Source: Lachnospiraceae bacterium NK4A179
Lineage (GTDB): Bacteria; Bacillota; Clostridia; Lachnospirales; Lachnospiraceae
Direction of reading: 5' to 3'
Assembly (NCBI GenBank): GCA_000421045.1
Contig: ATWC01000009.1
Span: forward strand, 1 to 64,000
Length of the DNA stretch: 64,000 bases
The translations under genes were made by a program, and so were the position numbers. Shown here one piece after another: positions 1-64,000 of the stretch (within the stretch, counting starts at the first letter, position 1; every line of letters starts with the position of its first letter). The notes under the pieces were generated by a model. It worked only from the letters and a program-made list of their open reading frames with translations. It made no database searches and had not been told where the DNA came from.

Positions 1-402
1 AGGGGACATGTGGGGGATGTTGGGGAAGAGTTAAAAGCCCTCTTGAAATTCATGGTCGGAGAGGGCACAATAGATACAGATGACAGCAGATTAGCTGATT
101 TGAATCGAATGCTTGAAACAGTCCGTCACAGGGAAAGAACGGAGGGGTTGTATATGAAATGGTACGAAGAAATTGAGATAGAACGTAGAAAAGCCGGTGA
201 AGAGGGCCGTGCAGAGGGCCGTGCAGAGGGCCGTGCAGAGGGCCGCGAAGAAGGCCGCGCAGAAGAAAGGGCTTTTATGGCTTCGTTTTATTCATGGCTG
301 ATTGAAAATGGCCGTAGTGACGATGTGAAACGCGCAGCTAAAGATGAGGCTTTTATGTCAAAGCTGATAGATGAGTACCGGCTGACGGTATCTGAACAAT
401 AA
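1..402 (+). CDS. C-terminal part of an Rpn / PD-(D/E)XK-type transposase (5' end outside window)
   Basis: The reading frame is open from base 1, so the gene is cut by the window edge; a GTG at 10 is only the first in-frame start. The visible ~130 residues look like the C-terminal tail of the Rpn recombination-promoting nuclease / putative transposase family: a helical stretch (ELKALLKFM), a YMKWYEE helix, then Arg/Glu/Gly repeats of the AEGR type, then a short helical end. The catalytic PD-(D/E)XK core would lie upstream and is not seen. The AEGR repeats are encoded by a 12-bp tandem repeat. A terminator-like hairpin follows 15 bases after the stop. Family call rests on the tail pattern only. 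Confidence 0.55.
   Translation, partial: RGHVGDVGEELKALLKFMVGEGTIDTDDSRLADLNRMLETVRHRERTEGLYMKWYEEIEIERRKAGEEGRAEGRAEGRAEGREEGRAEERAFMASFYSWLIENGRSDDVKRAAKDEAFMSKLIDEYRLTVSEQ
202..249 (+). repeat. 12-bp tandem repeat (GAGGGCCGTGCA), about four units
   Basis: Three near-perfect copies and a fourth diverged copy of GAGGGCCGTGCA lie in frame in the transposase-type gene and encode AEGR repeats. Such repeats expand and contract easily by slippage. They are coding, not CRISPR. Confidence 0.85.
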
Positions 403-414
403 TACAGAGAATAA

Positions 415-466
415 AGGAAAATCCTTGATCAAGTTCTTGAGGCTTTAGGATTTTTCCGGGATTATG
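415..466 (+). pseudogene. 52-bp wecB-like remnant that also folds as a terminator-like hairpin
   Basis: Bases 424-466 match 961-1003 inside the truncated wecB at 39 of 43 positions without gaps, and the match extends upstream to 415 (952) with two more mismatches. It is a short direct duplication of the LDQVLEAFG-encoding part of wecB. The same bases contain AAAATCCT (418-425) and its complement AGGATTTT (447-454) followed by T, so the segment could serve as the transcription terminator of the transposase-type gene. Confidence 0.6.
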
Positions 467-480
467 TGTTATATACCGCT

Positions 481-712
481 AACTTCCTCACACTGGTAGC
501 TTGTCTGACGGTGGTACCGTTCGCCAAGCAGTTCTTACGAAAATGCCCAAGTTATGGTATATTTCCGGAACCGCTCACACGCCACATCCATCTGGCGTTC
601 TTCACTTGGCCCGTCATCCGTGGCGGCCCATTTCTAGTATAACGATGCATTTTCGAGAATTGTTAAGGCTCACTAAAACACCGTTAGCCAAGGCTACACG
701 GTGTGGGAAGTT
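481..712. mobile_element. MITE-like element with imperfect terminal inverted repeats
   Basis: The ends 481-515 and 678-712 are inverted copies of each other (AACTTCC-CACAC ... TAG ... CTTG-CT-ACGGTG, roughly 80 percent with small gaps). The interior has further pairings such as GGCC/GGCC around 608-630. The only sizeable open frame (501-716) has no ribosome site and unlike composition, so I read the element as non-coding. No clear target-site duplication could be seen. Could instead be a structured RNA. Confidence 0.45.
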
Positions 713-733
713 GTAGTAAGAAATATATAGCAA

Positions 734-764
734 TTAAAAGGGACGGTTTTACCGTCTCTTTTAA
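734..764. repeat. 31-bp inverted repeat, copy 1 (terminator-like)
   Basis: TTAAAAGGGACGG, a 5-base loop, then CCGTCTCTTTTAA: a 13-bp stem with one G-T pair. A nearly identical copy ends the truncated wecB at 1289-1315. Either arm-loop unit could act as a rho-independent terminator, or the two could be ends or scars of a small mobile element. Confidence 0.7.
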
Positions 765-781
765 GGTGCGTGGTAATCGGG

Positions 782-787
782 TATAAT
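782..787 (+). promoter_or_regulatory. possible -10 box for the truncated wecB
   Basis: A perfect TATAAT sits 26 bases before the wecB ATG. No good -35 box is found at 16-18 bases upstream. Confidence 0.4.
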
Positions 788-813
788 TCTATAGTTAGGA
801 AAAAGGTGAAAAA

Positions 814-1317
814 ATGACGCTAACTTCTAGGAAAAAACGTGTTTTACTTATATTTGGGACTAGGCCTGAAGCTATAAAAATGTGTCCGGTTATAAGAGAG
901 TTAAAAAAACGGAATTCTCTGGAAACTATAGTATGTGTAACCGGTCAGCATAGAAAAATGCTTGATCAAGTTCTTGAGGCTTTTGGAGTTATCCCGGATT
1001 ATGATCTGTCTATCATGAAGGATCGACAGACGCTTTTTGATATTACCGGTGATATTCTGACAAACCTTAAATTGGTTCTTGAAAAATCAAATCCTGATAT
1101 AGTGTTAGTTCATGGAGATACCTCGACTACATTTGCTTCGGCTCTTGCATGTTTTTATTTAAGGATTCCGGTGGGGCATGTAGAAGCAGGACTTCGTACA
1201 TATAATTTAGACAGTCCATTTCCTGAAGAATTTAATAGGGAAGCTGTTAGTATCATCAGCAGGTATAATTTTGCACCGACAGGGAAGGAAAAGGGACGGT
1301 TATGCCGTCTCTTTTAA
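814..1317 (+). pseudogene. wecB: truncated UDP-N-acetylglucosamine 2-epimerase
   Basis: The N-terminal half of the non-hydrolysing UDP-GlcNAc 2-epimerase (UDP-GlcNAc to UDP-ManNAc) is intact: GTRPEAIKM (15-23), HGDTST (about 100), GHVEAGLRT (about 121) and PFPEEFNR. Full-length enzymes have about 360-385 residues; here the frame ends after 167 at a point corresponding to the FAPT motif, where the sequence runs into an inverted repeat that supplies the stop codon. The second Rossmann domain, which completes the active site, is missing, so the product should be inactive. ATG 814 has a purine-rich site (GGAAAAAGG) upstream. The next genes are glycosyltransferases, fitting an old polysaccharide cluster damaged at its left edge. 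Confidence 0.85.
1289..1315. repeat. 27-bp inverted repeat, copy 2, ends the truncated wecB
   Basis: AAAAGGGACGG, loop TTATG, CCGTCTCTTTT. It differs from the copy at 736-762 only in the loop. It lies exactly where the epimerase homology stops, so it marks the break point of the gene and probably also stops transcription. Confidence 0.7.
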
Positions 1318-1352
1318 ACTGATTGTCAAATCATTTGATTAAGGGGGCAGCA

Positions 1353-2567
1353 GTGACCGGGGAAGAAAACATTTATAAAAATGAAAATAGAGATACAGAT
1401 GTCATAGAAAATGCAATGATCGTAATGACTGATTATCAGCTTTTGACAGTGATCGGTTATGCTTTGCAGGCTAAAAATGTAAAGTCGGACCTTTTCGTGC
1501 TTAGAGGAATATGCAGTGATCTTGTCTTAAAAAGATTGAATGATAAAAAAGTGTTTGAACATGTATATGTATTCCGGGATGAAAAAGAAATAGCAGAACC
1601 TACCAGGAAAAATGTGATAGCCGGTTCATTAAGAAGTATTGCTGATGGAAGTGGATTGTTTAAGTCAATATACGGATCAAGGAAGAGTATTAAGAGTTTA
1701 AAAGACTTGTATTTATGCCTTTGGGCCTATCAGAGGCTGAAAATGAATACAGATATTACGCCAAAGCCCAAATACCTTCTGAATTATAAAAATGTGTTTG
1801 TTGCTTATTCCGGTGTTTATATTCAATCCTGTATCATTAATGCATCGAAAAAATCGGAGTTGTGTTTTTTTGAAGATGGGACGGGCTCATATGTGAGACA
1901 GGATATTCTTAGCTTTGATGATGAAGTGATGAAACGTAATGAATATGCTGAAAAAAAACATCCGAAACTTACTCTTGTAGGAAACATCAAACCGCTTTTT
2001 GAATGGGATAATGTCAGATATTTTAATCCGGTAAAAGGTGGAGATGGTGTATCGTATTTTGAACAATTGAGCTATTATATGGATTGCGTGAGTGATAAAG
2101 TCCTTGAAAAAAACAAATTGATCTATTTTTCACAACCATGGAAAAAGGATAATGTTACCGTAAGTAAAGATTTTAATGAAATAGAAATGAAGGTTCGAAG
2201 TATTATAAATGAGCATAACGGAATGCTCAGACTTCACCCAAGAGATAAAGAAGAAAATACAAAAGGAAAGATCGATCCGGGAAAAAGTCAGTGGGAACTT
2301 AGATGTGGATGGGAGTTGACAGATGATCATATTCTTGTCGGGGCGTTCTCTACGGCACAATTCACACCAAAATGGTTATATGATAAAGAGCCTTTTGTGA
2401 TCTTTACATTTGATATGATCTTTAAGGAGCAATCCGAGTATAAGAATAGAGTCGATGAAATGATCCGTGAATTTGCAAAATCATATCGTGATCCGGATAA
2501 AGTTGTTGCGGTTGATTGCCCTGAAGCATTAAATACTGTATTGGAAAGAATGATTAATCATGGATAA
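1353..2567 (+). CDS. GT52-like / polysialyltransferase-like glycosyltransferase
   Basis: A 404-residue soluble protein. GTG 1353 was chosen because AAGGGGG lies five bases upstream; an in-frame TTG at 1323 has no such site. Motifs recall the capsular/LOS sialyltransferase group (GT52 and related polysialyltransferases): FEDGTGSY near residue 174, YFSQPW in the middle, RLHPRD near 294 and GAFSTA near 330, the last two typical of nucleotide-sugar binding in GT-B enzymes. It probably adds one sugar to a surface glycan; donor and acceptor cannot be told. It overlaps the following glycosyltransferase by eight bases, so the two are translated together. Confidence 0.5.
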   Translation: MTGEENIYKNENRDTDVIENAMIVMTDYQLLTVIGYALQAKNVKSDLFVLRGICSDLVLKRLNDKKVFEHVYVFRDEKEIAEPTRKNVIAGSLRSIADGSGLFKSIYGSRKSIKSLKDLYLCLWAYQRLKMNTDITPKPKYLLNYKNVFVAYSGVYIQSCIINASKKSELCFFEDGTGSYVRQDILSFDDEVMKRNEYAEKKHPKLTLVGNIKPLFEWDNVRYFNPVKGGDGVSYFEQLSYYMDCVSDKVLEKNKLIYFSQPWKKDNVTVSKDFNEIEMKVRSIINEHNGMLRLHPRDKEENTKGKIDPGKSQWELRCGWELTDDHILVGAFSTAQFTPKWLYDKEPFVIFTFDMIFKEQSEYKNRVDEMIREFAKSYRDPDKVVAVDCPEALNTVLERMINHG

Positions 2568-3531
2568 GCTTATATCTATAGCTGTTGCTGCATATAATGT
2601 CGAAAAATATATAGATATTCTCCTTAAATCGCTTACAGATACAAAATCTATAAACCATATGGATATTATGGTGATCGATGATGGTGGGAGCGACAATACC
2701 ATGTCAATCGCGTCAAAGTATGCAGAAGACTATCCTGAATCAATAAGGCTTATTCATACTGAAAATGGTGGACATGGTAATGTGATCAACACCGGAATAA
2801 AAAATGCAGTAGGTGAGTATTTTAAAGTGATAGATGGAGATGACCATGTTGATCCGGATGGGCTGGATGAACTATTAAATCTGATCAGCAAGTATAAACC
2901 GGATATTTTTCTTAATCCTTATATTGTATTTGATGATGTAAGCGGAGAAAAAATCAGCGAGGAGGATTCATGTGCAAATGTTACTCATGATATGGTTCTA
3001 TCTGTAAAGGATTATCATTCTGACCTGTTTCCGCAAATGCATTCGCTGACTGTGAAAACAAAGTTGCTTAGAGATAATGATGTTTCAATCACCAGACACA
3101 TGTTTTATGTTGATGTTGAATATGCATTCAAGGCCTCGATTAATGCCGATACGGTTTATGCTGGAAACAGATCGGTATATTGTTATAGAGTTGGAAGGTC
3201 AGGGCAAAGTGTAAGTCCGGAACAGTTAAAGAAGAATTTTAAACATCATGAGCATTTAGCATATACTTTGTTAGAGGAAACCGGAAAGACAGATAAGGGG
3301 AGTATTAAACGTGAGTGGGCTGTGGAAATAGCCGCTCCATATATTTATAAGCAGTATATGATATGCGCATGGCAGAAAAGAATATCTGAAGGAAGAAGAT
3401 TTAGTAAAATAGTCAGAACTGAGTATCCTGAGATATACGATCGTATTGTAAGAAAGAAACTGATCTTATTAGAAAAAACAGGTTTTCTGATAAGTTTTTT
3501 TTGGAAAATCATCGATCATGAACCTGTATAG
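2560..3531 (+). CDS. GT2-family glycosyltransferase
   Basis: 323 residues with a GT-A fold N-terminal half: SIAVAAYNVEKYI at the start, the nucleotide-binding DDGGSDN near 41 and the metal-binding DGDD near 93. The C-terminal half carries VDVEYAF (place of the catalytic acid) and a helical tail. It starts inside the end of the preceding gene. Likely transfers one sugar during repeat-unit assembly at the cytoplasmic face; the sugar cannot be assigned. Confidence 0.85.
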   Translation: MDKLISIAVAAYNVEKYIDILLKSLTDTKSINHMDIMVIDDGGSDNTMSIASKYAEDYPESIRLIHTENGGHGNVINTGIKNAVGEYFKVIDGDDHVDPDGLDELLNLISKYKPDIFLNPYIVFDDVSGEKISEEDSCANVTHDMVLSVKDYHSDLFPQMHSLTVKTKLLRDNDVSITRHMFYVDVEYAFKASINADTVYAGNRSVYCYRVGRSGQSVSPEQLKKNFKHHEHLAYTLLEETGKTDKGSIKREWAVEIAAPYIYKQYMICAWQKRISEGRRFSKIVRTEYPEIYDRIVRKKLILLEKTGFLISFFWKIIDHEPV

Positions 3532-3570
3532 AAATGGATTTTTTGAATATTGTTAGCGCAGAAAGATAAT

Positions 3571-4482
3571 ATGAAAGTATCAATAAGTGTGGTTATTACA
3601 ACATATAAGCGCCCGGTTGAAACTTTGCGCAGGGCTGTTCTTTCTGTGTGTGCACAAAAAAGACAACCGGATGAATTGATAGTCGTTAATGATTTCCCTG
3701 AAGATGTGAGTCTTTCAGTGAGAATTGAAGAGATGCTAAAAGGGATACGTGCTTCTTTTGAGATCAGATATTATGCGATGCCTCATAACGGAGGAGCAGC
3801 TGCGGCAAGAAACGAAGGGTTAAGAATAGCGAAGGGACAATACATAGCATTTCTTGATGATGATGATGTCTGGAATGATAATAAGTTGGAACTTCAGGAA
3901 AAAGCTTTAAGAGATTACCCTGATGCTGTTTTGGTAACCGGATATATAAGTTCTGTGGAAAGTAAGGGTAAAAGAAATAGAAACAGAATTTATAATGCAG
4001 GTATGGAGTATTCAGGGGATGTTTTTGAGAAACTTCTTGGTAATAATTTCGTTGGTGGATGTTCGGTGCCCTTGTTTGACAGAAAGATAGCACTTAAATG
4101 TGGTGGTTTTGATAGCAAAACACAGCCATCCGAGGATCATGATATGTGGACGGCACTTTCGCAAAAGGGGAAAGTTGTTTTTTTGCGTGAGAAACTGATC
4201 ACATATTATCTTCATGATCAAAGTCTCACAGGTGATTTCGACAAAAGAATGGATGGTTGGAAGGCTTATTACCGGAAGTGGAAAAGTGAGTTTGACAGAC
4301 ATAAAGAAGCAAAATGCACTTTTTTTAGTATTATAGCTATTGAAAGTGCAAGTAATGGTTATGGAAAAAAGGCGTGGTCATTTTATAAACGTATGATAAA
4401 TTGCTGCGGACATAATAAGCAGACTGTGTTTATCATGTTTAAGATCATGCGCTTGCAGGTTCAGCGAAGGCTTGGCTTATGA
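3571..4482 (+). CDS. GT2-family glycosyltransferase
   Basis: 303 residues from ATG 3571; an upstream in-frame TTG at 3550 is less likely because it has no ribosome site. SVVITTYKRP opens the GT-A domain, LDDDDVW near 95 is the DXD-type metal site, and GGFD...EDHDMW near 180-193 carries the usual catalytic acid. The last four bases overlap the next gene (ATGA), implying translational coupling. The region is AT-rich like its neighbours on both sides. Confidence 0.85.
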   Translation: MKVSISVVITTYKRPVETLRRAVLSVCAQKRQPDELIVVNDFPEDVSLSVRIEEMLKGIRASFEIRYYAMPHNGGAAAARNEGLRIAKGQYIAFLDDDDVWNDNKLELQEKALRDYPDAVLVTGYISSVESKGKRNRNRIYNAGMEYSGDVFEKLLGNNFVGGCSVPLFDRKIALKCGGFDSKTQPSEDHDMWTALSQKGKVVFLREKLITYYLHDQSLTGDFDKRMDGWKAYYRKWKSEFDRHKEAKCTFFSIIAIESASNGYGKKAWSFYKRMINCCGHNKQTVFIMFKIMRLQVQRRLGL

Positions 4483-5423
4483 AAAAAGTAAGCATAATAA
4501 TACCGGTTTACAATATTAAAGACTATGTGGCAGACTGTATAGAAAGTGTGCTTGGGCAGGATTATAGAAATACCCAGATCATTGTAGTGGATGATGGCTC
4601 AAATGATGGAAGTGAAACAATCTGTGATGAGTATGCACTAAAGGATGATCGCATTGTTGTTATTCATAAAAAAAATGAAGGACTTAGCAGTGCAAGGAAC
4701 GAAGGTATTAATGTAGCAGAAGGAGAATATATTTATTTCCTTGATGGCGATGATTCATTGACTTCAGATGCTATTAGCATACTGGTAGAAGAAATCGAAA
4801 AAGATGCTTATGATGCAGTCATGTTTGAGGCTGCAAAGACAGATGAAGATTCCCTTGGAACAGAACAGGGATATTTTGATAAGAGTAACGATTATACAGG
4901 TATACATGATGGAAAAAAACTTTTTGCGGAATTGAAAAAAAACAATGAGTATACAAGCTGTGCTGTACTGTTATTTATCCGCAGATCTGCCTTGTCGTTA
5001 AGATTTGAAAAAATAGTTCATGAGGATGAATTATTCACACCTGAATTCTTATACAGTATAAAAAGTATAAGTTATATTCCAAAACAATTGTATATAAGAC
5101 GGATAAGACCTGATTCGATCACTACAAAGAAGAAGAGTGCCATCAATTTCAGAGGCATGAGCAGAGTTATATATGAACTGCAGGATGTAAAAAATATTGA
5201 TGAGCCGCTTGTGAAGCATATATGTGATCTTTACAGAACTGTAGACAGGATGTACTCCCGGTTTACACCTGAAGAAAAGAGAGGGATAAAACCAGAAAAG
5301 AAAGAACTTGATGCATTCTTTCTTGAGCGATGCTTTCGTGGTGAAAAAGGTTTCAGAAAAATGTATCGTCATGCTGTTCTTTCAAAGATATATCACCATG
5401 GTTGCTATAAAAATGAAAAGTGA
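4479..5423 (+). CDS. GT2-family glycosyltransferase
   Basis: 314 residues. SIIIPVYNIKDYV at the N-terminus, VDDGSNDGS near 38, AEGEYIYFLDGDDS near 80-92 and HEDELFTP near 183 are the standard GT2 motifs in order. The start overlaps the preceding stop by four bases. It is the last gene of the AT-rich block; composition rises in the next gene. Confidence 0.88.
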   Translation: MKKVSIIIPVYNIKDYVADCIESVLGQDYRNTQIIVVDDGSNDGSETICDEYALKDDRIVVIHKKNEGLSSARNEGINVAEGEYIYFLDGDDSLTSDAISILVEEIEKDAYDAVMFEAAKTDEDSLGTEQGYFDKSNDYTGIHDGKKLFAELKKNNEYTSCAVLLFIRRSALSLRFEKIVHEDELFTPEFLYSIKSISYIPKQLYIRRIRPDSITTKKKSAINFRGMSRVIYELQDVKNIDEPLVKHICDLYRTVDRMYSRFTPEEKRGIKPEKKELDAFFLERCFRGEKGFRKMYRHAVLSKIYHHGCYKNEK

Positions 5424-5461
5424 ATAGGAATTAACCCGATTATGGGCTATATTTATCAGAT

Positions 5462-6655
5462 ATGAAGATTTTAATAGCAAACGATTACAATTCATACGGT
5501 GGAGCTGAGTATGTTGCTCACGAACAGGTAAAACTGCTCAAAGCGGCCGGAGCGGAAGTGGGTTTCCTCACATTTGATCCGTCACTGAAAGCGGGGAAGA
5601 TCGATGCCGGTCGTTACAACATAAAAGTTTCAGAGAAGAAGCTTGTGAACGGTTTTAACAAGCTTTTCTTTTCGCCTTCCATATATTTTAAATTCCGACA
5701 TATACTCAAAAGGTTCAATCCTGATGTGGTGATCATACATTGTTTTGCAAGATCTCCTATAGCGCAGTATCTTGCTGTGGAGGATTACAAAAGTCTTCAG
5801 ATAGTTCATGATTATTTCTTTATATGTCCAAAGTTTAACTGCATGAAACCTGACGGAACGGTTTGTCATGGATGTAAGAGTGAGAATTGTGTTGTCAATG
5901 GCTGCCGTTACGGCTCATCAAGAACGAAGCTGATAATATATGCGCTTCATGCAAGAAGCATTGTTCCTGTGAGGAAGCGCTGTGTGGACAGGTTTGTCAC
6001 ACCCAGTGAAATGCTTCAGAAAAAGCTTATCGAATATGGATATGATGCTGAACTTTTGAGTAATCCGTTCAAATGCGCCTCGGCAAGAAAGAACATGGAC
6101 AGGAATCTTGATTTCTTCTATGCAGGACGTATAAACGACGATAAGGGTATATTCAGACTGATCGAAGCCTTTGCAATTTTCAATAAGGGCCGCAACTGCA
6201 AGCTTGTGGTCGCCGGTGGTTTCAGCAGGGGAAACTTCGAAAAGCGTTTTAATTCACTTCTTAAAAAATATGACTGGATAGATTACAGGGGATCATTGAG
6301 ACAGTCGGAGGTCCAGGACCTTATGAGACACAGCCGCTTTGTCTGTGTTCCCGCAATGGGAATGGAAAATTATCCCACTGTTGTGCTGGAGGCATTTGCT
6401 TCAGGAACTGTCCCCATAGGTTCGGACAGAGGCGGCGTTAAGGAGCTTCTTTCAGATGACCGTGGCATACGTTTTAATGTCCTTGATAAGACGGACATTG
6501 CCGATAAGCTCAGAATGGCTTATCTGATGCCGGAAGGTATATACGACAGGATGGTGGCAGCCGGGCATAAATATCTCAAAACGCATAACGATCCCGATGA
6601 GTATGCCGGCAAGCTGATGAAAATGTGCAGGGAACTGACAGATAAACACAGATAA
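5462..6655 (+). CDS. GT4-family glycosyltransferase
   Basis: 397 residues, GT-B fold. The N-terminal domain starts MKILIANDYNSYGGAE and holds an unusual Cys-rich loop at about 122-149 (HDYFFICPKFNC ... CHGC ... NC ... GC), which may bind a metal or form a structural cross-link. The C-terminal domain has FYAGRINDDKG near 219 and the donor-binding NYPTVVLEAFASGTVP near 302. No Shine-Dalgarno is visible before the ATG. It begins the more GC-balanced main polysaccharide locus. Confidence 0.88.
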   Translation: MKILIANDYNSYGGAEYVAHEQVKLLKAAGAEVGFLTFDPSLKAGKIDAGRYNIKVSEKKLVNGFNKLFFSPSIYFKFRHILKRFNPDVVIIHCFARSPIAQYLAVEDYKSLQIVHDYFFICPKFNCMKPDGTVCHGCKSENCVVNGCRYGSSRTKLIIYALHARSIVPVRKRCVDRFVTPSEMLQKKLIEYGYDAELLSNPFKCASARKNMDRNLDFFYAGRINDDKGIFRLIEAFAIFNKGRNCKLVVAGGFSRGNFEKRFNSLLKKYDWIDYRGSLRQSEVQDLMRHSRFVCVPAMGMENYPTVVLEAFASGTVPIGSDRGGVKELLSDDRGIRFNVLDKTDIADKLRMAYLMPEGIYDRMVAAGHKYLKTHNDPDEYAGKLMKMCRELTDKHR

Positions 6656-6696
6656 ATCCGGCAGATGGTGTCAGTCTGTTACTGTAAACGGATTTC

Positions 6697-6705
6697 TGCT
6701 ATAAT
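6697..6705 (+). promoter_or_regulatory. extended -10 promoter element for gmd
   Basis: TGCTATAAT (extended -10) lies 38 bases before the gmd ATG. The -35 area (around 6677-6684, TGTTACTG) is weak, as is common with an extended -10. An AAATCCG/CGGATTT pair (6654-6660 and 6689-6695) flanks the space after the preceding gene. Confidence 0.5.
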
Positions 6706-6743
6706 ACTTTGGAAACTGATAATCAACAAGGAGAGGTAAATTC

Positions 6744-7775
6744 ATGAAGAATGCACTTATTACCGGTATAAACGGACAGGACGGCTCATTTCTTGCAGAG
6801 CTCCTTCTTTCGAAGGGCTACAATGTATACGGAGTGCTCCGCCGCAAATCTGTCGTGGATTACGGAAATGTGACACATATAAAAGATAAGATCCACTTCA
6901 TTTATGCTGACATGACTGATGTGGTTTCCCTGATCAATGCGATGAAGATATCACAGGCTGATGAGGTATATAACCTTGCTGCACAGTCTTTTGTGGCAAC
7001 AAGCTGGGAACAGCCTATTGCTACCGCAGAAATTGATGCTGTAGGTGTTACAAATATGCTTGAGGCTATCAGGATAGTCAATCCTGAGTGCAGATTCTAC
7101 CAGGCTTCTACTTCCGAGATGTTCGGAAAGGTACAGGCTATACCTCAGGATGAGAATACTCCTTTTTATCCCAGAAGCCCTTATGGCGTAGCAAAGCTCT
7201 ATGGTTACTGGATAACAAGGAACTACCGTGAGAGCTTCAATCTTTTTACCTGCAACGGAATACTCTTCAATCATGAAGGCGAGCGCAGGGGTAAGGAATT
7301 CGTTACAAGAAAGATCACCGATACCGTTGCCCGCATCAAGCTTGGTTGCGCAGACTGTCTTGAACTGGGTAATCTTAATGCAAAGCGTGACTGGGGTCAT
7401 TCTAAGGATTATGTAAGAGCTATGTGGCTCATGCTTCAGCAGCCGGAGCCGGATGATTATGTCGTGGCTACAGGCGAGACAAGAACAGTAAGAGACTTTG
7501 CCAAGATCGCATTTGAGAAGGTTGGAATGGATGTTGAATTCTCCGGCGAAGGTGTTGATGAGATAGGTACGGATAAGGCAACCGGCAAGGTTGTTGTAAA
7601 GGTAAATCCTGATTTCTTCAGACCGGCAGAGGTTGAGCTGCTTATTGGAAATCCCAAGAAGGCAGAAGAGAAGCTTGGCTGGAAGCGAGAGATCAGCTTT
7701 GACCAGATGGTTGAGCGTATGATCGCTACAGATCTTGCTCTTGTAAATCAGGAAATTGTTATGGCAAGGAAATAA
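6744..7775 (+). CDS. gmd: GDP-mannose 4,6-dehydratase
   Basis: 343 residues, the normal length. It converts GDP-D-mannose to GDP-4-keto-6-deoxy-D-mannose, the precursor of GDP-fucose, GDP-rhamnose or GDP-perosamine. Seen: the NADP-binding GINGQDGS (8-15), STSEMFG near 121, the catalytic pair in YGVAK near 148, and NHEGERRGKEFVT near 176, a hallmark of Gmd. AAGGAGAGG precedes the ATG. The enzyme that finishes the pathway (fcl, rmd or per) is not in the window. A strong terminator follows. Confidence 0.95.
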   Translation: MKNALITGINGQDGSFLAELLLSKGYNVYGVLRRKSVVDYGNVTHIKDKIHFIYADMTDVVSLINAMKISQADEVYNLAAQSFVATSWEQPIATAEIDAVGVTNMLEAIRIVNPECRFYQASTSEMFGKVQAIPQDENTPFYPRSPYGVAKLYGYWITRNYRESFNLFTCNGILFNHEGERRGKEFVTRKITDTVARIKLGCADCLELGNLNAKRDWGHSKDYVRAMWLMLQQPEPDDYVVATGETRTVRDFAKIAFEKVGMDVEFSGEGVDEIGTDKATGKVVVKVNPDFFRPAEVELLIGNPKKAEEKLGWKREISFDQMVERMIATDLALVNQEIVMARK

Positions 7776-7790
7776 ATGATCATATATCAA

Positions 7791-7817
7791 AAAGCCCGCC
7801 AATGGCGGGCTTTTTTT
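7791..7817. terminator. bidirectional rho-independent terminator
   Basis: GCCCGCC, loop AAT, GGCGGGC, then seven T on the plus strand and A-rich on the other side, which gives T on the minus strand. It separates gmd from the convergent DPM1-like gene. Confidence 0.93.
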
Positions 7818-8574
7818 ACTGCAGTGCTGCTTTCTTTTCGTTTAATTTTTTCGTGCTCCACCTTGCAACTTTCATATTTTTACCGTCGTTGCGACCGTGG
7901 AGACGCAGATGGAAGAGCTGTTCTACGAATTGAAGACTTACTTTGAGAGAGATCTTTGATTCGCCGGACTCTCTGTCATGGAACGCATATGGAGTCTCAA
8001 GTATCTTTTTGACATTGCACTGTGAGACAACCTCAACCATGATCTTCCAGCCTATGGGGTTGAGATCCGCTCCCTGCAGCAGTTCACGTTTTACCATGAA
8101 TAGGCCGCTTGTAGGATCGGATATCCCTCTTAAGCAGGGGAGGATGATCTTAGCCAGGTATCTTGCTGATCCTGATATGATCTTTCTGACTATATCGAGG
8201 CCACCGTCAGAACCGCCGGGAATAAGACGGCTGGGAATTGCCATATCGGCATGTGCCAGCATTGCGGCGTACATGTCGAGAAGCACTTCAGGCGGGTGCT
8301 GCAGATCTGCGTCCATACATGCGACAAAATCACCTTCTGCAAGAGAAAAGCCTTTGACAACTGCGGTTGCAAGGCCTTTTTCGTTTTCTCTGTGAAAGAG
8401 CCTTACATGTTTGTCTGTCTTGGCGGCTTCTTCGATGACCTGAGGGGTTTCATCGTTTGAATCATCGACAAAGATCACCTCATAGTCTATTTCTTTTAGT
8501 GTATCGCCTATACGTTTAAGCAGCGGGGCAATGTTTCCTTTTTCGTTAAAGGTGGGTACTACTATTGATATCAT
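7816..8574 (-). CDS. DPM1-like polyprenyl-phosphate glycosyltransferase (GT2)
   Basis: 252 residues, soluble, the size of dolichol/polyprenyl-phosphate mannose synthases without membrane anchor. SIVVPTFNEKGNI at the start, VDDSNDETP near 36, DADLQHPPE near 88-96 (metal site), SRLIPGGSDGG near 115 and SDPTSGLFMV near 152 are the family motifs in the expected order. It probably charges undecaprenyl phosphate with a hexose from a nucleotide sugar at the cytoplasmic face; the lipid-linked sugar would then be used outside the cell. AGGAGGG lies ten bases before the ATG. It is divergent from the next gene. Confidence 0.85.
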   Translation of the reverse strand: MISIVVPTFNEKGNIAPLLKRIGDTLKEIDYEVIFVDDSNDETPQVIEEAAKTDKHVRLFHRENEKGLATAVVKGFSLAEGDFVACMDADLQHPPEVLLDMYAAMLAHADMAIPSRLIPGGSDGGLDIVRKIISGSARYLAKIILPCLRGISDPTSGLFMVKRELLQGADLNPIGWKIMVEVVSQCNVKKILETPYAFHDRESGESKISLKVSLQFVEQLFHLRLHGRNDGKNMKVARWSTKKLNEKKAALQ

Positions 8575-8665
8575 TTATGCATTTCCCTCCTGTTTTCAAT
8601 CTGGCTACTATTGTACCACAAACTTGTATAGTAAACGTAATTACTTATTGCGCTTACTATATATA

Positions 8666-8674
8666 TGTTATAAT
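8666..8674 (+). promoter_or_regulatory. extended -10 promoter directly at a start codon (leaderless candidate)
   Basis: TGTTATAAT ends seven bases before ATG 8682, so transcription should start at or one base before the start codon. No Shine-Dalgarno is present. Confidence 0.5.
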
Positions 8675-8681
8675 CCTATTT

Positions 8682-9800
8682 ATGAATATAACACCTGATG
8701 CCGCGGCTTCGGTCATTGTGTGGTTTATTGTTTTTCCGTTTCTCGCCGGCATCATTCCTTCAATGATAATACGCAGGGAAAAAAGATCCGGGCAGGAAGT
8801 CTGTCTGTGCGGATTTTTTTTGATGTTTGCGGTTTTTGAGGTCTGGGCACTTATTGCAATGGCAGGCGGGAAGAGTCTTTCTTTTTTGTGTACCGGGATG
8901 ATGATATCAATGTCACTCATTTCAATTGCCGGTGCGGTGATGCTGGCCTTCGGGCTGGGTACACGATCGGCTGGCGTTTTTTTCAACATACCGTCACTTA
9001 AAGAGACGGGGCTTACAGACAATCTGATGCGTCTGTCATTTGTTATCCTTTTGGGACTTCAGCTATATATGACTGTTGTGAGTGCTGCACCCGGAAAAGA
9101 GGATGCAGCCACAGTAGAAAAGGCTCTTACCGTGTTATATACCGGACGTTGCAGCGGTTATGATGCTTCGACCGGTCTCTATACCGGCATGGCGACGGAG
9201 GATGTGCTTTTTACCTATCCGCTCTTTGCAGCCATGCTTTCTTCTGTCTCCGCACTTCCTTATGAGACAGTCATGTATGTGATAATGCCGATATTTATCC
9301 TGATATTGATGTATATGATACTAGATAAGACCGGAGATATATTATTTGCTGATGAACGACCGAAGAAACCTGTTTTTATGGTCATAATGGCGCTGATCTT
9401 TTTGTTCGGGGGCTATTCGGAGTATACAAGGGAATTCCATCTGCTGACAGCACCCTGGCGCGCTACTTCCATAGCGGCAGGTCTGATGCTGCCCTGTGTT
9501 CTGTTGATCATGCTTGAACTGTCACAGGCGATCGAGACGGAAGGTACCGATGATGAAGACAATGGGAGCAGAGCCAAAATATCCGGGCTCTATATTATGC
9601 TTTTTATATTGAATATGGCTGCGCTAGTATTCGGGAGCGGTTCGGCCTTCACAACGGCTGCGGCCGAAGGGCTGCTGATTTTTGTGGTAGCAGTCAGATA
9701 CAGAAAACCTTCAGGGTTATTCCTGTGGATACCTGCTGCACTTCCGGCCGTGCTTGAAGGTATATATATGATCGCGGGAGGTGCGCTGTGGCAGAGATGA
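8682..9800 (+). CDS. polytopic membrane protein, DUF6077-like, unknown function
   Basis: 372 residues from ATG 8682; the open frame reaches back to 8565 but that part overlaps the divergent gene and its promoter. About nine to ten hydrophobic helices are visible. A loop after the fourth helix reads TGRCSGYDASTGL ... FTYPLFAAML, resembling the extracytoplasmic loop of large Lachnospiraceae membrane proteins grouped as DUF6077, and the layout recalls GT-C-type glycosyltransferases, but no catalytic acid can be assigned. The end overlaps the next gene by 13 bases. The promoter places the transcript start at the ATG. Function unknown; a role in sugar transfer across the membrane fits the neighbourhood. 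Confidence 0.65.
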   Translation: MNITPDAAASVIVWFIVFPFLAGIIPSMIIRREKRSGQEVCLCGFFLMFAVFEVWALIAMAGGKSLSFLCTGMMISMSLISIAGAVMLAFGLGTRSAGVFFNIPSLKETGLTDNLMRLSFVILLGLQLYMTVVSAAPGKEDAATVEKALTVLYTGRCSGYDASTGLYTGMATEDVLFTYPLFAAMLSSVSALPYETVMYVIMPIFILILMYMILDKTGDILFADERPKKPVFMVIMALIFLFGGYSEYTREFHLLTAPWRATSIAAGLMLPCVLLIMLELSQAIETEGTDDEDNGSRAKISGLYIMLFILNMAALVFGSGSAFTTAAAEGLLIFVVAVRYRKPSGLFLWIPAALPAVLEGIYMIAGGALWQR

Positions 9801-10510
9801 TAAACAGCATGTTTACAACATATGCGCGTTATACCTGTAGCGGCGCTATGATGATGATCTTCTTTGCGGCTCTTATATATATTTCCGCAAGGGAAGAGAG
9901 GAAAAGCGTAAGGACAATATTGGTGGGTGGAAGTATAGTCATGCTGCTGTTCATTTTCTGCCCGACTCTTTACCTGTTTTTAATTAATGTAGGTGCAGAT
10001 CAGGCGTACAGACGTCTGTGGTGGATGCTTCCGATAGGAGTGGGGCTTGGTTACTCTGCAACCAGGCTTGTATGGAAACACAGGATAAACGGTCTTATGA
10101 TGACAGCAGCTGTGCTGCTTTTCTGCGGACGCATGGTATATGGCACTCCTGATGTGGAGAACAGGATACCGGGTGAGGCGGCAGCAGCGGCATCATTTAT
10201 TAGAAATGCCGGAGGCGAAGGCGAGATAAAGGCTGCATTCACCGATGAACTGCTCCCGTATGTGCGAATGAATGATGTAGAGATAATCCTGCCGTATGCA
10301 TATAGCGAGCGGGAAGGCAATTCGTTCAGGGATCTGATGAATTCGGAAAGGACCAATTTCAAGATGCTGGCATCGTATTGCAGGATATATGATGTAAGGT
10401 TTCTGGTGATCCCGACGGGACGTCCCGGCAATGATGAATACGAAAGATACGGCTTTTCTCCGATAGGAAGCAGTGGAATGTATGCTGTTTTCGAATATAC
10501 CGGGAAATGA
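9788..10510 (+). CDS. membrane protein with C-terminal soluble domain, partner of the preceding gene
   Basis: 240 residues. GTG 9788 is preferred because GGGAGG lies about six bases upstream; ATG 9797 is the alternative. Four hydrophobic helices in the first ~125 residues, with LWWMLPIGVGLGYS resembling a conserved helix near the end of DUF6077-type proteins, then a soluble domain. It looks like the C-terminal half of a membrane protein whose N-terminal half is the preceding gene; whether the split is natural or due to an old frameshift cannot be decided by eye. Unknown function. Confidence 0.6.
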   Translation: MAEMINSMFTTYARYTCSGAMMMIFFAALIYISAREERKSVRTILVGGSIVMLLFIFCPTLYLFLINVGADQAYRRLWWMLPIGVGLGYSATRLVWKHRINGLMMTAAVLLFCGRMVYGTPDVENRIPGEAAAAASFIRNAGGEGEIKAAFTDELLPYVRMNDVEIILPYAYSEREGNSFRDLMNSERTNFKMLASYCRIYDVRFLVIPTGRPGNDEYERYGFSPIGSSGMYAVFEYTGK

Positions 10511-10529
10511 GGGCTGTTTTAGGCATAGG

Positions 10530-10558
10530 TTTACAAAATTTACCTGTAAAATTATAAT
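10530..10558 (+). promoter_or_regulatory. promoter for the GH25 / rml operon
   Basis: TTTACA (10530-10535), 17 bases, TATAAT (10553-10558). The 5' leader then carries GTTTACATAAA, a motif seen also before three other genes in the window. Confidence 0.7.
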
Positions 10559-10625
10559 TAATAAGATTATGCTTTGGCATATTTAAGTTTACATAAAGTT
10601 TTGACTTGCGATTTTGAGGAAAAGA

Positions 10626-13600
10626 ATGAAAGACGATACATTAAATTTTATAGATCTGGATAAGACCGCATCACTGGATAAGACCATTGTTGCTGATGCT
10701 AAACCGTCAGCTGAAGAGGCAGCCCGTGAAGATGAGCTTATGTTTAAGGGTGAGATATCGGAAGAGACAGCCATACTTACCGAGCTTGCTGCTGAACTTG
10801 AAGATATGACAGACACAGTAAAGCTTGATGAAGAATTGGACAACAGCCCTGCCCAAAGAGAGCCGGCAGGTACTCAGGCTGGCTTGTCTGATGCGGACGA
10901 TCCTGAAGAGTATGAAGAGGGGCTGTATGACGGTCCTGATGAGTACTCGGAAGCGGATCCCGAAGAATATGATGAAGAGACTTATGAAGAGTCTGGTGAG
11001 GCATCTGAAGATGAAACAGATTCTGAAGAGTATGAAGAAGATTCAGAGTCTGATGAGTATGAAGAAGATGAAACAGATGAAGAAGAGTACGAAGAAGACG
11101 AGTATGATGATGATGATGCTTCGGACGATGATCAGTATGAAGATGACGAGTACGATGAGGATGAAGGCGAAAACCTTGAAACTGCAGAACTCGTAGGCCT
11201 GGATGATACCGTAGAGCTTCAGAAAGCCATAAGAGCTGAAAAAGCCAGAGAGAGGGCCGAGAAGAAAGCTGAGAAAAAAGCGCAGAAAGCAGCAGAAAGG
11301 AAAGAGGCCGCTGCCGAGAACAAAGCAGCTGCCAAAGCTGCCAAAGCTGCCAAAGCTGCCAAAAAGGCTGAAGCAGCCAAAAAGGCTGAAGCTGTCGGAA
11401 AGAAAGCGAACGCTGCAAAAAAAGCCGAAAACAAAAAGGCTGAAAATAAAAAAGCCGAAAACAAAAAAGCTGAAAATAAAAAAGTCGGAAACAAGAAGGC
11501 TGATAACAAAAAAGTCACCCTTTCAAAGAAGTCTAAAACAGAAGATAAAAAGACAGGAAAGCTTAAGAAGGGGGAAGCTCCGGATACACAGTCAAAAGAC
11601 GGAAAGAAGAGCATAGCGGCATTCATAAAGTCATCCATCGGGAAATTTGTTGTTGCTGCAGCTGCTTTTATTCTTGCATGCATAGTGCTTGCAGCCATAT
11701 ATTTCGGTACCAATTCCGGTGATAAGAATGACGGTATGGCTGCTGTGGGCGCAAAGCTTGAAAACAGCGGCGTTGCCGGTGAGGCAGGTCTTCTTGCCAT
11801 GGCCGATGCCAGAAAAGCTGCGAAGATATCTGCAGAGGAAGAGGCCGCTGCGGCAGCTAAGGAAGAAGAGGAGAAGCAGGAAGAGGAAGAAGCTTCTAAA
11901 CTTAAGAAAGTGACAGTGACATTCACTTCTGTTGAGAAGGATATAAAGATAAAGTTCATTGATACCGAGACAGAACGTCTTATCAATGATACTTCTTTTA
12001 CAGTTCATCTTAAGGATAAAAAGGGTAAAGAGACAACTTTCACGGATGATGATAAGGATGGCATCATATATAAGCATGGTATCGAAAGCGGGGAGTACTC
12101 CGTAAGTATCGATGCTGTGGAGGGGATGGAATTCCTTAATTATGACAAGACCGTGAAGGTAAAGGACAAGATCGTATATAAGCAGGTCGATGTCACACAG
12201 GAGATAAAGACCGAGAGGGAAGTGGATGTTTCAAAGGAAGATACCGGAAACGTTCAGAATGATATTGTGGTTGAGGAACCGACTGTAAAGGATACGGTTG
12301 AGTTTGTTGAGTCTTCAAGGAATGTGAAGGACGGAGCGACAGAGTATAAGCCGGTTCATAAGGATGATATTAAGGATCCCACTCAGGCAAAGGCAAGGAT
12401 CATTTTCTCGGATATGCCGGTTTGTGCAGCAGCTCCGGGACAAGAGCCGGTAAGGACTATATATCGCACCGAAGTTAATGATGATGATAAGCCTGTGACA
12501 AATGAAGAAGATAAGCCTACGGCAACTTCGGAGACCACAAAGGAACCGACAAAGGCGCCTTTCATGGATACAAAGGAGCCCACAAAGGACCCCACGAAGG
12601 AGCCCACAAAGGAACCTACTAAGGAGCCTACCAAAACTGCTACAGAGTCATCCAAGGAACCTACAAAAGAACCTACAAAATCCTCTGAAGCAACACCTAC
12701 TCCCACACCGAAGGTTTCGCCTACGGTAACCGTTACGCCTACTCCTGAGTCAGAAGCTAATGATGACGATGCACCCGTAGATAATGACGGAAACAAGAAG
12801 CCGACAGCAACACCTACGGAGGGATCACCTACTCCCACATCCGATACAGATGCAAAAGAAAAAGCTGCAAGGGAAGATGAAAAAACTCTTCTTAAGGATA
12901 TCAACGGTAACCAGGTTTATGTAAAGGATGCTGATTCAGGAGAATACCGCAAGGCCGTTTATGCGGATTATTACCGCTTTGATGAATTCTATATAAAGAG
13001 TGAATCAGCTTACGAATATAAAGGCTGGCAGACAATAGACGGCAATGTTTATTACTATACAAAAGACGGTGAGAAGGTAACCGGAGATCAGGTTATACAG
13101 GGCGTTTCCTATCACTTTACGGAAGATGGCATACTTGCTGTCGATAAAAACGGTGTTAAAGGAATTGATGTATCAAAGTGGAACGGTTCGATCGACTGGA
13201 ATGCCGTTAAAGAATCAGGTATTACTTTTGTTATCATACGCTGCGGATACAGAGGTTCATCATCCGGCGTGCTTGTAACCGATCCGATGTTCAAGTCGAA
13301 TGTTTCGGGCGCAAGGGCAGCCGGCCTCAAGGTTGGTGTATATTTCTTCACACAGGCGATCAATGAGGTTGAGGCGGTGGAAGAAGCTTCCATGACCCTT
13401 TCGCTTATCCAGGGTGCGGGCGTAGGGTACCCCGTATTCATCGATACGGAGCGTACAAGCGGCAGAAACGGAAGAGCAGACGGGCTTTCAAAGGCACAAA
13501 GGACTGCGGTATGCAAAGCTTTCTGTGAGACGATAAAGAGCGGCGGTTTCACACCAGGTATATATGCTTCAAAAGCATGGTATAATGATGATCTGAACTT

Positions 13601-13754
13601 TTCGGAACTTTCATCATACCGTATATGGCTTGCCCAGTATGCATCAACACCGTCATTTTCGGGGCACTATGATATGTGGCAGTATTCTGCAAAGGGAAGT
13701 GTTGCCGGCATAAAGGGCACGGTTGATATGAATATGAGTTATTTGGGATATTAA
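10626..13754 (+). CDS. membrane-anchored GH25 muramidase with long cytoplasmic charged tail
   Basis: 1042 residues from ATG 10626 (AGGA five bases upstream; an in-frame TTG at 10614 is weaker). In order: a cytoplasmic tail with an extremely acidic Asp/Glu/Tyr block (about 92-182) followed by a Lys/Ala-rich basic block (about 199-300); one membrane helix (338-361, type II); a Lys/Glu helix; a prealbumin/SpaA-like beta domain (about 426-530); a PTKEP repeat linker (about 638-690); a cell-wall-binding-like repeat with KGWQTIDGNVYYY (about 795-838); and a C-terminal GH25 domain starting GIDVSKWNG with FIDTE as the catalytic acidic pair. It should cleave peptidoglycan glycan strands outside the membrane. 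It precedes rmlB by 14 bases, in the same direction. The domain is paralogous to that of the 15725 gene. Confidence 0.9.
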   Translation: MKDDTLNFIDLDKTASLDKTIVADAKPSAEEAAREDELMFKGEISEETAILTELAAELEDMTDTVKLDEELDNSPAQREPAGTQAGLSDADDPEEYEEGLYDGPDEYSEADPEEYDEETYEESGEASEDETDSEEYEEDSESDEYEEDETDEEEYEEDEYDDDDASDDDQYEDDEYDEDEGENLETAELVGLDDTVELQKAIRAEKARERAEKKAEKKAQKAAERKEAAAENKAAAKAAKAAKAAKKAEAAKKAEAVGKKANAAKKAENKKAENKKAENKKAENKKVGNKKADNKKVTLSKKSKTEDKKTGKLKKGEAPDTQSKDGKKSIAAFIKSSIGKFVVAAAAFILACIVLAAIYFGTNSGDKNDGMAAVGAKLENSGVAGEAGLLAMADARKAAKISAEEEAAAAAKEEEEKQEEEEASKLKKVTVTFTSVEKDIKIKFIDTETERLINDTSFTVHLKDKKGKETTFTDDDKDGIIYKHGIESGEYSVSIDAVEGMEFLNYDKTVKVKDKIVYKQVDVTQEIKTEREVDVSKEDTGNVQNDIVVEEPTVKDTVEFVESSRNVKDGATEYKPVHKDDIKDPTQAKARIIFSDMPVCAAAPGQEPVRTIYRTEVNDDDKPVTNEEDKPTATSETTKEPTKAPFMDTKEPTKDPTKEPTKEPTKEPTKTATESSKEPTKEPTKSSEATPTPTPKVSPTVTVTPTPESEANDDDAPVDNDGNKKPTATPTEGSPTPTSDTDAKEKAAREDEKTLLKDINGNQVYVKDADSGEYRKAVYADYYRFDEFYIKSESAYEYKGWQTIDGNVYYYTKDGEKVTGDQVIQGVSYHFTEDGILAVDKNGVKGIDVSKWNGSIDWNAVKESGITFVIIRCGYRGSSSGVLVTDPMFKSNVSGARAAGLKVGVYFFTQAINEVEAVEEASMTLSLIQGAGVGYPVFIDTERTSGRNGRADGLSKAQRTAVCKAFCETIKSGGFTPGIYASKAWYNDDLNFSELSSYRIWLAQYASTPSFSGHYDMWQYSAKGSVAGIKGTVDMNMSYLGY
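11412..11516 (+). repeat. 15-bp tandem repeats encoding KAENK
   Basis: Successive units of the type AAAAAGCYGAAAAYA encode KAENK/KADNK repeats in the basic cytoplasmic block of the muramidase. Prone to length variation. Confidence 0.7.
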
Positions 13755-13768
13755 GAAGGAGGAAATAA

Positions 13769-14869
13769 ATGAGAACATATCTTGTAACCGGAGGAGCAGG
13801 CTTCATAGGCTCCAATTACATTCACTACATGTTTAAGAAGTATGGTAACGATATACGCATCATAAATGTGGATGTGCTTACATATGCAGGCAATCCCGAG
13901 AACCTGAAGGATCTCGAGAACAATGAAAATTATATTTTTGTAAAGGCCGATATCACTGACAAGCAGGCTATCACAGAAGTGTTTGAAAAGTATGATATAG
14001 ACCGCGTGGTACATTTTGCTGCGGAAAGTCATGTTGACAGAAGCATAAAGGATCCCGAAACCTTTATAAAGACAAATGTATACGGTACAGGTGTTATGCT
14101 CTCATGTGCAAAGGCTGCCTGGGAGGTTAAGGAAGGTCCGGATCCGCTTGGTAATTACAAGCCTGACAAGAAATTCCTTCATGTGTCTACGGATGAAGTT
14201 TATGGTTCGCTTCCCGAGGGTGATGGATATTTCTATGAGACAACACCTTACAGCCCTCATTCACCGTATTCCGCAAGTAAGGCAGGATCAGATATGCTGG
14301 TAAAAGCGTATATGGATACATATCACTTCCCTGCTAATATCACAAACTGCTCCAATAACTACGGACCTTACCAGTTCCCGGAAAAGCTTATACCGCTTAT
14401 CATAAACAATGCGCTTCACGGAAAGAAACTTCCCGTTTATGGTGACGGAAAGAACGTCAGGGACTGGCTCTATGTTGAAGATCATGCAAAGGCTATCGAC
14501 ATGGTGCAGGAGAAGGGAAAACTTTTCGAAACTTATAATGTGGGCGGTCACAACGAAAAGCAGAATATTGAGATAATCAAGATCATCCTTGAGACACTTA
14601 GGGAGATGCTGCCTGATTCTGATGAGAGAAAGGCACATATAAACGAGGATCTTATCACTTACGTGGAAGACAGAAAGGGACATGACAGACGTTATGCCAT
14701 AGCTCCCGACAAGATCAAGGCAGAGATCGGCTGGGAGCCTGAGACCTGCTTCAAAGTCGGGATAAAGAAGACTATCCAGTGGTATTTTGAGCATGAAGAC
14801 TGGATGGCCAATGTAACAAGCGGCGATTATATGAAGTACTATGAGAAGATGTATGGAGGAAAGGAATGA
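13769..14869 (+). CDS. rmlB: dTDP-glucose 4,6-dehydratase
   Basis: 366 residues. Second step of dTDP-L-rhamnose synthesis, dTDP-glucose to dTDP-4-keto-6-deoxyglucose. [10 protein letters not shown] (7-16) binds [24 protein letters not shown] near 141 and the YSASK catalytic pair near 167 are all present, and [14 protein letters not shown] is typical of RmlB. AAGGAGG precedes the ATG. Its stop overlaps the rmlA start by four bases. Confidence 0.96.
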
Positions 14870-15735
14870 AAGGTATAATCCTTGCAGGTGGTTCGGGTAC
14901 CAGACTTTACCCGCTCACCAAAGCTGTTTCCAAACAGATAATGCCGGTATATGACAAGCCGATGATCTATTATCCGCTTTCCATACTGATGCTTGCCGGG
15001 ATCAGGGAAGTTCTCATAATCTCCACACCGCGCGACCTGCCGGTGTTCAGAGAACTCTTATCCGACGGCGCACAGCTCGGTATGCATTTTGAATATGCAG
15101 TACAGGAACAGCCGCGTGGACTTGCCGATGCATTTATCATCGGCGCCGATTTCATTGGAAGCGATAGCGTGTGCCTTATTCTCGGAGACAATATCTTCTA
15201 CGGACAGAGTTTTTCAAAGCTCTTAAGAGATGTGGCTTCAAGAGAGAAGGGCGCTACGATCTTCGGATATTATGTAAGAGATCCCAGAGAATACGGAGTT
15301 GTTGAATTCGATGAGAATAAAATGGCGATCTCGATCGAAGAGAAGCCTGAGCATCCGAAGAGTAATTATGCGGTTCCCGGACTATATTTCTATGACAATG
15401 ATGTTGTTGAGATTGCAAAGAACGTTAAGCCCTCTGCAAGAGGAGAGATAGAGATAACAAGCATCAATAACGAGTATTTAAAACGTGGCTCACTGCATGT
15501 GGAGACACTTGGAAGAGGATTTGCATGGCTTGATACGGGTAATCATGATGCACTTCTTGATGCGGCTGATTTCGTTGCTGCATTCCAGAAGAGACAGGGA
15601 TTGTATATCTCATGTATTGAAGAGATCGCATATAAGAGAGGCTTTATCACAAGAGAGCAGCTGCTCGATCTTGCGAAGCCTCTTATGAAAACACAGTACG
15701 GAAAGTATCTCACAGAGGTAGCTGATGGACTCTAA
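14866..15735 (+). CDS. rmlA: glucose-1-phosphate thymidylyltransferase
   Basis: 289 residues, normal length. It joins dTTP and glucose-1-phosphate, the first step of dTDP-rhamnose synthesis. [11 protein letters not shown] (8-18), the [15 protein letters not shown] signature, LGDNIFYG near 106 and WLDTG near 222 are seen. The start overlaps rmlB (ATGA) and the end overlaps the following muramidase gene by 11 bases, so sugar supply and muramidase are translationally coupled. Confidence 0.97.
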
Positions 15736-16957
15736 GGTAAAGCGCACTGCGATAGCAGCGGCGGTTACGCTGATAGCTGTCGTGCTTATCATAGTGCTTT
15801 ACTTAAACGGAACATTTGAGAGGGATAAGCAGGGAGCACCCGGTACTCAGCAGGCAGGAGCTGCATCTGAAGGTATATCCGGAAATGATCTGAAGGGGTT
15901 TTTAAATGATGAGACCTTCTGGGATCCCGAACCTTCGGTTTTATCTGTGTCTGCATCATCTGCACTTCCCAGACTTTTTCTCCAGGGCAGCAGTGTGATG
16001 AGGGATATAAGGCTTTCTGTTCTGGATGATAGCGGAAATGCGGTTACCGGACAGTCCTTCTATGTTAATGTTGACGGGCTCGGTGAATTCAAGGATCTTG
16101 ATCAGGACGGAATGATATACATTCCGGAACTCAAGGAAGGCGAGTATTTTGTAACGCTTGAAGATGTGGATGGGTATGAGGTTCCCGAGGACCCTCTCCG
16201 GATAAGCGTTAAGAGCAGCCTTGAATATAAGGTGATCGACGATATTGCTTTATATATCAGATCAGAAGATGAGATAAATGCGGAGATCGAAGATACTGCA
16301 GTGAAAGATGCTGAATCCGAAGCCGATGATACAGAGGTGCAGCGAAAGTGGGAAGGTACCGACGCAGTACTTGGTATAGATGTGTCGAAATGGCAGAAAG
16401 ATATCGACTGGCAGGCAGTTGCCGGTGATGGAATTGATTTTGTTATAATAAGATGCGGCTACAGGGGATCTTCGGGTGGTGCGCTTGTTGAAGATCCTTA
16501 CTTTAGAAAGAATCTTGAGGGTGCTAAGGCCGCAGGATTAAAGACAGGAGTTTATTTCTTTACTCAGGCCGTGAATGAAGTGGAGGCCGTAGAGGAAGCT
16601 TCGATGGTGGTTGAGCTTCTGAATGGAGCATCACTTGATATGCCGGTGTTTATTGATACCGAAGGCTCGGGCGGACGTGCAGATCTTATTAACAGGGATA
16701 TGCGTACAGCTGTCTGCAAGGCTTTCTGTGAGACCATAAACAACGCGGGATACAGAAGCGGCATATATGCAAGCCGCAGCTGGTATTATAATAAGCTGAA
16801 AGACGGAGAACTCTCCCAGTACACGCACTGGGTTGCGGAGTACAGGAAGAACCCGCTGTATAAAGATGATTTTGCTCTCTGGCAGTACACATCAAAGGGG
16901 GCTGTAAACGGGATCAATACAAAGGTGGATATGGATCTTGTATGGTCCGGGAATTAA
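15725..16957 (+). CDS. membrane-anchored GH25 muramidase
   Basis: 410 residues. N-terminal membrane helix (7-27, type II), a Ser/Gly linker, a beta domain (about 95-180) with DLDQDGMIY and [13 protein letters not shown] that matches the beta domain of the 10626 protein, then GH25 from about 213 ([13 protein letters not shown] ... FIDTEGSGG ... LWQYTS). The GH25 part is a close paralogue of the 10626 domain (shared [27 protein letters not shown]). It lacks the long cytoplasmic tail and the wall-binding repeats. The gene starts inside rmlA and ends 10 bases before rmlC. Expected to cut peptidoglycan on the outside. Confidence 0.92.
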
Positions 16958-16967
16958 GGAGACACAG

Positions 16968-17537
16968 ATGGGAAAGATTAATGTTGAAACATGTGAGATT
17001 GAAGGGCTTAAGGTGATCACCCCTACAGTATTCGGGGACAAGCGCGGCTATTTCATGGAAACTTACAATCAGAATGATTTTAAGGCTGCGGGAATAGATA
17101 TGGATTTTGTACAGGATAATCAGTCATCCTCATCCAAGGGCGTACTGAGAGGTCTTCATTTCCAGAAGAAACATGCGCAGGACAAGCTTGTACGCGTGAT
17201 AGAGGGTGAAGTTTTTGATGTGGCTGTTGACTTAAGAGACGGTTCGCCTACCTTCGGAAAATGGTATGGTGTGCTCCTTTCAGCAGAGAATAAAAAACAG
17301 TTTTTCATTCCTAAGAATTTCGCACATGGTTTTCTGGTTGTTTCAGACCATGCTGAATTTTGTTATAAGTGCACGGATTTCTATCATCCTGAGGATGAAG
17401 GCGGGATCCAGTGGGATGATCCCGATATCGGAGTAGAGTGGCCGATCACAGAGGATATGGAACTCAACCTTTCCGAGAAAGATGCGAAGAGAGATTCGTT
17501 AAAAGACTTTATCAGGAACAAAAAGGAAGGTGTATGA
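16968..17537 (+). CDS. rmlC: dTDP-4-dehydrorhamnose 3,5-epimerase
   Basis: 189 residues from ATG 16968, with AAGGAGA seven bases upstream; an earlier in-frame ATG at 16938 lies within the preceding gene. DKRGYFMETYN, the catalytic His in LRGLHFQ, VAVDLRDGSPTFGKW and PKNFAHGFLV are the family motifs. Third step of dTDP-rhamnose synthesis. rmlD, the last step, does not follow and is absent from the window. Confidence 0.95.
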   Translation: MGKINVETCEIEGLKVITPTVFGDKRGYFMETYNQNDFKAAGIDMDFVQDNQSSSSKGVLRGLHFQKKHAQDKLVRVIEGEVFDVAVDLRDGSPTFGKWYGVLLSAENKKQFFIPKNFAHGFLVVSDHAEFCYKCTDFYHPEDEGGIQWDDPDIGVEWPITEDMELNLSEKDAKRDSLKDFIRNKKEGV

Positions 17538-18370
17538 GTAGTCAGTCTTCCGATAAAAAAAGATTTTCAGAGAATTCATTTTCGAATGACTTAAGGCTGG
17601 TTTTTAGACTGTCACTAAATGATTTTAAGAAACGTTACGCAGGTTCGTATCTGGGCTTCATATGGGCCCTGGTACAGCCGGTCGTAACCGTTTTTATGTA
17701 CTGGTTTGTTTTTGATCGTTTCTTTAACCAGAAGGGACAGCTTGTCGCACCCGGTCTGGATATCCCTTATGTGCTTTATCTGACAAGCGGTCTGGTGCCG
17801 TGGTTCTTCTTTTCGGAATGCATGTCTCAGGGAACAAATGCGCTTCATGAATATACTTTTCTTGTGAAGCAGGTTGTTTTTAAGGTGAGCATACTTCCGC
17901 TTATCAAGTGTGTGGCTGCTGTTTTCACACATGCATTTTTTGTTGTGGTAATGATAGTTGTGGCGGCTCTTTACGGTATTTATCCTTCTGTATCGATGCT
18001 GCAGTTTATATACTACAGTTTTTGCCTGTTTGTTCTTGCGGCAGGACTGGTTTATCTGACCAGCGCGCTTGATGTGTTCTTCAGAGATCTTTCACAGATC
18101 ATAAATGTGCTGCTGCAGCTTGGAATGTGGGCCACACCGATACTCTGGAATGTAAATATAATAAATGACTCGCCGGTTCTGGTGAGGATCATTAAATTGA
18201 ATCCGCTGTTTTATATCACTGACGGTTACAGGAAAGCTCTCGCAGGCGGCGGATGGTTTGTTTCGGATGTGAAAGGAACTCTGTATTTCTGGGGAGTGAC
18301 CGTTTTGGTATTCCTGTTTGGAACGTTTGTATTTAAAAGACTCAGACCCCGATTTGCGGATGTGCTTTGA
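17534..18370 (+). CDS. wzm: ABC-2 polysaccharide exporter permease (Wzm/TagG type)
   Basis: 278 residues from ATG 17534, which overlaps the rmlC stop (ATGA) and has GGAAGG upstream. The N-terminus LRLVFRLSLNDFKKRYAGSYLGFIWALVQPV is the amphipathic helix and first-helix signature of O-antigen/teichoic acid permeases; six membrane helices follow. It works with the ATPase encoded next to move a lipid-linked glycan to the outer face. Confidence 0.93.
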   Translation: MSSQSSDKKRFSENSFSNDLRLVFRLSLNDFKKRYAGSYLGFIWALVQPVVTVFMYWFVFDRFFNQKGQLVAPGLDIPYVLYLTSGLVPWFFFSECMSQGTNALHEYTFLVKQVVFKVSILPLIKCVAAVFTHAFFVVVMIVVAALYGIYPSVSMLQFIYYSFCLFVLAAGLVYLTSALDVFFRDLSQIINVLLQLGMWATPILWNVNIINDSPVLVRIIKLNPLFYITDGYRKALAGGGWFVSDVKGTLYFWGVTVLVFLFGTFVFKRLRPRFADVL

Positions 18371-18372
18371 TA

Positions 18373-19641
18373 ATGGCAGAAAACAAAGATAAAAAAACAC
18401 CGATTGAAACGGTAATAAAAGTTGATGATGTGAGCAAAGTATACCGCCTTTATGCAAGAAGACGGGATATGTTTGCCGATGCCTTTCTTCCCGGAAAGAA
18501 AAGATATACGGAGAAGCGTGCAGCTTCGCATGTAAGCTTTTCAGTTAAAAAGGGAGAATGTGTAGGTATAATAGGAACCAATGGCTCCGGAAAGTCCACG
18601 ATGCTTAAGATGATCACCGGAGTGCTCACACCTACTGAAGGAAAGATCGAAGTAAACGGAAGGATATCGGCACTTCTTGAGCTCGGCGCAGGCTTCAATC
18701 CGGAATATGATGGCATAGAAAATATTTATCTTAATGGAATGATGCTAGGCTTTACAAGGGAAGAGATAGACAGGAAACTGCAGGGCATCATTGATTTTGC
18801 TGATATAGGAGAGTATATAAACCAGCCGGTGAAGACTTATTCATCCGGTATGTTTGTGCGTCTTGCATTTGCGCTCTCGATCAATATAGAGCCGGAAATC
18901 CTGATAGTTGATGAAGCACTTTCTGTAGGTGATGTTTTCTTCCAGGCCAAGTGCTACAGAAAGTTCGAAGAATTCAAAGAGCAGGGACGTACGATACTTT
19001 TTGTTTCGCATGATATGTCCAGTATTTCGAAATATTGCGACAGGGTAGTGATCCTTGATAAGGGCAAGAAGATCAAGGAAGGCCCGCCTAAGGAAATGAT
19101 AGATATCTACAAGCAGATACTTGTGGATCAATATGAGGAAGATGATAAGAAAAAGCAGGTGGCAGTATCCGGGACAGCGGGTGTTGATTCCAAAGAGCTT
19201 CTTGAATACGGTTCCGGTAAAGCTGTTATTGAGGAAGTGTATGTAACGGATGACAAGGGCAGAAAGAACAGTGCCATCATAAAGGGAAGCGAATATGAGA
19301 TATTCATGAAGGTTCGCTTTAAAGAAGACTGCCCGGCACCGGTTTTTGCATTCTCGATAAAGAATGTAAAGGGAACCGAGATAACCGGTACTAATACGAT
19401 GTATGAAAAAGCCTTCCTGAAGGAAGCAAAGTCGGGAGATGAGTATCTTATCAGCTTCAGGCAGAAGATGAACCTGCAGGGCGGAGAATATCTGTTAAGC
19501 TTCGGTCTTACAGGGTTTGAGGGAAATGATTTTACCGTTTATCACAGGCTTTATGATGCGGCAAAGATCAGCGTTATATCGGATAAGGATACAGTAGGAT
19601 TTTTTGATCCGGAATCTGAAACCAAGGTGGAAAAACTCTGA
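18373..19641 (+). CDS. wzt: ABC polysaccharide exporter ATPase with C-terminal glycan-binding domain (Wzt type)
   Basis: 422 residues from ATG 18373. Walker A GTNGSGKS near 68, signature YSSGMFVRLAFAL near 156 and Walker B ILIVDEALSVGD near 176 are intact. Beyond ~250 residues there is an extra beta-rich domain (about 275-422; GKAVIEEVYVTDDKG ... LQGGEYLLSFGL) of the Wzt C-terminal type. In Gram-negative O9a/O8 systems this domain reads the terminal modification of the finished glycan, which matches the modifying enzyme encoded directly downstream. Three bases separate the two genes. Confidence 0.92.
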   Translation: MAENKDKKTPIETVIKVDDVSKVYRLYARRRDMFADAFLPGKKRYTEKRAASHVSFSVKKGECVGIIGTNGSGKSTMLKMITGVLTPTEGKIEVNGRISALLELGAGFNPEYDGIENIYLNGMMLGFTREEIDRKLQGIIDFADIGEYINQPVKTYSSGMFVRLAFALSINIEPEILIVDEALSVGDVFFQAKCYRKFEEFKEQGRTILFVSHDMSSISKYCDRVVILDKGKKIKEGPPKEMIDIYKQILVDQYEEDDKKKQVAVSGTAGVDSKELLEYGSGKAVIEEVYVTDDKGRKNSAIIKGSEYEIFMKVRFKEDCPAPVFAFSIKNVKGTEITGTNTMYEKAFLKEAKSGDEYLISFRQKMNLQGGEYLLSFGLTGFEGNDFTVYHRLYDAAKISVISDKDTVGFFDPESETKVEKL

Positions 19642-19644
19642 TCC

Positions 19645-21669
19645 ATGAATGAAGAATTTGTAGGAAAAGTAAAACTTGATCTTTCATTTTACCCGGGCAG
19701 TGATCTGTATTGCGACGGAGATTCGGAAGACAGGCTTCTTGAAGCGGTGAGCGCTCTTTCGGGAGATGCTCTTGTTTCGTATATGGAAGAGAATCCCGAG
19801 TGGGAGATTTTTTATCATCTGTCCCATCTGCGTGAGAACATCGTTGAATGGCTTCCTTCGGATAAGGCTGCAAAGGTGCTTGAGGTGGGCAGCGGATGTG
19901 GTGCTATCAGCGGCGCTCTGGTAAGAAAATACGGGAGTGTAACTTGTGTTGAACTATCAAAAAAACGCAGCCTGATAAATGCGAACCGTCATAAGGATGC
20001 CGATAACATGGAGATAAAGGTCGGCAATTTTGAGGATATAGAACCTTCGCTTCCATGTGATTATGATGTGGTATTTCTTATAGGGGTGCTTGAATATAGC
20101 GGCCTTTACATACATAACGATCATCCGTATTCGGAAATGTTAAAGGTGATAAAGAAGCATTTAAAGCCGGAAGGACATATAGTCATTGCAATAGAAAACC
20201 GCCTTGGCCTCAAATATTTTGCGGGCTGTGCTGAGGACCATAACGGCCGTTTCTTTGATGGTATAGAAGGCTATAGGAAGGGCGGGGCAGCCAGAACATT
20301 TTCAAAACCTGTGCTTGAAAAGATTTTGGATGAAGCCGGGATAAATGAGCGCAGATTCTTTTATCCTTATCCTGATTACAAATTTATGAAGACTCTTTTT
20401 TCGGAAGCACGTCTTCCTAAGGCCGGAGAGTTAAGGACAAATGTACCAAATCCCGACAGGGACAGACTTACACTCTTCAATGAGGAACGAGCCGCCATGT
20501 CTCTTAATGATGACGGTCTTTATCCTCTGTTTGCAGATTCATTCCTTATAGTCACAGGGACAGATGATACACTGCCTGATTATGTACGTTTCTCTGCTGA
20601 CAGGAGAGAGGATGCACGTATTTCAACCGAGATCTGCAGAAAAGACGAAAAAACTATTGTGCGCAAAAGAGCACTTTCAGAGAAGTCTGATGCGCATATA
20701 AACAGGATGATGGAAGTGCAGGATGAACTTGCAGAGAGCCTTGCACCGGGCTTTGAACTGCTGAAGGGCAGCAAAACCGAAGCCTCTGGCAGAGCTGCTG
20801 TAGCTTTTGAGTATCTTGATACAGAGACTCTTGAAGATAAGCTTGATGAAAAGATAGATGCTGATGACAGAACCGGGTTTCTTTCGCTTGTATCAGAAGC
20901 ATTTGATCGTTTTGGCAGAATAAAGTCTTCACCGGCAGATGCAGATCCGGCGTTTTCCAATATATTTATAAAAGACGAAAAATGGATCATAACGGATCAT
21001 GAATGGATCAGTGAAAAGGCTTCAGGAAGAGACTTGTTTGTAAGGGCTCTGTACTGTTATCTTCTTGAAGATGAAGGCAGGCGTGGTGAATTCTGCAAAG
21101 CTGCATTTGAGAAAATTGGTATCACTTATGAGGATACTGCCCATATAAGAAAGTCTGAAGCTGCTTTCCAAAAGGATGTGACGGGTGGCCATCTCTCTTT
21201 TGGTGAGATATGTGAACGCATAGGACGTAAGTCCTTTGGTACTGAAAGATTAAACGAAGGAAGTTCTGCAAAAGAACTTGTGCAGATATATACAGACAAA
21301 GGCAGGGGCTTCAATGAAGAGGATTCATTTACCTTACTGCCTACAGAAAAAGACGGAAAGTATCTTATAGAGATCAAGGATATTCGCGGCGCTTTTCGTT
21401 TTGATCCGGGTTTTTTACCTTGTATGATAAAGATTTGCAGTTTAAAGTGCGGGAAAAAAGAATATAGCGATCCCGTACAGATATCAAAATTATTTAAGAA
21501 TAAAAATAATGCTGTGGCATGCCTTTCGGGAGTTTTCATCTTTGATACGGAAGATCCGAATATCACGATGGAGAGCGAAGGTGATGTGAGCATTTCATTT
21601 GAACGGACTTTTATAACTGCGGAAACTGCGGGGGCTCTTGCATCCGGAAGCAGACGCAGATTATTCTGA
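19645..21669 (+). CDS. SAM methyltransferase fused to kinase-like domain (WbdD-like layout)
   Basis: 674 residues. A class I methyltransferase domain (about 55-270) has VLEVGSGCGAIS near 79 (SAM site) and LIGVLEYSG. A second domain (about 310-520) has a pattern like the catalytic loop and metal site of small-molecule/protein kinases: DADPAFSNIFI near 431 followed by WIITDHEW near 449. A C-terminal beta domain ends the protein. A methyltransferase plus kinase next to Wzm/Wzt is the layout of the O-antigen chain terminator WbdD; function here is inferred from layout only, and the kinase-like part is diverged. Confidence 0.65.
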   Translation: MNEEFVGKVKLDLSFYPGSDLYCDGDSEDRLLEAVSALSGDALVSYMEENPEWEIFYHLSHLRENIVEWLPSDKAAKVLEVGSGCGAISGALVRKYGSVTCVELSKKRSLINANRHKDADNMEIKVGNFEDIEPSLPCDYDVVFLIGVLEYSGLYIHNDHPYSEMLKVIKKHLKPEGHIVIAIENRLGLKYFAGCAEDHNGRFFDGIEGYRKGGAARTFSKPVLEKILDEAGINERRFFYPYPDYKFMKTLFSEARLPKAGELRTNVPNPDRDRLTLFNEERAAMSLNDDGLYPLFADSFLIVTGTDDTLPDYVRFSADRREDARISTEICRKDEKTIVRKRALSEKSDAHINRMMEVQDELAESLAPGFELLKGSKTEASGRAAVAFEYLDTETLEDKLDEKIDADDRTGFLSLVSEAFDRFGRIKSSPADADPAFSNIFIKDEKWIITDHEWISEKASGRDLFVRALYCYLLEDEGRRGEFCKAAFEKIGITYEDTAHIRKSEAAFQKDVTGGHLSFGEICERIGRKSFGTERLNEGSSAKELVQIYTDKGRGFNEEDSFTLLPTEKDGKYLIEIKDIRGAFRFDPGFLPCMIKICSLKCGKKEYSDPVQISKLFKNKNNAVACLSGVFIFDTEDPNITMESEGDVSISFERTFITAETAGALASGSRRRLF

Positions 21670-21684
21670 CCGGACGGTGATGAC

Positions 21685-24018
21685 ATGAGGATCGAAAAGA
21701 CAGGATATGACTGGGAAGCCTGGTTTAAGGCTGCTTTTGAAAAACAGAAGATAGAAAATATGAACCTTACCGGCCGTCTTCTTGATGCTGAGGAGAGAAG
21801 AAATGAGGCTAAGGCAAAGTTTGAACGGATAGTATCAAGCGGCCCTTATAAGCTTTACAGAAAGTTTAAGAAGGATGATGAAAGGTCTGTATCTGATAAG
21901 CAGGACGGAAAAGCTGCCGACAAAGCATATACCGATGAACTTGCACGTCAGAAGGATCCTTATTCTGCGTGGATAGCTTTTAATGAACATAAAAATAAGA
22001 AGGATGCATCTGATACTGAGAAGGTAAAATCATCGTTTTTATTAAAGAGTTATTCTGAACTGGCAGAAATTATCCGCTTAGGAAGCCCGGTTGAGAACGA
22101 TATACTCGCAGCAGAAGAACCTTCTTTGCTTGATGAAAGAGCTTATGTTTTAGCGGCTTCGTTTTTTGCTTCGGATAAAAAAGAAGGCATATGGTATGCC
22201 GACGAAGATGAAGTGGATGAAGACGGGAAGCGTATGAATCCCTGGTTTAAACCGGAATGGAGTCCGGAATCTTTATATGGTTTCTTTTTCCCGGGCAGTT
22301 TTTTTGCGATAAGAAAAAAATGTCTTAATGCTGCGATAGAGCTACTAAAGGCTAACGGACTGGTTGCTGTAAATGATAACGCTGATGCAAGAGGTTTGGT
22401 TTATCTTGTGATGCTGGCAGCTGCTGAAGAGACAGCAGGCACTCATACAGCTGAAGTGCTTTGCCATACAAAGGCAACTAAAAAAGTGGCAGACACGGTC
22501 ACGGAGGGAAAAGAGCTCCTTGAGACAACTGTTTCTCCCGACTATTCGGAAAGAGGATCTTTCTGGGGATATGAAAACAAATATGCGCATATAAAGAAAA
22601 CCTTTGCTGAGAAGATCCACGGCGTAAAAGCGGAAATATTCGATACGCTAAGGGATGATGTATATACTGTCTGTGAGATACCGGAAGGCGACCATCTGGT
22701 TTCGGTCATTATCCCTTCTAAAGATCATCCGCAGCTGCTTTCTGAGCTTCTTGAAAGTTTTGTGACAAAGACTGCATTTAAGGATGTGGAATTTATTATA
22801 GTTGATAATGGCAGCAGTGATGAGAACAAACGCGATATAGAACGGATCATCGCAAGGATGTCGGAAAAGTACCGCGTACATGCCGATTATCTTTACAGAA
22901 AAGAAGAATTCAATTTTTCACGTATGTGCAGCAGAGGCGTATCGAAGGCTAAAGGTGATCTGCTTCTGTTCTTAAATGATGATACGGAAGTGATAGAAGA
23001 AGACTGGCTTACGATAATGGTGTGCGAAGCACTGCGTGAAGGCGTGGGTGCAGTGGGGGCTTCGCTACGGTACCCGGATGATCTGCGTTTCCAGCATGCA
23101 GGGATAACCAATCTTAAAGTGGGACCGGCTCATAAGCTTATCACATTTCCGGATGACAGGATGTATTATTTCGGGGCCGGGGCTGTGCCGCAGAATGTAT
23201 GTGCCGTGACCGGTGCATGCCTTCTTGTGAAAAAATCCGCTTATGAAAAGTCAGGAGGTTTTGATGAGTCATTCCCTGTAGAATACAACGATGTGGACCT
23301 TTGCTTCTCGCTTCTTGATGCGGGTTTCAGGAATGTCATAAGGAATGATGCCGTACTCATTCATAAAGAATCGATAAGCAGGGGCAGATCGGATAATGAC
23401 GGAGAAAAATCGGGACTTCTTATAAAAGAGCAGGACAGGCTATATCATAAGCATCCTGCATTTGCTGACGGCCGTGATCCGTATTACAGTCCGATGCTCA
23501 CACAGGATAGTCCGGAGTATTATGCTGACATGGTCTTTGATTATGCGGTGCCGGGAAAGCTTTCGGAAAAAATAGATGTTGATGCTGCAAAGGGAAGCGT
23601 ATGCAGCGACAGCGAACTGGTGATGAATGTCGAAAGAGCGGGACTGCAGCTTAAGAGACGGGATGCCAGAGAAGATATAATAAGGGTTGAAGGCTGGTCA
23701 TATCTTAAAGGTGCTGATAACAGTATCTTTACGGGGGCAGCCAGAAGAATGTATTTTAAGAAAACAGATCCGGATACAACAACGGTTTATTATTCCATAT
23801 CAGACCGTTATCGTTATGATGTGGAAAAGGTAATGGACAGGGAAAAGAATGTCGCACTTGCAGGTTTTGTCTGCAGAGTAAGGAAATCAGATCTTGAAGA
23901 CGGAGAATACCTTATAGGAATGGAATATATCTGCGGAGATAAGATATACAGGAGCAGCAATGAAGAACGATTACAGATCGGCATACAGACGGGAAGCGGA
24001 AAAGACAGCAAAGCTTAA
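21685..24018 (+). CDS. large GT2-family glycosyltransferase with coiled-coil N-terminus and C-terminal beta domain
   Basis: 777 residues. The first ~65 residues form a coiled coil ending in GPYKLYRKFKK, a feature of multi-domain rhamnan glycosyltransferases. The GT2 domain starts near 339 (SVIIPSKDH), with VDNGSSD, LNDDTEV near 430, the TGACLLV stretch and EYNDVDLC near 533, features of rhamnosyltransferase-like GT2 enzymes. A C-terminal ~150-residue beta-rich domain (VEGWSYLKG ...) may bind the glycan. The gene overlaps the next by 59 bases. Confidence 0.85.
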   Translation: MRIEKTGYDWEAWFKAAFEKQKIENMNLTGRLLDAEERRNEAKAKFERIVSSGPYKLYRKFKKDDERSVSDKQDGKAADKAYTDELARQKDPYSAWIAFNEHKNKKDASDTEKVKSSFLLKSYSELAEIIRLGSPVENDILAAEEPSLLDERAYVLAASFFASDKKEGIWYADEDEVDEDGKRMNPWFKPEWSPESLYGFFFPGSFFAIRKKCLNAAIELLKANGLVAVNDNADARGLVYLVMLAAAEETAGTHTAEVLCHTKATKKVADTVTEGKELLETTVSPDYSERGSFWGYENKYAHIKKTFAEKIHGVKAEIFDTLRDDVYTVCEIPEGDHLVSVIIPSKDHPQLLSELLESFVTKTAFKDVEFIIVDNGSSDENKRDIERIIARMSEKYRVHADYLYRKEEFNFSRMCSRGVSKAKGDLLLFLNDDTEVIEEDWLTIMVCEALREGVGAVGASLRYPDDLRFQHAGITNLKVGPAHKLITFPDDRMYYFGAGAVPQNVCAVTGACLLVKKSAYEKSGGFDESFPVEYNDVDLCFSLLDAGFRNVIRNDAVLIHKESISRGRSDNDGEKSGLLIKEQDRLYHKHPAFADGRDPYYSPMLTQDSPEYYADMVFDYAVPGKLSEKIDVDAAKGSVCSDSELVMNVERAGLQLKRRDAREDIIRVEGWSYLKGADNSIFTGAARRMYFKKTDPDTTTVYYSISDRYRYDVEKVMDREKNVALAGFVCRVRKSDLEDGEYLIGMEYICGDKIYRSSNEERLQIGIQTGSGKDSKA

Positions 24019-25954
24019 GAGCCGTCTTGCCGGCATGGAAAATGAGGCGGAAGAACTCGAGTCACGAACAGCTCACATAAAGGGGAGCAAGGCCTTCAGG
24101 CTCAGCAAACCTTTACGTGTGACATATCATCATCTGAAAAAAGATTTAGGGAGAGTTGCCCGTTATGGCTCTGTAAGGGGCATAGCAGCAAAGCTGTCCA
24201 ATAAAAAACTTGAGCGAAGCGCCAGACTTAAGCACGGGACCAGAAGCTTTCCCGATGCAGAGAGAAGAAAGCTTGAAGAGGAGACGGTATTTGGAAGACA
24301 GGTACTGTTTTCTATTCTTGTGCCTTTATACAACACTCCGGAAAAGTTCCTGCGAGAAATGATCGAGTCTGTAACTGCACAGACATACCGCGGATGGGAA
24401 CTCATACTTGCTGATGGATCGGATGCGGAGCATGCTTATGTTGAACAGGTATGTAAAAGCTATGCAGAGAAAGATGTACGCATACGCTACTCAAGACTTG
24501 AGAAAAATGAAGGCATATCCGGAAATACAAATGAGTGTCTCAAACTTGCAACAGGTAACTACATAGGCCTTCTGGATCATGATGATGTGCTTCATCCTTC
24601 TGTCCTTTATGAGTACATGGTAAGGATATGTGAAGAGAATGCAGATTATATCTACTGTGATGAAACAACCTTCAAAGGCAGTAAGACTATAGATCATATG
24701 ATCACATTGCATTTTAAGCCGGACTTCGCACCTGACAATCTGAGGGCAAACAATTATATCTGTCATTTCACAGTGTTCAAAAGGACGCTGCTTGAAGGCA
24801 CTGAGCTTTTCAGATCACAGTTTGACGGCAGCCAGGATCATGACATGATATTGAGACTCACCTCAATGGCCAAGCATGTTTCTCATGTGCCCAGGATCCT
24901 TTACTATTGGAGAAGTCATCCCGGTTCCGTTGCAGCAGACATAAAGGCAAAGACATATGCGATCGATGCTGCCAAGGGTGCAGTTTCCGAGCATCTTAAA
25001 GGCATGGGATTTAAGAATTTCACGATAACAAGCACCAAGGCTTTTGAAACGATATTCCGTATTCGTTATGAGATAGTAAGCGATCCGAAAGTCTCGATAG
25101 TGATACCGAATAAGGATCACGTGGAAGATCTGAAAAGACTTATAACTTCTATCAAACAGAAGACCACATATGAGAATTATGAGATCGTCATTGTAGAGAA
25201 CAATTCAACCTCACAGGAAATATGGGATTATTACAAAGAGATCACTGAAAATTCGAAGGATGAAAAAGGCGGAACAAAAGGGCCTAAGATAAGAGTCGTT
25301 GTCTATAAGGATGAATTCAATTTCTCGAAGATATGCAATTTCGGCGCTTCTTTTGCAACCGGGGATTATCTCCTGCTTTTGAACAATGACATGGAAGTGA
25401 TTACTCCCGACTGGATAGAAGAGCTTCTCATGTATGCGCAGCGTCCTGATGTTGGTGCAGTAGGAGCAAAGCTGTATTATCCAGACAGGACCATACAGCA
25501 TGCAGGTGTTGTGATAGGACTTGGCGCTCACAGGACTGCCGGTCATGTTCACTACAGATGCGCCGATACCAACTTTGGTTATATGGGAAGGCTGATGTAT
25601 GCACAGAATTTTTCGGCAGTGACAGGCGCATGTCTTATGGTATCGACTGCCAAATTCAATGAACTGGGCGGTCTGGATGAGGATTTTGCCGTAGCACTTA
25701 ATGATGTGGATTTCTGTCTCAGACTGTTAGGGAAGGGATATGTGAATGTATGGACGCCCTTCTGTGAGCTTTATCATTTTGAATCCGCATCAAGAGGGTC
25801 AGATGTTGAGCATCCGGATCCTGCAAAGGCTGCCAGGTATGACAAAGAGGCAGAACACTTCAGGGATAAGTGGCGGGCTTTTATCGATAAGGGAGACCCG
25901 TACTATAACGTGAATTTCTCCCTCGATCGAAGTGATTTTGCCCTTAAGATGTGA
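23960..25954 (+). CDS. tandem GT2 glycosyltransferase (two catalytic domains)
   Basis: 664 residues. A short coiled coil with the GSKAFRLSKPLR motif, then GT2 domain one from 118 (SILVPLYN; LDHDDVL near 205) and GT2 domain two from 379 (SIVIPNKDH; LNNDMEV near 474; LNDVDFCLR near 580). Two domains suggest two linkages in one repeat unit, as in bifunctional rhamnosyltransferases. AGGAG sits five bases before ATG 23960, so the 59-base overlap with the preceding gene appears real rather than a wrong start. Confidence 0.88.
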   Translation: MKNDYRSAYRREAEKTAKLKSRLAGMENEAEELESRTAHIKGSKAFRLSKPLRVTYHHLKKDLGRVARYGSVRGIAAKLSNKKLERSARLKHGTRSFPDAERRKLEEETVFGRQVLFSILVPLYNTPEKFLREMIESVTAQTYRGWELILADGSDAEHAYVEQVCKSYAEKDVRIRYSRLEKNEGISGNTNECLKLATGNYIGLLDHDDVLHPSVLYEYMVRICEENADYIYCDETTFKGSKTIDHMITLHFKPDFAPDNLRANNYICHFTVFKRTLLEGTELFRSQFDGSQDHDMILRLTSMAKHVSHVPRILYYWRSHPGSVAADIKAKTYAIDAAKGAVSEHLKGMGFKNFTITSTKAFETIFRIRYEIVSDPKVSIVIPNKDHVEDLKRLITSIKQKTTYENYEIVIVENNSTSQEIWDYYKEITENSKDEKGGTKGPKIRVVVYKDEFNFSKICNFGASFATGDYLLLLNNDMEVITPDWIEELLMYAQRPDVGAVGAKLYYPDRTIQHAGVVIGLGAHRTAGHVHYRCADTNFGYMGRLMYAQNFSAVTGACLMVSTAKFNELGGLDEDFAVALNDVDFCLRLLGKGYVNVWTPFCELYHFESASRGSDVEHPDPAKAARYDKEAEHFRDKWRAFIDKGDPYYNVNFSLDRSDFALKM

Positions 25955-25998
25955 TAAAATAAGGGCTGGTCATTATGACACCCGGAAGGAGGATATTT

Positions 25999-27729
25999 AT
26001 GGGATATCGTGAGAAATTTGATGAATGGCTTTCATCTGATTATTTTGATCAGAAGACCAAGGAAGAACTCCTTGCTATAAGGAATGATGAGAAAGAGGTT
26101 GAGGACAGATTCTACAAGGATCTTGAATTCGGAACCGGCGGGCTCAGAGGCGTTATAGGTGCAGGTACAAACAGAATGAATATATATACCGTGCGTAAAG
26201 CCAGCCAGGGTCTTGCAAATTATATAATTAAAAATGCAGGTGAGGAAGGAAAGAAGAAGGGCGTTGCCGTTTCCTATGATAACAGAAGGATGAGCCCTGA
26301 GTTTGCTGATGAGACAGCTCTCTGCCTCAATGCAAACGGTATCAAAGCATATGTCTTTGATGCACTCCGTCCTACACCCGAACTGTCATATGCACTCCGC
26401 ACGCTTGGCTGTATCGCAGGTGTTATGGTGACTGCTTCGCACAATCCGCCAGAGTATAACGGTTATAAGGTATATTGGGAAGACGGCGCGCAGGTTACCC
26501 CGCCTCATGATAATGGCATCATCGCCGAAGTAAATGCCATTACGGATTATTCTTCCGTAAAGACAATGGACAAGGAAGAGGCAAAGAAGGCCGGCCTTTA
26601 CAATGTGATCGGAAAAGAAATTGATGACAGCTATATGGAAGAGCTGAAGAAGCAGATCATCCATCCCGATGTGATCCGGGCTGTTTCAGGTGATATAAAG
26701 ATCGTTTACACACCGTTCCATGGAACCGGAAACGTGCCTGTAAGAAGAGTTCTTGATGAACTTGGATTTAAAAATGTCTATATCGTAAAGGAACAGGAAG
26801 ATCCTGATCCGGAGTTCAAGACACTTGTTTATCCCAATCCCGAGGATCCAAGAGCATTTGAACTGGCACTCCGTCTTGCAGAAGAAAAGGATGCCGATAT
26901 CGTAATGGCAACAGATCCTGATGCAGACAGACTCGGTATCTATGCCAAGGACAGCAGGACCGGAGAATACATTCCTTTCACGGGAAATATGTCCGGCATG
27001 CTGATCGCGGAATATATTCTCAGAGAACGCACGGCTACAGGCACAATGCCTGAGAACCCTGCACTTGTAACAACCATAGTAACAACAAATCTTGCACATG
27101 CCATTACAAAGGCATACGGCGTTAAAGAGATAGATGTGCTTACCGGATTCAAGTATATCGGAGAGCAGATCAAATTCTTTGAACAGAACAAGAGTTACAA
27201 TTATGTATTTGGTCTTGAGGAGTCATACGGCTGCCTGGCAGGAACACATGCAAGAGACAAGGATGCAGTTGTTGCCGTAATGATGCTTTCGGAAGTAGCA
27301 GCATTCTGTAAGAGACAGGGGATCACTCTTTGGGATATGATGCTCGAGATATATGAGAAGTACGGCTACTATAAGGAGACACAGTACGCCATCACCAAGA
27401 AGGGCAAGGAAGGTCTTGAAGAGATCGCTCAGATGATGGAGAAGTTCAGAAGCAACCCGCCTAAGGAATTCGGTGATCTTAAGGTTGTTAAGCTTCTTGA
27501 TTACAAGACAGGAAAGACAAAGAGCTTTGTTGACGGAAGCGAAGGAACTACAGGTCTTCCTTTATCTAATGTTCTTTATTTCGAACTTGAGAATGATTCA
27601 TGGTGCTGTGCACGTCCTTCGGGAACAGAGCCTAAGATCAAGTTTTATATGGGTGTTAAGGGCACATCACTTGAGGATGCTGAAAACAGGCTGAATGCTC
27701 TTACCGAAGCTGTTAAGTCTCATATCTGA
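25999..27729 (+). CDS. phosphoglucomutase / phosphomannomutase (alpha-D-phosphohexomutase)
   Basis: 576 residues from ATG 25999 with AGGAGG eight bases upstream, the length of the PgcA-type enzyme of Firmicutes. TASHNPPEYNGYK near 145 has the phosphoserine, DPDADRLGI near 306 is the metal loop, EESYGCL near 410 binds the sugar and RPSGTEPK near 539 the phosphate. It interconverts glucose-6-phosphate and glucose-1-phosphate, the substrate of RmlA, so it feeds the rhamnose pathway here. Confidence 0.94.
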   Translation: MGYREKFDEWLSSDYFDQKTKEELLAIRNDEKEVEDRFYKDLEFGTGGLRGVIGAGTNRMNIYTVRKASQGLANYIIKNAGEEGKKKGVAVSYDNRRMSPEFADETALCLNANGIKAYVFDALRPTPELSYALRTLGCIAGVMVTASHNPPEYNGYKVYWEDGAQVTPPHDNGIIAEVNAITDYSSVKTMDKEEAKKAGLYNVIGKEIDDSYMEELKKQIIHPDVIRAVSGDIKIVYTPFHGTGNVPVRRVLDELGFKNVYIVKEQEDPDPEFKTLVYPNPEDPRAFELALRLAEEKDADIVMATDPDADRLGIYAKDSRTGEYIPFTGNMSGMLIAEYILRERTATGTMPENPALVTTIVTTNLAHAITKAYGVKEIDVLTGFKYIGEQIKFFEQNKSYNYVFGLEESYGCLAGTHARDKDAVVAVMMLSEVAAFCKRQGITLWDMMLEIYEKYGYYKETQYAITKKGKEGLEEIAQMMEKFRSNPPKEFGDLKVVKLLDYKTGKTKSFVDGSEGTTGLPLSNVLYFELENDSWCCARPSGTEPKIKFYMGVKGTSLEDAENRLNALTEAVKSHI

Positions 27730-27753
27730 GAAACAGTACAGACTTTAAGTTTA

Positions 27754-27780
27754 CGGGAGATCCTTAAAACGGGTCTCCCG
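27754..27780 (+). terminator. hairpin after phosphoglucomutase
   Basis: CGGGAGATCC, seven-base loop, GGGTCTCCCG (10-bp stem with one G-T). The T-run is short (CTTTG), and the next gene starts 12 bases on, so it may only reduce read-through. Confidence 0.5.
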
Positions 27781-27791
27781 CTTTGAGTATT

Positions 27792-29024
27792 ATGGGTTTA
27801 AAGACAGATTTAAAAAAAACAAGCGCATATCTTAAAAAAAACGGGCTGCCTGATACTGTTAATGCAGTGAGGGAGAGGCTTTATCTTAGACGTCAGAAAT
27901 ACAGTTATGATGAGCCTTCTGAGGATATACTTGAGAAGCAGAGAAACACGGAGTTTAAGAATCCTTTAAAGATCTCAGTTGTTGTTCCGGCCTATGAGAC
28001 AGATGAATTGTTTCTTGAGGATATGATCCTTTCGGTAATGGAACAGACTTATCCTGCCTATGAATTGATCATCGCAGATGCTTCGGTCTCCGATAAGGTG
28101 GAGAAAAAGACTAAAGAACTGTGTGCCGAATATGACAATATAGTCTATCTTAAACTTGAGAAGAATGCCGGTATATCAGAAAATACAAATGCTGCGCTTG
28201 AGGCTGCAGGCGGTGATTACACAGGGCTTCTTGATCATGATGATATGCTTACGAAGGATGCTCTGTTTTCGGTTATGGAGGCTATAGACAAGCTTTCAGT
28301 AAACCCGCTAATGGTATATACGGACGAGGATAAATGCGACGGTACTTCATACAGATATTTTGAACCGAATATAAAAAAAGATATCGATCCGGATATGCTT
28401 TTTACGAATAATTATATCTGTCATTTTTCAGTTTACAGGACTGATGTTATAAAGTCACTTGGACTGAGAGGCGAATACGACGGTGCACAGGATTATGATC
28501 TGGCACTCAGGACTTTGTTTATGGCGCTTGAGTCCGAGGGCAAACTTGAAGAACTTATGATACATGTTCCCAAGGTGTGCTATCACTGGAGATGTCATAC
28601 CGGTTCTACTGCAGAGGATCCTTCATCAAAGGAGTATGCCTATGAGGCAGGACGAAGAGTCGCAGCGCAGTCTCTCAACAGATATCTTAAGATGTTAAAT
28701 CCTTCAGCGGATGAAATCGAGGTGTATCACTCAAAGCATCTTGGTTTCTACAAGGCTGATTATGGCGACAGGCTGTTTGAACTTAGACCGGATGTTAAGG
28801 CTGTGTGCGGCCCTGTATTTAAAGGTGGGAAACTTGTCCTCGGAGGAAGGGATAAGGATGGCAATGTCCTGTACAAGGGCCTTAGGGAAGGCTTTGCAGG
28901 TCCGTGCAATGTGGCATCTTTGCTGCAGCGTGTGTATGCCGGTGATGAAAAGAATATGAAGCATAATCCGTCGGGCAGAGGAGATGTGATACTTTATGAT
29001 CCCGACATGACAGTGGAACTGTAG
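27792..29024 (+). CDS. GT2-family glycosyltransferase
   Basis: 410 residues from ATG 27792 (a TTG at 27783 is in frame but lies in the hairpin). GT2 motifs: SVVVPAYETDELF near 62, NAGISENTNAALE, LDHDDML near 147, YTDEDKCD near 175, GAQDYDLALR near 236. The first GT2 domain of the 23960 protein shares the GLLDHDD and NNYICHF motifs, so they are related. A short C-terminal extension has no clear identity. No Shine-Dalgarno is seen; coupling to upstream translation is not possible across the gap. Confidence 0.85.
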   Translation: MGLKTDLKKTSAYLKKNGLPDTVNAVRERLYLRRQKYSYDEPSEDILEKQRNTEFKNPLKISVVVPAYETDELFLEDMILSVMEQTYPAYELIIADASVSDKVEKKTKELCAEYDNIVYLKLEKNAGISENTNAALEAAGGDYTGLLDHDDMLTKDALFSVMEAIDKLSVNPLMVYTDEDKCDGTSYRYFEPNIKKDIDPDMLFTNNYICHFSVYRTDVIKSLGLRGEYDGAQDYDLALRTLFMALESEGKLEELMIHVPKVCYHWRCHTGSTAEDPSSKEYAYEAGRRVAAQSLNRYLKMLNPSADEIEVYHSKHLGFYKADYGDRLFELRPDVKAVCGPVFKGGKLVLGGRDKDGNVLYKGLREGFAGPCNVASLLQRVYAGDEKNMKHNPSGRGDVILYDPDMTVEL

Positions 29025-29032
29025 GGGGTATT

Positions 29033-30013
29033 ATGAAGATAAAAGTCAGTGTGGTCATCCCTAATTATAACGGTGAGAAATATCTGTCAAACTGCCTTAA
29101 GTCGCTCAAGAGGCAGTCATTTAAAGACTTTGAGATCATAGTTGTTGATGACGGATCAAAAGACGGCTCTGCTAAAAGAGCAAGATACAGGATCAGAAAA
29201 GAAGGCGGATATCCGCCTGTTCATTTTCTTATGCTGCGCAGAAATGCCGGGTTTGCCGCTGCGGTAAATGCCGGGATAAAAAAGAGCGCTGCTCCGTTAG
29301 TGTTGCTTTTAAACAATGACACGATAGCGGAAAAACATTTCGTTGAGAAAATGTATATGGCGATGCGACGCAACCCGGGTGTTTTTTCAGCATCTGCTAA
29401 GATGCTGAACATGCACAACAGGAGATTAGCGGATGATTGCGGTGATATGTACTGCGCTCTTGGATATGCGTTTTCACCGGCTAAGGATAAACCTGCGGAA
29501 GCTTTCCGTCGAAGCACGTATGTATTTGCCGCCTGTGCCGGGGCAGCGATCTACAGAAAGGATGATCTGGAACTGCTCGGAGGATTTGATGAACTCCATT
29601 TTGCTTATCTTGAAGATATAGATCTCGGATATCGTGCAAGACTAGCAGGTTTTAAAAATATATATGCGCCCGGGGCGAAGGTGCTGCATGCCGGATCCGG
29701 CTTTTCGGGCTCAAGATATAATGAATTTAAGGTTGCGCTTTCTTCAAGAAATAATGTTTATCTTATATACAAGAATATGCCCGTGTGGCAGCTTATAGTG
29801 AATGCTCCTTTTCTGATAGCCGGCTTTGCCGTTAAGGCGGTATTTTTCGCTGCAAAAGGACTTGGTGGCACATATACTAAAGGCCTTGCGGAGGGCATAA
29901 GGATGAGTAAGGGGCCGGGACGAAACAGGAGAGTTGACTTCTCAAGGGTACCCGGACATATACAGCTTAGGACTGAGGCAGAACTGTTAAGAAATATGCT
30001 CAGGTTGCTGTAA
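29033..30013 (+). CDS. GT2-family glycosyltransferase (WbbL/rhamnosyltransferase-like)
   Basis: 326 residues. SVVIPNYNGEKYLSNCL, VDDGSKDGS near 40, LNNDT near 93 and GGFDELHFAYLEDIDLGYR near 183 match the WbbL-like rhamnosyltransferase pattern. The C-terminal ~70 residues include one or two hydrophobic helices (LIVNAPFLIAGFAVKAVFF) that would hold it at the membrane. GGGGG lies five bases before the ATG. Confidence 0.85.
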   Translation: MKIKVSVVIPNYNGEKYLSNCLKSLKRQSFKDFEIIVVDDGSKDGSAKRARYRIRKEGGYPPVHFLMLRRNAGFAAAVNAGIKKSAAPLVLLLNNDTIAEKHFVEKMYMAMRRNPGVFSASAKMLNMHNRRLADDCGDMYCALGYAFSPAKDKPAEAFRRSTYVFAACAGAAIYRKDDLELLGGFDELHFAYLEDIDLGYRARLAGFKNIYAPGAKVLHAGSGFSGSRYNEFKVALSSRNNVYLIYKNMPVWQLIVNAPFLIAGFAVKAVFFAAKGLGGTYTKGLAEGIRMSKGPGRNRRVDFSRVPGHIQLRTEAELLRNMLRLL

Positions 30014-30066
30014 TTTTACATATAAGGTAAAATACTTTCGTAGTTTACATAAATTTTTAATCAGTT

Positions 30067-31473
30067 ATGATCAAAGATAATCAGAGAACATTTAATCAGC
30101 TTCATATCATTATTGACGGGCTGCTGATAGCGCTTTCGTATATTGCAGGCTGGTACTGCAAATTCGTATTCTTCCCGGATGAAATGGGGATTATGGGTGC
30201 GCTTGACAGACAGACTTATTTTTCATTTCTGTATTATATTGTTCCCGGGTATCTGGTCGTATTCTATTTTTCAGGACTCTACAATCCCAAGAGGTATTCA
30301 AGTGCCAGAAGAGAGATGTTTAATGTTGCAAAGGCTAATTTCCTCGGTCTTGCAGCTATATTTGCATTCCTCTACATATTCAAGATCAAGGATGTATCCC
30401 GTGCTGTTATCAGTTACTTCTTCATTTTTTCGGTATGCAGTGAGATGGCTGAGAGGCTTTTTATCCGTATCATACTGAGACGATTAAGAAGGAGCGGCTA
30501 CAACACAAAGTATGTTCTTTTGGTCGGATATTCAAGAGCTACGGAAAAGTACATAGACAGGATCATGGAGAATCCTCAGTGGGGATATGTGGTACGCGGA
30601 ATACTTGATGACAGGATCCCTGTGGGAACAAGATACAAGGGTGTAAAGGTTATAGGTGAGCTTGCAAATCTTGAAGTGGTGCTTCCGGAAAACAAACTCG
30701 ACGAGATTGGTGTAACGCTTGACCTTAAGGATTATGACAGACTGGAAAAGATAGTTAATGTATGTGAGAAATCCGGCGTTCATACAAAGTTTATTCCCGA
30801 TTACAACAGCGTGATCCCTTCAAGCCCTTATATAGAGGATCTCAATGGATTGACTGTAGTAAATATCAGACATGTACCTCTTTCAAATACAGTCAATATG
30901 TTCATCAAGCGAACAATGGATCTGATATGTGCACTGATCATACTGATCATTTTTTCTCCGGTAATGATCATTTCTGCTATAGCGATACGTGTAAGTGACG
31001 GAGGATCTGCGATCTTCAAACAGGAAAGAGTCGGACGGCATAACAGGCCGTTTATGATGTACAAATTCCGCACTATGAAAGAACAGAGTGAAAAGGATGA
31101 ACTGAAAGGATGGACAACAAAGGGCGATCCCAGAGTGACAGCCATCGGAAGATTTTTGAGACATACAAGTCTTGACGAACTTCCGCAGCTAATAAATGTA
31201 CTTAAGGGTGATATGTCAGTTGTGGGACCGAGACCCGAACGTCCTCAGTTTGTTGAAAAATTCAAAGAAGAGATACCTCGCTATATGATCAAGCATCAGG
31301 TTAGACCTGGTCTTACGGGATGGGCGCAGATCAATGGTTACAGAGGTGACACCTCCATACGTAAGCGCATAGAGTATGATATCTATTACATTGAGAACTG
31401 GAGTGTGGGCTTTGATATAAAGATCATGTTCTTAACTATTTTCAAGGGCTTTATTAATAAAAACGCTTATTAA
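30067..31473 (+). CDS. polyprenyl-phosphate sugar-phosphate transferase (PNPT family, WbaP/EpsE-like)
   Basis: 468 residues. Four to five N-terminal membrane helices, a CoA-binding-like Rossmann domain (LLVGYSRATEKYI near 157), then another helix and the catalytic sugar transferase domain from about 280: KRTMDL, KQERVGRHNRPF, MYKFRTM, DELPQLINVLKGDMSVVGPRPE near 370, VRPGLTGWAQI. It starts glycan assembly by moving a hexose-1-phosphate onto undecaprenyl phosphate. Upstream 30005-30033 holds TTGCTG, 17 bases, TAAAAT, a plausible promoter, and a TTTACATAAA motif lies between it and the ATG. Confidence 0.92.
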   Translation: MIKDNQRTFNQLHIIIDGLLIALSYIAGWYCKFVFFPDEMGIMGALDRQTYFSFLYYIVPGYLVVFYFSGLYNPKRYSSARREMFNVAKANFLGLAAIFAFLYIFKIKDVSRAVISYFFIFSVCSEMAERLFIRIILRRLRRSGYNTKYVLLVGYSRATEKYIDRIMENPQWGYVVRGILDDRIPVGTRYKGVKVIGELANLEVVLPENKLDEIGVTLDLKDYDRLEKIVNVCEKSGVHTKFIPDYNSVIPSSPYIEDLNGLTVVNIRHVPLSNTVNMFIKRTMDLICALIILIIFSPVMIISAIAIRVSDGGSAIFKQERVGRHNRPFMMYKFRTMKEQSEKDELKGWTTKGDPRVTAIGRFLRHTSLDELPQLINVLKGDMSVVGPRPERPQFVEKFKEEIPRYMIKHQVRPGLTGWAQINGYRGDTSIRKRIEYDIYYIENWSVGFDIKIMFLTIFKGFINKNAY

Positions 31474-31474
31474 A

Positions 31475-32413
31475 ATGTTTACTGCAGATGTTGTGATCCC
31501 GGTTTACAGACCGGATGAAAAACTTATCAAGATAATAGACAGGCTTCACCGTCAGAAGATGAAGCCGGGGAAGATAATCCTCATTAATACCGGGAGAAAG
31601 TATTATGAGGATTTTTTTGGTGAAGAGGATCCTGCAAAACTCTATAGTGATGTCAGTGTCACACATATAACTGAGGATGAATTTGATCACGGTGCCGCAA
31701 GGGACATGGGGATCAAAATGTCACAGGCTGACGCTGTGATATGCATGACGGATGATGCTCTTCCTGTTGATGCCAATCTTATAGGTGAACTTGTAAGGCC
31801 TCTTGCAGACGGTATTGCGCAGTCTTCGTATGCCAGACAGCTTCCGGGAAAAGCTTCATCGGTTTATGAAGCGGCTTCAAGGTGCTTTAATTATCCGGCT
31901 GCACCGTGCGTAAAAAGCAGAGAAGACCTTGCGACGATGGGGATCAAGACTTTCTTCTGCTCTGATGTCTGCGCGGCACATTTAAGAAAAACATATGATG
32001 AACTGGGGGGCTTCGACAGAAATATCATTTTTAATGAGGATATGATATATGCGCGCAAACTGATTGATGCCGGATATCATATTGCCTATGTTCCTTCAGC
32101 AAGAGTTCTTCATTCACATGATTACAATGCAGTTCAATATTTTAAACGCAGTTTTGATCTGGGTGTTTCTCATGCACAGTACCCTGATGTTTTCGGGGAT
32201 GTATCTTCTGAATCTGAAGGGCTGAAATTGATAAAAAAGACTGTATTATTTTATATAAAAAAAGGTGAGGGAATACGTATTCCTCAAATGCTTTTTTATA
32301 ATGCCTGCAAGTATGCAGGCTACAGAGCCGGAAAGGCCTATAAGCATCTGCCTGCTTCCGTCCTGCCTGTGCTTTCGCTGAATTCGCGTTATTTTTCACA
32401 TATTCAGCACTAA
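31475..32413 (+). CDS. GT2-family glycosyltransferase, probable rhamnosyltransferase
   Basis: 312 residues, beginning one base after the preceding stop. VVIPVYRPDEKL, the DHGAARDMGI stretch near 71 (characteristic of RfbN/RfbF-like rhamnosyltransferases), MTDDALP near 91 and FNEDMIYARKLIDAGY near 188 are seen. Likely adds L-rhamnose from the dTDP-rhamnose made by the rml enzymes; the donor is inferred. Confidence 0.85.
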   Translation: MFTADVVIPVYRPDEKLIKIIDRLHRQKMKPGKIILINTGRKYYEDFFGEEDPAKLYSDVSVTHITEDEFDHGAARDMGIKMSQADAVICMTDDALPVDANLIGELVRPLADGIAQSSYARQLPGKASSVYEAASRCFNYPAAPCVKSREDLATMGIKTFFCSDVCAAHLRKTYDELGGFDRNIIFNEDMIYARKLIDAGYHIAYVPSARVLHSHDYNAVQYFKRSFDLGVSHAQYPDVFGDVSSESEGLKLIKKTVLFYIKKGEGIRIPQMLFYNACKYAGYRAGKAYKHLPASVLPVLSLNSRYFSHIQH

Positions 32414-32484
32414 ATGAACACATTTTTTTCACATTCTTCGCATAGAATACGTGGCATAGAGATTAAAGAAAGGAAGTGTCAGTC

Positions 32485-34521
32485 ATGTACGAAGATAACA
32501 ACGGAAATAATAACGTAAACGGTCCTTCTTACGGGACATATAACAGCAGCTATAGCAATCAGTTCGGCCTGTCTGACAACAGTAATGCGGTAAACGCATC
32601 TCCTGCTTCAGACGGAATGGCTTCTGTGGCTTCCGGGGCAGCAGAAACAGCAGCGGCAGCACCTGCTGCAACTAATACAACTGCCGACAGTAGTGTATCT
32701 ACAGGTTCCGCTTTGGGAAATCCTTCATCCCCGTTTGCATATACATACGGTTCACAGGCAGCAACTGCAGGAAACACATATAGCTCACAGAATACAACTG
32801 CAGGAAGCGCATATGCTTCACAGAGCGCAGTAGCAGGAAGTTCTTACGGTTCTCCGGCTGCTGCAACAGGAAGTTCATTTAGTTCGTATAGTTCACAGAG
32901 GACGTTTTCAGGAAGCTCATATGGTGCACAGAGCGCAGTATCAGGTGGTTCCTATGGTGCTCAGGGTACGTCATCAGGAAACTCATACGGTTCACATGTA
33001 GTCGGATCAGGAAACTCATACGGTTCACATGTAGGCGGATCAGGAAATGCATATGGTTCTCAGAGCACATCTACGGGACCGGTATATTCATATAGTACAC
33101 AAAACAGCCCATATAGCAGTAATTCGTATGCATCCCCTCAGTATACGCAGCCAAACATGGGCTCGAATGGCCAGTCACAGCCGGGGACTAAACCTAAGAA
33201 AAAGAAATCCCCTGTAGGCGTTATCCTTCTTGCTTCTGCGCTTATCGTTCTTTGCTTTTTGATCATTGGAGGAGTTTCAATAGCAAGGTTTATCGGTTCT
33301 CATTCGGATTTCAGCGCAAAGATTGAAACCAATAAGTTTGACAGCGATGATCCTATTTTTGATGATAAGGATGCAGAGGCTGTTCCTGAGGATTTCGATA
33401 TTTCCGATAATGATGATAAGGATGATGATACAGACAGTAAGGATAAGGCTGACGTTTCTTCGGGAGCTGACGAGGCTGATATGGCAGATATCCATTCAGG
33501 CCTTACCACGAAGACAGTTGTATCCGACGTGAGCAGTATGGTTGAAGATGTTATGCCCTCGATGGTCGCCATAACAAACCATATGACGGTTGATTATTAT
33601 TACTACCAGGAACAGGGCGATGCCAGTGGATCAGGTATTATAATCGGCAAGAATGATCATGAGCTTCTAATAGCTACAAATTATCATGTTGTTGCTGACA
33701 ATGACGGACTTGAAGTTAATTTTATAGATGATGCAAAGGTTACTGCAAATGTTAAAGGCGCAGATGAGCAGATGGATCTGGCAGTTGTGGCTGTTAATAT
33801 TTCAGATATTCCGGATGATACTATGGACAGGATAGAGATTGCCACGATGGGCGATTCCGACAACTTAAAGATCGGTGAACCTGCTATCGCTATAGGTAAC
33901 TCACTTGGATACGGTCTTTCAGTTACAACAGGTGTTATAAGTGCAGTAAACAGAGAGGTATATTCGGAGGGTGAGCAAGGTGCAGGGTCTGCTGTAAAGG
34001 GCTTTATTCAGACAGATGCTGCTATCAATCCCGGAAATTCCGGTGGTGCGCTGCTAAATATTAACGGTGAGGTTATCGGGATCAACTCGAATAAGATAGG
34101 AGGAAGCAATGTTGAAGGAATGGGCTATGCTATCCCCATTTCGGCTGCAGAGCCTATTCTCGGTGATCTGATGAGTAAAGTAACTAAAGTTTCTGTTCCG
34201 GAGGATGAAAGGGGATATCTGGGAATATCCGGTGCAACGGTTACCCCTTCCGAGATAGAGTATTACGGACTTCCCGAAGGCGTTTATATAGCAACGGTAA
34301 ACGGCGGATCGCCTGCTGCTGATGTGGGGCTTCAAAAGGGTGATTTTGTTGTAGCTGTAAATGGAGAAAAAGTTGATTCTATGGGAGATCTTCAAAAGGA
34401 GCTCAGTTATTACAGGGCCGGAGACGAGATCGAGATCAGTGTTAAGAGACCTGATGGTGATGATTATACAGAACAGACGTATAAGGTAAAACTTGGCGAT
34501 AAGGGTGTTCTGGACGGCTGA
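32485..34521 (+). CDS. htrA: HtrA/DegP-type serine protease with Ser/Gly/Tyr-rich cytoplasmic tail
   Basis: 678 residues from ATG 32485 (AAGGAAG eight bases upstream; GTG 32476 is in frame). Residues 1-235 are low complexity, rich in Ser, Gly, Tyr, Ala, Gln and Asn with repeated SYGS/SYGAQ units and almost no charge from 80 on. A Lys cluster (KPKKKK) precedes the membrane helix at 243-265, so the tail is inside the cell. Outside follow an Asp-rich linker, the trypsin-like domain with His about 400 (TNYHVV), Asp about 430 (MDLAVV) and Ser about 519 (NPGNSGGAL), and one PDZ domain (about 575-670). It would degrade or refold misfolded exported proteins. Confidence 0.93.
   Translation: MYEDNNGNNNVNGPSYGTYNSSYSNQFGLSDNSNAVNASPASDGMASVASGAAETAAAAPAATNTTADSSVSTGSALGNPSSPFAYTYGSQAATAGNTYSSQNTTAGSAYASQSAVAGSSYGSPAAATGSSFSSYSSQRTFSGSSYGAQSAVSGGSYGAQGTSSGNSYGSHVVGSGNSYGSHVGGSGNAYGSQSTSTGPVYSYSTQNSPYSSNSYASPQYTQPNMGSNGQSQPGTKPKKKKSPVGVILLASALIVLCFLIIGGVSIARFIGSHSDFSAKIETNKFDSDDPIFDDKDAEAVPEDFDISDNDDKDDDTDSKDKADVSSGADEADMADIHSGLTTKTVVSDVSSMVEDVMPSMVAITNHMTVDYYYYQEQGDASGSGIIIGKNDHELLIATNYHVVADNDGLEVNFIDDAKVTANVKGADEQMDLAVVAVNISDIPDDTMDRIEIATMGDSDNLKIGEPAIAIGNSLGYGLSVTTGVISAVNREVYSEGEQGAGSAVKGFIQTDAAINPGNSGGALLNINGEVIGINSNKIGGSNVEGMGYAIPISAAEPILGDLMSKVTKVSVPEDERGYLGISGATVTPSEIEYYGLPEGVYIATVNGGSPAADVGLQKGDFVVAVNGEKVDSMGDLQKELSYYRAGDEIEISVKRPDGDDYTEQTYKVKLGDKGVLDG
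32968..33066 (+). repeat. 33-bp direct repeats in the htrA tail
   Basis: Three consecutive units of GGAAACTCATACGGTTCACA-type sequence, the first two almost identical, encode SGNSYGSHV-x-G repeats. Less regular SSYG units extend the array upstream to about 32760. Confidence 0.75.
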
Positions 34522-34551
34522 AATCATATATAGTCAGAGAATAAATATCTG

Positions 34552-34584
34552 CAGGGACGGCTTCGCATGGCGTGGCCGCCCCTG
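34552..34584 (+). other. hairpin in the leader of the NudC-type gene
   Basis: CAGGGACGGC and GCCGCCCCTG pair with one mismatch around a 13-base loop. No T-run follows, so it is not a standard terminator; it may limit read-through from htrA or stabilise the downstream message. Confidence 0.4.
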
Positions 34585-34606
34585 TGGTCGTATAAGGGGA
34601 ATTATA

Positions 34607-35452
34607 ATGATACAGGATATCGGAGAGGGAAGGCTTGATATTTCATATGGTCTGCAGAAGCCTTCTGACGGAGACAGACTATTTATTTATGGATATAAGG
34701 ACAAGACGGTATATGTAAAGATGCTTAGGGATGACATTCCGGATATACCGTTTTTTCCGTTAAAGGATGATTTGTTAAGAAACAAAGAGTTCAAATTCCT
34801 CTTCAGGATCGCTGGGACGGCCTATTTTACGATAATTGAAGATGGCACGGAATTGATCCCTTATGAGCACAATACGTATAGCTTTCAGAAGCTTTCGGTT
34901 TTCAGAAAATCTGCACAGACAGATCTGAGGTTTGCGGCTTCTACAGGCTGGCAGTTATATAAATGGTATATGGATAACCGTTTTTGCGGACGCTGTGGGG
35001 GGAAGATGAAATATGGTGAGAAGGAGCGCTCTGTAATTTGTAAAGACTGCGGTCTTACCGTCTATCCCAAGATCATGCCTGCCGTGATAATAGGCGTTAC
35101 AAACGGTGATGATATACTTATGACAAGGTATCGGGGCAGGGAATATAAGGGCCATGCTCTTATTGCAGGATTCTGTGAAATAGGAGAGACTGCTGAAGAT
35201 ACCGTAAGACGCGAAGTGATGGAAGAAGCCGGAATCAGGGTAAAGAATATCAGGTATTATAAAAGCCAGCCCTGGGGTTTTGATCAGGATCTGCTGCTTG
35301 GCTTCTACTGCGAAGCTGATGGTGATTGCAGCATAAAAATGGATGACGGAGAGTTATCGGAGGCTGTCTGGGTAAACAGAAAAGATATAACTGAAAAGAA
35401 TGAGAATATGAGTCTTACAAATGAGATGATCGTTCGCTTCAAAGAAGGCTGA
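34607..35452 (+). CDS. nudC: NAD(+) diphosphatase / NAD-cap hydrolase, Nudix (NudC-like)
   Basis: 281 residues from ATG 34607 (AAGGGGA upstream; the frame opens earlier, within htrA's end). A zinc ribbon with Cys at about 127, 130, 145 and 148, the Nudix box GFCEIGETAEDTVRREVMEE near 189, and the SQPWGFDQ motif that defines the NADH-pyrophosphatase subgroup. It hydrolyses NAD(H) to NMN(H) and AMP and, in the E. coli homologue, removes NAD caps from RNA. Confidence 0.93.
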   Translation: MIQDIGEGRLDISYGLQKPSDGDRLFIYGYKDKTVYVKMLRDDIPDIPFFPLKDDLLRNKEFKFLFRIAGTAYFTIIEDGTELIPYEHNTYSFQKLSVFRKSAQTDLRFAASTGWQLYKWYMDNRFCGRCGGKMKYGEKERSVICKDCGLTVYPKIMPAVIIGVTNGDDILMTRYRGREYKGHALIAGFCEIGETAEDTVRREVMEEAGIRVKNIRYYKSQPWGFDQDLLLGFYCEADGDCSIKMDDGELSEAVWVNRKDITEKNENMSLTNEMIVRFKEG

Positions 35453-35570
35453 AGTGTACGATCATTTTATTTGTGGTATTTTTTGCAATTTTCCTAAAAT
35501 CAAGAAAGAGAAGAGCGGAATTCCTTGAAAGTTTTTCTGGATACAAATTTGTCCAAATCTGATCTTTTGT

Positions 35571-35660
35571 TTTACATAATCCCTTAACCCGGATTATTGT
35601 GGGTTACATAATGACTTAACTCAAATTACGAAGTTTACATAAATACTTAACCCTAATTAT
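35571..35660 (+). repeat. three iteron-like direct repeats, period 31-32 bp
   Basis: Each unit follows TTACATAA-NNN-CTTAAC-Y-C-NN-ATTA; unit starts at 35572, 35604 and 35635. Spacing of about three helical turns would place bound proteins on the same face of the DNA. Confidence 0.75.
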
Positions 35661-35739
35661 TGATTCTTGACCGAATAATTAAAACGTGACTAAACAAAAT
35701 GTGGATTATGTCACTCTAAAACAACAATTCAGGATTAAA

Positions 35740-35745
35740 TATAAT
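35740..35745 (+). promoter_or_regulatory. possible -10 box before the 14-codon frame
   Basis: TATAAT in a very AT-rich stretch; the -35 position (35717-35722, TAAAAC) is poor. A TTATGTCA site lies just upstream of it. Confidence 0.3.
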
Positions 35746-35825
35746 AAAATATTAAATGAAGTATTAATTATTTGGAATCGGCCGGTAAAAATGAAGCAAA
35801 GTTGTTAAATGAAGGAGAATACTTC

Positions 35826-35870
35826 ATGAAATTATCTGTTATGACAACCAAAAATGAATTAATGACATAA
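35826..35870 (+). CDS. 14-codon open frame with a strong ribosome site (leader peptide or remnant)
   Basis: ATG 35826 is preceded by AAGGAG eight bases upstream, one of the best ribosome sites in the window, and encodes MKLSVMTTKNELMT before TAA. The stop overlaps a TGACATAA site. It may be a regulatory leader peptide or the stub of a lost gene. No resemblance recognised. Confidence 0.3.
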   Translation: MKLSVMTTKNELMT

Positions 35871-36015
35871 AACATTCAAAAACAGTCAAGTTATGTCAAT
35901 ATTAGAATGAAGGTCTGTCATAATCTGATAAATCAAATCATAAATAGATAAACACCGGTGATGCGCTAACAAATCTTGAGATATCAAAACTGTCAGATTT
36001 TATATTTGAAATTTG

Positions 36016-36044
36016 TTGAAATTATCAGCGTTAATCTCTATAAT
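36016..36044 (+). promoter_or_regulatory. promoter of the ClpX-like gene
   Basis: TTGAAA (36016-36021), 17 bases, TATAAT (36039-36044): the best match to the vegetative consensus in the window. A TTACATAA site lies between it and the ATG. Confidence 0.8.
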
Positions 36045-36099
36045 TTACTAATACATGTAAGCGGATTTCAGGCTTACATAAAGAAGAAAGTGAGGCAAA

Positions 36100-37644
36100 A
36101 TGTCAGATATAAACAATAATGATGAAGAAAAGTACTGTTCCATGTGCGGCAGATCCGAAAAGGATGCCGGACATATGGTTCACATGCCGTTCGGGATGTA
36201 TCTCTGCCCGGATTGTATGGATAAGGTTTCGTCAACCATGGAAGAGCGTATGAAGGATATGCCCGGAATGGACTCCTCAGGCGGGGCATTGGATCTTTCA
36301 AAAATGATGCAGCAAATGGGGATGGCAGTTCCTGCGGGAGATGATCTGTATGCCACAAGTGCTGCCAATGATCTTCAAACAGATCCTTCGGGGAACCCGG
36401 ATGGGGAAGAAGGAACAAATGATAAGGAAAAGAAAGAGGAGAAAAAGAAGGGGCCGAGGATCAGTTTTATGAATCTTGGGGACCTTCCCTTCGGAAATCC
36501 TTTTGGCGGCGGTGCAAAGGTAAAACGTGCCAAGCCGGGAGAGGCTAAGCCTCTTATAGCACTGAAAGATATTCCTGCACCTCATAAGATCAAGGCTATG
36601 CTGGATGAATATGTGGTCGGACAGGAAAAAGCAAAGCGTGTCATGAGTGTGGCTGTATACAATCATTACAAGAGAGTTGCCACAAATATGGCCGGCGAGG
36701 ATATTGAGATAGAGAAATCAAATATGCTCATGCTTGGCCCTACAGGTTCCGGTAAGACATATCTTGTAAGAACGCTTGCAAGGATACTTGATGTGCCTTT
36801 AGCGGTTACGGATGCCACATCTCTTACCGAAGCAGGCTATATCGGAGATGATATTGAGAGCGTAGTAAGCAAGCTTCTTACTGCGGCCGATAACGATGCT
36901 GACAGAGCGGAACAGGGCATCATCTATATCGATGAGATAGACAAGATCGCCAGAAAGAGCGATGTGCATTCAAGAGATGTAAACGGCGAATCTGTACAGC
37001 AGGGAATGTTAAAGCTCCTTGAAGGTGCTGAGATAGAAGTTCCTGTAGGCGCTTCATCCAAAAATGCTATGGTCCCCACAACCAGGATAAACACAAGAAA
37101 CATATTATTTATATGTGGCGGTGCTTTCCCGGGTCTCGAGGAGATCATAAATGAACGTCTCAAGAAGAATTCGGCTATGGGCTTTACAGGTGAGATAAGG
37201 GAAAAGGAAAAGAAGGACAGAAAGATATTCGATAAGGCAGAAACCGAAGATATCAGAAAATTCGGCATGATACCCGAATTCGTTGGTCGTCTTCCCATGA
37301 TGTTTGCGCTCGAAGGACTTGATGAGGATATGCTGGTCCGCATCCTTAAAGAGCCTAAAAATGCAATAGTTAAGCAGTATGAGAAACTGCTTGAGCTTGA
37401 CGGAGTGAAACTTGAATTCACTGATGGTGCACTGCGGGCTATAGCTGCAAAAGCCATGACCAAAGAAACAGGAGCCAGAGCACTCAGAGCAGTACTTGAT
37501 GAATATATGACCGATATCATGTTTGAGATCCCTAAGGATGATAATATCGGTAAGGTAACGATCACAGAAGAATATATAGAGAAAAAAGGCGGCCCTCTTA
37601 TCGAGAACCGCACTGAAGAAATACCGAAATTAACAGGAGCCTGA
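36100..37644 (+). CDS. ClpX-like AAA+ unfoldase with zinc finger and long insertion
   Basis: 514 residues against about 420 for normal ClpX. The N-terminal zinc-binding domain has Cys 13, 16, 36 and 39. A Lys/Glu/Gly-rich insert (about 50-150) separates it from the AAA+ module: Walker A GPTGSGKT near 213, pore loop EAGYIGDD (GYVG in ClpX), Walker B IIYIDEIDK near 274, arginine finger PEFVGRLP, sensor-2 GARALR. The RKH pore loop of ClpX is missing and the ClpP-contacting IGF loop reads MGF. It may unfold proteins alone or with ClpP; no clpP is nearby. Could be the only clpX of the genome or a specialised paralogue. Confidence 0.88.
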   Translation: MSDINNNDEEKYCSMCGRSEKDAGHMVHMPFGMYLCPDCMDKVSSTMEERMKDMPGMDSSGGALDLSKMMQQMGMAVPAGDDLYATSAANDLQTDPSGNPDGEEGTNDKEKKEEKKKGPRISFMNLGDLPFGNPFGGGAKVKRAKPGEAKPLIALKDIPAPHKIKAMLDEYVVGQEKAKRVMSVAVYNHYKRVATNMAGEDIEIEKSNMLMLGPTGSGKTYLVRTLARILDVPLAVTDATSLTEAGYIGDDIESVVSKLLTAADNDADRAEQGIIYIDEIDKIARKSDVHSRDVNGESVQQGMLKLLEGAEIEVPVGASSKNAMVPTTRINTRNILFICGGAFPGLEEIINERLKKNSAMGFTGEIREKEKKDRKIFDKAETEDIRKFGMIPEFVGRLPMMFALEGLDEDMLVRILKEPKNAIVKQYEKLLELDGVKLEFTDGALRAIAAKAMTKETGARALRAVLDEYMTDIMFEIPKDDNIGKVTITEEYIEKKGGPLIENRTEEIPKLTGA

Positions 37645-37652
37645 TCTTCTGT

Positions 37653-38588
37653 TTAGGCTGTGATCACCGTTCCGAATCTGCCTTTTGCCGCATCCTTGGC
37701 ATGGGAAAGGGAGGTGATCACAACGGTTCCTTCCGGAACCTCCTTAAGGTATTCTACGGCTGCCCTGATCTTAGGCAGCATATCTGTTTTTCCGAATTCA
37801 CCGGCCTCCATGAGCTTTTCAGCCTCGGAGGCTGTTATTTTTTCGATCGCTTTCTGATCATCTTTTCCAAAAGATGTGTAAGCATGATCTACTGATGTGA
37901 GGATTATGAGCATTTCTGCTTTCAGATCCGCAGCAAGACGTCCGGCTATGGCATCCTTTTCGATAACGGCAGAAGCACCTTTGAATACGTGGTTCTGTTC
38001 TATTACGGGGATACCGCCGCCGCCGCAGGCAATGACGTTCATGCCCTGCTCCGATAAAGCGCGGATAGCATCGAGCTCGACTATCCTTATAGGCTCGGGA
38101 GCTGCGATGATACGTCTGAATCCTTTGCCGGGTTCTTCTTTAACATAATTGCCTTTTTTGATCTCGATCTGTGCATCTTCAGCTGACATGTAACGGCCGA
38201 TGAGCTTCTCGGGTTCGTAAAATGCTTCATCGTAAGGATCGACAGTCACCTGTGTGAGAAGTGTCACAACGGGAGTGGAATCACCTCTGCCAAGCAGTTC
38301 CGAATGAAGAGAATTCTGAAGGTCATAGCCGATATATCCTTCGCTCATAGCGGAGCATACACACATGGGAGCGGGAGTGTAATCGATATAGACACGTCTT
38401 AACTCTGTCATTGCTTTGTGGATCATGCTTACCTGAGGGCCGTTTGAATGAGTGATCGTAAGCTGCCTGCCATCATCTGCTATATCAGCAAGTGCCTTGG
38501 CAGTGATCTTTACTGCATCCATCTGTTCAAGAGTGGTGAGACCTAAAGCTTCATGTCCGAGTGAAACAACAGTTTTTTTCTTATTCAT
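37653..38588 (-). CDS. arcC: carbamate kinase (variant N-terminal motif)
   Basis: 311 residues from ATG 38588, which has GGAG nine bases upstream; ATG 38597 is in frame but too close to it. Amino-acid-kinase fold: THSNGPQV, APMCVCSAMSEGYIGYDLQ, GKGFRRIIAAPEP, ACGGGGIPV and VIEKD are all typical of carbamate kinase, which makes ATP from carbamoyl phosphate in arginine or allantoin breakdown. The usual ALGGNAL at the N-terminus reads SLGHEALG. No arginine deiminase or carbamoyltransferase gene is adjacent. The gene faces the ClpX-like gene with eight bases between stops. Confidence 0.88.
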   Translation of the reverse strand: MNKKKTVVSLGHEALGLTTLEQMDAVKITAKALADIADDGRQLTITHSNGPQVSMIHKAMTELRRVYIDYTPAPMCVCSAMSEGYIGYDLQNSLHSELLGRGDSTPVVTLLTQVTVDPYDEAFYEPEKLIGRYMSAEDAQIEIKKGNYVKEEPGKGFRRIIAAPEPIRIVELDAIRALSEQGMNVIACGGGGIPVIEQNHVFKGASAVIEKDAIAGRLAADLKAEMLIILTSVDHAYTSFGKDDQKAIEKITASEAEKLMEAGEFGKTDMLPKIRAAVEYLKEVPEGTVVITSLSHAKDAAKGRFGTVITA

Positions 38589-38671
38589 TATCTTCATCTC
38601 CGTATAAGGATTTTATTCTGATCAACACAGCAAGTATATCAGATTTAGGGGGAGAAAAAAATAATTTTCTA

Positions 38672-38700
38672 TGGACAACAGATCGCCCGAGTGATATATT
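38672..38700 (+). promoter_or_regulatory. promoter of the InlB-repeat membrane protein gene
   Basis: TGGACA (38672-38677), 17 bases, TATATT (38695-38700). Confidence 0.55.
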
Positions 38701-38706
38701 TTAGCG

Positions 38707-38786
38707 CACACACATCTGTAGTCGGAAATGCCGTTCGGCAGCCTCCGGAAAAGACGGAAAACTACCGTCTGTAAGGAGGAAGATTC
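38707..38786 (+). promoter_or_regulatory. structured 5' leader, candidate cis-regulatory RNA
   Basis: GTAGT (about 38719) can pair with ACTAC (about 38760), enclosing a TGCCG-TT-CGGCA hairpin; alternatively AGACGG pairs with CCGTCT just before the ribosome site GGAGGA. Two exclusive foldings next to the ribosome site suggest regulation. It does not match any riboswitch class I can recall. Confidence 0.35.
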
Positions 38787-41249
38787 ATGAAAAATATTAG
38801 AAGAACACTATTATGCGGCTTTACAGTGCTGCTCATTTTTGCGTCGATTATTACAAACACGGTCAGTGTTGTGGCAAAAGAGAAAGATGTATCGGGCAAC
38901 AATGCAGATCAAAGCCCGGAAGGGACAGATCCGGTGCAGTCACCGGATGTTTATGACATAACGATAAGGCATGAACATGAACGTAACAGATGTTACAGGA
39001 TGTTATGGATACCCTGTGGAGGCCAGTGGACAAATTTTACAAACGAAGAAGGAAAGCATGTCTACAGCTGTACCAATCAGTTTTCAAAAAGAATAGTGAA
39101 TGGTCATCCGTTAACTGATGCCCATTTTAATAAGCCATATTTTTATGGAGAGATGGATCTGAAGACAGAGTTTCATGACGGTTCGTATGTAGAGGATCTG
39201 ATCTGTAATGTAGATGTTCTGGGAACTATAAGGATAGAGCGGCACATGGATGACGGTCATCTAAGGCTCTTAGCAAGTGTTACGGATGACAGCAGATACA
39301 TTGAAAAATATAAGCTTGAATGGGCGGAGAACGACAGTCAGCTCTTTATGAACTGGAGCACAAACCTGTTTACGGATATAAGAGGAACGCATGAACTTCA
39401 TGCTTCATGGTACGATCCGGTCACCAGAGAATGGTTTTATGACACCTTTGAATATACTGACTTTTCTCTTCCGCTAACGGTCTCGCTTCGTTCAGAAGGA
39501 AGTGAGTTATCAACGCTTTCGGTTCCATATGGTGAGTTGCCGGAGCATGTCGAAGTGCCTGTAAGGAAAGGCTATGACTTCTGTGGATACGAAAAGGACG
39601 GTGTGTATTGGATAGACAAAGACGGAAAGCCTACGGCTGCATTTGATGCCAAAATGCCGGAATCGGCGATATCGCTTGATGCTGTATGGAGTGCCAGAAA
39701 ATATAACGTCTGCTACGGCCCTGATGGCAATAAAGACGGGGTTCCCGACAGAACTTTTGATACAGAATTTGATAAGGCGTACAGTAGCGTGAATGTATCA
39801 GGTGAGATCAAAACCGGTTATATTTTTGACGGTTACAAAAGCGATGAGGAGAATGTCTTTGATAAGGACGGAGCACCGACCGGAAACGGCATATGGAGAT
39901 GGGATCCTAAAAAAGATTCACGTGGAAGAGTGATACTTTCAGAGGCCTTTAGTCCCAAGGTTTATGAGATAAAGTGTGGCGGGAAGTCTTATAAGGTTAC
40001 CTATGATGCGCCTTATGAAGCGGTGGCGCCTGCGGCTAAGAAGACCGGTCATGTATTTAAAGGATATACCGTAAGCGGAGATCTTGCTTATGATCAAAAC
40101 GGAAAAGCTGTGTCCAAGACCTGGAAATGGGATATTGAAAACGGCTTGGCTCTTGGTGAAGAGTACGAACCGAAGACTTTTAAGATAAAGTGCGGTGACA
40201 AAACATACAGTGTGACCTATGGTGAGAAATACGGAAACGTAAGTGCATGCGAGGTTGATAAGGATTCCATATTCATGGGTTATAAATATGGCGACGAGTC
40301 AGTCTTTGATGAAAATGGAAAACCAGTGGAAACATTCTGGAAATGGGACGGTGATGAAGGCGACGTAATAGAACTTAAGGCAGAGATAAAGAAGAAGCCT
40401 GAACCTACGGCAACACCGACACCTGAACCCACCACTGAAACGGCAACCGGAACTTCAGATGAGAGTGTTTCAAAAAATCTTTCAAAGGGTAAAACAAACG
40501 GTACGGGAAACGGTTCCGGTATGTCAGATGGGCAAAAATCAGATTCGGTATCATCGGGCTCGGTGTCTTCGGATTCTGTATCTTCAGACAGCGTATCTTC
40601 CGATGCGGTTTCTGAAGATAAGGCAATGAAGAAGAAAAACAAAGCAGTGGCATCAGGCGGCTCCGGAAATGACGGCTCTGATGCTCCCTCTGATACAGTA
40701 TTGAAAAAAGCAAGAACACAGTTATCGAATAATGGCGAAAAGACAATAACTGATGCAAAAGATGAAGCCGCTGTATCTGAGGTTGTTAAGGAGGATGAAG
40801 GGAACGAGTCCGTGCCTCAGTCTTCTGCAAAAACAGTACAGGCAGCTTCGCGGAATAAAGAATGGAAAAATACCGGGGAAAAGCATTTTATAATGCCGCC
40901 AGAAGTGGTAAAAACTGCTGCTGCGGTAGGTGGCGTATCGGCAGCTGCAGCCGGCGGAGTATATGTGCTGCAGGCCGGGTTTATATATCTTTTTGCCATG
41001 GCGGATATCATAAATGTGAGTCCTGCCGGAAAAAGGAAGGAAATAGGAAAGGTGACGGTCGGAAGCAAAAGGGGAAAACTGTCCGTGGAAGTGGGCAGAA
41101 GTTTAATAAACAAGTGCGATGCGGGACATATCGAGATATTGTTCTCAAAACCTTTTGTATGGGCATACAGAAACAGACCATTAAAAGTGACTGTCGGAGG
41201 AAAGGCTTTTATGACGGCTCTTAGCGATAAGGTGGAAGCAAGGATATGA
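38787..41249 (+). CDS. secreted InlB-repeat protein with C-terminal membrane helix and cytoplasmic domain
   Basis: 820 residues. Signal peptide (1-30), an unassigned domain (about 55-240), InlB-type / Listeria-Bacteroides beta repeats (about 240-560: KGYDFCGYEKDG, TGYIFDGYK, TGHVFKGYT), a PTPEPT linker and Ser/Val/Asp repeats (about 585-615), a hydrophobic membrane segment (about 708-742) and a ~75-residue C-terminal domain with EIGKVTVGSKRGKLSVEVG. With the signal peptide outside, the last domain should be in the cytoplasm. It lies between ClpX-like genes; direct contact with one of the AAA+ proteins is an inference. AAGGAGGA precedes the ATG. Confidence 0.75.
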   Translation: MKNIRRTLLCGFTVLLIFASIITNTVSVVAKEKDVSGNNADQSPEGTDPVQSPDVYDITIRHEHERNRCYRMLWIPCGGQWTNFTNEEGKHVYSCTNQFSKRIVNGHPLTDAHFNKPYFYGEMDLKTEFHDGSYVEDLICNVDVLGTIRIERHMDDGHLRLLASVTDDSRYIEKYKLEWAENDSQLFMNWSTNLFTDIRGTHELHASWYDPVTREWFYDTFEYTDFSLPLTVSLRSEGSELSTLSVPYGELPEHVEVPVRKGYDFCGYEKDGVYWIDKDGKPTAAFDAKMPESAISLDAVWSARKYNVCYGPDGNKDGVPDRTFDTEFDKAYSSVNVSGEIKTGYIFDGYKSDEENVFDKDGAPTGNGIWRWDPKKDSRGRVILSEAFSPKVYEIKCGGKSYKVTYDAPYEAVAPAAKKTGHVFKGYTVSGDLAYDQNGKAVSKTWKWDIENGLALGEEYEPKTFKIKCGDKTYSVTYGEKYGNVSACEVDKDSIFMGYKYGDESVFDENGKPVETFWKWDGDEGDVIELKAEIKKKPEPTATPTPEPTTETATGTSDESVSKNLSKGKTNGTGNGSGMSDGQKSDSVSSGSVSSDSVSSDSVSSDAVSEDKAMKKKNKAVASGGSGNDGSDAPSDTVLKKARTQLSNNGEKTITDAKDEAAVSEVVKEDEGNESVPQSSAKTVQAASRNKEWKNTGEKHFIMPPEVVKTAAAVGGVSAAAAGGVYVLQAGFIYLFAMADIINVSPAGKRKEIGKVTVGSKRGKLSVEVGRSLINKCDAGHIEILFSKPFVWAYRNRPLKVTVGGKAFMTALSDKVEARI

Positions 41250-41275
41250 TGTTCTGAAAGCTCTGTTTTTAGGCC

Positions 41276-41310
41276 TGCACCGCCCTTTGAATCCTTGCAA
41301 GGGCGGTGCA
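41276..41310. other. perfect 12-bp inverted repeat (hairpin) without T-run
   Basis: TGCACCGCCCTT, 11-base loop, AAGGGCGGTGCA. Very stable but followed by AAAGATAG, so it is not a normal intrinsic terminator. It ends 20 bases before the next ATG and may be a processing or stability element or a partial terminator. Confidence 0.6.
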
Positions 41311-41330
41311 AAGATAGTAAAATAAAGGCT

Positions 41331-42830
41331 ATGATCAATATATTCAGAGCCACGGATACTGTCGGTGAAAAACGCGGCAGATATGCCAAAATGATTAGCC
41401 CGTCAGCCTATATCACTGAAAGGATGATGGCTGTAAGCGAGGGCACTCCTGATGACTGGTCCGACGAGATCAGCTATATGGAGATGCTTTATTACCGTGT
41501 GCTTGAGGATCCGGGGATAGATGAAGCAGACAGAGGGCTTGATGACATGCTTGATAAGCTCGATGAAGATCTGCAGTATTCGATGGATATATTCGGTGAA
41601 AGGGCTGATAATGTCCTTACATTTCTTGAATCCGATACCATGCGTCATGCACTCAACCGCAGTTCCAATGAGGCAGAATGCAGGATACTCGGACACATCA
41701 GATATATCAGAAATGAACGTTTCGGAAAAAAACAGGAAAGCAATAAAGGAAAGGGCAGGACTCCCGCTCAGATAAAAGAATATCTTGATGCATATATCAT
41801 CGGTCAGGATGATGCAAAGATCGCTCTTTCAAATGCTGTATATGGTCATATGAAAAGGATCCGTCACCCGGATGTGAATTTTGCACCGGATGTGGTCCTT
41901 ATGATCGGTCCTTCCGGCTGCGGTAAGACTGAGCTTATGCGGAGGATAGCAAATATCAGCGATGAGCCTATGATATGTACGGATGTGTCGAATCTTGGCG
42001 CCGGTCAATATAGGGGGCGCCATAAGGAAGACATACTTATGGATCTCTATATGGCAGCAGGCAAGGATCTTCGCAAAGCTGAAAGAGGGATCATCTTTAT
42101 GGATGAATTCGATAAGCTTCTGCTTCCCGCGGTCTCTGAAAGAGGCGTAAACGTACATGATGATGTGCAGTCGCAGCTCCTTACAATGCTTGAGGGAAGC
42201 GATGTGGAACTCAAGACGGATGGACAGTCACTCGTGATAAATACATCAAGGATACTTTTTGTACTTGCCGGAGCATTCCAGGGAATAGATGAATTTATCA
42301 GGAAAGACAGGATGAAGCGTGAGAATTCGTCTGCCGGAATGGGATTTCTTTCAACACTGAAACAGGACGTAAACACGGAATTTATCCGTGAAAACATAAA
42401 TCATGACGTGCTCATGGAGTACGGAATGAAGACGGAACTTGCGGGAAGGATAAGCAGCATAGCGGTGCTTGAGAAACTCGGAAGGGAAGAGCTGTTAAGG
42501 ATACTGACAGAAGCTGATGACGGAATGCCGCAGTGCTATGCAAAGGAAGTGGAGCTTGGAAGCCGCGCAAAACTTATTTTCAGAGAAGACGCGCTGGAGG
42601 CCATAGCGGATGAGGCTCTTGAATCCGGAGTGGGTGCAAGAGCACTTAGAAGCATTCTTTCAAGAGTGATGCTGCCTGTGCTTTACAAGGCGCCCGCCAT
42701 GAAGGGACTCACGCGGGTTGTGATATCCCGTGAATGTGTTACTGACGGTGTAGATGCTGAATATGTTTTAGGAGAGAATGATACTCCTTTAAGCGAGCTG
42801 ATAAGAGAAAGCAGAGAAGATGAACGATAA
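41331..42830 (+). CDS. ClpX-like AAA+ protein lacking the zinc finger
   Basis: 499 residues from ATG 41331 (a TTG at 41295 lies in the hairpin). The first ~140 residues are helical and unlike ClpX. AAA+ module: KEYLDAYIIGQDDAK, Walker A GPSGCGKT near 192, Walker B IIFMDEFDK near 254, arginine finger TELAGRI, sensor-2 GARALR. The GYVG pore loop is replaced by GAGQYRGRHKED, as in the next gene, which suggests altered substrate handling. MGF stands at the ClpP-contact position. It overlaps the third AAA+ gene by 11 bases. Unknown function; probably forms a hexamer, alone or mixed with its neighbour. Confidence 0.8.
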   Translation: MINIFRATDTVGEKRGRYAKMISPSAYITERMMAVSEGTPDDWSDEISYMEMLYYRVLEDPGIDEADRGLDDMLDKLDEDLQYSMDIFGERADNVLTFLESDTMRHALNRSSNEAECRILGHIRYIRNERFGKKQESNKGKGRTPAQIKEYLDAYIIGQDDAKIALSNAVYGHMKRIRHPDVNFAPDVVLMIGPSGCGKTELMRRIANISDEPMICTDVSNLGAGQYRGRHKEDILMDLYMAAGKDLRKAERGIIFMDEFDKLLLPAVSERGVNVHDDVQSQLLTMLEGSDVELKTDGQSLVINTSRILFVLAGAFQGIDEFIRKDRMKRENSSAGMGFLSTLKQDVNTEFIRENINHDVLMEYGMKTELAGRISSIAVLEKLGREELLRILTEADDGMPQCYAKEVELGSRAKLIFREDALEAIADEALESGVGARALRSILSRVMLPVLYKAPAMKGLTRVVISRECVTDGVDAEYVLGENDTPLSELIRESREDER

Positions 42831-44373
42831 GGAACTGTTTGAATGTCAGGCGCCGGACGGAGTGTATGATCACTTCACGGCGGAACTGAAAAGGTATATG
42901 GACGAAGGCGGCAGGATAGGAAATATAAGCGTTGCCGCTCTTGTTCTTACGCTTATCGTTTATTATCTTCTGAAAAGAAGACCGGTTGCAGACAGGCAGA
43001 CTGAGAGTATCTTGAAGCTTTTGGGCGCAGCTTATAAGGATAAGGGATACAGAGCTGCATTCTGGACGATAATGAGGGAATCATCTGAAGCGATGCCGGA
43101 GGATGAGTTCTTTGCTGCAGCTCCCGGGCTTGAGCGCAGAGTAACTAACGATGATATAGATGAGCTATTTGCTTTTGTGGAATATGAGATAATCAGATAC
43201 AGAGAAGTCGGTGAAAGAGAGCGACTTTTGGGTCTGCTTGATGTGTGCCGTGTAAGATACAGGTCTGCTGATATCTTTTCTCATCTGGGACGCTTGAAAA
43301 AAGAAAAGAAGGATGTAGTACCAAGGCATGTGGCTGCGGCCGTTAACTTTTTGAAGCAGTATAATCCCGAAAGTATAAAGGCATATCTGGACCGTTATGT
43401 TGTGGGACAGGATGACAGTAAGCGCATTCTTTCTGCTGCGGTCTACAATCATTACCTGAGGCTTGCAAACCCGGACGAGCATCTTCTCAAATCAAATGTA
43501 TTACTGATCGGCCCTACGGGCTGTGGAAAGACAGAACTTATAAGAAGACTCACATCGCTTGTAAATGTGCCGGTTACCGTGACAGACTTCAGCGGACTGG
43601 TCGCTACACCGTGGAAAGGTCGAAACAAAGAAGAGGCACTCACTTCTCTTTATCTGAAGGCCGGGAAGGATGTAGAGCTTGCCGAATGCGGGATAGTTTT
43701 CTGCGATGAGTTTGACAAGATCATTCCGTCGAGAAGATATTCAAGAGGCGGCGATATAAATGATGAGCTGCAGGGTCAGCTGCTTGGCATGTTTGAGGGA
43801 ACTGTGCTTGATGTGCCGGTAAAAGAAGGCGGCGGATCAGAAATGATACAGATGAATACCGAAAATATACTTTTTGTCTGCGCCGGGGCTTTTGAAGGGC
43901 TTGATAAACTTGTCAAAAAGGATATCGACAAAGCCGGGATAGGATTTGGAAGCGAAGTTAAGGATAGCGATGAATTTGAACTGAATTCCGAAGTCCTTAA
44001 GACAAAGCATCTGGTTGATTATGGTATGAAACCCGAACTTGCAGGCAGACTCAATGCTGTAAGCGTACTCAAGAAGCTTGACAGGGATGCACTTCACAGG
44101 GTTCTCACGGAGGCTGAGGACAGTATCCTTGTAAGATATATGAATGAATTCAGGGAAGACGATGAAGTGGAACTTGAATTTACTGAAGATGCACTGGATG
44201 TGATCATAGACAGGGTGATGGATATGAACATTGGTGCAAGAGGTCTCAATTCTGTTATACACGAGATGCTGAAGACCCCGATGTTTGAGACCCCTTCAAA
44301 GGAAGGCGTGAAAGGCGTGCGCATCACAGGGGATGCAGCACGCGGTATAAGCGGACCTGAATACATATTTTGA
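42820..44373 (+). CDS. membrane-anchored ClpX-like AAA+ protein
   Basis: 517 residues. A single membrane helix at about 33-51 (ISVAALVLTLIVYYLL) anchors the protein; a helical domain follows to ~190, then the ClpX-like module: AYLDRYVVGQDDSK, Walker A GPTGCGKT near 231, the pore position reads TPWKGRNKEE, Walker B IVFCDEFDK near 290, arginine finger PELAGRL, sensor-2 GARGL. IGF near 373 keeps the ClpP-docking tripeptide exactly. Anchored ClpX-like ATPases are not a familiar class; FtsH is the usual membrane AAA+ protease but has a peptidase domain, absent here. Start overlaps the preceding gene by 11 bases. Confidence 0.82.
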   Translation: MNDKELFECQAPDGVYDHFTAELKRYMDEGGRIGNISVAALVLTLIVYYLLKRRPVADRQTESILKLLGAAYKDKGYRAAFWTIMRESSEAMPEDEFFAAAPGLERRVTNDDIDELFAFVEYEIIRYREVGERERLLGLLDVCRVRYRSADIFSHLGRLKKEKKDVVPRHVAAAVNFLKQYNPESIKAYLDRYVVGQDDSKRILSAAVYNHYLRLANPDEHLLKSNVLLIGPTGCGKTELIRRLTSLVNVPVTVTDFSGLVATPWKGRNKEEALTSLYLKAGKDVELAECGIVFCDEFDKIIPSRRYSRGGDINDELQGQLLGMFEGTVLDVPVKEGGGSEMIQMNTENILFVCAGAFEGLDKLVKKDIDKAGIGFGSEVKDSDEFELNSEVLKTKHLVDYGMKPELAGRLNAVSVLKKLDRDALHRVLTEAEDSILVRYMNEFREDDEVELEFTEDALDVIIDRVMDMNIGARGLNSVIHEMLKTPMFETPSKEGVKGVRITGDAARGISGPEYIF

Positions 44374-44384
44374 GGGTAGTGAGA

Positions 44385-45911
44385 ATGAAGGGTAAATTCG
44401 GAAAACTGCAGTTAACCATATTACTCACAACAGTGCTGCCTATGCTCGTGATGGGCATAGTCATTACGATTTTTGCGGTGAACAATTACAGAGATATATT
44501 TGAGGCTGAGGTAAACCGTTCGTTGTCATCTGCGGCCGGTTCGGCTGCAACCATGTTCGACGCCCTCTATCCCGGTGATTATAAGCTTGTCGAGAGTGGA
44601 AAATATGTATCGCTCTTTAAAGGTGATAAGGAACTTACAGACGATCATGCCATTGTGGACAGCTTAAAAGAAAGTACGGGAATGGATGTGACGCTTTTCT
44701 ATATGGATGCGAGGATACTCACGACCATTCTTGATAAAGATGGCAACAGGACTGTCGGAAGCGGAGTTAACGGTGCTATCTTCAAAGAGATGCAGAATAA
44801 GATGAGCGCTATTTACTATACGGTGGATATAAACGGCGAAACAAACTATGTCTGCTATATACCTCTGAAGAATTCAGATGGAACGCTCGTTGGAATGATA
44901 GGAACAGGCTGCAGCGCCGAAAATGTTATAAGTAATGTGAACCGCGCGGCATGGCCCATCATAATAGTGACGGTCATTGCGACTCTGTTAGCATCTCTTA
45001 TAAGTATCAGATATACAACCTATGTAGCATTATCCATAGGAGATATAAAGAAGTTCCTTCAGACAGTAATTAACGGAAGTCTGGATGCTGTTATGCGTGA
45101 TAGAGCGCTTGACAGAAATGATGAGCTGGGCGATACGGCTGATGCTGCGGTAAAAATGAGGGATGCGCTGAGAGTGATGGCTGAAAAAGATCCCCTTACC
45201 ATGCTCTATAACAGACGTTACGGAATGAGCCGTATGAAACAGGTACAGAATTCGGCCGGAAAGACAGGCGAGAAGTTTGCGATAGCTATAGGTGATATAG
45301 ATTTCTTCAAGAAGGTTAATGATACCTATGGCCATGATGCCGGGGATGAAGTGCTTAGATTTGTGGCGCTTGAACTGAGGCGCCTGATGCTTGGATGCGG
45401 CTTCGCTGTAAGGTGGGGCGGTGAGGAATTCCTTCTTGTGTTTGATAAATTGGATGAGGATGCTGCAGCTGATAAGATACTGTCACTGCTTGACCTGGTA
45501 AGAGGCAGAGTGATAAGCTATGGCTCTCAGGATATAAGCATAACGATGACGTTCGGCCTTCGTGAGGGCAGCAATGACATGGATATCAATGATATGGTCA
45601 AAGAGGCTGACGGAGCCCTTTATTACGGTAAACAGCACGGCAGAAATCAGCTGGTACGCTGTGAGGACCTGGATGCTTCCGAACTTATCACAGAGGATGA
45701 GGCAGTACTTGCAGCCCAGACTCCCGATATTTCAGAAGAGGATGACCTCGAGAAGCTTGCAGCCTCACTTATCAGGGCGGCAGAGAAGGGGAGCGAAGCT
45801 CCCAAGACCGTTGTTACCGATACTGCTTCCTCTGATTCGGCAGCAGAGACCCTTATGCAGAAACTGGTGCTCAGTGCTGCCAGACATGCAGAAGAAGAGG
45901 GTGAAGACTGA
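44385..45911 (+). CDS. membrane diguanylate cyclase with extracellular sensor domain
   Basis: 508 residues from ATG 44385, 11 bases after the AAA+ gene. Membrane helix 1 (about 8-30), a Cache-like sensor (31-178), helix 2 (about 184-204), a short linker and a GGDEF domain with NRRYG, DIDFFKKVNDTYGHDAGD and the active-site GGEEF near 345. The RxxD inhibitory site, expected five residues before GGEEF, is absent, so product inhibition is not expected. A ~60-residue acidic tail ends the protein. It makes c-di-GMP from GTP. Confidence 0.92.
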   Translation: MKGKFGKLQLTILLTTVLPMLVMGIVITIFAVNNYRDIFEAEVNRSLSSAAGSAATMFDALYPGDYKLVESGKYVSLFKGDKELTDDHAIVDSLKESTGMDVTLFYMDARILTTILDKDGNRTVGSGVNGAIFKEMQNKMSAIYYTVDINGETNYVCYIPLKNSDGTLVGMIGTGCSAENVISNVNRAAWPIIIVTVIATLLASLISIRYTTYVALSIGDIKKFLQTVINGSLDAVMRDRALDRNDELGDTADAAVKMRDALRVMAEKDPLTMLYNRRYGMSRMKQVQNSAGKTGEKFAIAIGDIDFFKKVNDTYGHDAGDEVLRFVALELRRLMLGCGFAVRWGGEEFLLVFDKLDEDAAADKILSLLDLVRGRVISYGSQDISITMTFGLREGSNDMDINDMVKEADGALYYGKQHGRNQLVRCEDLDASELITEDEAVLAAQTPDISEEDDLEKLAASLIRAAEKGSEAPKTVVTDTASSDSAAETLMQKLVLSAARHAEEEGED

Positions 45912-45917
45912 TATAAT
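45912..45917 (+). promoter_or_regulatory. possible -10 box for tRNA-Leu
   Basis: TATAAT 20 bases before the mature tRNA, beginning one base after the cyclase stop. No clear -35 box. Confidence 0.4.
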
Positions 45918-45936
45918 ACATGGAGCAGTTATCTAA

Positions 45937-46016
45937 GCGGGTGTGGCGGAATTGGCAGACGTGCCAGATTTAGGTTCTGGTGGGCAACCGTGCAGGTTCA
46001 AATCCTGTCACCCGCA
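45937..46016 (+). tRNA. tRNA-Leu (anticodon UAG)
   Basis: Acceptor arms GCGGGTG (45937-45943) and CACCCGC (46009-46015) pair fully, followed by A as discriminator. The anticodon stem CCAGA/TCTGG holds the loop TTTAGGT, giving anticodon TAG, which reads CUN codons. D-arm GGCGGAATTGGCAGACGT and T-arm GGTTCAAATCC are standard; the variable arm is an 11-base mini-helix as in class II tRNAs. CCA is not encoded. Confidence 0.95.
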
Positions 46017-46021
46017 TTGAC

Positions 46022-46067
46022 AAAACTCCGGGATTCCTTAATTATCAAAGGATTCCTGGAGTTTTTA
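46022..46067 (+). terminator. terminator after tRNA-Leu
   Basis: AAAACTCCGGGATTCCTT pairs with AAGGATTCCTGGAGTTTTT (two mismatches), ending in TTTTTATTT. Confidence 0.85.
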
Positions 46068-46088
46068 TTTCTACGTAGACTGCAGTGC

Positions 46089-46222
46089 GGCGGTGCATAT
46101 GTGTTCATTCCGGACCCCTGAGCTGCGGAGATACCGATCATGAGCAGATGCTTAGCGAACAGCGCTATGCGGTGTGAGCGCTCGCCTGCGAAGGGTTTAG
46201 GAAGGAACCACATATCACCGCC
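46089..46222. mobile_element. 134-bp element with 23-bp terminal inverted repeats, possibly MITE or structured RNA
   Basis: 46089-46111 and the reverse of 46200-46222 agree at about 21 of 23 positions with two single-base gaps (GGCGGTG-ATATGTG-TTC-TTCC). The interior has AGCGCT palindromes and other pairings. Read on the minus strand it contains GTTCGCTAAGCA, close to GTTCGCCAAGCA inside the 481-712 element. The 71-codon frame across it on the minus strand runs into the tRNA and is not a gene. Confidence 0.5.
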
Positions 46223-46290
46223 AAAGCACTGCTAAAACACCTCTGAAGCACTGTATCAAACCCTGAACTACACGCGTTCTGTCATACATA

Positions 46291-46326
46291 AAAATCCCCT
46301 CCTGTGATGCCACAGGAGGGGATTTA
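46291..46326 (-). terminator. terminator of the BspA-like gene
   Basis: A perfect 15-bp stem (AAATCCCCTCCTGTG / CACAGGAGGGGATTT) with loop ATGC; read on the minus strand it is followed by TTTTATG. Confidence 0.9.
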
Positions 46327-46354
46327 AGTTTACCTATCTGCAGTTCTTAAGTTC

Positions 46355-49300
46355 TTAGTTCTCTTCAGACTTAGCACTGAAGCTCTCTGCAAATTTGTTG
46401 TAAGCATTCTTGATCATTTCTGCTATTGAGATGTCTGCAGCTACGATCTTGAACTTAACTGTCTTGGTTCCGCCGTATTCTCCGATACCACGGATGACTG
46501 CCTTGCCTGAACCCTTGTTTACGTTCTTTGAGCAGGATTCAACAATGTAGTCTGTGCCGGGTTTGAGGACTGCACCGTTAGAAGCTTTTACTGTGAAGTC
46601 ACTTGCTTCAGGTGTGATAGCCTCGCCGGTGTAGGTTTTCTTGTTGGCAGCGATGAACTTTGCGGACTTGATCTTGTGAGCCTTGTCAGTGATGCTGAAG
46701 CTGCCTGTAGCAATTCCGGCATACATGCCCTTAAGAGTCACTGTAACCTTTACTTGGGTTCCTACATTTACGGTAGCCTTCTTGAATGCCTCGGATCCTT
46801 CGTATTTGGTTGAACCGATGGTGTAGAGGATATTTGATTCATCGTAATCAACGCCTGCTTTAAGAAGCTTGCCGTTGCTGCCATCATAAAGTGTTACCTT
46901 GCCTACAGGTGTCTTGCCGACTGCAAAGATCGAATCTGTTGTTGATACGATAACTGTCTTAGAGCCTGCGTTGCTGCGTCTTCTGATGATGCTGAAAGGA
47001 ATACGCTGCTCGCCCTTGTAGTCGCCGATACCTGTGATGATGATCTGAGGAAGGTTTGCACCGGTTATTGAGGTGTCAGTAGGTACTGTCACTTCATTGT
47101 TAGTATAGCTTACTCTGTAATCAACGCCCTCTGTGAGCTGTACGCCCTTGAAGGAAACGCTTACTGCAGGTGTAGCGCCGCCCTTTGAATAAGGAGCCTT
47201 AAAGTACTTTCCGTTTGCATCATAGCTTCCGCTTTCTGTGATATTTACGGAAGCTTCCTTCAGGTCATAAACGCTGCTGCGAACGATCTTGAAGGTTGCC
47301 TTCTTTGAACCGCAGTAGGTTGTGTTTCCTTCAGCGGGAAGGATGTATACGGTTGCTTTGCCGACCTTTGTTGCATTTACAAATACTGCACGTACTCCAC
47401 CGCTTGTGAAGCCGTTTGCTTTGTTGAGTACTACGTTTGCTGCGCCTGTTACACTTACGTTAATGGTTTCATTTAAGCTTGCATCTGTGCCTGTGTAGTT
47501 TGCGGGACCAACTTTAACCTTTGTTTTTGAAAGGCTTACGCCGCTTCCGACAGTTACAAGGCAGGTAGTTGTGCCTGTGCAGCTTCCCCTACCTTCAAGA
47601 GTTACAAGGAAGGTTCCGTTAGTTGCAAATGTTGCTTTCTTACGCTTTGCGTCGATAATGGCATTTCCTGATGCTTCTTTGATAATGAAGTCTTTTCCTG
47701 CTTTAAGCTTTGCACCGTTCATCATAACTACAGGTGTGAATTTAGCTTTGCCGGTTGCAAATGCTGCATCGGGTACTTCTGCATTTGCGATGTTAAGCGG
47801 AGCGATGGTGAAGGGTACGATCTTTGTTCCCTTGTACTGGCCCTTGCCCTTAATGAGGATGTAAGGAGCCTTTAACATCTTCGCAGTTTCAGGAGTTACG
47901 TCTGTTGCATCAAATACTTTCTTGTTGTTCTTGTAGCTGAGTGTGTAATCTTTCTTATATCTTAACTTCTTGCCGTTGTAGTATACATCGGGAACGGGCT
48001 TAACTGTCTTGCCTGTGTATGATGCCTTGTATACCTTGTTTCCTGAACCGTCATGGAAATCAGCCCAAAGACCTGCATGAACAGGTTTGAAGAGAGCTGT
48101 GATGGTGAGGGAACCGCCTTCAACGATGGCAGGTATCTCAAACTCAACGGTATTATCGTTTCTGCTGCTGTCATATTTTATTACGACAGATTGTCCGTTT
48201 TCAGATTCGATCTTTACGCCTGCGAATACATATCCTTCATTGGGAGTAGCAGTAGCAGTAACCTTGTCACCTACATGCAGATTATCTGCATTGCTTAAAT
48301 TAAGACCACCGTTTTTGGACTTGGCAGGGCTTAATGCAAGCGGTGTAAGGTTTAATGATACGCTTACGATAACATCATCTGCAGGCATTCTGAAGGTTGT
48401 CTTTTCTTCAACTGTAGGATCAGATACGCGTACTTCGTTTCCAGCAGAATCCCTTACATCCCAGTGGTCAAATTCATAACCGGGAAGGTGTGTGCAGGTT
48501 ACTGTTACGTTGCCGCCTTCCACTTCTTCAGTCTTATCGGCAGTGATAGTAGCACCGGAAACTGTTGCTACAGCGATCCCATATGAAAGACCGCCTACTT
48601 CTACATTAAAGCTCATCCTGAGACCATCTGCTGTCAAAACATCTATCTTGGCCGTGCCTCTGCTCAGAGCTTTGATGGTAACGTTGCTGTGATCGTCTCC
48701 GTCGGACTCGGAATCATTGTAGGTAAATTCAGCAACGCCGGGGTTTGAGCAGCTCCACCTTGTATATTTATAATAGGTAGCATTTGCAGGTGTAAGAGCT
48801 GCAGTGAATACGATCGATGTATCAGGTTTCATCTTTACCGTGTCATTGTCACTTATTGTAACAGTTTCACCGGTTTTGGGATTCTTATATGTTACTTTGA
48901 CATCGGTTGCAATTATTGCATTTGATTCTTCCTGTCCATTCCAGTTGTAATCCCAGTGTGCATCCATGAGAGCATCATTGTCGCCTTTAAACTTGTCGGT
49001 ACCCTCGAGAGCCTTTCTTTCAGTATAAGTGCCCTGGAAATAAACGAATAAAAGGTTTTTACAATTCCTGAATGCGCCTTTTTCGATGGTCTTTACCTTT
49101 CCGAGGTGGATCTTTGTAAGACCTTCACAGCCGTTGAACACACCTTCGTGGACTGTTTCAAGACTCTCAGGGAAGTAAATATCATTTAAGGATACACAGC
49201 CTGAGAATGCGTTGCTTCCTACACCTTTGAAGTTGCTCTGGGTAAGAGGGAAACTTACTTTGTTTAATGCCGTACATCCGCTAAAAGCATAGTCTCCGAT

Positions 49301-51961
49301 TGTATGGATACTCTCGGGAATATTTACTGCCTCAAGTGCTGTGCAGTCCTTGAAAGCTGATTGGCTAATAGTTACAATGTTGCTTCCGGTATCACCGAAG
49401 TCAATTGCTTTAAGTCCCTTACATTCAGCAAATACCTCTTCATTTATCTTTGTAAGATTAGTGTTGATGGCAACCCGTGTGATGCCATCGCATTTCTTAA
49501 AGGCGCCTTTTCCTATGGTTTCTATCTGAGACGGTATTGTGATAGTACCGGTCAGTGAATCACAGTTTTCGAAGGCACTTGCTCCAATATTCTTTATGGT
49601 GTCAGTGAAAGTGTGAAATGTTTCGAGCTTCTCGCAGTTTTTGAACATTTGTTCAGGGATTGTACCTATATTACTGTTTATCTTAAATGTTTTAAGAGAT
49701 GTACAACCCTCGCATATTGATGGATTACTTGTGTAATCGACTTTTAATTCTGTTGCCTTTGGAGTACCATCAGATTCATATCCGTTGACAGGGCTGATCT
49801 TTCCGTTTCCGTTTTCATCATAGTCAACTTTAACAAATACTACTCCTTTTACACCCGAAAAAAAGGTTTTTTCATTGAACTCTATATTTGTAAGAGATGT
49901 GCAATCTTTGAATGCCTGACCGTTGATCAGCAGTATTTCATTGCCGTCAGGTTTGGGAAGTGAAAAGCTTGTGATGGACTTGCATCCCATAAAAGCACTC
50001 TTGTCTATAAATTGCACATTTGACGGTATCAGGAACTCTGTGTCAGAAGCACCGGCGGATTTAAGCTTCTCACATCCTGCAAATGCCTCCTTGGGCATTA
50101 ACCAGATATCCCAATTCGTATCATATGTTACCTTTGTAAGAGAGTGGCAGTTAGCACATACACCATCTCCGAGAAGCGATACATTAGAAGGGAAGTAAAT
50201 GCTTGTTAAGCCTGAATTTTTGAATGCGGCACCGCAAACATTCGCTACCCCTGTTCCTATGGAGATTCCTTTGAGCGCGGTACAGTCTTCAAAGGCAGAG
50301 GTTCCGATAATGTTAACACTATTGGGAATCTTAAGGGTATTCTGTCCTTCTGAAGTCGCCAGATGGTTACAACCCTTGAATACTTCATTACCTATGCATT
50401 TGAAATTGCCGTCATTGGGGAATTTAAAATCGTTAAGTCCTTTACAACCCCTAAACGCGCCATCCTGTATGGTATTCAGCTGGGTGGCGCTTGTCAGATC
50501 GATCTTTGAAAATGCGATGCAGTTTTCAAAGGCAGATTTTCCAATTACTTTTGTCTTGTTGCTGATATCGAGAGTTTTTCCGTCTTCATCAGCTCCGATC
50601 AGATCTTTGCAGCCCTTGAAGCAGCTTTCGCCATAGATTTGAACACCTGCGCATCCTCTGAGGGTCGTAAGGGCTACGCAGTCCTCAAAGGCAGATTTTC
50701 CGATATATGTGACTGAATCAGGAATAGTAATAGTTCCGATCTTAGTATTCTTGAACGCATTATCACTGACAGTCTTAAGTTTTCCGTTTGTGGGAAGTGT
50801 GACATTCGTGAGACTGCTGCAGTTCTGGAAAACTTCTTCATTGATCGTATCTTCATTTTTAAGTTTACTGATATCGATCGTTGTTAAGTTTTCACAACCT
50901 CTAAATGCCTTCTTACCTACAAAGTGGATGTTGTTATGGAGAGTGACTATATTCAGGTCTTTACAGTCCTGAAAAGCACTTTCGCCGATTATTGTATACT
51001 GATCAGGAATCTGAAAATCAGTAAAAATTTGTCCCTCTTTAAAAGCTTCCTTACCTATTATGTGGCAGGTGAGTTCTCCGTCAAATGTTGTAGCGTTATC
51101 AACATAGACGTTGGAAACATCTTTAGAAAATGTTGCAAATTCATTATATACATCTGTGCCTGTTGTGACCTTTACAGGAAGGTTTTTTCCTTTGCTTCTA
51201 CCTTTAAGAACAAGGAAAAAGTAGGTCTTTTTATTATTTTGATCAGTATCGTCTGTGATCTTGCGGACTTCAAACGTAAAAGTTCCGCCGCTGCTTTTAA
51301 TGGAATCGAGTGGCTGTTTGTCGTCCTTTTCGCCAGTAGTCTTTGCTAAATAGGCTATCTCGCCATAATTCTTTTTGTCGAGAAGAGCTAATGCGTCTGC
51401 GATGGGCAGATCCTCAAGCTTGCCAACATTGGAGTCAGCATAATCCTCAACTGTTTCAGCCACAACTTCCTCGGCCTCATCCTCAGAAACAGCGTCGTTT
51501 TCGGACACAGCTTCATCACTTGATACAGCATCATCTTTTGATACAGTATCATCTTTTGATACAGTATCGTTTTTTGTCTTTTCAGTAGGCTCAGCTGTTT
51601 CAGTGGGAGATACAGCTTCGTCTTTGGTTTCGGCTTCTTCGTCAGCTTTTGCTGTCTCTGTAGCCTTTGCTTCCTCAGTGGGAGCAGTTTTTTCTGTAGC
51701 TGCTTCGGTTACTTCTGCTTTTTCAGTAGCAGCTTCTGTAGCAGCAGCTTCAGTAGCTTCTGCTTCTTCTTTCTTCACTTCTACGGTGGCGGTAGCCTCA
51801 GTTGCGGACTCTGTCGCAGCCGTTTCAGTGAGCTTTGTCTCTTCCTTTGTGTCTTCCGCAGCATAGGCAGTAAGAGCGCCGGCAGGCAGTATGGCCTGTG
51901 CGTTCATAGCCACTGTGAGCAGAAGAGTAAGAGCTCTTGTTAACAGTTTCTTTTTTTTCAC
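46355..51961 (-). CDS. BspA-like leucine-rich repeat surface protein
   Basis: 1868 residues. GTG start at 51961 with GAGGAGG seven bases upstream; an ATG at 51968 is out of frame. Signal peptide (1-34), a Thr/Glu/Ala-rich stretch (35-135), VS-x-D/E pentads (about 136-170), a short domain, about 25-30 LRR_5 (BspA/Treponema-type) repeats of the IGKSAFEDCTALKxI type (about 300-985), an Ig-like domain (about 1020-1140), InlB-type repeats with GYEFDHW and GYVFAGV (about 1150-1310), then several beta domains of the YTGK...VYYNGKKLRYKKDYTLSY type to the end. No LPXTG or membrane anchor is seen. Such proteins bind host or neighbour-cell surfaces; target unknown. Confidence 0.92.
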   Translation of the reverse strand: MKKKKLLTRALTLLLTVAMNAQAILPAGALTAYAAEDTKEETKLTETAATESATEATATVEVKKEEAEATEAAATEAATEKAEVTEAATEKTAPTEEAKATETAKADEEAETKDEAVSPTETAEPTEKTKNDTVSKDDTVSKDDAVSSDEAVSENDAVSEDEAEEVVAETVEDYADSNVGKLEDLPIADALALLDKKNYGEIAYLAKTTGEKDDKQPLDSIKSSGGTFTFEVRKITDDTDQNNKKTYFFLVLKGRSKGKNLPVKVTTGTDVYNEFATFSKDVSNVYVDNATTFDGELTCHIIGKEAFKEGQIFTDFQIPDQYTIIGESAFQDCKDLNIVTLHNNIHFVGKKAFRGCENLTTIDISKLKNEDTINEEVFQNCSSLTNVTLPTNGKLKTVSDNAFKNTKIGTITIPDSVTYIGKSAFEDCVALTTLRGCAGVQIYGESCFKGCKDLIGADEDGKTLDISNKTKVIGKSAFENCIAFSKIDLTSATQLNTIQDGAFRGCKGLNDFKFPNDGNFKCIGNEVFKGCNHLATSEGQNTLKIPNSVNIIGTSAFEDCTALKGISIGTGVANVCGAAFKNSGLTSIYFPSNVSLLGDGVCANCHSLTKVTYDTNWDIWLMPKEAFAGCEKLKSAGASDTEFLIPSNVQFIDKSAFMGCKSITSFSLPKPDGNEILLINGQAFKDCTSLTNIEFNEKTFFSGVKGVVFVKVDYDENGNGKISPVNGYESDGTPKATELKVDYTSNPSICEGCTSLKTFKINSNIGTIPEQMFKNCEKLETFHTFTDTIKNIGASAFENCDSLTGTITIPSQIETIGKGAFKKCDGITRVAINTNLTKINEEVFAECKGLKAIDFGDTGSNIVTISQSAFKDCTALEAVNIPESIHTIGDYAFSGCTALNKVSFPLTQSNFKGVGSNAFSGCVSLNDIYFPESLETVHEGVFNGCEGLTKIHLGKVKTIEKGAFRNCKNLLFVYFQGTYTERKALEGTDKFKGDNDALMDAHWDYNWNGQEESNAIIATDVKVTYKNPKTGETVTISDNDTVKMKPDTSIVFTAALTPANATYYKYTRWSCSNPGVAEFTYNDSESDGDDHSNVTIKALSRGTAKIDVLTADGLRMSFNVEVGGLSYGIAVATVSGATITADKTEEVEGGNVTVTCTHLPGYEFDHWDVRDSAGNEVRVSDPTVEEKTTFRMPADDVIVSVSLNLTPLALSPAKSKNGGLNLSNADNLHVGDKVTATATPNEGYVFAGVKIESENGQSVVIKYDSSRNDNTVEFEIPAIVEGGSLTITALFKPVHAGLWADFHDGSGNKVYKASYTGKTVKPVPDVYYNGKKLRYKKDYTLSYKNNKKVFDATDVTPETAKMLKAPYILIKGKGQYKGTKIVPFTIAPLNIANAEVPDAAFATGKAKFTPVVMMNGAKLKAGKDFIIKEASGNAIIDAKRKKATFATNGTFLVTLEGRGSCTGTTTCLVTVGSGVSLSKTKVKVGPANYTGTDASLNETINVSVTGAANVVLNKANGFTSGGVRAVFVNATKVGKATVYILPAEGNTTYCGSKKATFKIVRSSVYDLKEASVNITESGSYDANGKYFKAPYSKGGATPAVSVSFKGVQLTEGVDYRVSYTNNEVTVPTDTSITGANLPQIIITGIGDYKGEQRIPFSIIRRRSNAGSKTVIVSTTDSIFAVGKTPVGKVTLYDGSNGKLLKAGVDYDESNILYTIGSTKYEGSEAFKKATVNVGTQVKVTVTLKGMYAGIATGSFSITDKAHKIKSAKFIAANKKTYTGEAITPEASDFTVKASNGAVLKPGTDYIVESCSKNVNKGSGKAVIRGIGEYGGTKTVKFKIVAADISIAEMIKNAYNKFAESFSAKSEEN

Positions 51962-52052
51962 TTTTCATCCTCCTCATTTTTTTGGCAGGTTTGCTTTTTC
52001 GCCGTCGAAGTTATGTAAATCGCGGCTTTTGGTGTAAAAAACTCCAGATGAC

Positions 52053-52081
52053 ATTATATAAGAAAAGACCCGTTCATACAA
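52053..52081 (-). promoter_or_regulatory. promoter of the BspA-like gene
   Basis: On the minus strand: TTGTAT (52081-52076), 17 bases, TATAAT (52058-52053). The leader then holds GATTTACATAAC (about 52020-52009), a copy of the motif seen before other genes. Confidence 0.7.
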
Positions 52082-52086
52082 GGTAA

Positions 52087-52115
52087 TTGAAATAAAAGTT
52101 TGTTGCGGGTAGAAT
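52087..52115 (+). promoter_or_regulatory. promoter of the lipoprotein gene
   Basis: TTGAAA (52087-52092), 17 bases, TAGAAT (52110-52115). It is back to back with the BspA-like gene's promoter, five bases between the -35 boxes, so the two may be controlled together. Confidence 0.7.
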
Positions 52116-52152
52116 TAAGCCTGACGAAAGGGGATAAAGGAGGGATTTTTCT

Positions 52153-53109
52153 ATGAAAAAACGAGCTGTTGCGGTGCTTACAGCATCATTTATCGCAGTA
52201 TCGTCACTTACAGGGTGCGGAGCCACCACGGAATCCGTAGTAAACGGCATGTTCAATGAAAAGGCGCTTTCATCCTCAAATGAGTCATCATATGATGTGG
52301 GAGTAGAGGTGAATTATCAGGGGGCCGGTCTTAAATTTGGCGTAAACGGTGATTTTGATTACCAATATGAGATGAAATCGGAAGAGGATATGACCGGACA
52401 TGCGGTATTAACCGCTAATCTGGATATTCCGGAGCTTCTTTCGGGATTTCTGCCACAGACAGATTTCATGGGAGAGCTGTATACGGAAAAGGAGGGGGAG
52501 GAAATAACCCAATATATCTCCGATCAGAAGTCAAAAAAATGGAAAATGAACAAGGCCGATAGTATACCTGTCGATACTGAAAGCGTTAAGAGGATCATAG
52601 AAGCATATAAAAATATTCTCCTTGAAAAAGCCGAGCTGCAGGATAAAACGGTGGAAGTGGACGGAGAGACCTGCTACGAGCTGGCTGTGGAAATGTCAGG
52701 GGATGATCTTTCCGAGATTTTGGGCATAATCTATGATATTGCTAAAGAGCCTCTTGAGGACCGGATGGCAAATTCCTCATCATCGGGCATAAAGTACATT
52801 CAAAGAAATAAGCCACTGCCGGATAAGGATGAATTTTTGGAGATCGCTTCATATGCGGTGATCAGGATGAACCTTTATGTTTCCAAGAAGACCGGCTGCC
52901 TTGTGCGTTCCGAGGTCGACTGCAGTGATACAGATCTGGGGGCTATGATCTTTACTGTGCTGGAGCAGAGAGGGACCGACATTTCATATCTGGGAAACTT
53001 TGATGCAGATGATATAAAAATAACTAATTTTACTTTGAGCACGGTACACATGAATCCCGGAAGCACGACAGTGAATATCCCGGATGAAGTAAAGGAAAAT
53101 GCAGAATAA
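52153..53109 (+). CDS. lipoprotein, unknown function
   Basis: 318 residues. A lipoprotein signal with lipobox LTGC (Cys about 22) and a very strong ribosome site (AAAGGAGGG). The mature part is beta-rich with YDVGVEVNYQGAGLKFGVNG, IPVDTESVKRIIE, DGETCYELAVEMSGDDL and KKTGCLVRSEVD, a layout that resembles the LppX/LolA-like fold of DUF6612-type lipoproteins in Firmicutes. Membrane-tethered on the outside. Function not known; divergent from the BspA-like gene. Confidence 0.75.
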   Translation: MKKRAVAVLTASFIAVSSLTGCGATTESVVNGMFNEKALSSSNESSYDVGVEVNYQGAGLKFGVNGDFDYQYEMKSEEDMTGHAVLTANLDIPELLSGFLPQTDFMGELYTEKEGEEITQYISDQKSKKWKMNKADSIPVDTESVKRIIEAYKNILLEKAELQDKTVEVDGETCYELAVEMSGDDLSEILGIIYDIAKEPLEDRMANSSSSGIKYIQRNKPLPDKDEFLEIASYAVIRMNLYVSKKTGCLVRSEVDCSDTDLGAMIFTVLEQRGTDISYLGNFDADDIKITNFTLSTVHMNPGSTTVNIPDEVKENAE

Positions 53110-53117
53110 ATGTATTA

Positions 53118-53145
53118 AAAAGGCCATCCGCAAGGATGGCCTTTA
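53118..53145. terminator. bidirectional terminator
   Basis: AAAGGCCATCC, loop GCAA, GGATGGCCTTT; T-rich flank on the minus strand (TTTTTAAT) and TTTAAT on the plus. It serves the convergent lipoprotein and FliD-like genes. Confidence 0.9.
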
Positions 53146-53158
53146 ATATCGCAGTTTT

Positions 53159-53884
53159 TTAAACTGATGCATTATAGGATGAAGCGTTTCCTGCTCCGTA
53201 GGTCGCTGAATTTGTATATGAGTTTGCCGAAGTGTCACCTGTGAGTGCCAGTGAGTAGATCTGCTCTGCTTTGTATTCGACTTTCTCTGCCCAGGAAGCG
53301 TTTCTTGTGAAGGTATCCCTCAGAGTATCTTCGTCAGCCTTCATAAATGCTTCTTTATCGAAGGAAAGCTTTCCATCGGCACCGATGGTTATGCCTGCAT
53401 TATTTAAAAGAGCAGCATTCTGATCTGTCAGGTTCATCATCCATTCGGTCTTCTGCGCGACATTGCCGTAAAGAGAACCGTCACCGTATGAGACAAGGCT
53501 GTTGTATTTCTTGATAAAATCAGCGGCTTTTTCGGCAGCTTTTTCCCTGTCTTCCTCTTTGAATGAAAGCTTCTTGATCTCGTTGAAAGCTCCTACCACA
53601 TCGCCTGCAGCATCTGCGGTTGCTTCGATCTTCTTTTCAGCCTTCTTCAGTTCTTCCTCAGGTATCTGTGTCTCGGACCGGTTCTTGTAGTACTTCTTCA
53701 TCACCTTGTAATAACTGCCGTTTTTCAGGGCATTATAGGTGGAAAGGTCAACGCCGTTTGCGTCGCCTGAGCCGAGCGCAGAAAAAAGAGAGTTCATGCT
53801 GTTTTCTTTTTCGTCTTTTTTTGAATTCCCAACAGAAGAAAAGAGCGTCTGTATGTTTGAATTTCCTGATATGTTTATTGGCAT
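53159..53884 (-). CDS. FliD-like protein, function uncertain
   Basis: 241 residues from ATG 53884 (AAAGGAG eight bases upstream; GTG 53893 and ATG 53890 are too close to it). The region YNSLVSYG ... LTDQNAALLNNAGITIGADGKLSFDKEAFMKAD ... LRDTF resembles the C-terminal segment of the flagellar cap protein FliD, in which a helix, a GI-x-GKLSLD turn and a following helix are typical. The N-terminal part is unrelated, the tail is Ser/Asn/Tyr-rich, and no flagellar genes are nearby. It may be a stand-alone cytoplasmic or secreted relative. Confidence 0.6.
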   Translation of the reverse strand: MPINISGNSNIQTLFSSVGNSKKDEKENSMNSLFSALGSGDANGVDLSTYNALKNGSYYKVMKKYYKNRSETQIPEEELKKAEKKIEATADAAGDVVGAFNEIKKLSFKEEDREKAAEKAADFIKKYNSLVSYGDGSLYGNVAQKTEWMMNLTDQNAALLNNAGITIGADGKLSFDKEAFMKADEDTLRDTFTRNASWAEKVEYKAEQIYSLALTGDTSANSYTNSATYGAGNASSYNASV

Positions 53885-53969
53885 CTTCATCACTCCTTTG
53901 AACTATGAGGCATCCATGCCTAACACCGATACAACTGTATTTTAACATACTTTCATTCTACTGTTAATA

Positions 53970-53978
53970 TGGTATAAT
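53970..53978 (+). promoter_or_regulatory. extended -10 promoter close to a start codon (leaderless candidate)
   Basis: TGGTATAAT ends nine bases before ATG 53988 and TTTCAT lies 16 bases upstream of TATAAT. The transcript should begin within about three bases of the ATG; there is no Shine-Dalgarno. Confidence 0.5.
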
Positions 53979-53987
53979 CGATTTTGT

Positions 53988-56900
53988 ATGGAAAAATGCG
54001 TAGATGAGATATTAAACGGTACATATGACTTCGGGAGGGAGCGTGCCCCCCTCTCTTTTTCGTGCGCAAAAGTTAACTGTGAGACCGGAAGAGGTTCCAC
54101 GATATACGGTTCGTTTTATATAATGGGTGATTCCGAATGCAGGGGATTTGTCCGTGTTTCGGATCCGCATTTAAAGACCGAGACAGATACGTTCTCGGGC
54201 GCTGCGTCTGAGATCTCATATACCGTTTCGACAGTCGGGCTTAAACCTGACAGTGTGGTTACCGGAAAGATAGATATCATTTCAAACCGCGGTGAATATG
54301 AGATGCCATTTGAGATCAGGGTATCCGATGAGCTTCCCGATTCTTCCATGGGAGAGATAAAGAATCTGTTCCACTTTGCCAATCTTGCGATGGGTGCATG
54401 GGATGAAGCGGTAGAGCTGTTTTATTCTCCCAGGTTCAAGAATATACTTACAGGCCCCGATGCCGAATATCTGGCAGCCTACAGGGGCTTTTCGGCATAT
54501 CCGGGAAATGCCTGCAATGTGGAACGTTTTCTGGAGACCACGAAGAAGAAAACCGCACCCGTATACACAGCTGAGATCGACAAGGTATGGATCGATGATC
54601 CGGAGCAAAAGAGCTTTGACATTATCCTGTACAAGGATGGCTGGGGCTATACGGATCTGGAGATCAGCTGCGAGGGCAGCTACTTAAGCACCGATAAGGA
54701 GCATATCTCACGCGAGGATTTTAAGGACGGCGAGACAAAACTGCTTTTTTATATCGATACGGCAGAGCTTCATATTGGGAAGAATCCCGGCGCAGTATTG
54801 ATAAGAGGCGGGGAAGCGGATATACGCATACCTGTTACTGTGAGCGGAGGTCTGATAAAACCCGATCTTTCCGAGCAGCATCTTATGCTCACCATTTCAA
54901 AGAAATTTATCGATTACAGGACAGGCAGGATCGCCAAGGCTGATTTTTGCAGAGATGCCGCACAGATAACGGCACCGTTCCTTTCGGCTGATCCCGAACG
55001 TGTGGATCTGAGACTTCTCAGGGCCCATATACTTCTCCTTGAGAGAAGGAAGGAAGATGCCGGACGCATGATAGAGCTGGTAGGGGCGCTCATCAATGAG
55101 GAAACGCCTTCTGCCATAAAGGCGTATTACATATATCTGAAGGCGCTTTATGCTGCCGATCCGATCCTTAGCGAAACGCTTTCCGATGATATAGACGAGA
55201 TGCTCCAGAGGGAGCCGGAGAACTGGCGTATAGCATGGATCGCGCTTTTCCTTAGGGATGAGTATAAAGCCGGATCCTACAGACGCCTTGAACTTATCCG
55301 TTCGCTTTATGACAGTGGCTGCAGAAGTCCTTTTATCCTGCTCGAGGCAGTGCATATCTTTCTTAATGACCCGAAGGCAATGGAGAATGTCGGGGCTTTT
55401 GAAATGTGCGTAATGCGCTTTGCGCTGAAGTACGGGCTTACCGGAAGCGGGCTCAGACGCCGGTTTGCATTTCTTTCGGAGGATATACACAGTTTCTCCG
55501 AGGATCTTCTGGGTCTTCTTATATCCTGTATGGAAGTATCCGATGACAGGGATGTGCTTGAGGCACTCTGTACGCATCTGATGCGCGGCAACTGCATGGA
55601 TGGAAAGTATTTCAGATGGTACAGCGAGGCTGTTGAAAAAGAAATAAGACTTACAAGACTGTATGAATATTACATGATGTCGATCGACAGAAGTTATGAA
55701 GGCACGCTGCCCAAGATCGTGCTCATGTATTTTGCTTACAGATCGAATCTTGATTCCGTAAGGACGGCCTTTCTTTACGCAAATGTTTTAAAGCACAGGC
55801 GCGAGTATTCCGAATATGCTGATTTTTATTCACAGTATGAAGCTTCTATGCCGGTATTTGCAAAGGAACAGCTCCTTCAGAGAAATCTTGACGAGAACCT
55901 TGCTTACCTTTACGGAAAACTGCTCGATCCTTTTACTATGGGGGATGATTATGCAAATGCATATACCGAGCTGATGTTTACAAAACGCTTCACTGTTGAT
56001 GATCCTCAGACTGTGAATATAGTGCTCATCTACGATCATCTCCGTGATGAATTCATATACCCGGTATATTTGGGCGAAGCGCTTATCCCGGTATACGGTG
56101 ATAACGTTTCCGTATTTCTTGAGGATGTGAACGGATGCAGACGTGAAGCGGGTGATGAGACTGATGTGAAGCAGATAATCACCAAACGCTTTGAAAGACA
56201 GGATTATGCGGCCGTAGAGTCGCCTGAACCCGGTGCAGCTCTTTTCATCTCGGAATCAGAGATGAACGTGAGAGTAGACAGGGAGAACGAAAGAGCTATC
56301 TCATGGCTTACGCTCAGGGATGACATTACTGATGAGTATGCGCTTCGCCTTATGGTGACACTTGCCGAGTATTATTTTGATAATGATATCATTGCTCCTC
56401 TTGATGACCTGCTTGCAAGATTCGATCCGGTACGTACCGGTGACGAAAGAGAGCGGATAATTCGCATAATGGTTGCAAGGGGACTTTATGACGAAGCTTT
56501 TGAGTGGATCAAAAGATGCGGGCCTGAGGGCATAGATTACAAGATACTCTTAAGGCTTGCAGACCGCCTGCTTGCAAGAAATGACTATGCTTACGATGAG
56601 GACCTGATGAACATGTGCAGGACTGTGCTTGATATGGGCAAGTATGATGAACAGTCCCTCACATATATGCTCATGTTTGATACGGGTTCGTTAAAGGATA
56701 AGAAAGTGCTCTGGAGAGCAGCTGATTCATTCGGACTTGATGTGGGCAACCTCATGAGCGGAATGCTTAAGCAGATGCTTTTTACAGGTACTGACCTGAA
56801 GGAAAAAACAGATGTATTTGCAGAGTCGGCTGAAAGCGGAGCTGACTTAAGGCTTATCGCTGCAGGACTTTCAAGCTTTTCGTATGATGTGCTCATAAGA

Positions 56901-57557
56901 GGAAGAGAGGCCGATCCCAAGGTCTTTGCGCACGTCCTTAATCTTCTTGATGAGCCTGAACTGATCACGGACTATACGAAGCTGGCATTTATAAGATATG
57001 TTTCGGAACTTAAGGAAAAGGGTGATGTATCTGTCGATTCAGCTTCATCCGATGCTGCGCTGCGTTTCATAGATGAATTGTGGGAGGAGGGAATATTTAT
57101 GCCCGACTTCATGGCATTCTCGGAAGAGAAGCCGGAGCTTAAGATCTATGAGGGACGCAGTTTCGTAGAGTATACCGGAAAACAGGGAAGCCATGTGATA
57201 CTTCACTATGTGCGTGAGGGAGACGGGAACGGTCCCGACGATTACAGAAAGGAAGAGATGCTGCATGTGTTCGGAGGCATCTATCTTAAGTCTTTCATAC
57301 TCTTCTATGGCGAGAAGATAGGATATTACATTACCGAAGAAAACGGCAGACAGGAAAAGCTTACAAAGGCGAGCGTCCTTGAAGCTGCAGAACCTACGGG
57401 GACCGAAGAAAAGTGCAGGTACGGAATGATAGGTGACATGGCGCTTGCTCTTGAAATGGATGATGAAAAATCTTTTGCCGCAAAGGCTGAAGAATATGAA
57501 CGAAAGAAGGCGCTTAACGCTAAGCTGTTCATACCTGGCGCCTATGGCAGGAAGTGA
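53988..57557 (+). CDS. large cytoplasmic DUF5717-like protein
   Basis: 1189 residues, no signal peptide or membrane helix. The first ~290 residues contain two beta-sandwich-like segments (LSFSCAKVNCETGRGSTIYGSFYI; IDDPEQKSFDIILYKDGWG); the rest to ~930 is helical with repeat-like spacing (YRGF, DAEYLAAY, LRAHILLLERR, YIYLKALYA), as in TPR/HEAT-type scaffolds; the C-terminal ~250 residues end in a mixed domain (YVREGDGNGPDDYRKEEMLHVFGGIYLKSF). It matches what I recall of the DUF5717 family, found in Lachnospiraceae beside a DnaK/actin-like protein, as here. Function unknown. First gene of a five-gene run ending in the (p)ppGpp enzyme gene. Confidence 0.75.
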   Translation: MEKCVDEILNGTYDFGRERAPLSFSCAKVNCETGRGSTIYGSFYIMGDSECRGFVRVSDPHLKTETDTFSGAASEISYTVSTVGLKPDSVVTGKIDIISNRGEYEMPFEIRVSDELPDSSMGEIKNLFHFANLAMGAWDEAVELFYSPRFKNILTGPDAEYLAAYRGFSAYPGNACNVERFLETTKKKTAPVYTAEIDKVWIDDPEQKSFDIILYKDGWGYTDLEISCEGSYLSTDKEHISREDFKDGETKLLFYIDTAELHIGKNPGAVLIRGGEADIRIPVTVSGGLIKPDLSEQHLMLTISKKFIDYRTGRIAKADFCRDAAQITAPFLSADPERVDLRLLRAHILLLERRKEDAGRMIELVGALINEETPSAIKAYYIYLKALYAADPILSETLSDDIDEMLQREPENWRIAWIALFLRDEYKAGSYRRLELIRSLYDSGCRSPFILLEAVHIFLNDPKAMENVGAFEMCVMRFALKYGLTGSGLRRRFAFLSEDIHSFSEDLLGLLISCMEVSDDRDVLEALCTHLMRGNCMDGKYFRWYSEAVEKEIRLTRLYEYYMMSIDRSYEGTLPKIVLMYFAYRSNLDSVRTAFLYANVLKHRREYSEYADFYSQYEASMPVFAKEQLLQRNLDENLAYLYGKLLDPFTMGDDYANAYTELMFTKRFTVDDPQTVNIVLIYDHLRDEFIYPVYLGEALIPVYGDNVSVFLEDVNGCRREAGDETDVKQIITKRFERQDYAAVESPEPGAALFISESEMNVRVDRENERAISWLTLRDDITDEYALRLMVTLAEYYFDNDIIAPLDDLLARFDPVRTGDERERIIRIMVARGLYDEAFEWIKRCGPEGIDYKILLRLADRLLARNDYAYDEDLMNMCRTVLDMGKYDEQSLTYMLMFDTGSLKDKKVLWRAADSFGLDVGNLMSGMLKQMLFTGTDLKEKTDVFAESAESGADLRLIAAGLSSFSYDVLIRGREADPKVFAHVLNLLDEPELITDYTKLAFIRYVSELKEKGDVSVDSASSDAALRFIDELWEEGIFMPDFMAFSEEKPELKIYEGRSFVEYTGKQGSHVILHYVREGDGNGPDDYRKEEMLHVFGGIYLKSFILFYGEKIGYYITEENGRQEKLTKASVLEAAEPTGTEEKCRYGMIGDMALALEMDDEKSFAAKAEEYERKKALNAKLFIPGAYGRK

Positions 57558-57562
57558 AGGAT

Positions 57563-58801
57563 ATGCTTAAGGGAGCGATAGAAAAACTGTCCGGCGAAAG
57601 GACTTCGATAGGAATAGATATAACCGATCCGTATGTACAGATCAGTTATGCCGATGAAAAGGGAGAACTCCAGACTTTCGAAGAGGAGGGAAGTCTCCTT
57701 ATCCCTGCAGTGCTTTCCAAGGAGAAAGGCAAGGACATCTGGAGCTGCGGTGCCGAGGCTGTTTCTGCACAAAACTGCATCCAAGTGAAGAATATCCTTT
57801 CCAAGGCTCATGATGGAAATCTTGTGGAGATCGACGGTATGGATTACGATCCCGTTGATCTGCTTGCGCTGCTTATAAAGAAATGTCTTTCAAAACTTGC
57901 GAGGGTGTGCCCTCTTGAGCGGATAGGGACCGTTGCTTTGACAGTAGAAACTCCGGATAACAGGACTGTTGCGGTTCTCGATCAGGCAATAAGCATAGTC
58001 AGGATAAAGCGTGAGCAGGTAGTGATATTAAGTCATGCCGAAAGCGCATATTTCTTTGTGCTCAATGAACCAAAAGGGCTTCGTTCGGCTGACGTGCTTA
58101 TATGCAGCCTTGATGAAGCGGGTTTAAAGAGCATATACCTTAAGCAGAACAGGAATACCACTCCTGTCGCTGTGCTTTCAGATGAACGCATGCATTCTTC
58201 GTTTAAGAAAGAGGATAAGTACCTTTCCGAGATCATGAAGGGACTTATAGGAGATAATGATGTGTCGGCGGTATATCTTCTGGGAACGGAATTTTCCGGC
58301 GAGTGGTATCCTGAATCGCTTAATCTTATCTGCAGGGGAAGGAGAGCCTTCCTCGGCACAAATCTGTTTTCAAAAGGAGCGGTCATTGCCGCACTTGAGC
58401 GTGCCGGCAGGAGAGAGCCTGACAAGACTCATGTGTTCTTAGGACCTGATAAGTTAAGGTCAAACCTGGGACTTAATGTTGTACGAGAGGGGGAGGATGC
58501 TTATATGGCACTTCTCGATGCAGGCAGGAGCTGGTTTGAGGCTGCGCATGAGTGTGATCTGATACTTGATGATCCGGAGCCTCTCGAGATAGCGATAACT
58601 CCGATCAATGGCATGAGCGCAAGGACGGTAAGGGTAAAGATGGACGGTTTCCCGAAAAGACCACCCCGTGCTTCACGCATACATCTTGAGATCAGGATGA
58701 TCTCCGATACAAAGGCAAAGATAAAGATCACCGATCTGGGCTTTGGGGATCTGTTCCCCTCATCAGGCTTGTCCTGGGAAAGTGAATTTTTGGTGTCATA
58801 G
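57563..58801 (+). CDS. actin/Hsp70-fold ATPase-like protein (DUF5716-like)
   Basis: 412 residues from ATG 57563 (AGGAAG eight bases upstream). Features fit an actin/Hsp70-type nucleotide-binding fold: the first beta-hairpin SIGIDITDPYVQISY with the phosphate-1 Asp, a second phosphate-like strand ADVLICSLDEAGLKSIYL near 185, and an adenosine-loop-like AVYLLGTEFSGEWYP near 236. There is no Hsp70 substrate-binding domain; a ~100-residue C-terminal beta domain (VRVKMDGFPKRPP, RIHLEIRMIS) takes its place. It begins just after the DUF5717-like gene and is likely its partner. Confidence 0.75.
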   Translation: MLKGAIEKLSGERTSIGIDITDPYVQISYADEKGELQTFEEEGSLLIPAVLSKEKGKDIWSCGAEAVSAQNCIQVKNILSKAHDGNLVEIDGMDYDPVDLLALLIKKCLSKLARVCPLERIGTVALTVETPDNRTVAVLDQAISIVRIKREQVVILSHAESAYFFVLNEPKGLRSADVLICSLDEAGLKSIYLKQNRNTTPVAVLSDERMHSSFKKEDKYLSEIMKGLIGDNDVSAVYLLGTEFSGEWYPESLNLICRGRRAFLGTNLFSKGAVIAALERAGRREPDKTHVFLGPDKLRSNLGLNVVREGEDAYMALLDAGRSWFEAAHECDLILDDPEPLEIAITPINGMSARTVRVKMDGFPKRPPRASRIHLEIRMISDTKAKIKITDLGFGDLFPSSGLSWESEFLVS

Positions 58802-58805
58802 GATC

Positions 58806-59579
58806 ATGGGAAAGATATATCAATGCATAGGCAGGTTTGCGGGTACACCGTATACCGTCAAAAATACACATATTAATCTGTATTGCATAGAGGAACTTTG
58901 TTATTACATCGTTCACAACGCCGAACTCATGGATCAGACACTTGCTTCGGAAGAACTGATAAGCTGGGTTAATGAGGAGTGCGGCTTAAAGGATCTTGCG
59001 GTAAAGATAAAGGAGCGTCTGCATCACAGCATCAGGCCGGAGGCCGTTGCCGAGACAGTTCTTAATTATTGTCATTATTGCAGTGCAGATGAGCTTGAAC
59101 GTACGCTTAAAGTGATAAAGGGTGTATGTTCGGAAAGCGGTCCTGAAAGGACGAAGTCACTTGCGGAATATTTTCTTGCCGGAAAAAGGTATGCACATGC
59201 ATTCTCCGGCTTTGAGAGGCTTTATAAGTATGCCGGTATAAACGGCGATGAAAAACTCAAAGGAGAGTGCGCATATTCGTTGGGTGTGATCTATGCGGAA
59301 CTGTTCTTTTATGAGGATGCGGCTGAACGCTTCAAAGAGGCGTTTGAGATATCCGGTGACAGGCAGGCTTGCTTTTCATATCTGGCAGCGCTTCGCATGA
59401 GCATGGATGAGATGGAATACCTTAAATATGTGGCTTCCCTTCCTTCAGAGTATACGGAAGCTGCAGCGGTGGAAGAGGCATTCAGGGATGCAAAGCCCGA
59501 AAAAATTCCCGAGGCTTCAGGTTATGAAGGGTATGCCGCAGCTGTAAAGGAAGAATACAGAGAAATGATGGCCGGTTGA
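58806..59579 (+). CDS. conserved helical-repeat protein, unknown function
   Basis: 257 residues from ATG 58806; the frame is open earlier but overlaps the preceding gene. The N-terminal part YQCIGRFAGTPYTVKNTHINLYCIEELCYYIVHN is a conserved opening of a Lachnospiraceae family always seen, as far as I recall, beside DUF5716/5717 genes. The second half holds TPR-like helices (GDEKLKGECAYSLGVIYAELFFYEDAAERFKEA). Cytoplasmic. Probably an adaptor in the same complex. Confidence 0.7.
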   Translation: MGKIYQCIGRFAGTPYTVKNTHINLYCIEELCYYIVHNAELMDQTLASEELISWVNEECGLKDLAVKIKERLHHSIRPEAVAETVLNYCHYCSADELERTLKVIKGVCSESGPERTKSLAEYFLAGKRYAHAFSGFERLYKYAGINGDEKLKGECAYSLGVIYAELFFYEDAAERFKEAFEISGDRQACFSYLAALRMSMDEMEYLKYVASLPSEYTEAAAVEEAFRDAKPEKIPEASGYEGYAAAVKEEYREMMAG

Positions 59580-59582
59580 TAA

Positions 59583-60752
59583 ATGGGATTTTTTAAGAAC
59601 CTGTTCAAAAAAATAGGCAAAAAGGATAAAGAGGAAGCTCTTTCCGGAGAATGGGAAGAGCAGGACTCTTCTGTGCCCGCTAATCTGGATGATGCGGATG
59701 TACGTACGGTCTGCGTACTTGAAGCTCTGGGCAGGATGGCTGAGGCTTCCGACAGGGTTGAGGAAGGAAAGGATGAGTATGATGCCGTGACTTCTCTGCT
59801 TGTAGATATGGAGAAGATAGACGATCTTCCCAAACAGCTTCGTCTTGAAATAACCGACCTGGCAGATAATATAGAAAAGCTCGAAAGGAAGCGCAGAGAG
59901 CTTTTGCTCGATTCCGGTAAGATGAGTGAGAAGCGCATTCAGGAGATAGAACGTCTTGAGGATTCAATGCCTGAAGGCATAAAGAAGATAAGAGAAGCGG
60001 AGCATTACAGAAAACTTGTTATAAGGGATCTGAAGCGTCTTGATGCGGAGCGTGATTCATACAGATACAGGATAAAGGAAGCACGCATTACAATTGAGAA
60101 TGCCAGAGGTGTGGCTGTTATATGTGCCGGCGCCATGATAGCCTGTATATTGCTTTTGATGGTCCTTAAGTTTGCATATGAGATGGATGTCACATGGGGA
60201 TATCTTATCATCTGTGGCGTGGGTGCGGTAACTCTCACGGGACTGTTTGTAAAATACAGCGATGCGAACAGAAGCCTTTCGCAGCTTGAAAAAATAAAGC
60301 ATAAGATGATCACCGTGCACAATACAGTAAGGATCAGATACGTCAACAATACAAAGCTTCTTTCGTATATGTATATGAAGTACGGGGCTGAATCAGCCGA
60401 TGAGCTTGAGGAAGACTGGAATACCTACACTTCCGAAATGGGAGCGAGGATCAAGGATAGGGAATTAAAGGCTGAGCTTGAATATAATTATGACTCTCTG
60501 ACGCAGAAGCTTGAAGAAAGCGGCGTAAAGGATCCTCAGATATGGACGAGGCAGACCGAAGCGTTGCTTGATCCCAGAGAGATGGTAGAAGTAAGACATG
60601 CGCTTATAGCAAGAAGGCAGAAACTCAGAGAACAGCTTGAATATAACAAGGGTATCGCGGAAGAGGAAGGAAAGCGTATCAAGGATATGGCGAGAGCTTA
60701 TCCGCAGTATTCCGACGAGATAGCAAATATAGTGAAACGATATGAGCACTGA
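59583..60752 (+). CDS. coiled-coil membrane protein, unknown function
   Basis: 389 residues. Long coiled coils at about 45-165 and 225-389 flank two adjacent membrane helices (about 176-198 and 204-222), so both coils face the cytoplasm with a very short outer loop. Start ATG 59583, three bases after the preceding stop. It could hold the DUF5717/5716 assembly at the membrane (inference). It overlaps the (p)ppGpp enzyme gene by 11 bases, so the two are coupled. Confidence 0.7.
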   Translation: MGFFKNLFKKIGKKDKEEALSGEWEEQDSSVPANLDDADVRTVCVLEALGRMAEASDRVEEGKDEYDAVTSLLVDMEKIDDLPKQLRLEITDLADNIEKLERKRRELLLDSGKMSEKRIQEIERLEDSMPEGIKKIREAEHYRKLVIRDLKRLDAERDSYRYRIKEARITIENARGVAVICAGAMIACILLLMVLKFAYEMDVTWGYLIICGVGAVTLTGLFVKYSDANRSLSQLEKIKHKMITVHNTVRIRYVNNTKLLSYMYMKYGAESADELEEDWNTYTSEMGARIKDRELKAELEYNYDSLTQKLEESGVKDPQIWTRQTEALLDPREMVEVRHALIARRQKLREQLEYNKGIAEEEGKRIKDMARAYPQYSDEIANIVKRYEH

Positions 60753-63066
60753 CACTGAAGATATCAGACAGAACAAAAACAGCCATGCCGAGCTTGTCAT
60801 AGATGACGGACGCATAGAGAAAATGGCGGAGTTCACATCTCCGAATGTGCTCTATGAGGAGCTTATCGCAAGAGTGAAGAAGTACCATCCGTCAGATGAT
60901 ATAAGCCTTATCGAAAAGGCTTATAATACTGCGTCTTCATTTCATGAAGGTCAGGAACGCAAATCCGGAGAGCCGTATATTATCCATCCGCTGTGTGTTG
61001 CGATCATACTTGCAGACATGGAAATGGATAAGGAGACGATCGCGGCCGGCATCCTGCATGATGTTGTCGAAGATACGGTGATGACGAATGATGAGCTGAA
61101 GGAACAGTTTGGCTCTGAAGTTGCATTTCTTGTAGACGGTGTCACGAAGCTCACGCGTATACAGTATTCTTCCGAGAAGCTTGATCTGCAGGCCGAGAAT
61201 CTCCGCAAGATGTTCCTTGCGATGGCCAAGGATATACGTGTGATCATGATAAAACTTGCAGACCGCCTGCATAATATGCGTACGCTGTCATATCACAAGC
61301 CTTCCAAGCAGAAGGAGATAGCAAGGGAAACGATCGATATCTATGCGCCAATAGCGCAGCGTCTCGGTATTTCAAAGATAAAGGTTGAGCTTGAGGATCT
61401 GTGTCTTAAGTATCTTGAACCGGAAGTCTACAAGGGACTTTCGGAGATGATCAACGAAAGAAAATCCGAAAGAGAGAAAGTTGTTCAGGCTATTGTTGAT
61501 GAAGTCTCCGAGGCTATGCAGAAAGCCGGTATCAAGGCGATGATAGACGGCCGTGCAAAGCATTTCTTCAGTATCTACAAGAAGATGAAGAATCAGAACA
61601 AGACGCTCGATCAGATCTATGATCTGTTTGCGGTGCGTATAATCGTTGCAAGTGTCAAGGATTGTTATGCTGCACTGGGCGTCATCCATGAGATGTATAA
61701 GCCCATACCGGGACGTTTCAAGGATTATATCGCGGTTCCGAAAGATAATATGTATCAGTCGCTGCATACTACTCTTGCCGGAGCAAACGGCATTCCGTTT
61801 GAGATACAGATACGTACTTTCGAGATGCACCGTACTGCGGAATACGGTATCGCCGCTCACTGGAAATACAAGGAAGCTTCGGATGGTCACAAGGTAGAGC
61901 TTCAGGAAGAGGAGAAGCTTACCTGGCTCAGACAGATACTTGAGTGGCAGAAAGATATGTCCGACAACAAGGAATTCATGCAGCTCTTAAAGAGCGATCT
62001 GGATCTGTTTTCGGACAGCGTGTACTGCTTCACTCCTACAGGTGATGTGAAGAATCTTCCCGCAGGTGCCGTGCCCATAGATTTTGCTTACAGCATCCAT
62101 ACTGATGTAGGTAATCACATGATAGGCGCCAGGGTAAACGGAAAGCTTGTCACGATCAATTATGAACTTAAGAACGGTGATGTGATAGAGATACTCACAT
62201 CACAGAATTCGCGCGGGCCTTCAAGAGACTGGCTTGGAATGGTAAAGTCTCCGCAGGCAAAGACGAAGATAATGCAGTGGTTCCGCGGCGAGTTCAAGGC
62301 TGAGAATATAGAACACGGCAGGGAATTGTTCAATGCATACTGCAAGGGCAGGAGCATAGTTCCTTCGGATATAGTTAAGCCGGAGTTCCTTGAAGCGCTT
62401 CTTAACAAATATGGTTTCAAAAACTGGGACAATGTACTTGCTGCCATCGGCCATGGTGCGCTTAAGGAAGGCCAGGTAGTCAATAAGCTTCTTGAGGTGC
62501 GCGATGCATATGAGAAGCTTCATATGAGCGACGAAGATGTGCTTGAGAGCCTTGCTGAAAAAGCAGACGGACAGGGGCATAAAACAGGCAGCAGCAGCGG
62601 AAACGGAATAATAGTCAAGGGGATCAGCGGTGTATCTGTCAGGTTCCCCAAGTGCTGTACACCTCTTCCCGGTGATGAGATCATCGGATATGTTACAAGA
62701 GGCAGAGGCGTGACCATCCACAGAAAGGACTGCGTCAATATAAAGACCATTCCCGAAGATGAAAGGGACAGGTTAGTTGAGGCAGAGTGGGAGCAGGGCG
62801 CACTCATGGAAAACAGCAAGGGCTATATTGCAGAGCTTGTTGTATATGCCACAAACAGATCCGGTCTTCTTGCGGACATATCAAAGAGTATGTCTGATTC
62901 CGGTATAGATATACAGGCACTCAAATCCAAGATAAACCGTCAAGGAACCGCGACCATGTATATTACTTTTGCGGTTGCCGGACGCGATGAAGTAAATATC
63001 ATCATAGGAAAACTCAAGAATATAGACAGTGTGCTTGATGTGAAGAGAAACACAGAAGGTGAATAA
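60742..63066 (+). CDS. relA: bifunctional (p)ppGpp synthetase/hydrolase (RelA/SpoT homologue)
   Basis: 774 residues. HD hydrolase domain with LHDVVEDT near 102 and KLADRLHNMRTL intact; synthetase domain about 235-360 with RFKDYIAVPKDNMYQSLHTT and the EIQIRT strand; TGS domain about 410-470 (VYCFTPTGDVKNLPAGAVPIDF); a zinc-type region GVSVRFPKCCTPLPGD; ACT domain about 695-770. Both activities should be present, as in most Firmicutes. It sets stringent-response levels during starvation. The following MBL and hemZ genes are the usual clostridial order. Confidence 0.96.
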   Translation: MSTDTEDIRQNKNSHAELVIDDGRIEKMAEFTSPNVLYEELIARVKKYHPSDDISLIEKAYNTASSFHEGQERKSGEPYIIHPLCVAIILADMEMDKETIAAGILHDVVEDTVMTNDELKEQFGSEVAFLVDGVTKLTRIQYSSEKLDLQAENLRKMFLAMAKDIRVIMIKLADRLHNMRTLSYHKPSKQKEIARETIDIYAPIAQRLGISKIKVELEDLCLKYLEPEVYKGLSEMINERKSEREKVVQAIVDEVSEAMQKAGIKAMIDGRAKHFFSIYKKMKNQNKTLDQIYDLFAVRIIVASVKDCYAALGVIHEMYKPIPGRFKDYIAVPKDNMYQSLHTTLAGANGIPFEIQIRTFEMHRTAEYGIAAHWKYKEASDGHKVELQEEEKLTWLRQILEWQKDMSDNKEFMQLLKSDLDLFSDSVYCFTPTGDVKNLPAGAVPIDFAYSIHTDVGNHMIGARVNGKLVTINYELKNGDVIEILTSQNSRGPSRDWLGMVKSPQAKTKIMQWFRGEFKAENIEHGRELFNAYCKGRSIVPSDIVKPEFLEALLNKYGFKNWDNVLAAIGHGALKEGQVVNKLLEVRDAYEKLHMSDEDVLESLAEKADGQGHKTGSSSGNGIIVKGISGVSVRFPKCCTPLPGDEIIGYVTRGRGVTIHRKDCVNIKTIPEDERDRLVEAEWEQGALMENSKGYIAELVVYATNRSGLLADISKSMSDSGIDIQALKSKINRQGTATMYITFAVAGRDEVNIIIGKLKNIDSVLDVKRNTEGE

Positions 63067-63068
63067 AC

Positions 63069-63707
63069 ATGGGCAAAATGATCGTAAAAAACATGATACT
63101 CGGTGAAGTGGGGACCAACTGCTACATTGTCTATGATGAAGACTCAAAGGATGCGGCAGTGATCGACCCTGCAGACAGGGGCGACCTTATCGCATCATAC
63201 ATAGAAGAAAATTCGCTTAAGCTTTCGGCAATCTATCTTACTCACGGACATTTCGATCATATGTCGGGAGCCGATGAACTGCGCTCTCTTACAGGTGTTA
63301 AGCTGTACTGCCCGGAAGGCGACCTGGCAGTTATAGAGGATCCCGAACTGAATGTTTCAATGCTGTTTACGGGAAGAGCTGTAAGCTGCAAGGCAGATGA
63401 GTCATTAACGGAAGGCTCTGTGATAAAGATAGGTGCCCATGAAGGAAAGGTTCTTTCCACTCCGGGGCATACACCGGGCGGTGTATGTTTTTATTTCGAG
63501 GAGGATGGGATACTTTTTTCGGGAGATACCGTGTTTGAAGGTTCTGTCGGAAGGACAGATCTGCCGGGATGCAGCAGTAGCAGTCTTATGAAGAGTATCA
63601 AGACAAAGATACTGCCTCTTCCGGATGATGTGGAAATATATCCCGGACATGGCGGAATGACGACAATAGCGGATGAGAAAAGATATAATCCCTACTTCGG
63701 ACTATGA
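63069..63707 (+). CDS. metallo-beta-lactamase fold hydrolase (glyoxalase II-like)
   Basis: 212 residues. The metal-binding THGHFDHMSG near 58, HTPGGVCFYFE with its His near 136, SGDTVFEGSVGRTDLPG near 154 and PGHG near 197 are those of the hydroxyacylglutathione-hydrolase-like group. Physiological substrate unknown. The start is two bases after the relA stop, and the stop overlaps hemZ (ATGA). Confidence 0.92.
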   Translation: MGKMIVKNMILGEVGTNCYIVYDEDSKDAAVIDPADRGDLIASYIEENSLKLSAIYLTHGHFDHMSGADELRSLTGVKLYCPEGDLAVIEDPELNVSMLFTGRAVSCKADESLTEGSVIKIGAHEGKVLSTPGHTPGGVCFYFEEDGILFSGDTVFEGSVGRTDLPGCSSSSLMKSIKTKILPLPDDVEIYPGHGGMTTIADEKRYNPYFGL

Positions 63708-64000
63708 TAAGTGTTAAAACAGAAAAAGAAGAATTTGAATATGACATACATGCATATGTAACATCTTTCTTTCCCAGTGAGGAGATAAAGCTCCTTATAG
63801 GAGAGGATAAGGCCGATCCTGTTTCTGACGGCATGATACTTTACGTATCAAAAGAAGACCGTCATGCATCTTTAAAGATCATCTCAGGAAATATAATAGA
63901 TAAAAATGCTTCATATGAGCTTCAGTCAGAGAAAACTTTGGATGAATGGCTTTTCAAACAGGAACTTAGGCTTTTTATCTATGACAGTTTAAGTGACCTC
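63704..64000 (+). CDS. hemZ: HemZ-type radical SAM coproporphyrinogen dehydrogenase, N-terminus only
   Basis: The first 99 codons are in the window and the gene runs off its right edge. The sequence FEYDIHAYVTSFFPSEEIKLL ... LDEWLFKQELRLFIYDSL resembles the N-terminal domain that precedes the radical SAM core in clostridial HemZ, and the position after relA and the MBL gene is the usual one. The CxxxCxxC cluster site lies outside the window, so the call rests on this short stretch and on synteny. Confidence 0.7.
   Translation, partial: MISVKTEKEEFEYDIHAYVTSFFPSEEIKLLIGEDKADPVSDGMILYVSKEDRHASLKIISGNIIDKNASYELQSEKTLDEWLFKQELRLFIYDSLSDL

Follow-up and report, generated by a model that had tools for sequence, protein, structure and literature searches.

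Docking to ClpP is the role of the IGF-type loop of ClpX, and the paired paralogues of the m-AAA proteases provide a precedent for mixed AAA+ rings. In Escherichia coli ClpX, the residues I268, F270 and V274 contact ClpP and the exchange I268L already impairs ClpP binding, as stated in the part of the source used here (PMC7112951). Multiple ClpX proteins are called rare in bacteria in the excerpt used of a second source, and Myxococcus xanthus carries with ClpX2 and ClpX3 extra ClpX copies away from clpP1 (PMC11423568). ClpX2 and ClpX3 are isolated single genes, whereas the two ClpX-derived proteins described here, termed B and C, form a conserved pair with new N-terminal domains and a constant neighbour. 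Compared to canonical ClpX, B and C share the AAA+ core, the Walker motifs, the arginine finger, the GAR sensor 2 and an IGF-type loop, but they are devoid of the zinc domain and the RKH loop and score below the curated family cut-offs. Their pore-1 flank is basic, and their helical N-domains are unrelated to that of ClpX. FtsH and m-AAA proteases are distinguished from B and C by a conserved membrane helix and a fused protease domain; a Pfam scan detected no fused zinc protease domain in B or C. Among the matches listed from the open-licence literature on ClpX paralogues, anchored unfoldases, cyclases and the rumen, no description of this pair was found.

The window, i.e. the analysed stretch of 64,000 nucleotides from contig ATWC01000009.1 of Lachnospiraceae bacterium NK4A179, contains three real and intact AAA+ open reading frames on the same strand (36100–37644, 41331–42830 and 42820–44373). 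As suggested by a first-pass annotation, ClpX is the best family for all three, with Walker A and B, arginine finger and GAR sensor 2 present. The locus comprises the following features:

32476..34521, + strand: HtrA/DegP-like serine protease carrying PDZ and a single membrane helix
36100..37644, + strand: A, second ClpX with zinc finger (NF003745 549.8 bits, TIGR00382 490.8 bits; motif table)
37653..38597, − strand: carbamate kinase-like gene in the interval separating A from S
38787..41249, + strand: S, surface protein with signal peptide, C-terminal hydrophobic helices and conserved cytoplasmic tail
41331..42830, + strand: B, ClpX-derived AAA+ protein (NF003745 252.5 bits, cut-off 359)
42820..44373, + strand: C, ClpX-derived AAA+ protein (NF003745 300.0 bits, cut-off 359)
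44385..45911, + strand: diguanylate cyclase (sCache_3, GGDEF), directly 3′ of C in 30/31 genomes

The longest possible reading frame of B starts at 41295, and the start of C overlaps the end of B by 11 bases. The location of S between A and B with its tail in the cytoplasm, the ATG of the GGDEF protein 11 bases 3′ of C and the absence of a nearby clpP agree with the first-pass annotation. A genome search placed the only clear clpP (C1:146260–146799) on a contig other than that of the locus, where it adjoins the canonical clpX (C1:144997–146205), the pair whose presence elsewhere in the genome had been proposed as a check.

A is a separate second ClpX and more widespread than B and C. It exceeds both curated ClpX equivalog cut-offs (359 for NF003745 and 370.75 for TIGR00382) and possesses the C4 zinc finger and the GYIG motif originally ascribed to it, the zinc-binding domain PF06689 being matched in A only among the three proteins in the Pfam scan. 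Its pore-1 loop reads GYIGDD, its docking loop contains MGF (37177–37185), and I/MGF is kept in 30/30 A rows. The main difference to canonical ClpX is the RKH loop, which is replaced by GASSKNAMVPTT; RKH is present in all 12 canonical ClpX compared and replaced or shortened in the listed loops of A, B and C. Seven other genera have A without B and C, as do two genomes of the present genus (G013 and G014).

Motif counts are based on 30 rows for A and 32 each for B and C, with the window and two second copies included. Walker A, the DE of Walker B, the arginine finger and GAR sensor 2 are conserved in B and C with rare changes, as they are in A. Nevertheless, B and C also fall below the TIGR00382 cut-off, with 228.2 and 281.2 bits, respectively. 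The pore-1 segments read QYRGRHK in B (within 41997–42032) and ATPWKGRNKEE in C (43603–43635). The pore-1 aromatic residue is retained in 30 of the 32 B rows as Y or F, both exceptions being second copies, and as W in all 32 C rows, while the V following it is changed to K or R and the flank has become basic. The earlier statement that B and C had lost both zinc finger and pore loop thus applies to the zinc finger, for which no match was obtained in the Pfam scan, but not to the pore loop, whose aromatic residue is kept.

The docking loop contains MGF in B (42339–42347) and reads IGFGSEV in C, with IGF at 43939–43947. [I/M]GF is found in 29/32 B rows, the remainder being two FGF and one IGY, and [I/M/L]GF in 29/32 C rows, two of the three exceptions being second copies; the first copy of C in G016 is without the IGF tripeptide. 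In B and C, the surroundings of the loop vary while the tripeptide mostly stays, F376 of C shows no exchange in 27 rows, and the position equivalent to E. coli V274 usually holds a hydrophobic residue in the listed loops. The exact IGF previously noted in C was correctly read but is not special to C, given the I/MGF of A and B. Since I268L already damages ClpP binding in E. coli, docking to ClpP may be weaker for the M and L variants; however, methionine takes the isoleucine position in four out of six canonical ClpX from other families as well. Judged from the sequences, the conserved IGF-type loop supports a putative docking of B and C to ClpP.

Of the 35 genomes from this genus of Lachnospiraceae, whose members are gut and rumen bacteria, 31 contain C, in every case with B as its neighbour. 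Paired second copies exist in G009 and G010. This distribution and the cyclase adjacency in 30/31 genomes show that the locus is conserved, which excludes a chance arrangement, and support the suspected shared system. The proposed co-occurrence of the genes at 41331, 42820 and 38787 holds for B with C but not for S as a constant partner. In a 68-row tree, B and C form one clade with support of 100 apart from all other ClpX; the branch that they share is long, at 2.75 changes per column, a long-branch artefact may underlie the joining of this clade with A, and a single group of all C reaches a support of only 78%. The B and C distance matrices show a descriptive correlation of 0.97, and of 0.80 after regression on A (22 species). 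By sequence comparison, B and C are genuine conserved genes with intact ATPase motifs, docking loop, constant pairing and gene order, and are restricted to the genus within the genomes searched.

The new helical N-domains of B (41331–41768) and C (42820–43353) matched nothing else convincingly in the searched genomes; as candidate homologues of each other, they reach hhalign probabilities of 12% and 4%. Foldseek against the PDB found no fold relative of either domain at E up to 0.001. For the C domain, the best VIA-align Z of 4.6 lies within the stated noise of the tool, and the best profile hit against PDB sequences is a topoisomerase stretch (E 0.015). A stretch of the C domain weakly and over a short length resembles part of the region between Walker A and B of VirD4/TraG coupling proteins (T4SS-DNA_transf, PF02534), although the motor of C is of the ClpX type. 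Against 13 coupling proteins taken according to their Pfam family, the C domain reached a weak hhalign score of 31.5 (probability 13.7%), the best of 60 shuffled controls for this comparison scoring 22.0; no match was obtained for the B domain. A lineage-specific, ClpX-derived two-subunit ring, in which a substrate-recruiting N-domain would be related to the helical domain of the type IV secretion coupling proteins, might pass the membrane cyclase and other surface-linked proteins to the housekeeping ClpP and so form an operon-encoded further front end of ClpP dedicated to c-di-GMP control; this reading appears distinctly unlikely to us.

Assignments to other families were rejected. HslU is inconsistent with scores of 121.8 (B) and 122.6 (C) at a TIGR00390 cut-off of 362.45. 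The PADLOC matches, and with them a defence system, reduce to partial AAA+ matches: the candidate defence protein DolB covers only 131 residues around Walker A/B of B (8.1e-14, 118–241 of 375) and positions 118–243 for C (5.6e-07). A phage origin was dismissed, as the C N-domain is unmatched in 50,697 phage records, the one weak relative on a viral contig is 24% identical in the core only, and the PHROG matches are weaker than those to ClpX models.

Among the neighbours, S combines a signal peptide and a weak, sub-cut-off match to Listeria-Bacteroides repeats with C-terminal hydrophobic helices (about 40905–41021) and the cytoplasmic tail (about 41022–41246). It lies directly 5′ of B in 20/32 B rows. 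The tail was not found in 4/31 genomes bearing B and C and is present in one without them, so that S was discarded as an obligate partner. The cyclase contains an sCache_3 sensor flanked by two hydrophobic helices, seen in 33/33 rows, followed by GGDEF and an acidic C-terminal tail (net charge −9 to −40 in 25 tails measured) that carries a short hydrophobic motif. In G014, which lost B and C, this tail and motif persist and are thus not explained by B and C alone, weakening the idea of a B/C-specific degron.

On this basis, we propose that the row of S, B, C and diguanylate cyclase is operon-like and that the overlapping genes B and C encode two related ClpX-derived AAA+ unfoldase subunits, which probably assemble as a mixed ring. 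This ring would dock to the shared ClpP of the cell via the IGF-type loops and unfold substrates not taken by canonical ClpX. A different client range would be expected from the loss of RKH loop and zinc domain, the basic pore entrance and the genus-specific helical N-domains, the latter presumably selecting the clients. The likeliest clients may be products of the same operon, and our guess falls first on the membrane diguanylate cyclase, whose tail is acidic; by their turnover, the pair would adjust c-di-GMP as well as surface or exopolysaccharide output. We give this proposal, i.e. a paired, probably hetero-oligomeric ClpX-like unfoldase acting on shared ClpP and new substrates with the cyclase as likeliest client, an even chance of being correct. 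B and C represent a nearly genus-wide pair of heavily rebuilt ClpX derivatives, in which the docking loop is retained and the substrate-reading parts are replaced. If they share the ClpP of the cell, they would constitute a natural re-targeting of an AAA+ protease through the evolution of a second front-end motor, next to which candidate clients are encoded, and a clean system for separating the contributions of RKH loop, pore-1 charge and N-domain.

The link to the neighbours is the point at which a partly overlapping explanation departs: B and C might be a ClpP-linked pair whose clients are unrelated to S and the cyclase, the neighbourhood being inherited by chance. The absence of the S tail from some genomes, the persistence of the cyclase tail without B and C, and the second B/C copies, which adjoin other genes and no cyclase, are compatible with this quite conceivable, if tentative, reading; the conserved C–cyclase adjacency (30/31), with reading frames overlapping or at most 62 bases apart in 26/29 gaps listed in a diverse genus, speaks against it. 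A ClpP-independent remodelling machine, acting as a pure unfoldase or chaperone on the membrane proteins of the operon, would fit with the distant clpP, the missing zinc domain and RKH loop, the rebuilt pore-1 flank and the deviating C of G016. We regard it as rather unlikely, because the docking loop, with its role known from E. coli ClpX in the cited part (PMC7112951), is kept in 29/32 rows each while its surroundings vary, and F376 of C is invariant.

The first-pass annotation had described C as a membrane-tethered ClpX, which by its N-terminal helix might extract membrane or surface proteins for ClpP. The best 19-residue stretch of C from the window (KD 2.14, residues 33–51, followed by KRR) and a value of 1.81 in orthologue L106 prompt such a view. 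However, the same stretch ranges from KD 0.35 to 1.81 in 29 orthologues, 28 of them below 1.6, so that an FtsH-type transmembrane helix is not conserved; in most of the orthologues, D, R or H interrupts the stretch. Moreover, the AF2 model (mean pLDDT 88.3, pTM 0.78) includes helix 36–53 in an all-helical domain with a block pLDDT of 95–98, within which it is predicted to pack. From these charged or polar residues and the modelled domain we conclude that C is probably not anchored and abandon the tether as very improbable. It is likewise improbable, albeit somewhat less so, that B and C are regulatory subunits which join the rings formed by canonical ClpX or by A and alter the specificity of these rings. 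The ClpX core and docking loop common to all and the presence of A in the same retrieved stretch as C in 22 genomes would permit such rings, but the partner of B is C and not A, A occurs alone in other genera as well as in G013 and G014, and the core of B and C is far diverged from canonical ClpX.

Upstream of the pair, the carbamate kinase-like gene is found at this place in part of the genus only and is probably a bystander. The HtrA/DegP-like gene lies directly 5′ of A in 26/30 A rows; the window differs in that a NUDIX gene separates the two.

The source genome (3.22 Mb in 73 contigs, with the window on contig 9) groups a second, zinc-finger-bearing ClpX (A), a surface protein (S), two divergent ClpX-derived AAA+ proteins (B and C) and a diguanylate cyclase.

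Genes of the locus in the window
32476-34521, plus strand, HtrA-like protease
34493-35452, plus strand, NUDIX protein
36100-37644, plus strand, A
37653-38597, minus strand, carbamate kinase-like gene
38787-41249, plus strand, S
41331-42830, plus strand, B
42820-44373, plus strand, C
44385 (ATG) to 45911 (end), plus strand, Cache-GGDEF diguanylate cyclase

The reading frames of B and C share 11 bases, and 11 bases separate the end of C from the ATG of the cyclase. Upstream of S a simple scan picked up a promoter-like site (38672-38700), and between S and B it showed no terminator-like site on the plus strand; both results are neutral on the operon question. In the same scan promoter-like sites were as frequent as in shuffled sequences (13 versus 13.8), whereas terminator-like sites were commoner (17 versus 6.5).

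ClpX is the top NCBIfam family and provides the closest solved relatives for A, B and C alike. Against two curated ClpX models A scores above both cut-offs (549.8 and 490.8 bits), whereas B (252.5 and 228.2 bits) and C (300.0 and 281.2 bits) remain under both. As the first-pass annotation had proposed to check, a canonical clpX (631.5 bits) is indeed present elsewhere in the genome, its match ending 54 bases from the sole clear clpP match; together with A, B and C the genome thus contains four ClpX-type genes. A second clpP-family match of 19.8 bits, or 20.6 bits with in-frame neighbours, barely exceeds the cut-off of 20.2 in the latter form.

C was searched in 60 relatives whose neighbourhoods were then read, and was found in 31 of the 35 genomes of the genus, adjoined by B in every case. 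The cyclase follows immediately 3′ of C in 30 of these 31 genomes, with one intervening ORF in the remaining one (G004). The suggested co-occurrence of B, C and S holds for B with C but only partly for S, which is recognized by its tail in 28 genomes (27 of the 31 B/C-bearing ones and one of the four lacking B/C) and, among 32 B rows, is the immediate upstream neighbour of B in 20. C was not found in G013 and G014 (94% and 99% complete), nor in G023 and G033, where absence is unsure at 77% and 67% completeness. In G014, S adjoins the cyclase with no B/C between them. In the tree of A proteins, G014 clusters with two species that carry B/C (supports 84 and 95), and G013 falls inside a group whose other species have B/C (support 87), which makes loss of B/C the simpler reading. 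G009 and G010 each carry an extra B-C pair on long branches without adjoining S or cyclase. These fast-evolving second pairs (L049 and L051, respectively) both have a C copy lacking the IGF tripeptide, and a phage-integrase-family gene lies just upstream of that in G010. In G022 (L062) C is split into two ORFs and A is also broken, reflecting pseudogenes or assembly errors. The cytoplasmic tail of S (about 75 residues; window 41022-41246 and orthologues) is conserved, and no Pfam match exceeded the cut-off in two S proteins scanned.

Walker A, Walker B with its DE, the arginine finger and GAR are retained with rare changes in the aligned proteins (30 A, 32 B and 32 C rows). The pore-1 loop reads GYIGDD in all 30 A, (Y/F)RGRHK in 30 of 32 B, both exceptions being second copies, and W(K/R)G in all 32 C. 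The pore loops of B and C, previously described as lost, therefore keep their aromatic residue, while the acidic neighbours have become basic. None of A, B and C has the RKH motif, whereas all 12 canonical ClpX compared do. The IGF-type ClpP-docking tripeptide noted earlier in C is present there, the window loop IGFGSEV preserving all three ClpP contacts (E. coli I268, F270 and V274), but it is not special to C: A has I/M-GF in 30/30 and B in 29/32 rows (otherwise FGF twice, once in a second copy, and IGY once), compared with I/M/L-GF in 29/32 rows of C (exceptions: both second copies and G016). Among six canonical ClpX from other families, four likewise have methionine instead of isoleucine.

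A tree of 68 rows separates A, B, C and the canonical ClpX of the genus each by a branch of its own (supports 98, 98, 78 and 99). A branch of 2.75 changes per column (support 100) divides the B-C group from the rest, and this group joins A with support 98. The tree carries a long-branch warning, so that only the B-C grouping and its distance from canonical ClpX seem safe. Distance correlations over 22 species (B-C 0.97, A-B 0.92, A-C 0.93; B-C still 0.80 after regression on A) would fit a co-evolution of B and C.

C had been regarded as membrane-anchored on account of the helix IGNISVAALVLTLIVYYLL, an assignment that the orthologues, with e.g. TVSDYLRILVHYI at this place, do not bear out. Over its best 19 residues the window protein reaches a Kyte-Doolittle value of 2.14, compared with 0.35-1.81 for 29 orthologues, only one of which exceeds 1.6. 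AlphaFold2 predicted C residues 1-178 (30 sequences; mean pLDDT 88.3, pTM 0.78) as an all-helical domain, in which the supposed anchor forms helix 36-53 and is presumably packed inside. C is thus probably not a membrane protein, although the window protein alone may contact the membrane. The new N-terminal domain of B is likewise modelled as helical (pLDDT 83.0, pTM 0.77), and neither N-domain gave a significant Foldseek match in the PDB.

Outside the genus the N-domain profiles produced no convincing match in the genomes searched. That of C matched in 1/200 family genomes and 10/391 class genomes, nine of the latter weakly (E 1.4e-4 to 8.2e-4), and that of B in 1/392 genomes of the order and 1/398 of the phylum; the sure match in each search is the window's own genome. 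Eight of the nine weak C matches look like VirD4/TraG coupling proteins (two Pfam-confirmed, six aligned), and the remaining one contains two AAA modules. The C profile aligns between Walker A and Walker B of the coupling proteins; the similar part corresponds to window 42937-43035 (matches L143-L149 and L151). Hhalign gave a probability of 88.9% against six coupling proteins, a set biased by selection, and 71.8% (score 43.5; reversed 15.6; best of eight shuffles 22.7) against 19 mixed proteins, again selection-biased. Against 13 coupling proteins picked by Pfam family alone the result is weak (13.7%, score 31.5; reversed 20.3; best of 60 column shuffles 22.0). Common ancestry of the two regions is a tentative proposal, less likely than not. 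The helical domain of coupling proteins helps to recognise substrates, and a domain of this kind in C would be in keeping with client binding.

A pattern scan of 84,980 species with two peptide patterns from the C alignment, which can miss relatives without them, yielded 30 loci, 29 titled Lachnospiraceae and one Bacillota, at least 10 naming rumen or omasum. The A type of ClpX, recognizable by SSKNAMVPTT or a near variant at the RKH place (in the window GASSKNAMVPTT replaces the RKH loop, 37054-37082), occurs in at least 10/397 family genomes and at least 8/334 genera, lower bounds from an exact pattern, and is seemingly a separate ClpX subfamily. In the A stretches fetched from seven other genera (L121-L127) no match to B, C, S or the cyclase was detected, and HtrA directly precedes A in two of them. 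A is hence a wider second ClpX, and B plus C are the genus-specific novelty.

The sequence data support B/C as an active, ClpP-docking, paired unfoldase with presumably changed client choice. The best client candidate among the neighbours would be the cyclase, on the basis of its acidic tails (56-167 residues, net charge -9 to -40 in 25 measured) and a short hydrophobic motif close to the C-terminus (25/30 rows, by a loose pattern written after the tails were viewed), the pore entrance of B/C being basic. However, G014 keeps tail and motif without B/C, which counts against this assignment. ClpXP is linked with c-di-GMP in Caulobacter. No published description of the B-C pair was found in the open-licence literature searched. 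According to PMC11423568, Myxococcus xanthus has three ClpX, of which ClpX3 lacks both the N-terminal domain and RKH.

The acidic cyclase tail spans window 45654-45911, with a motif of the LMxxLxxNA type also in orthologues. Upstream glycosyltransferase-like genes, identified by reading, may point to an exopolysaccharide setting. A TwoAYGGAY RNA motif (Rfam RF01731, 66.1 bits) lies at 520-677 on the minus strand. Facing the operon beyond a tRNA-Leu, a 1868-residue protein (46355-51961, minus strand) is, by reading, putatively secreted with leucine-rich-type repeats.
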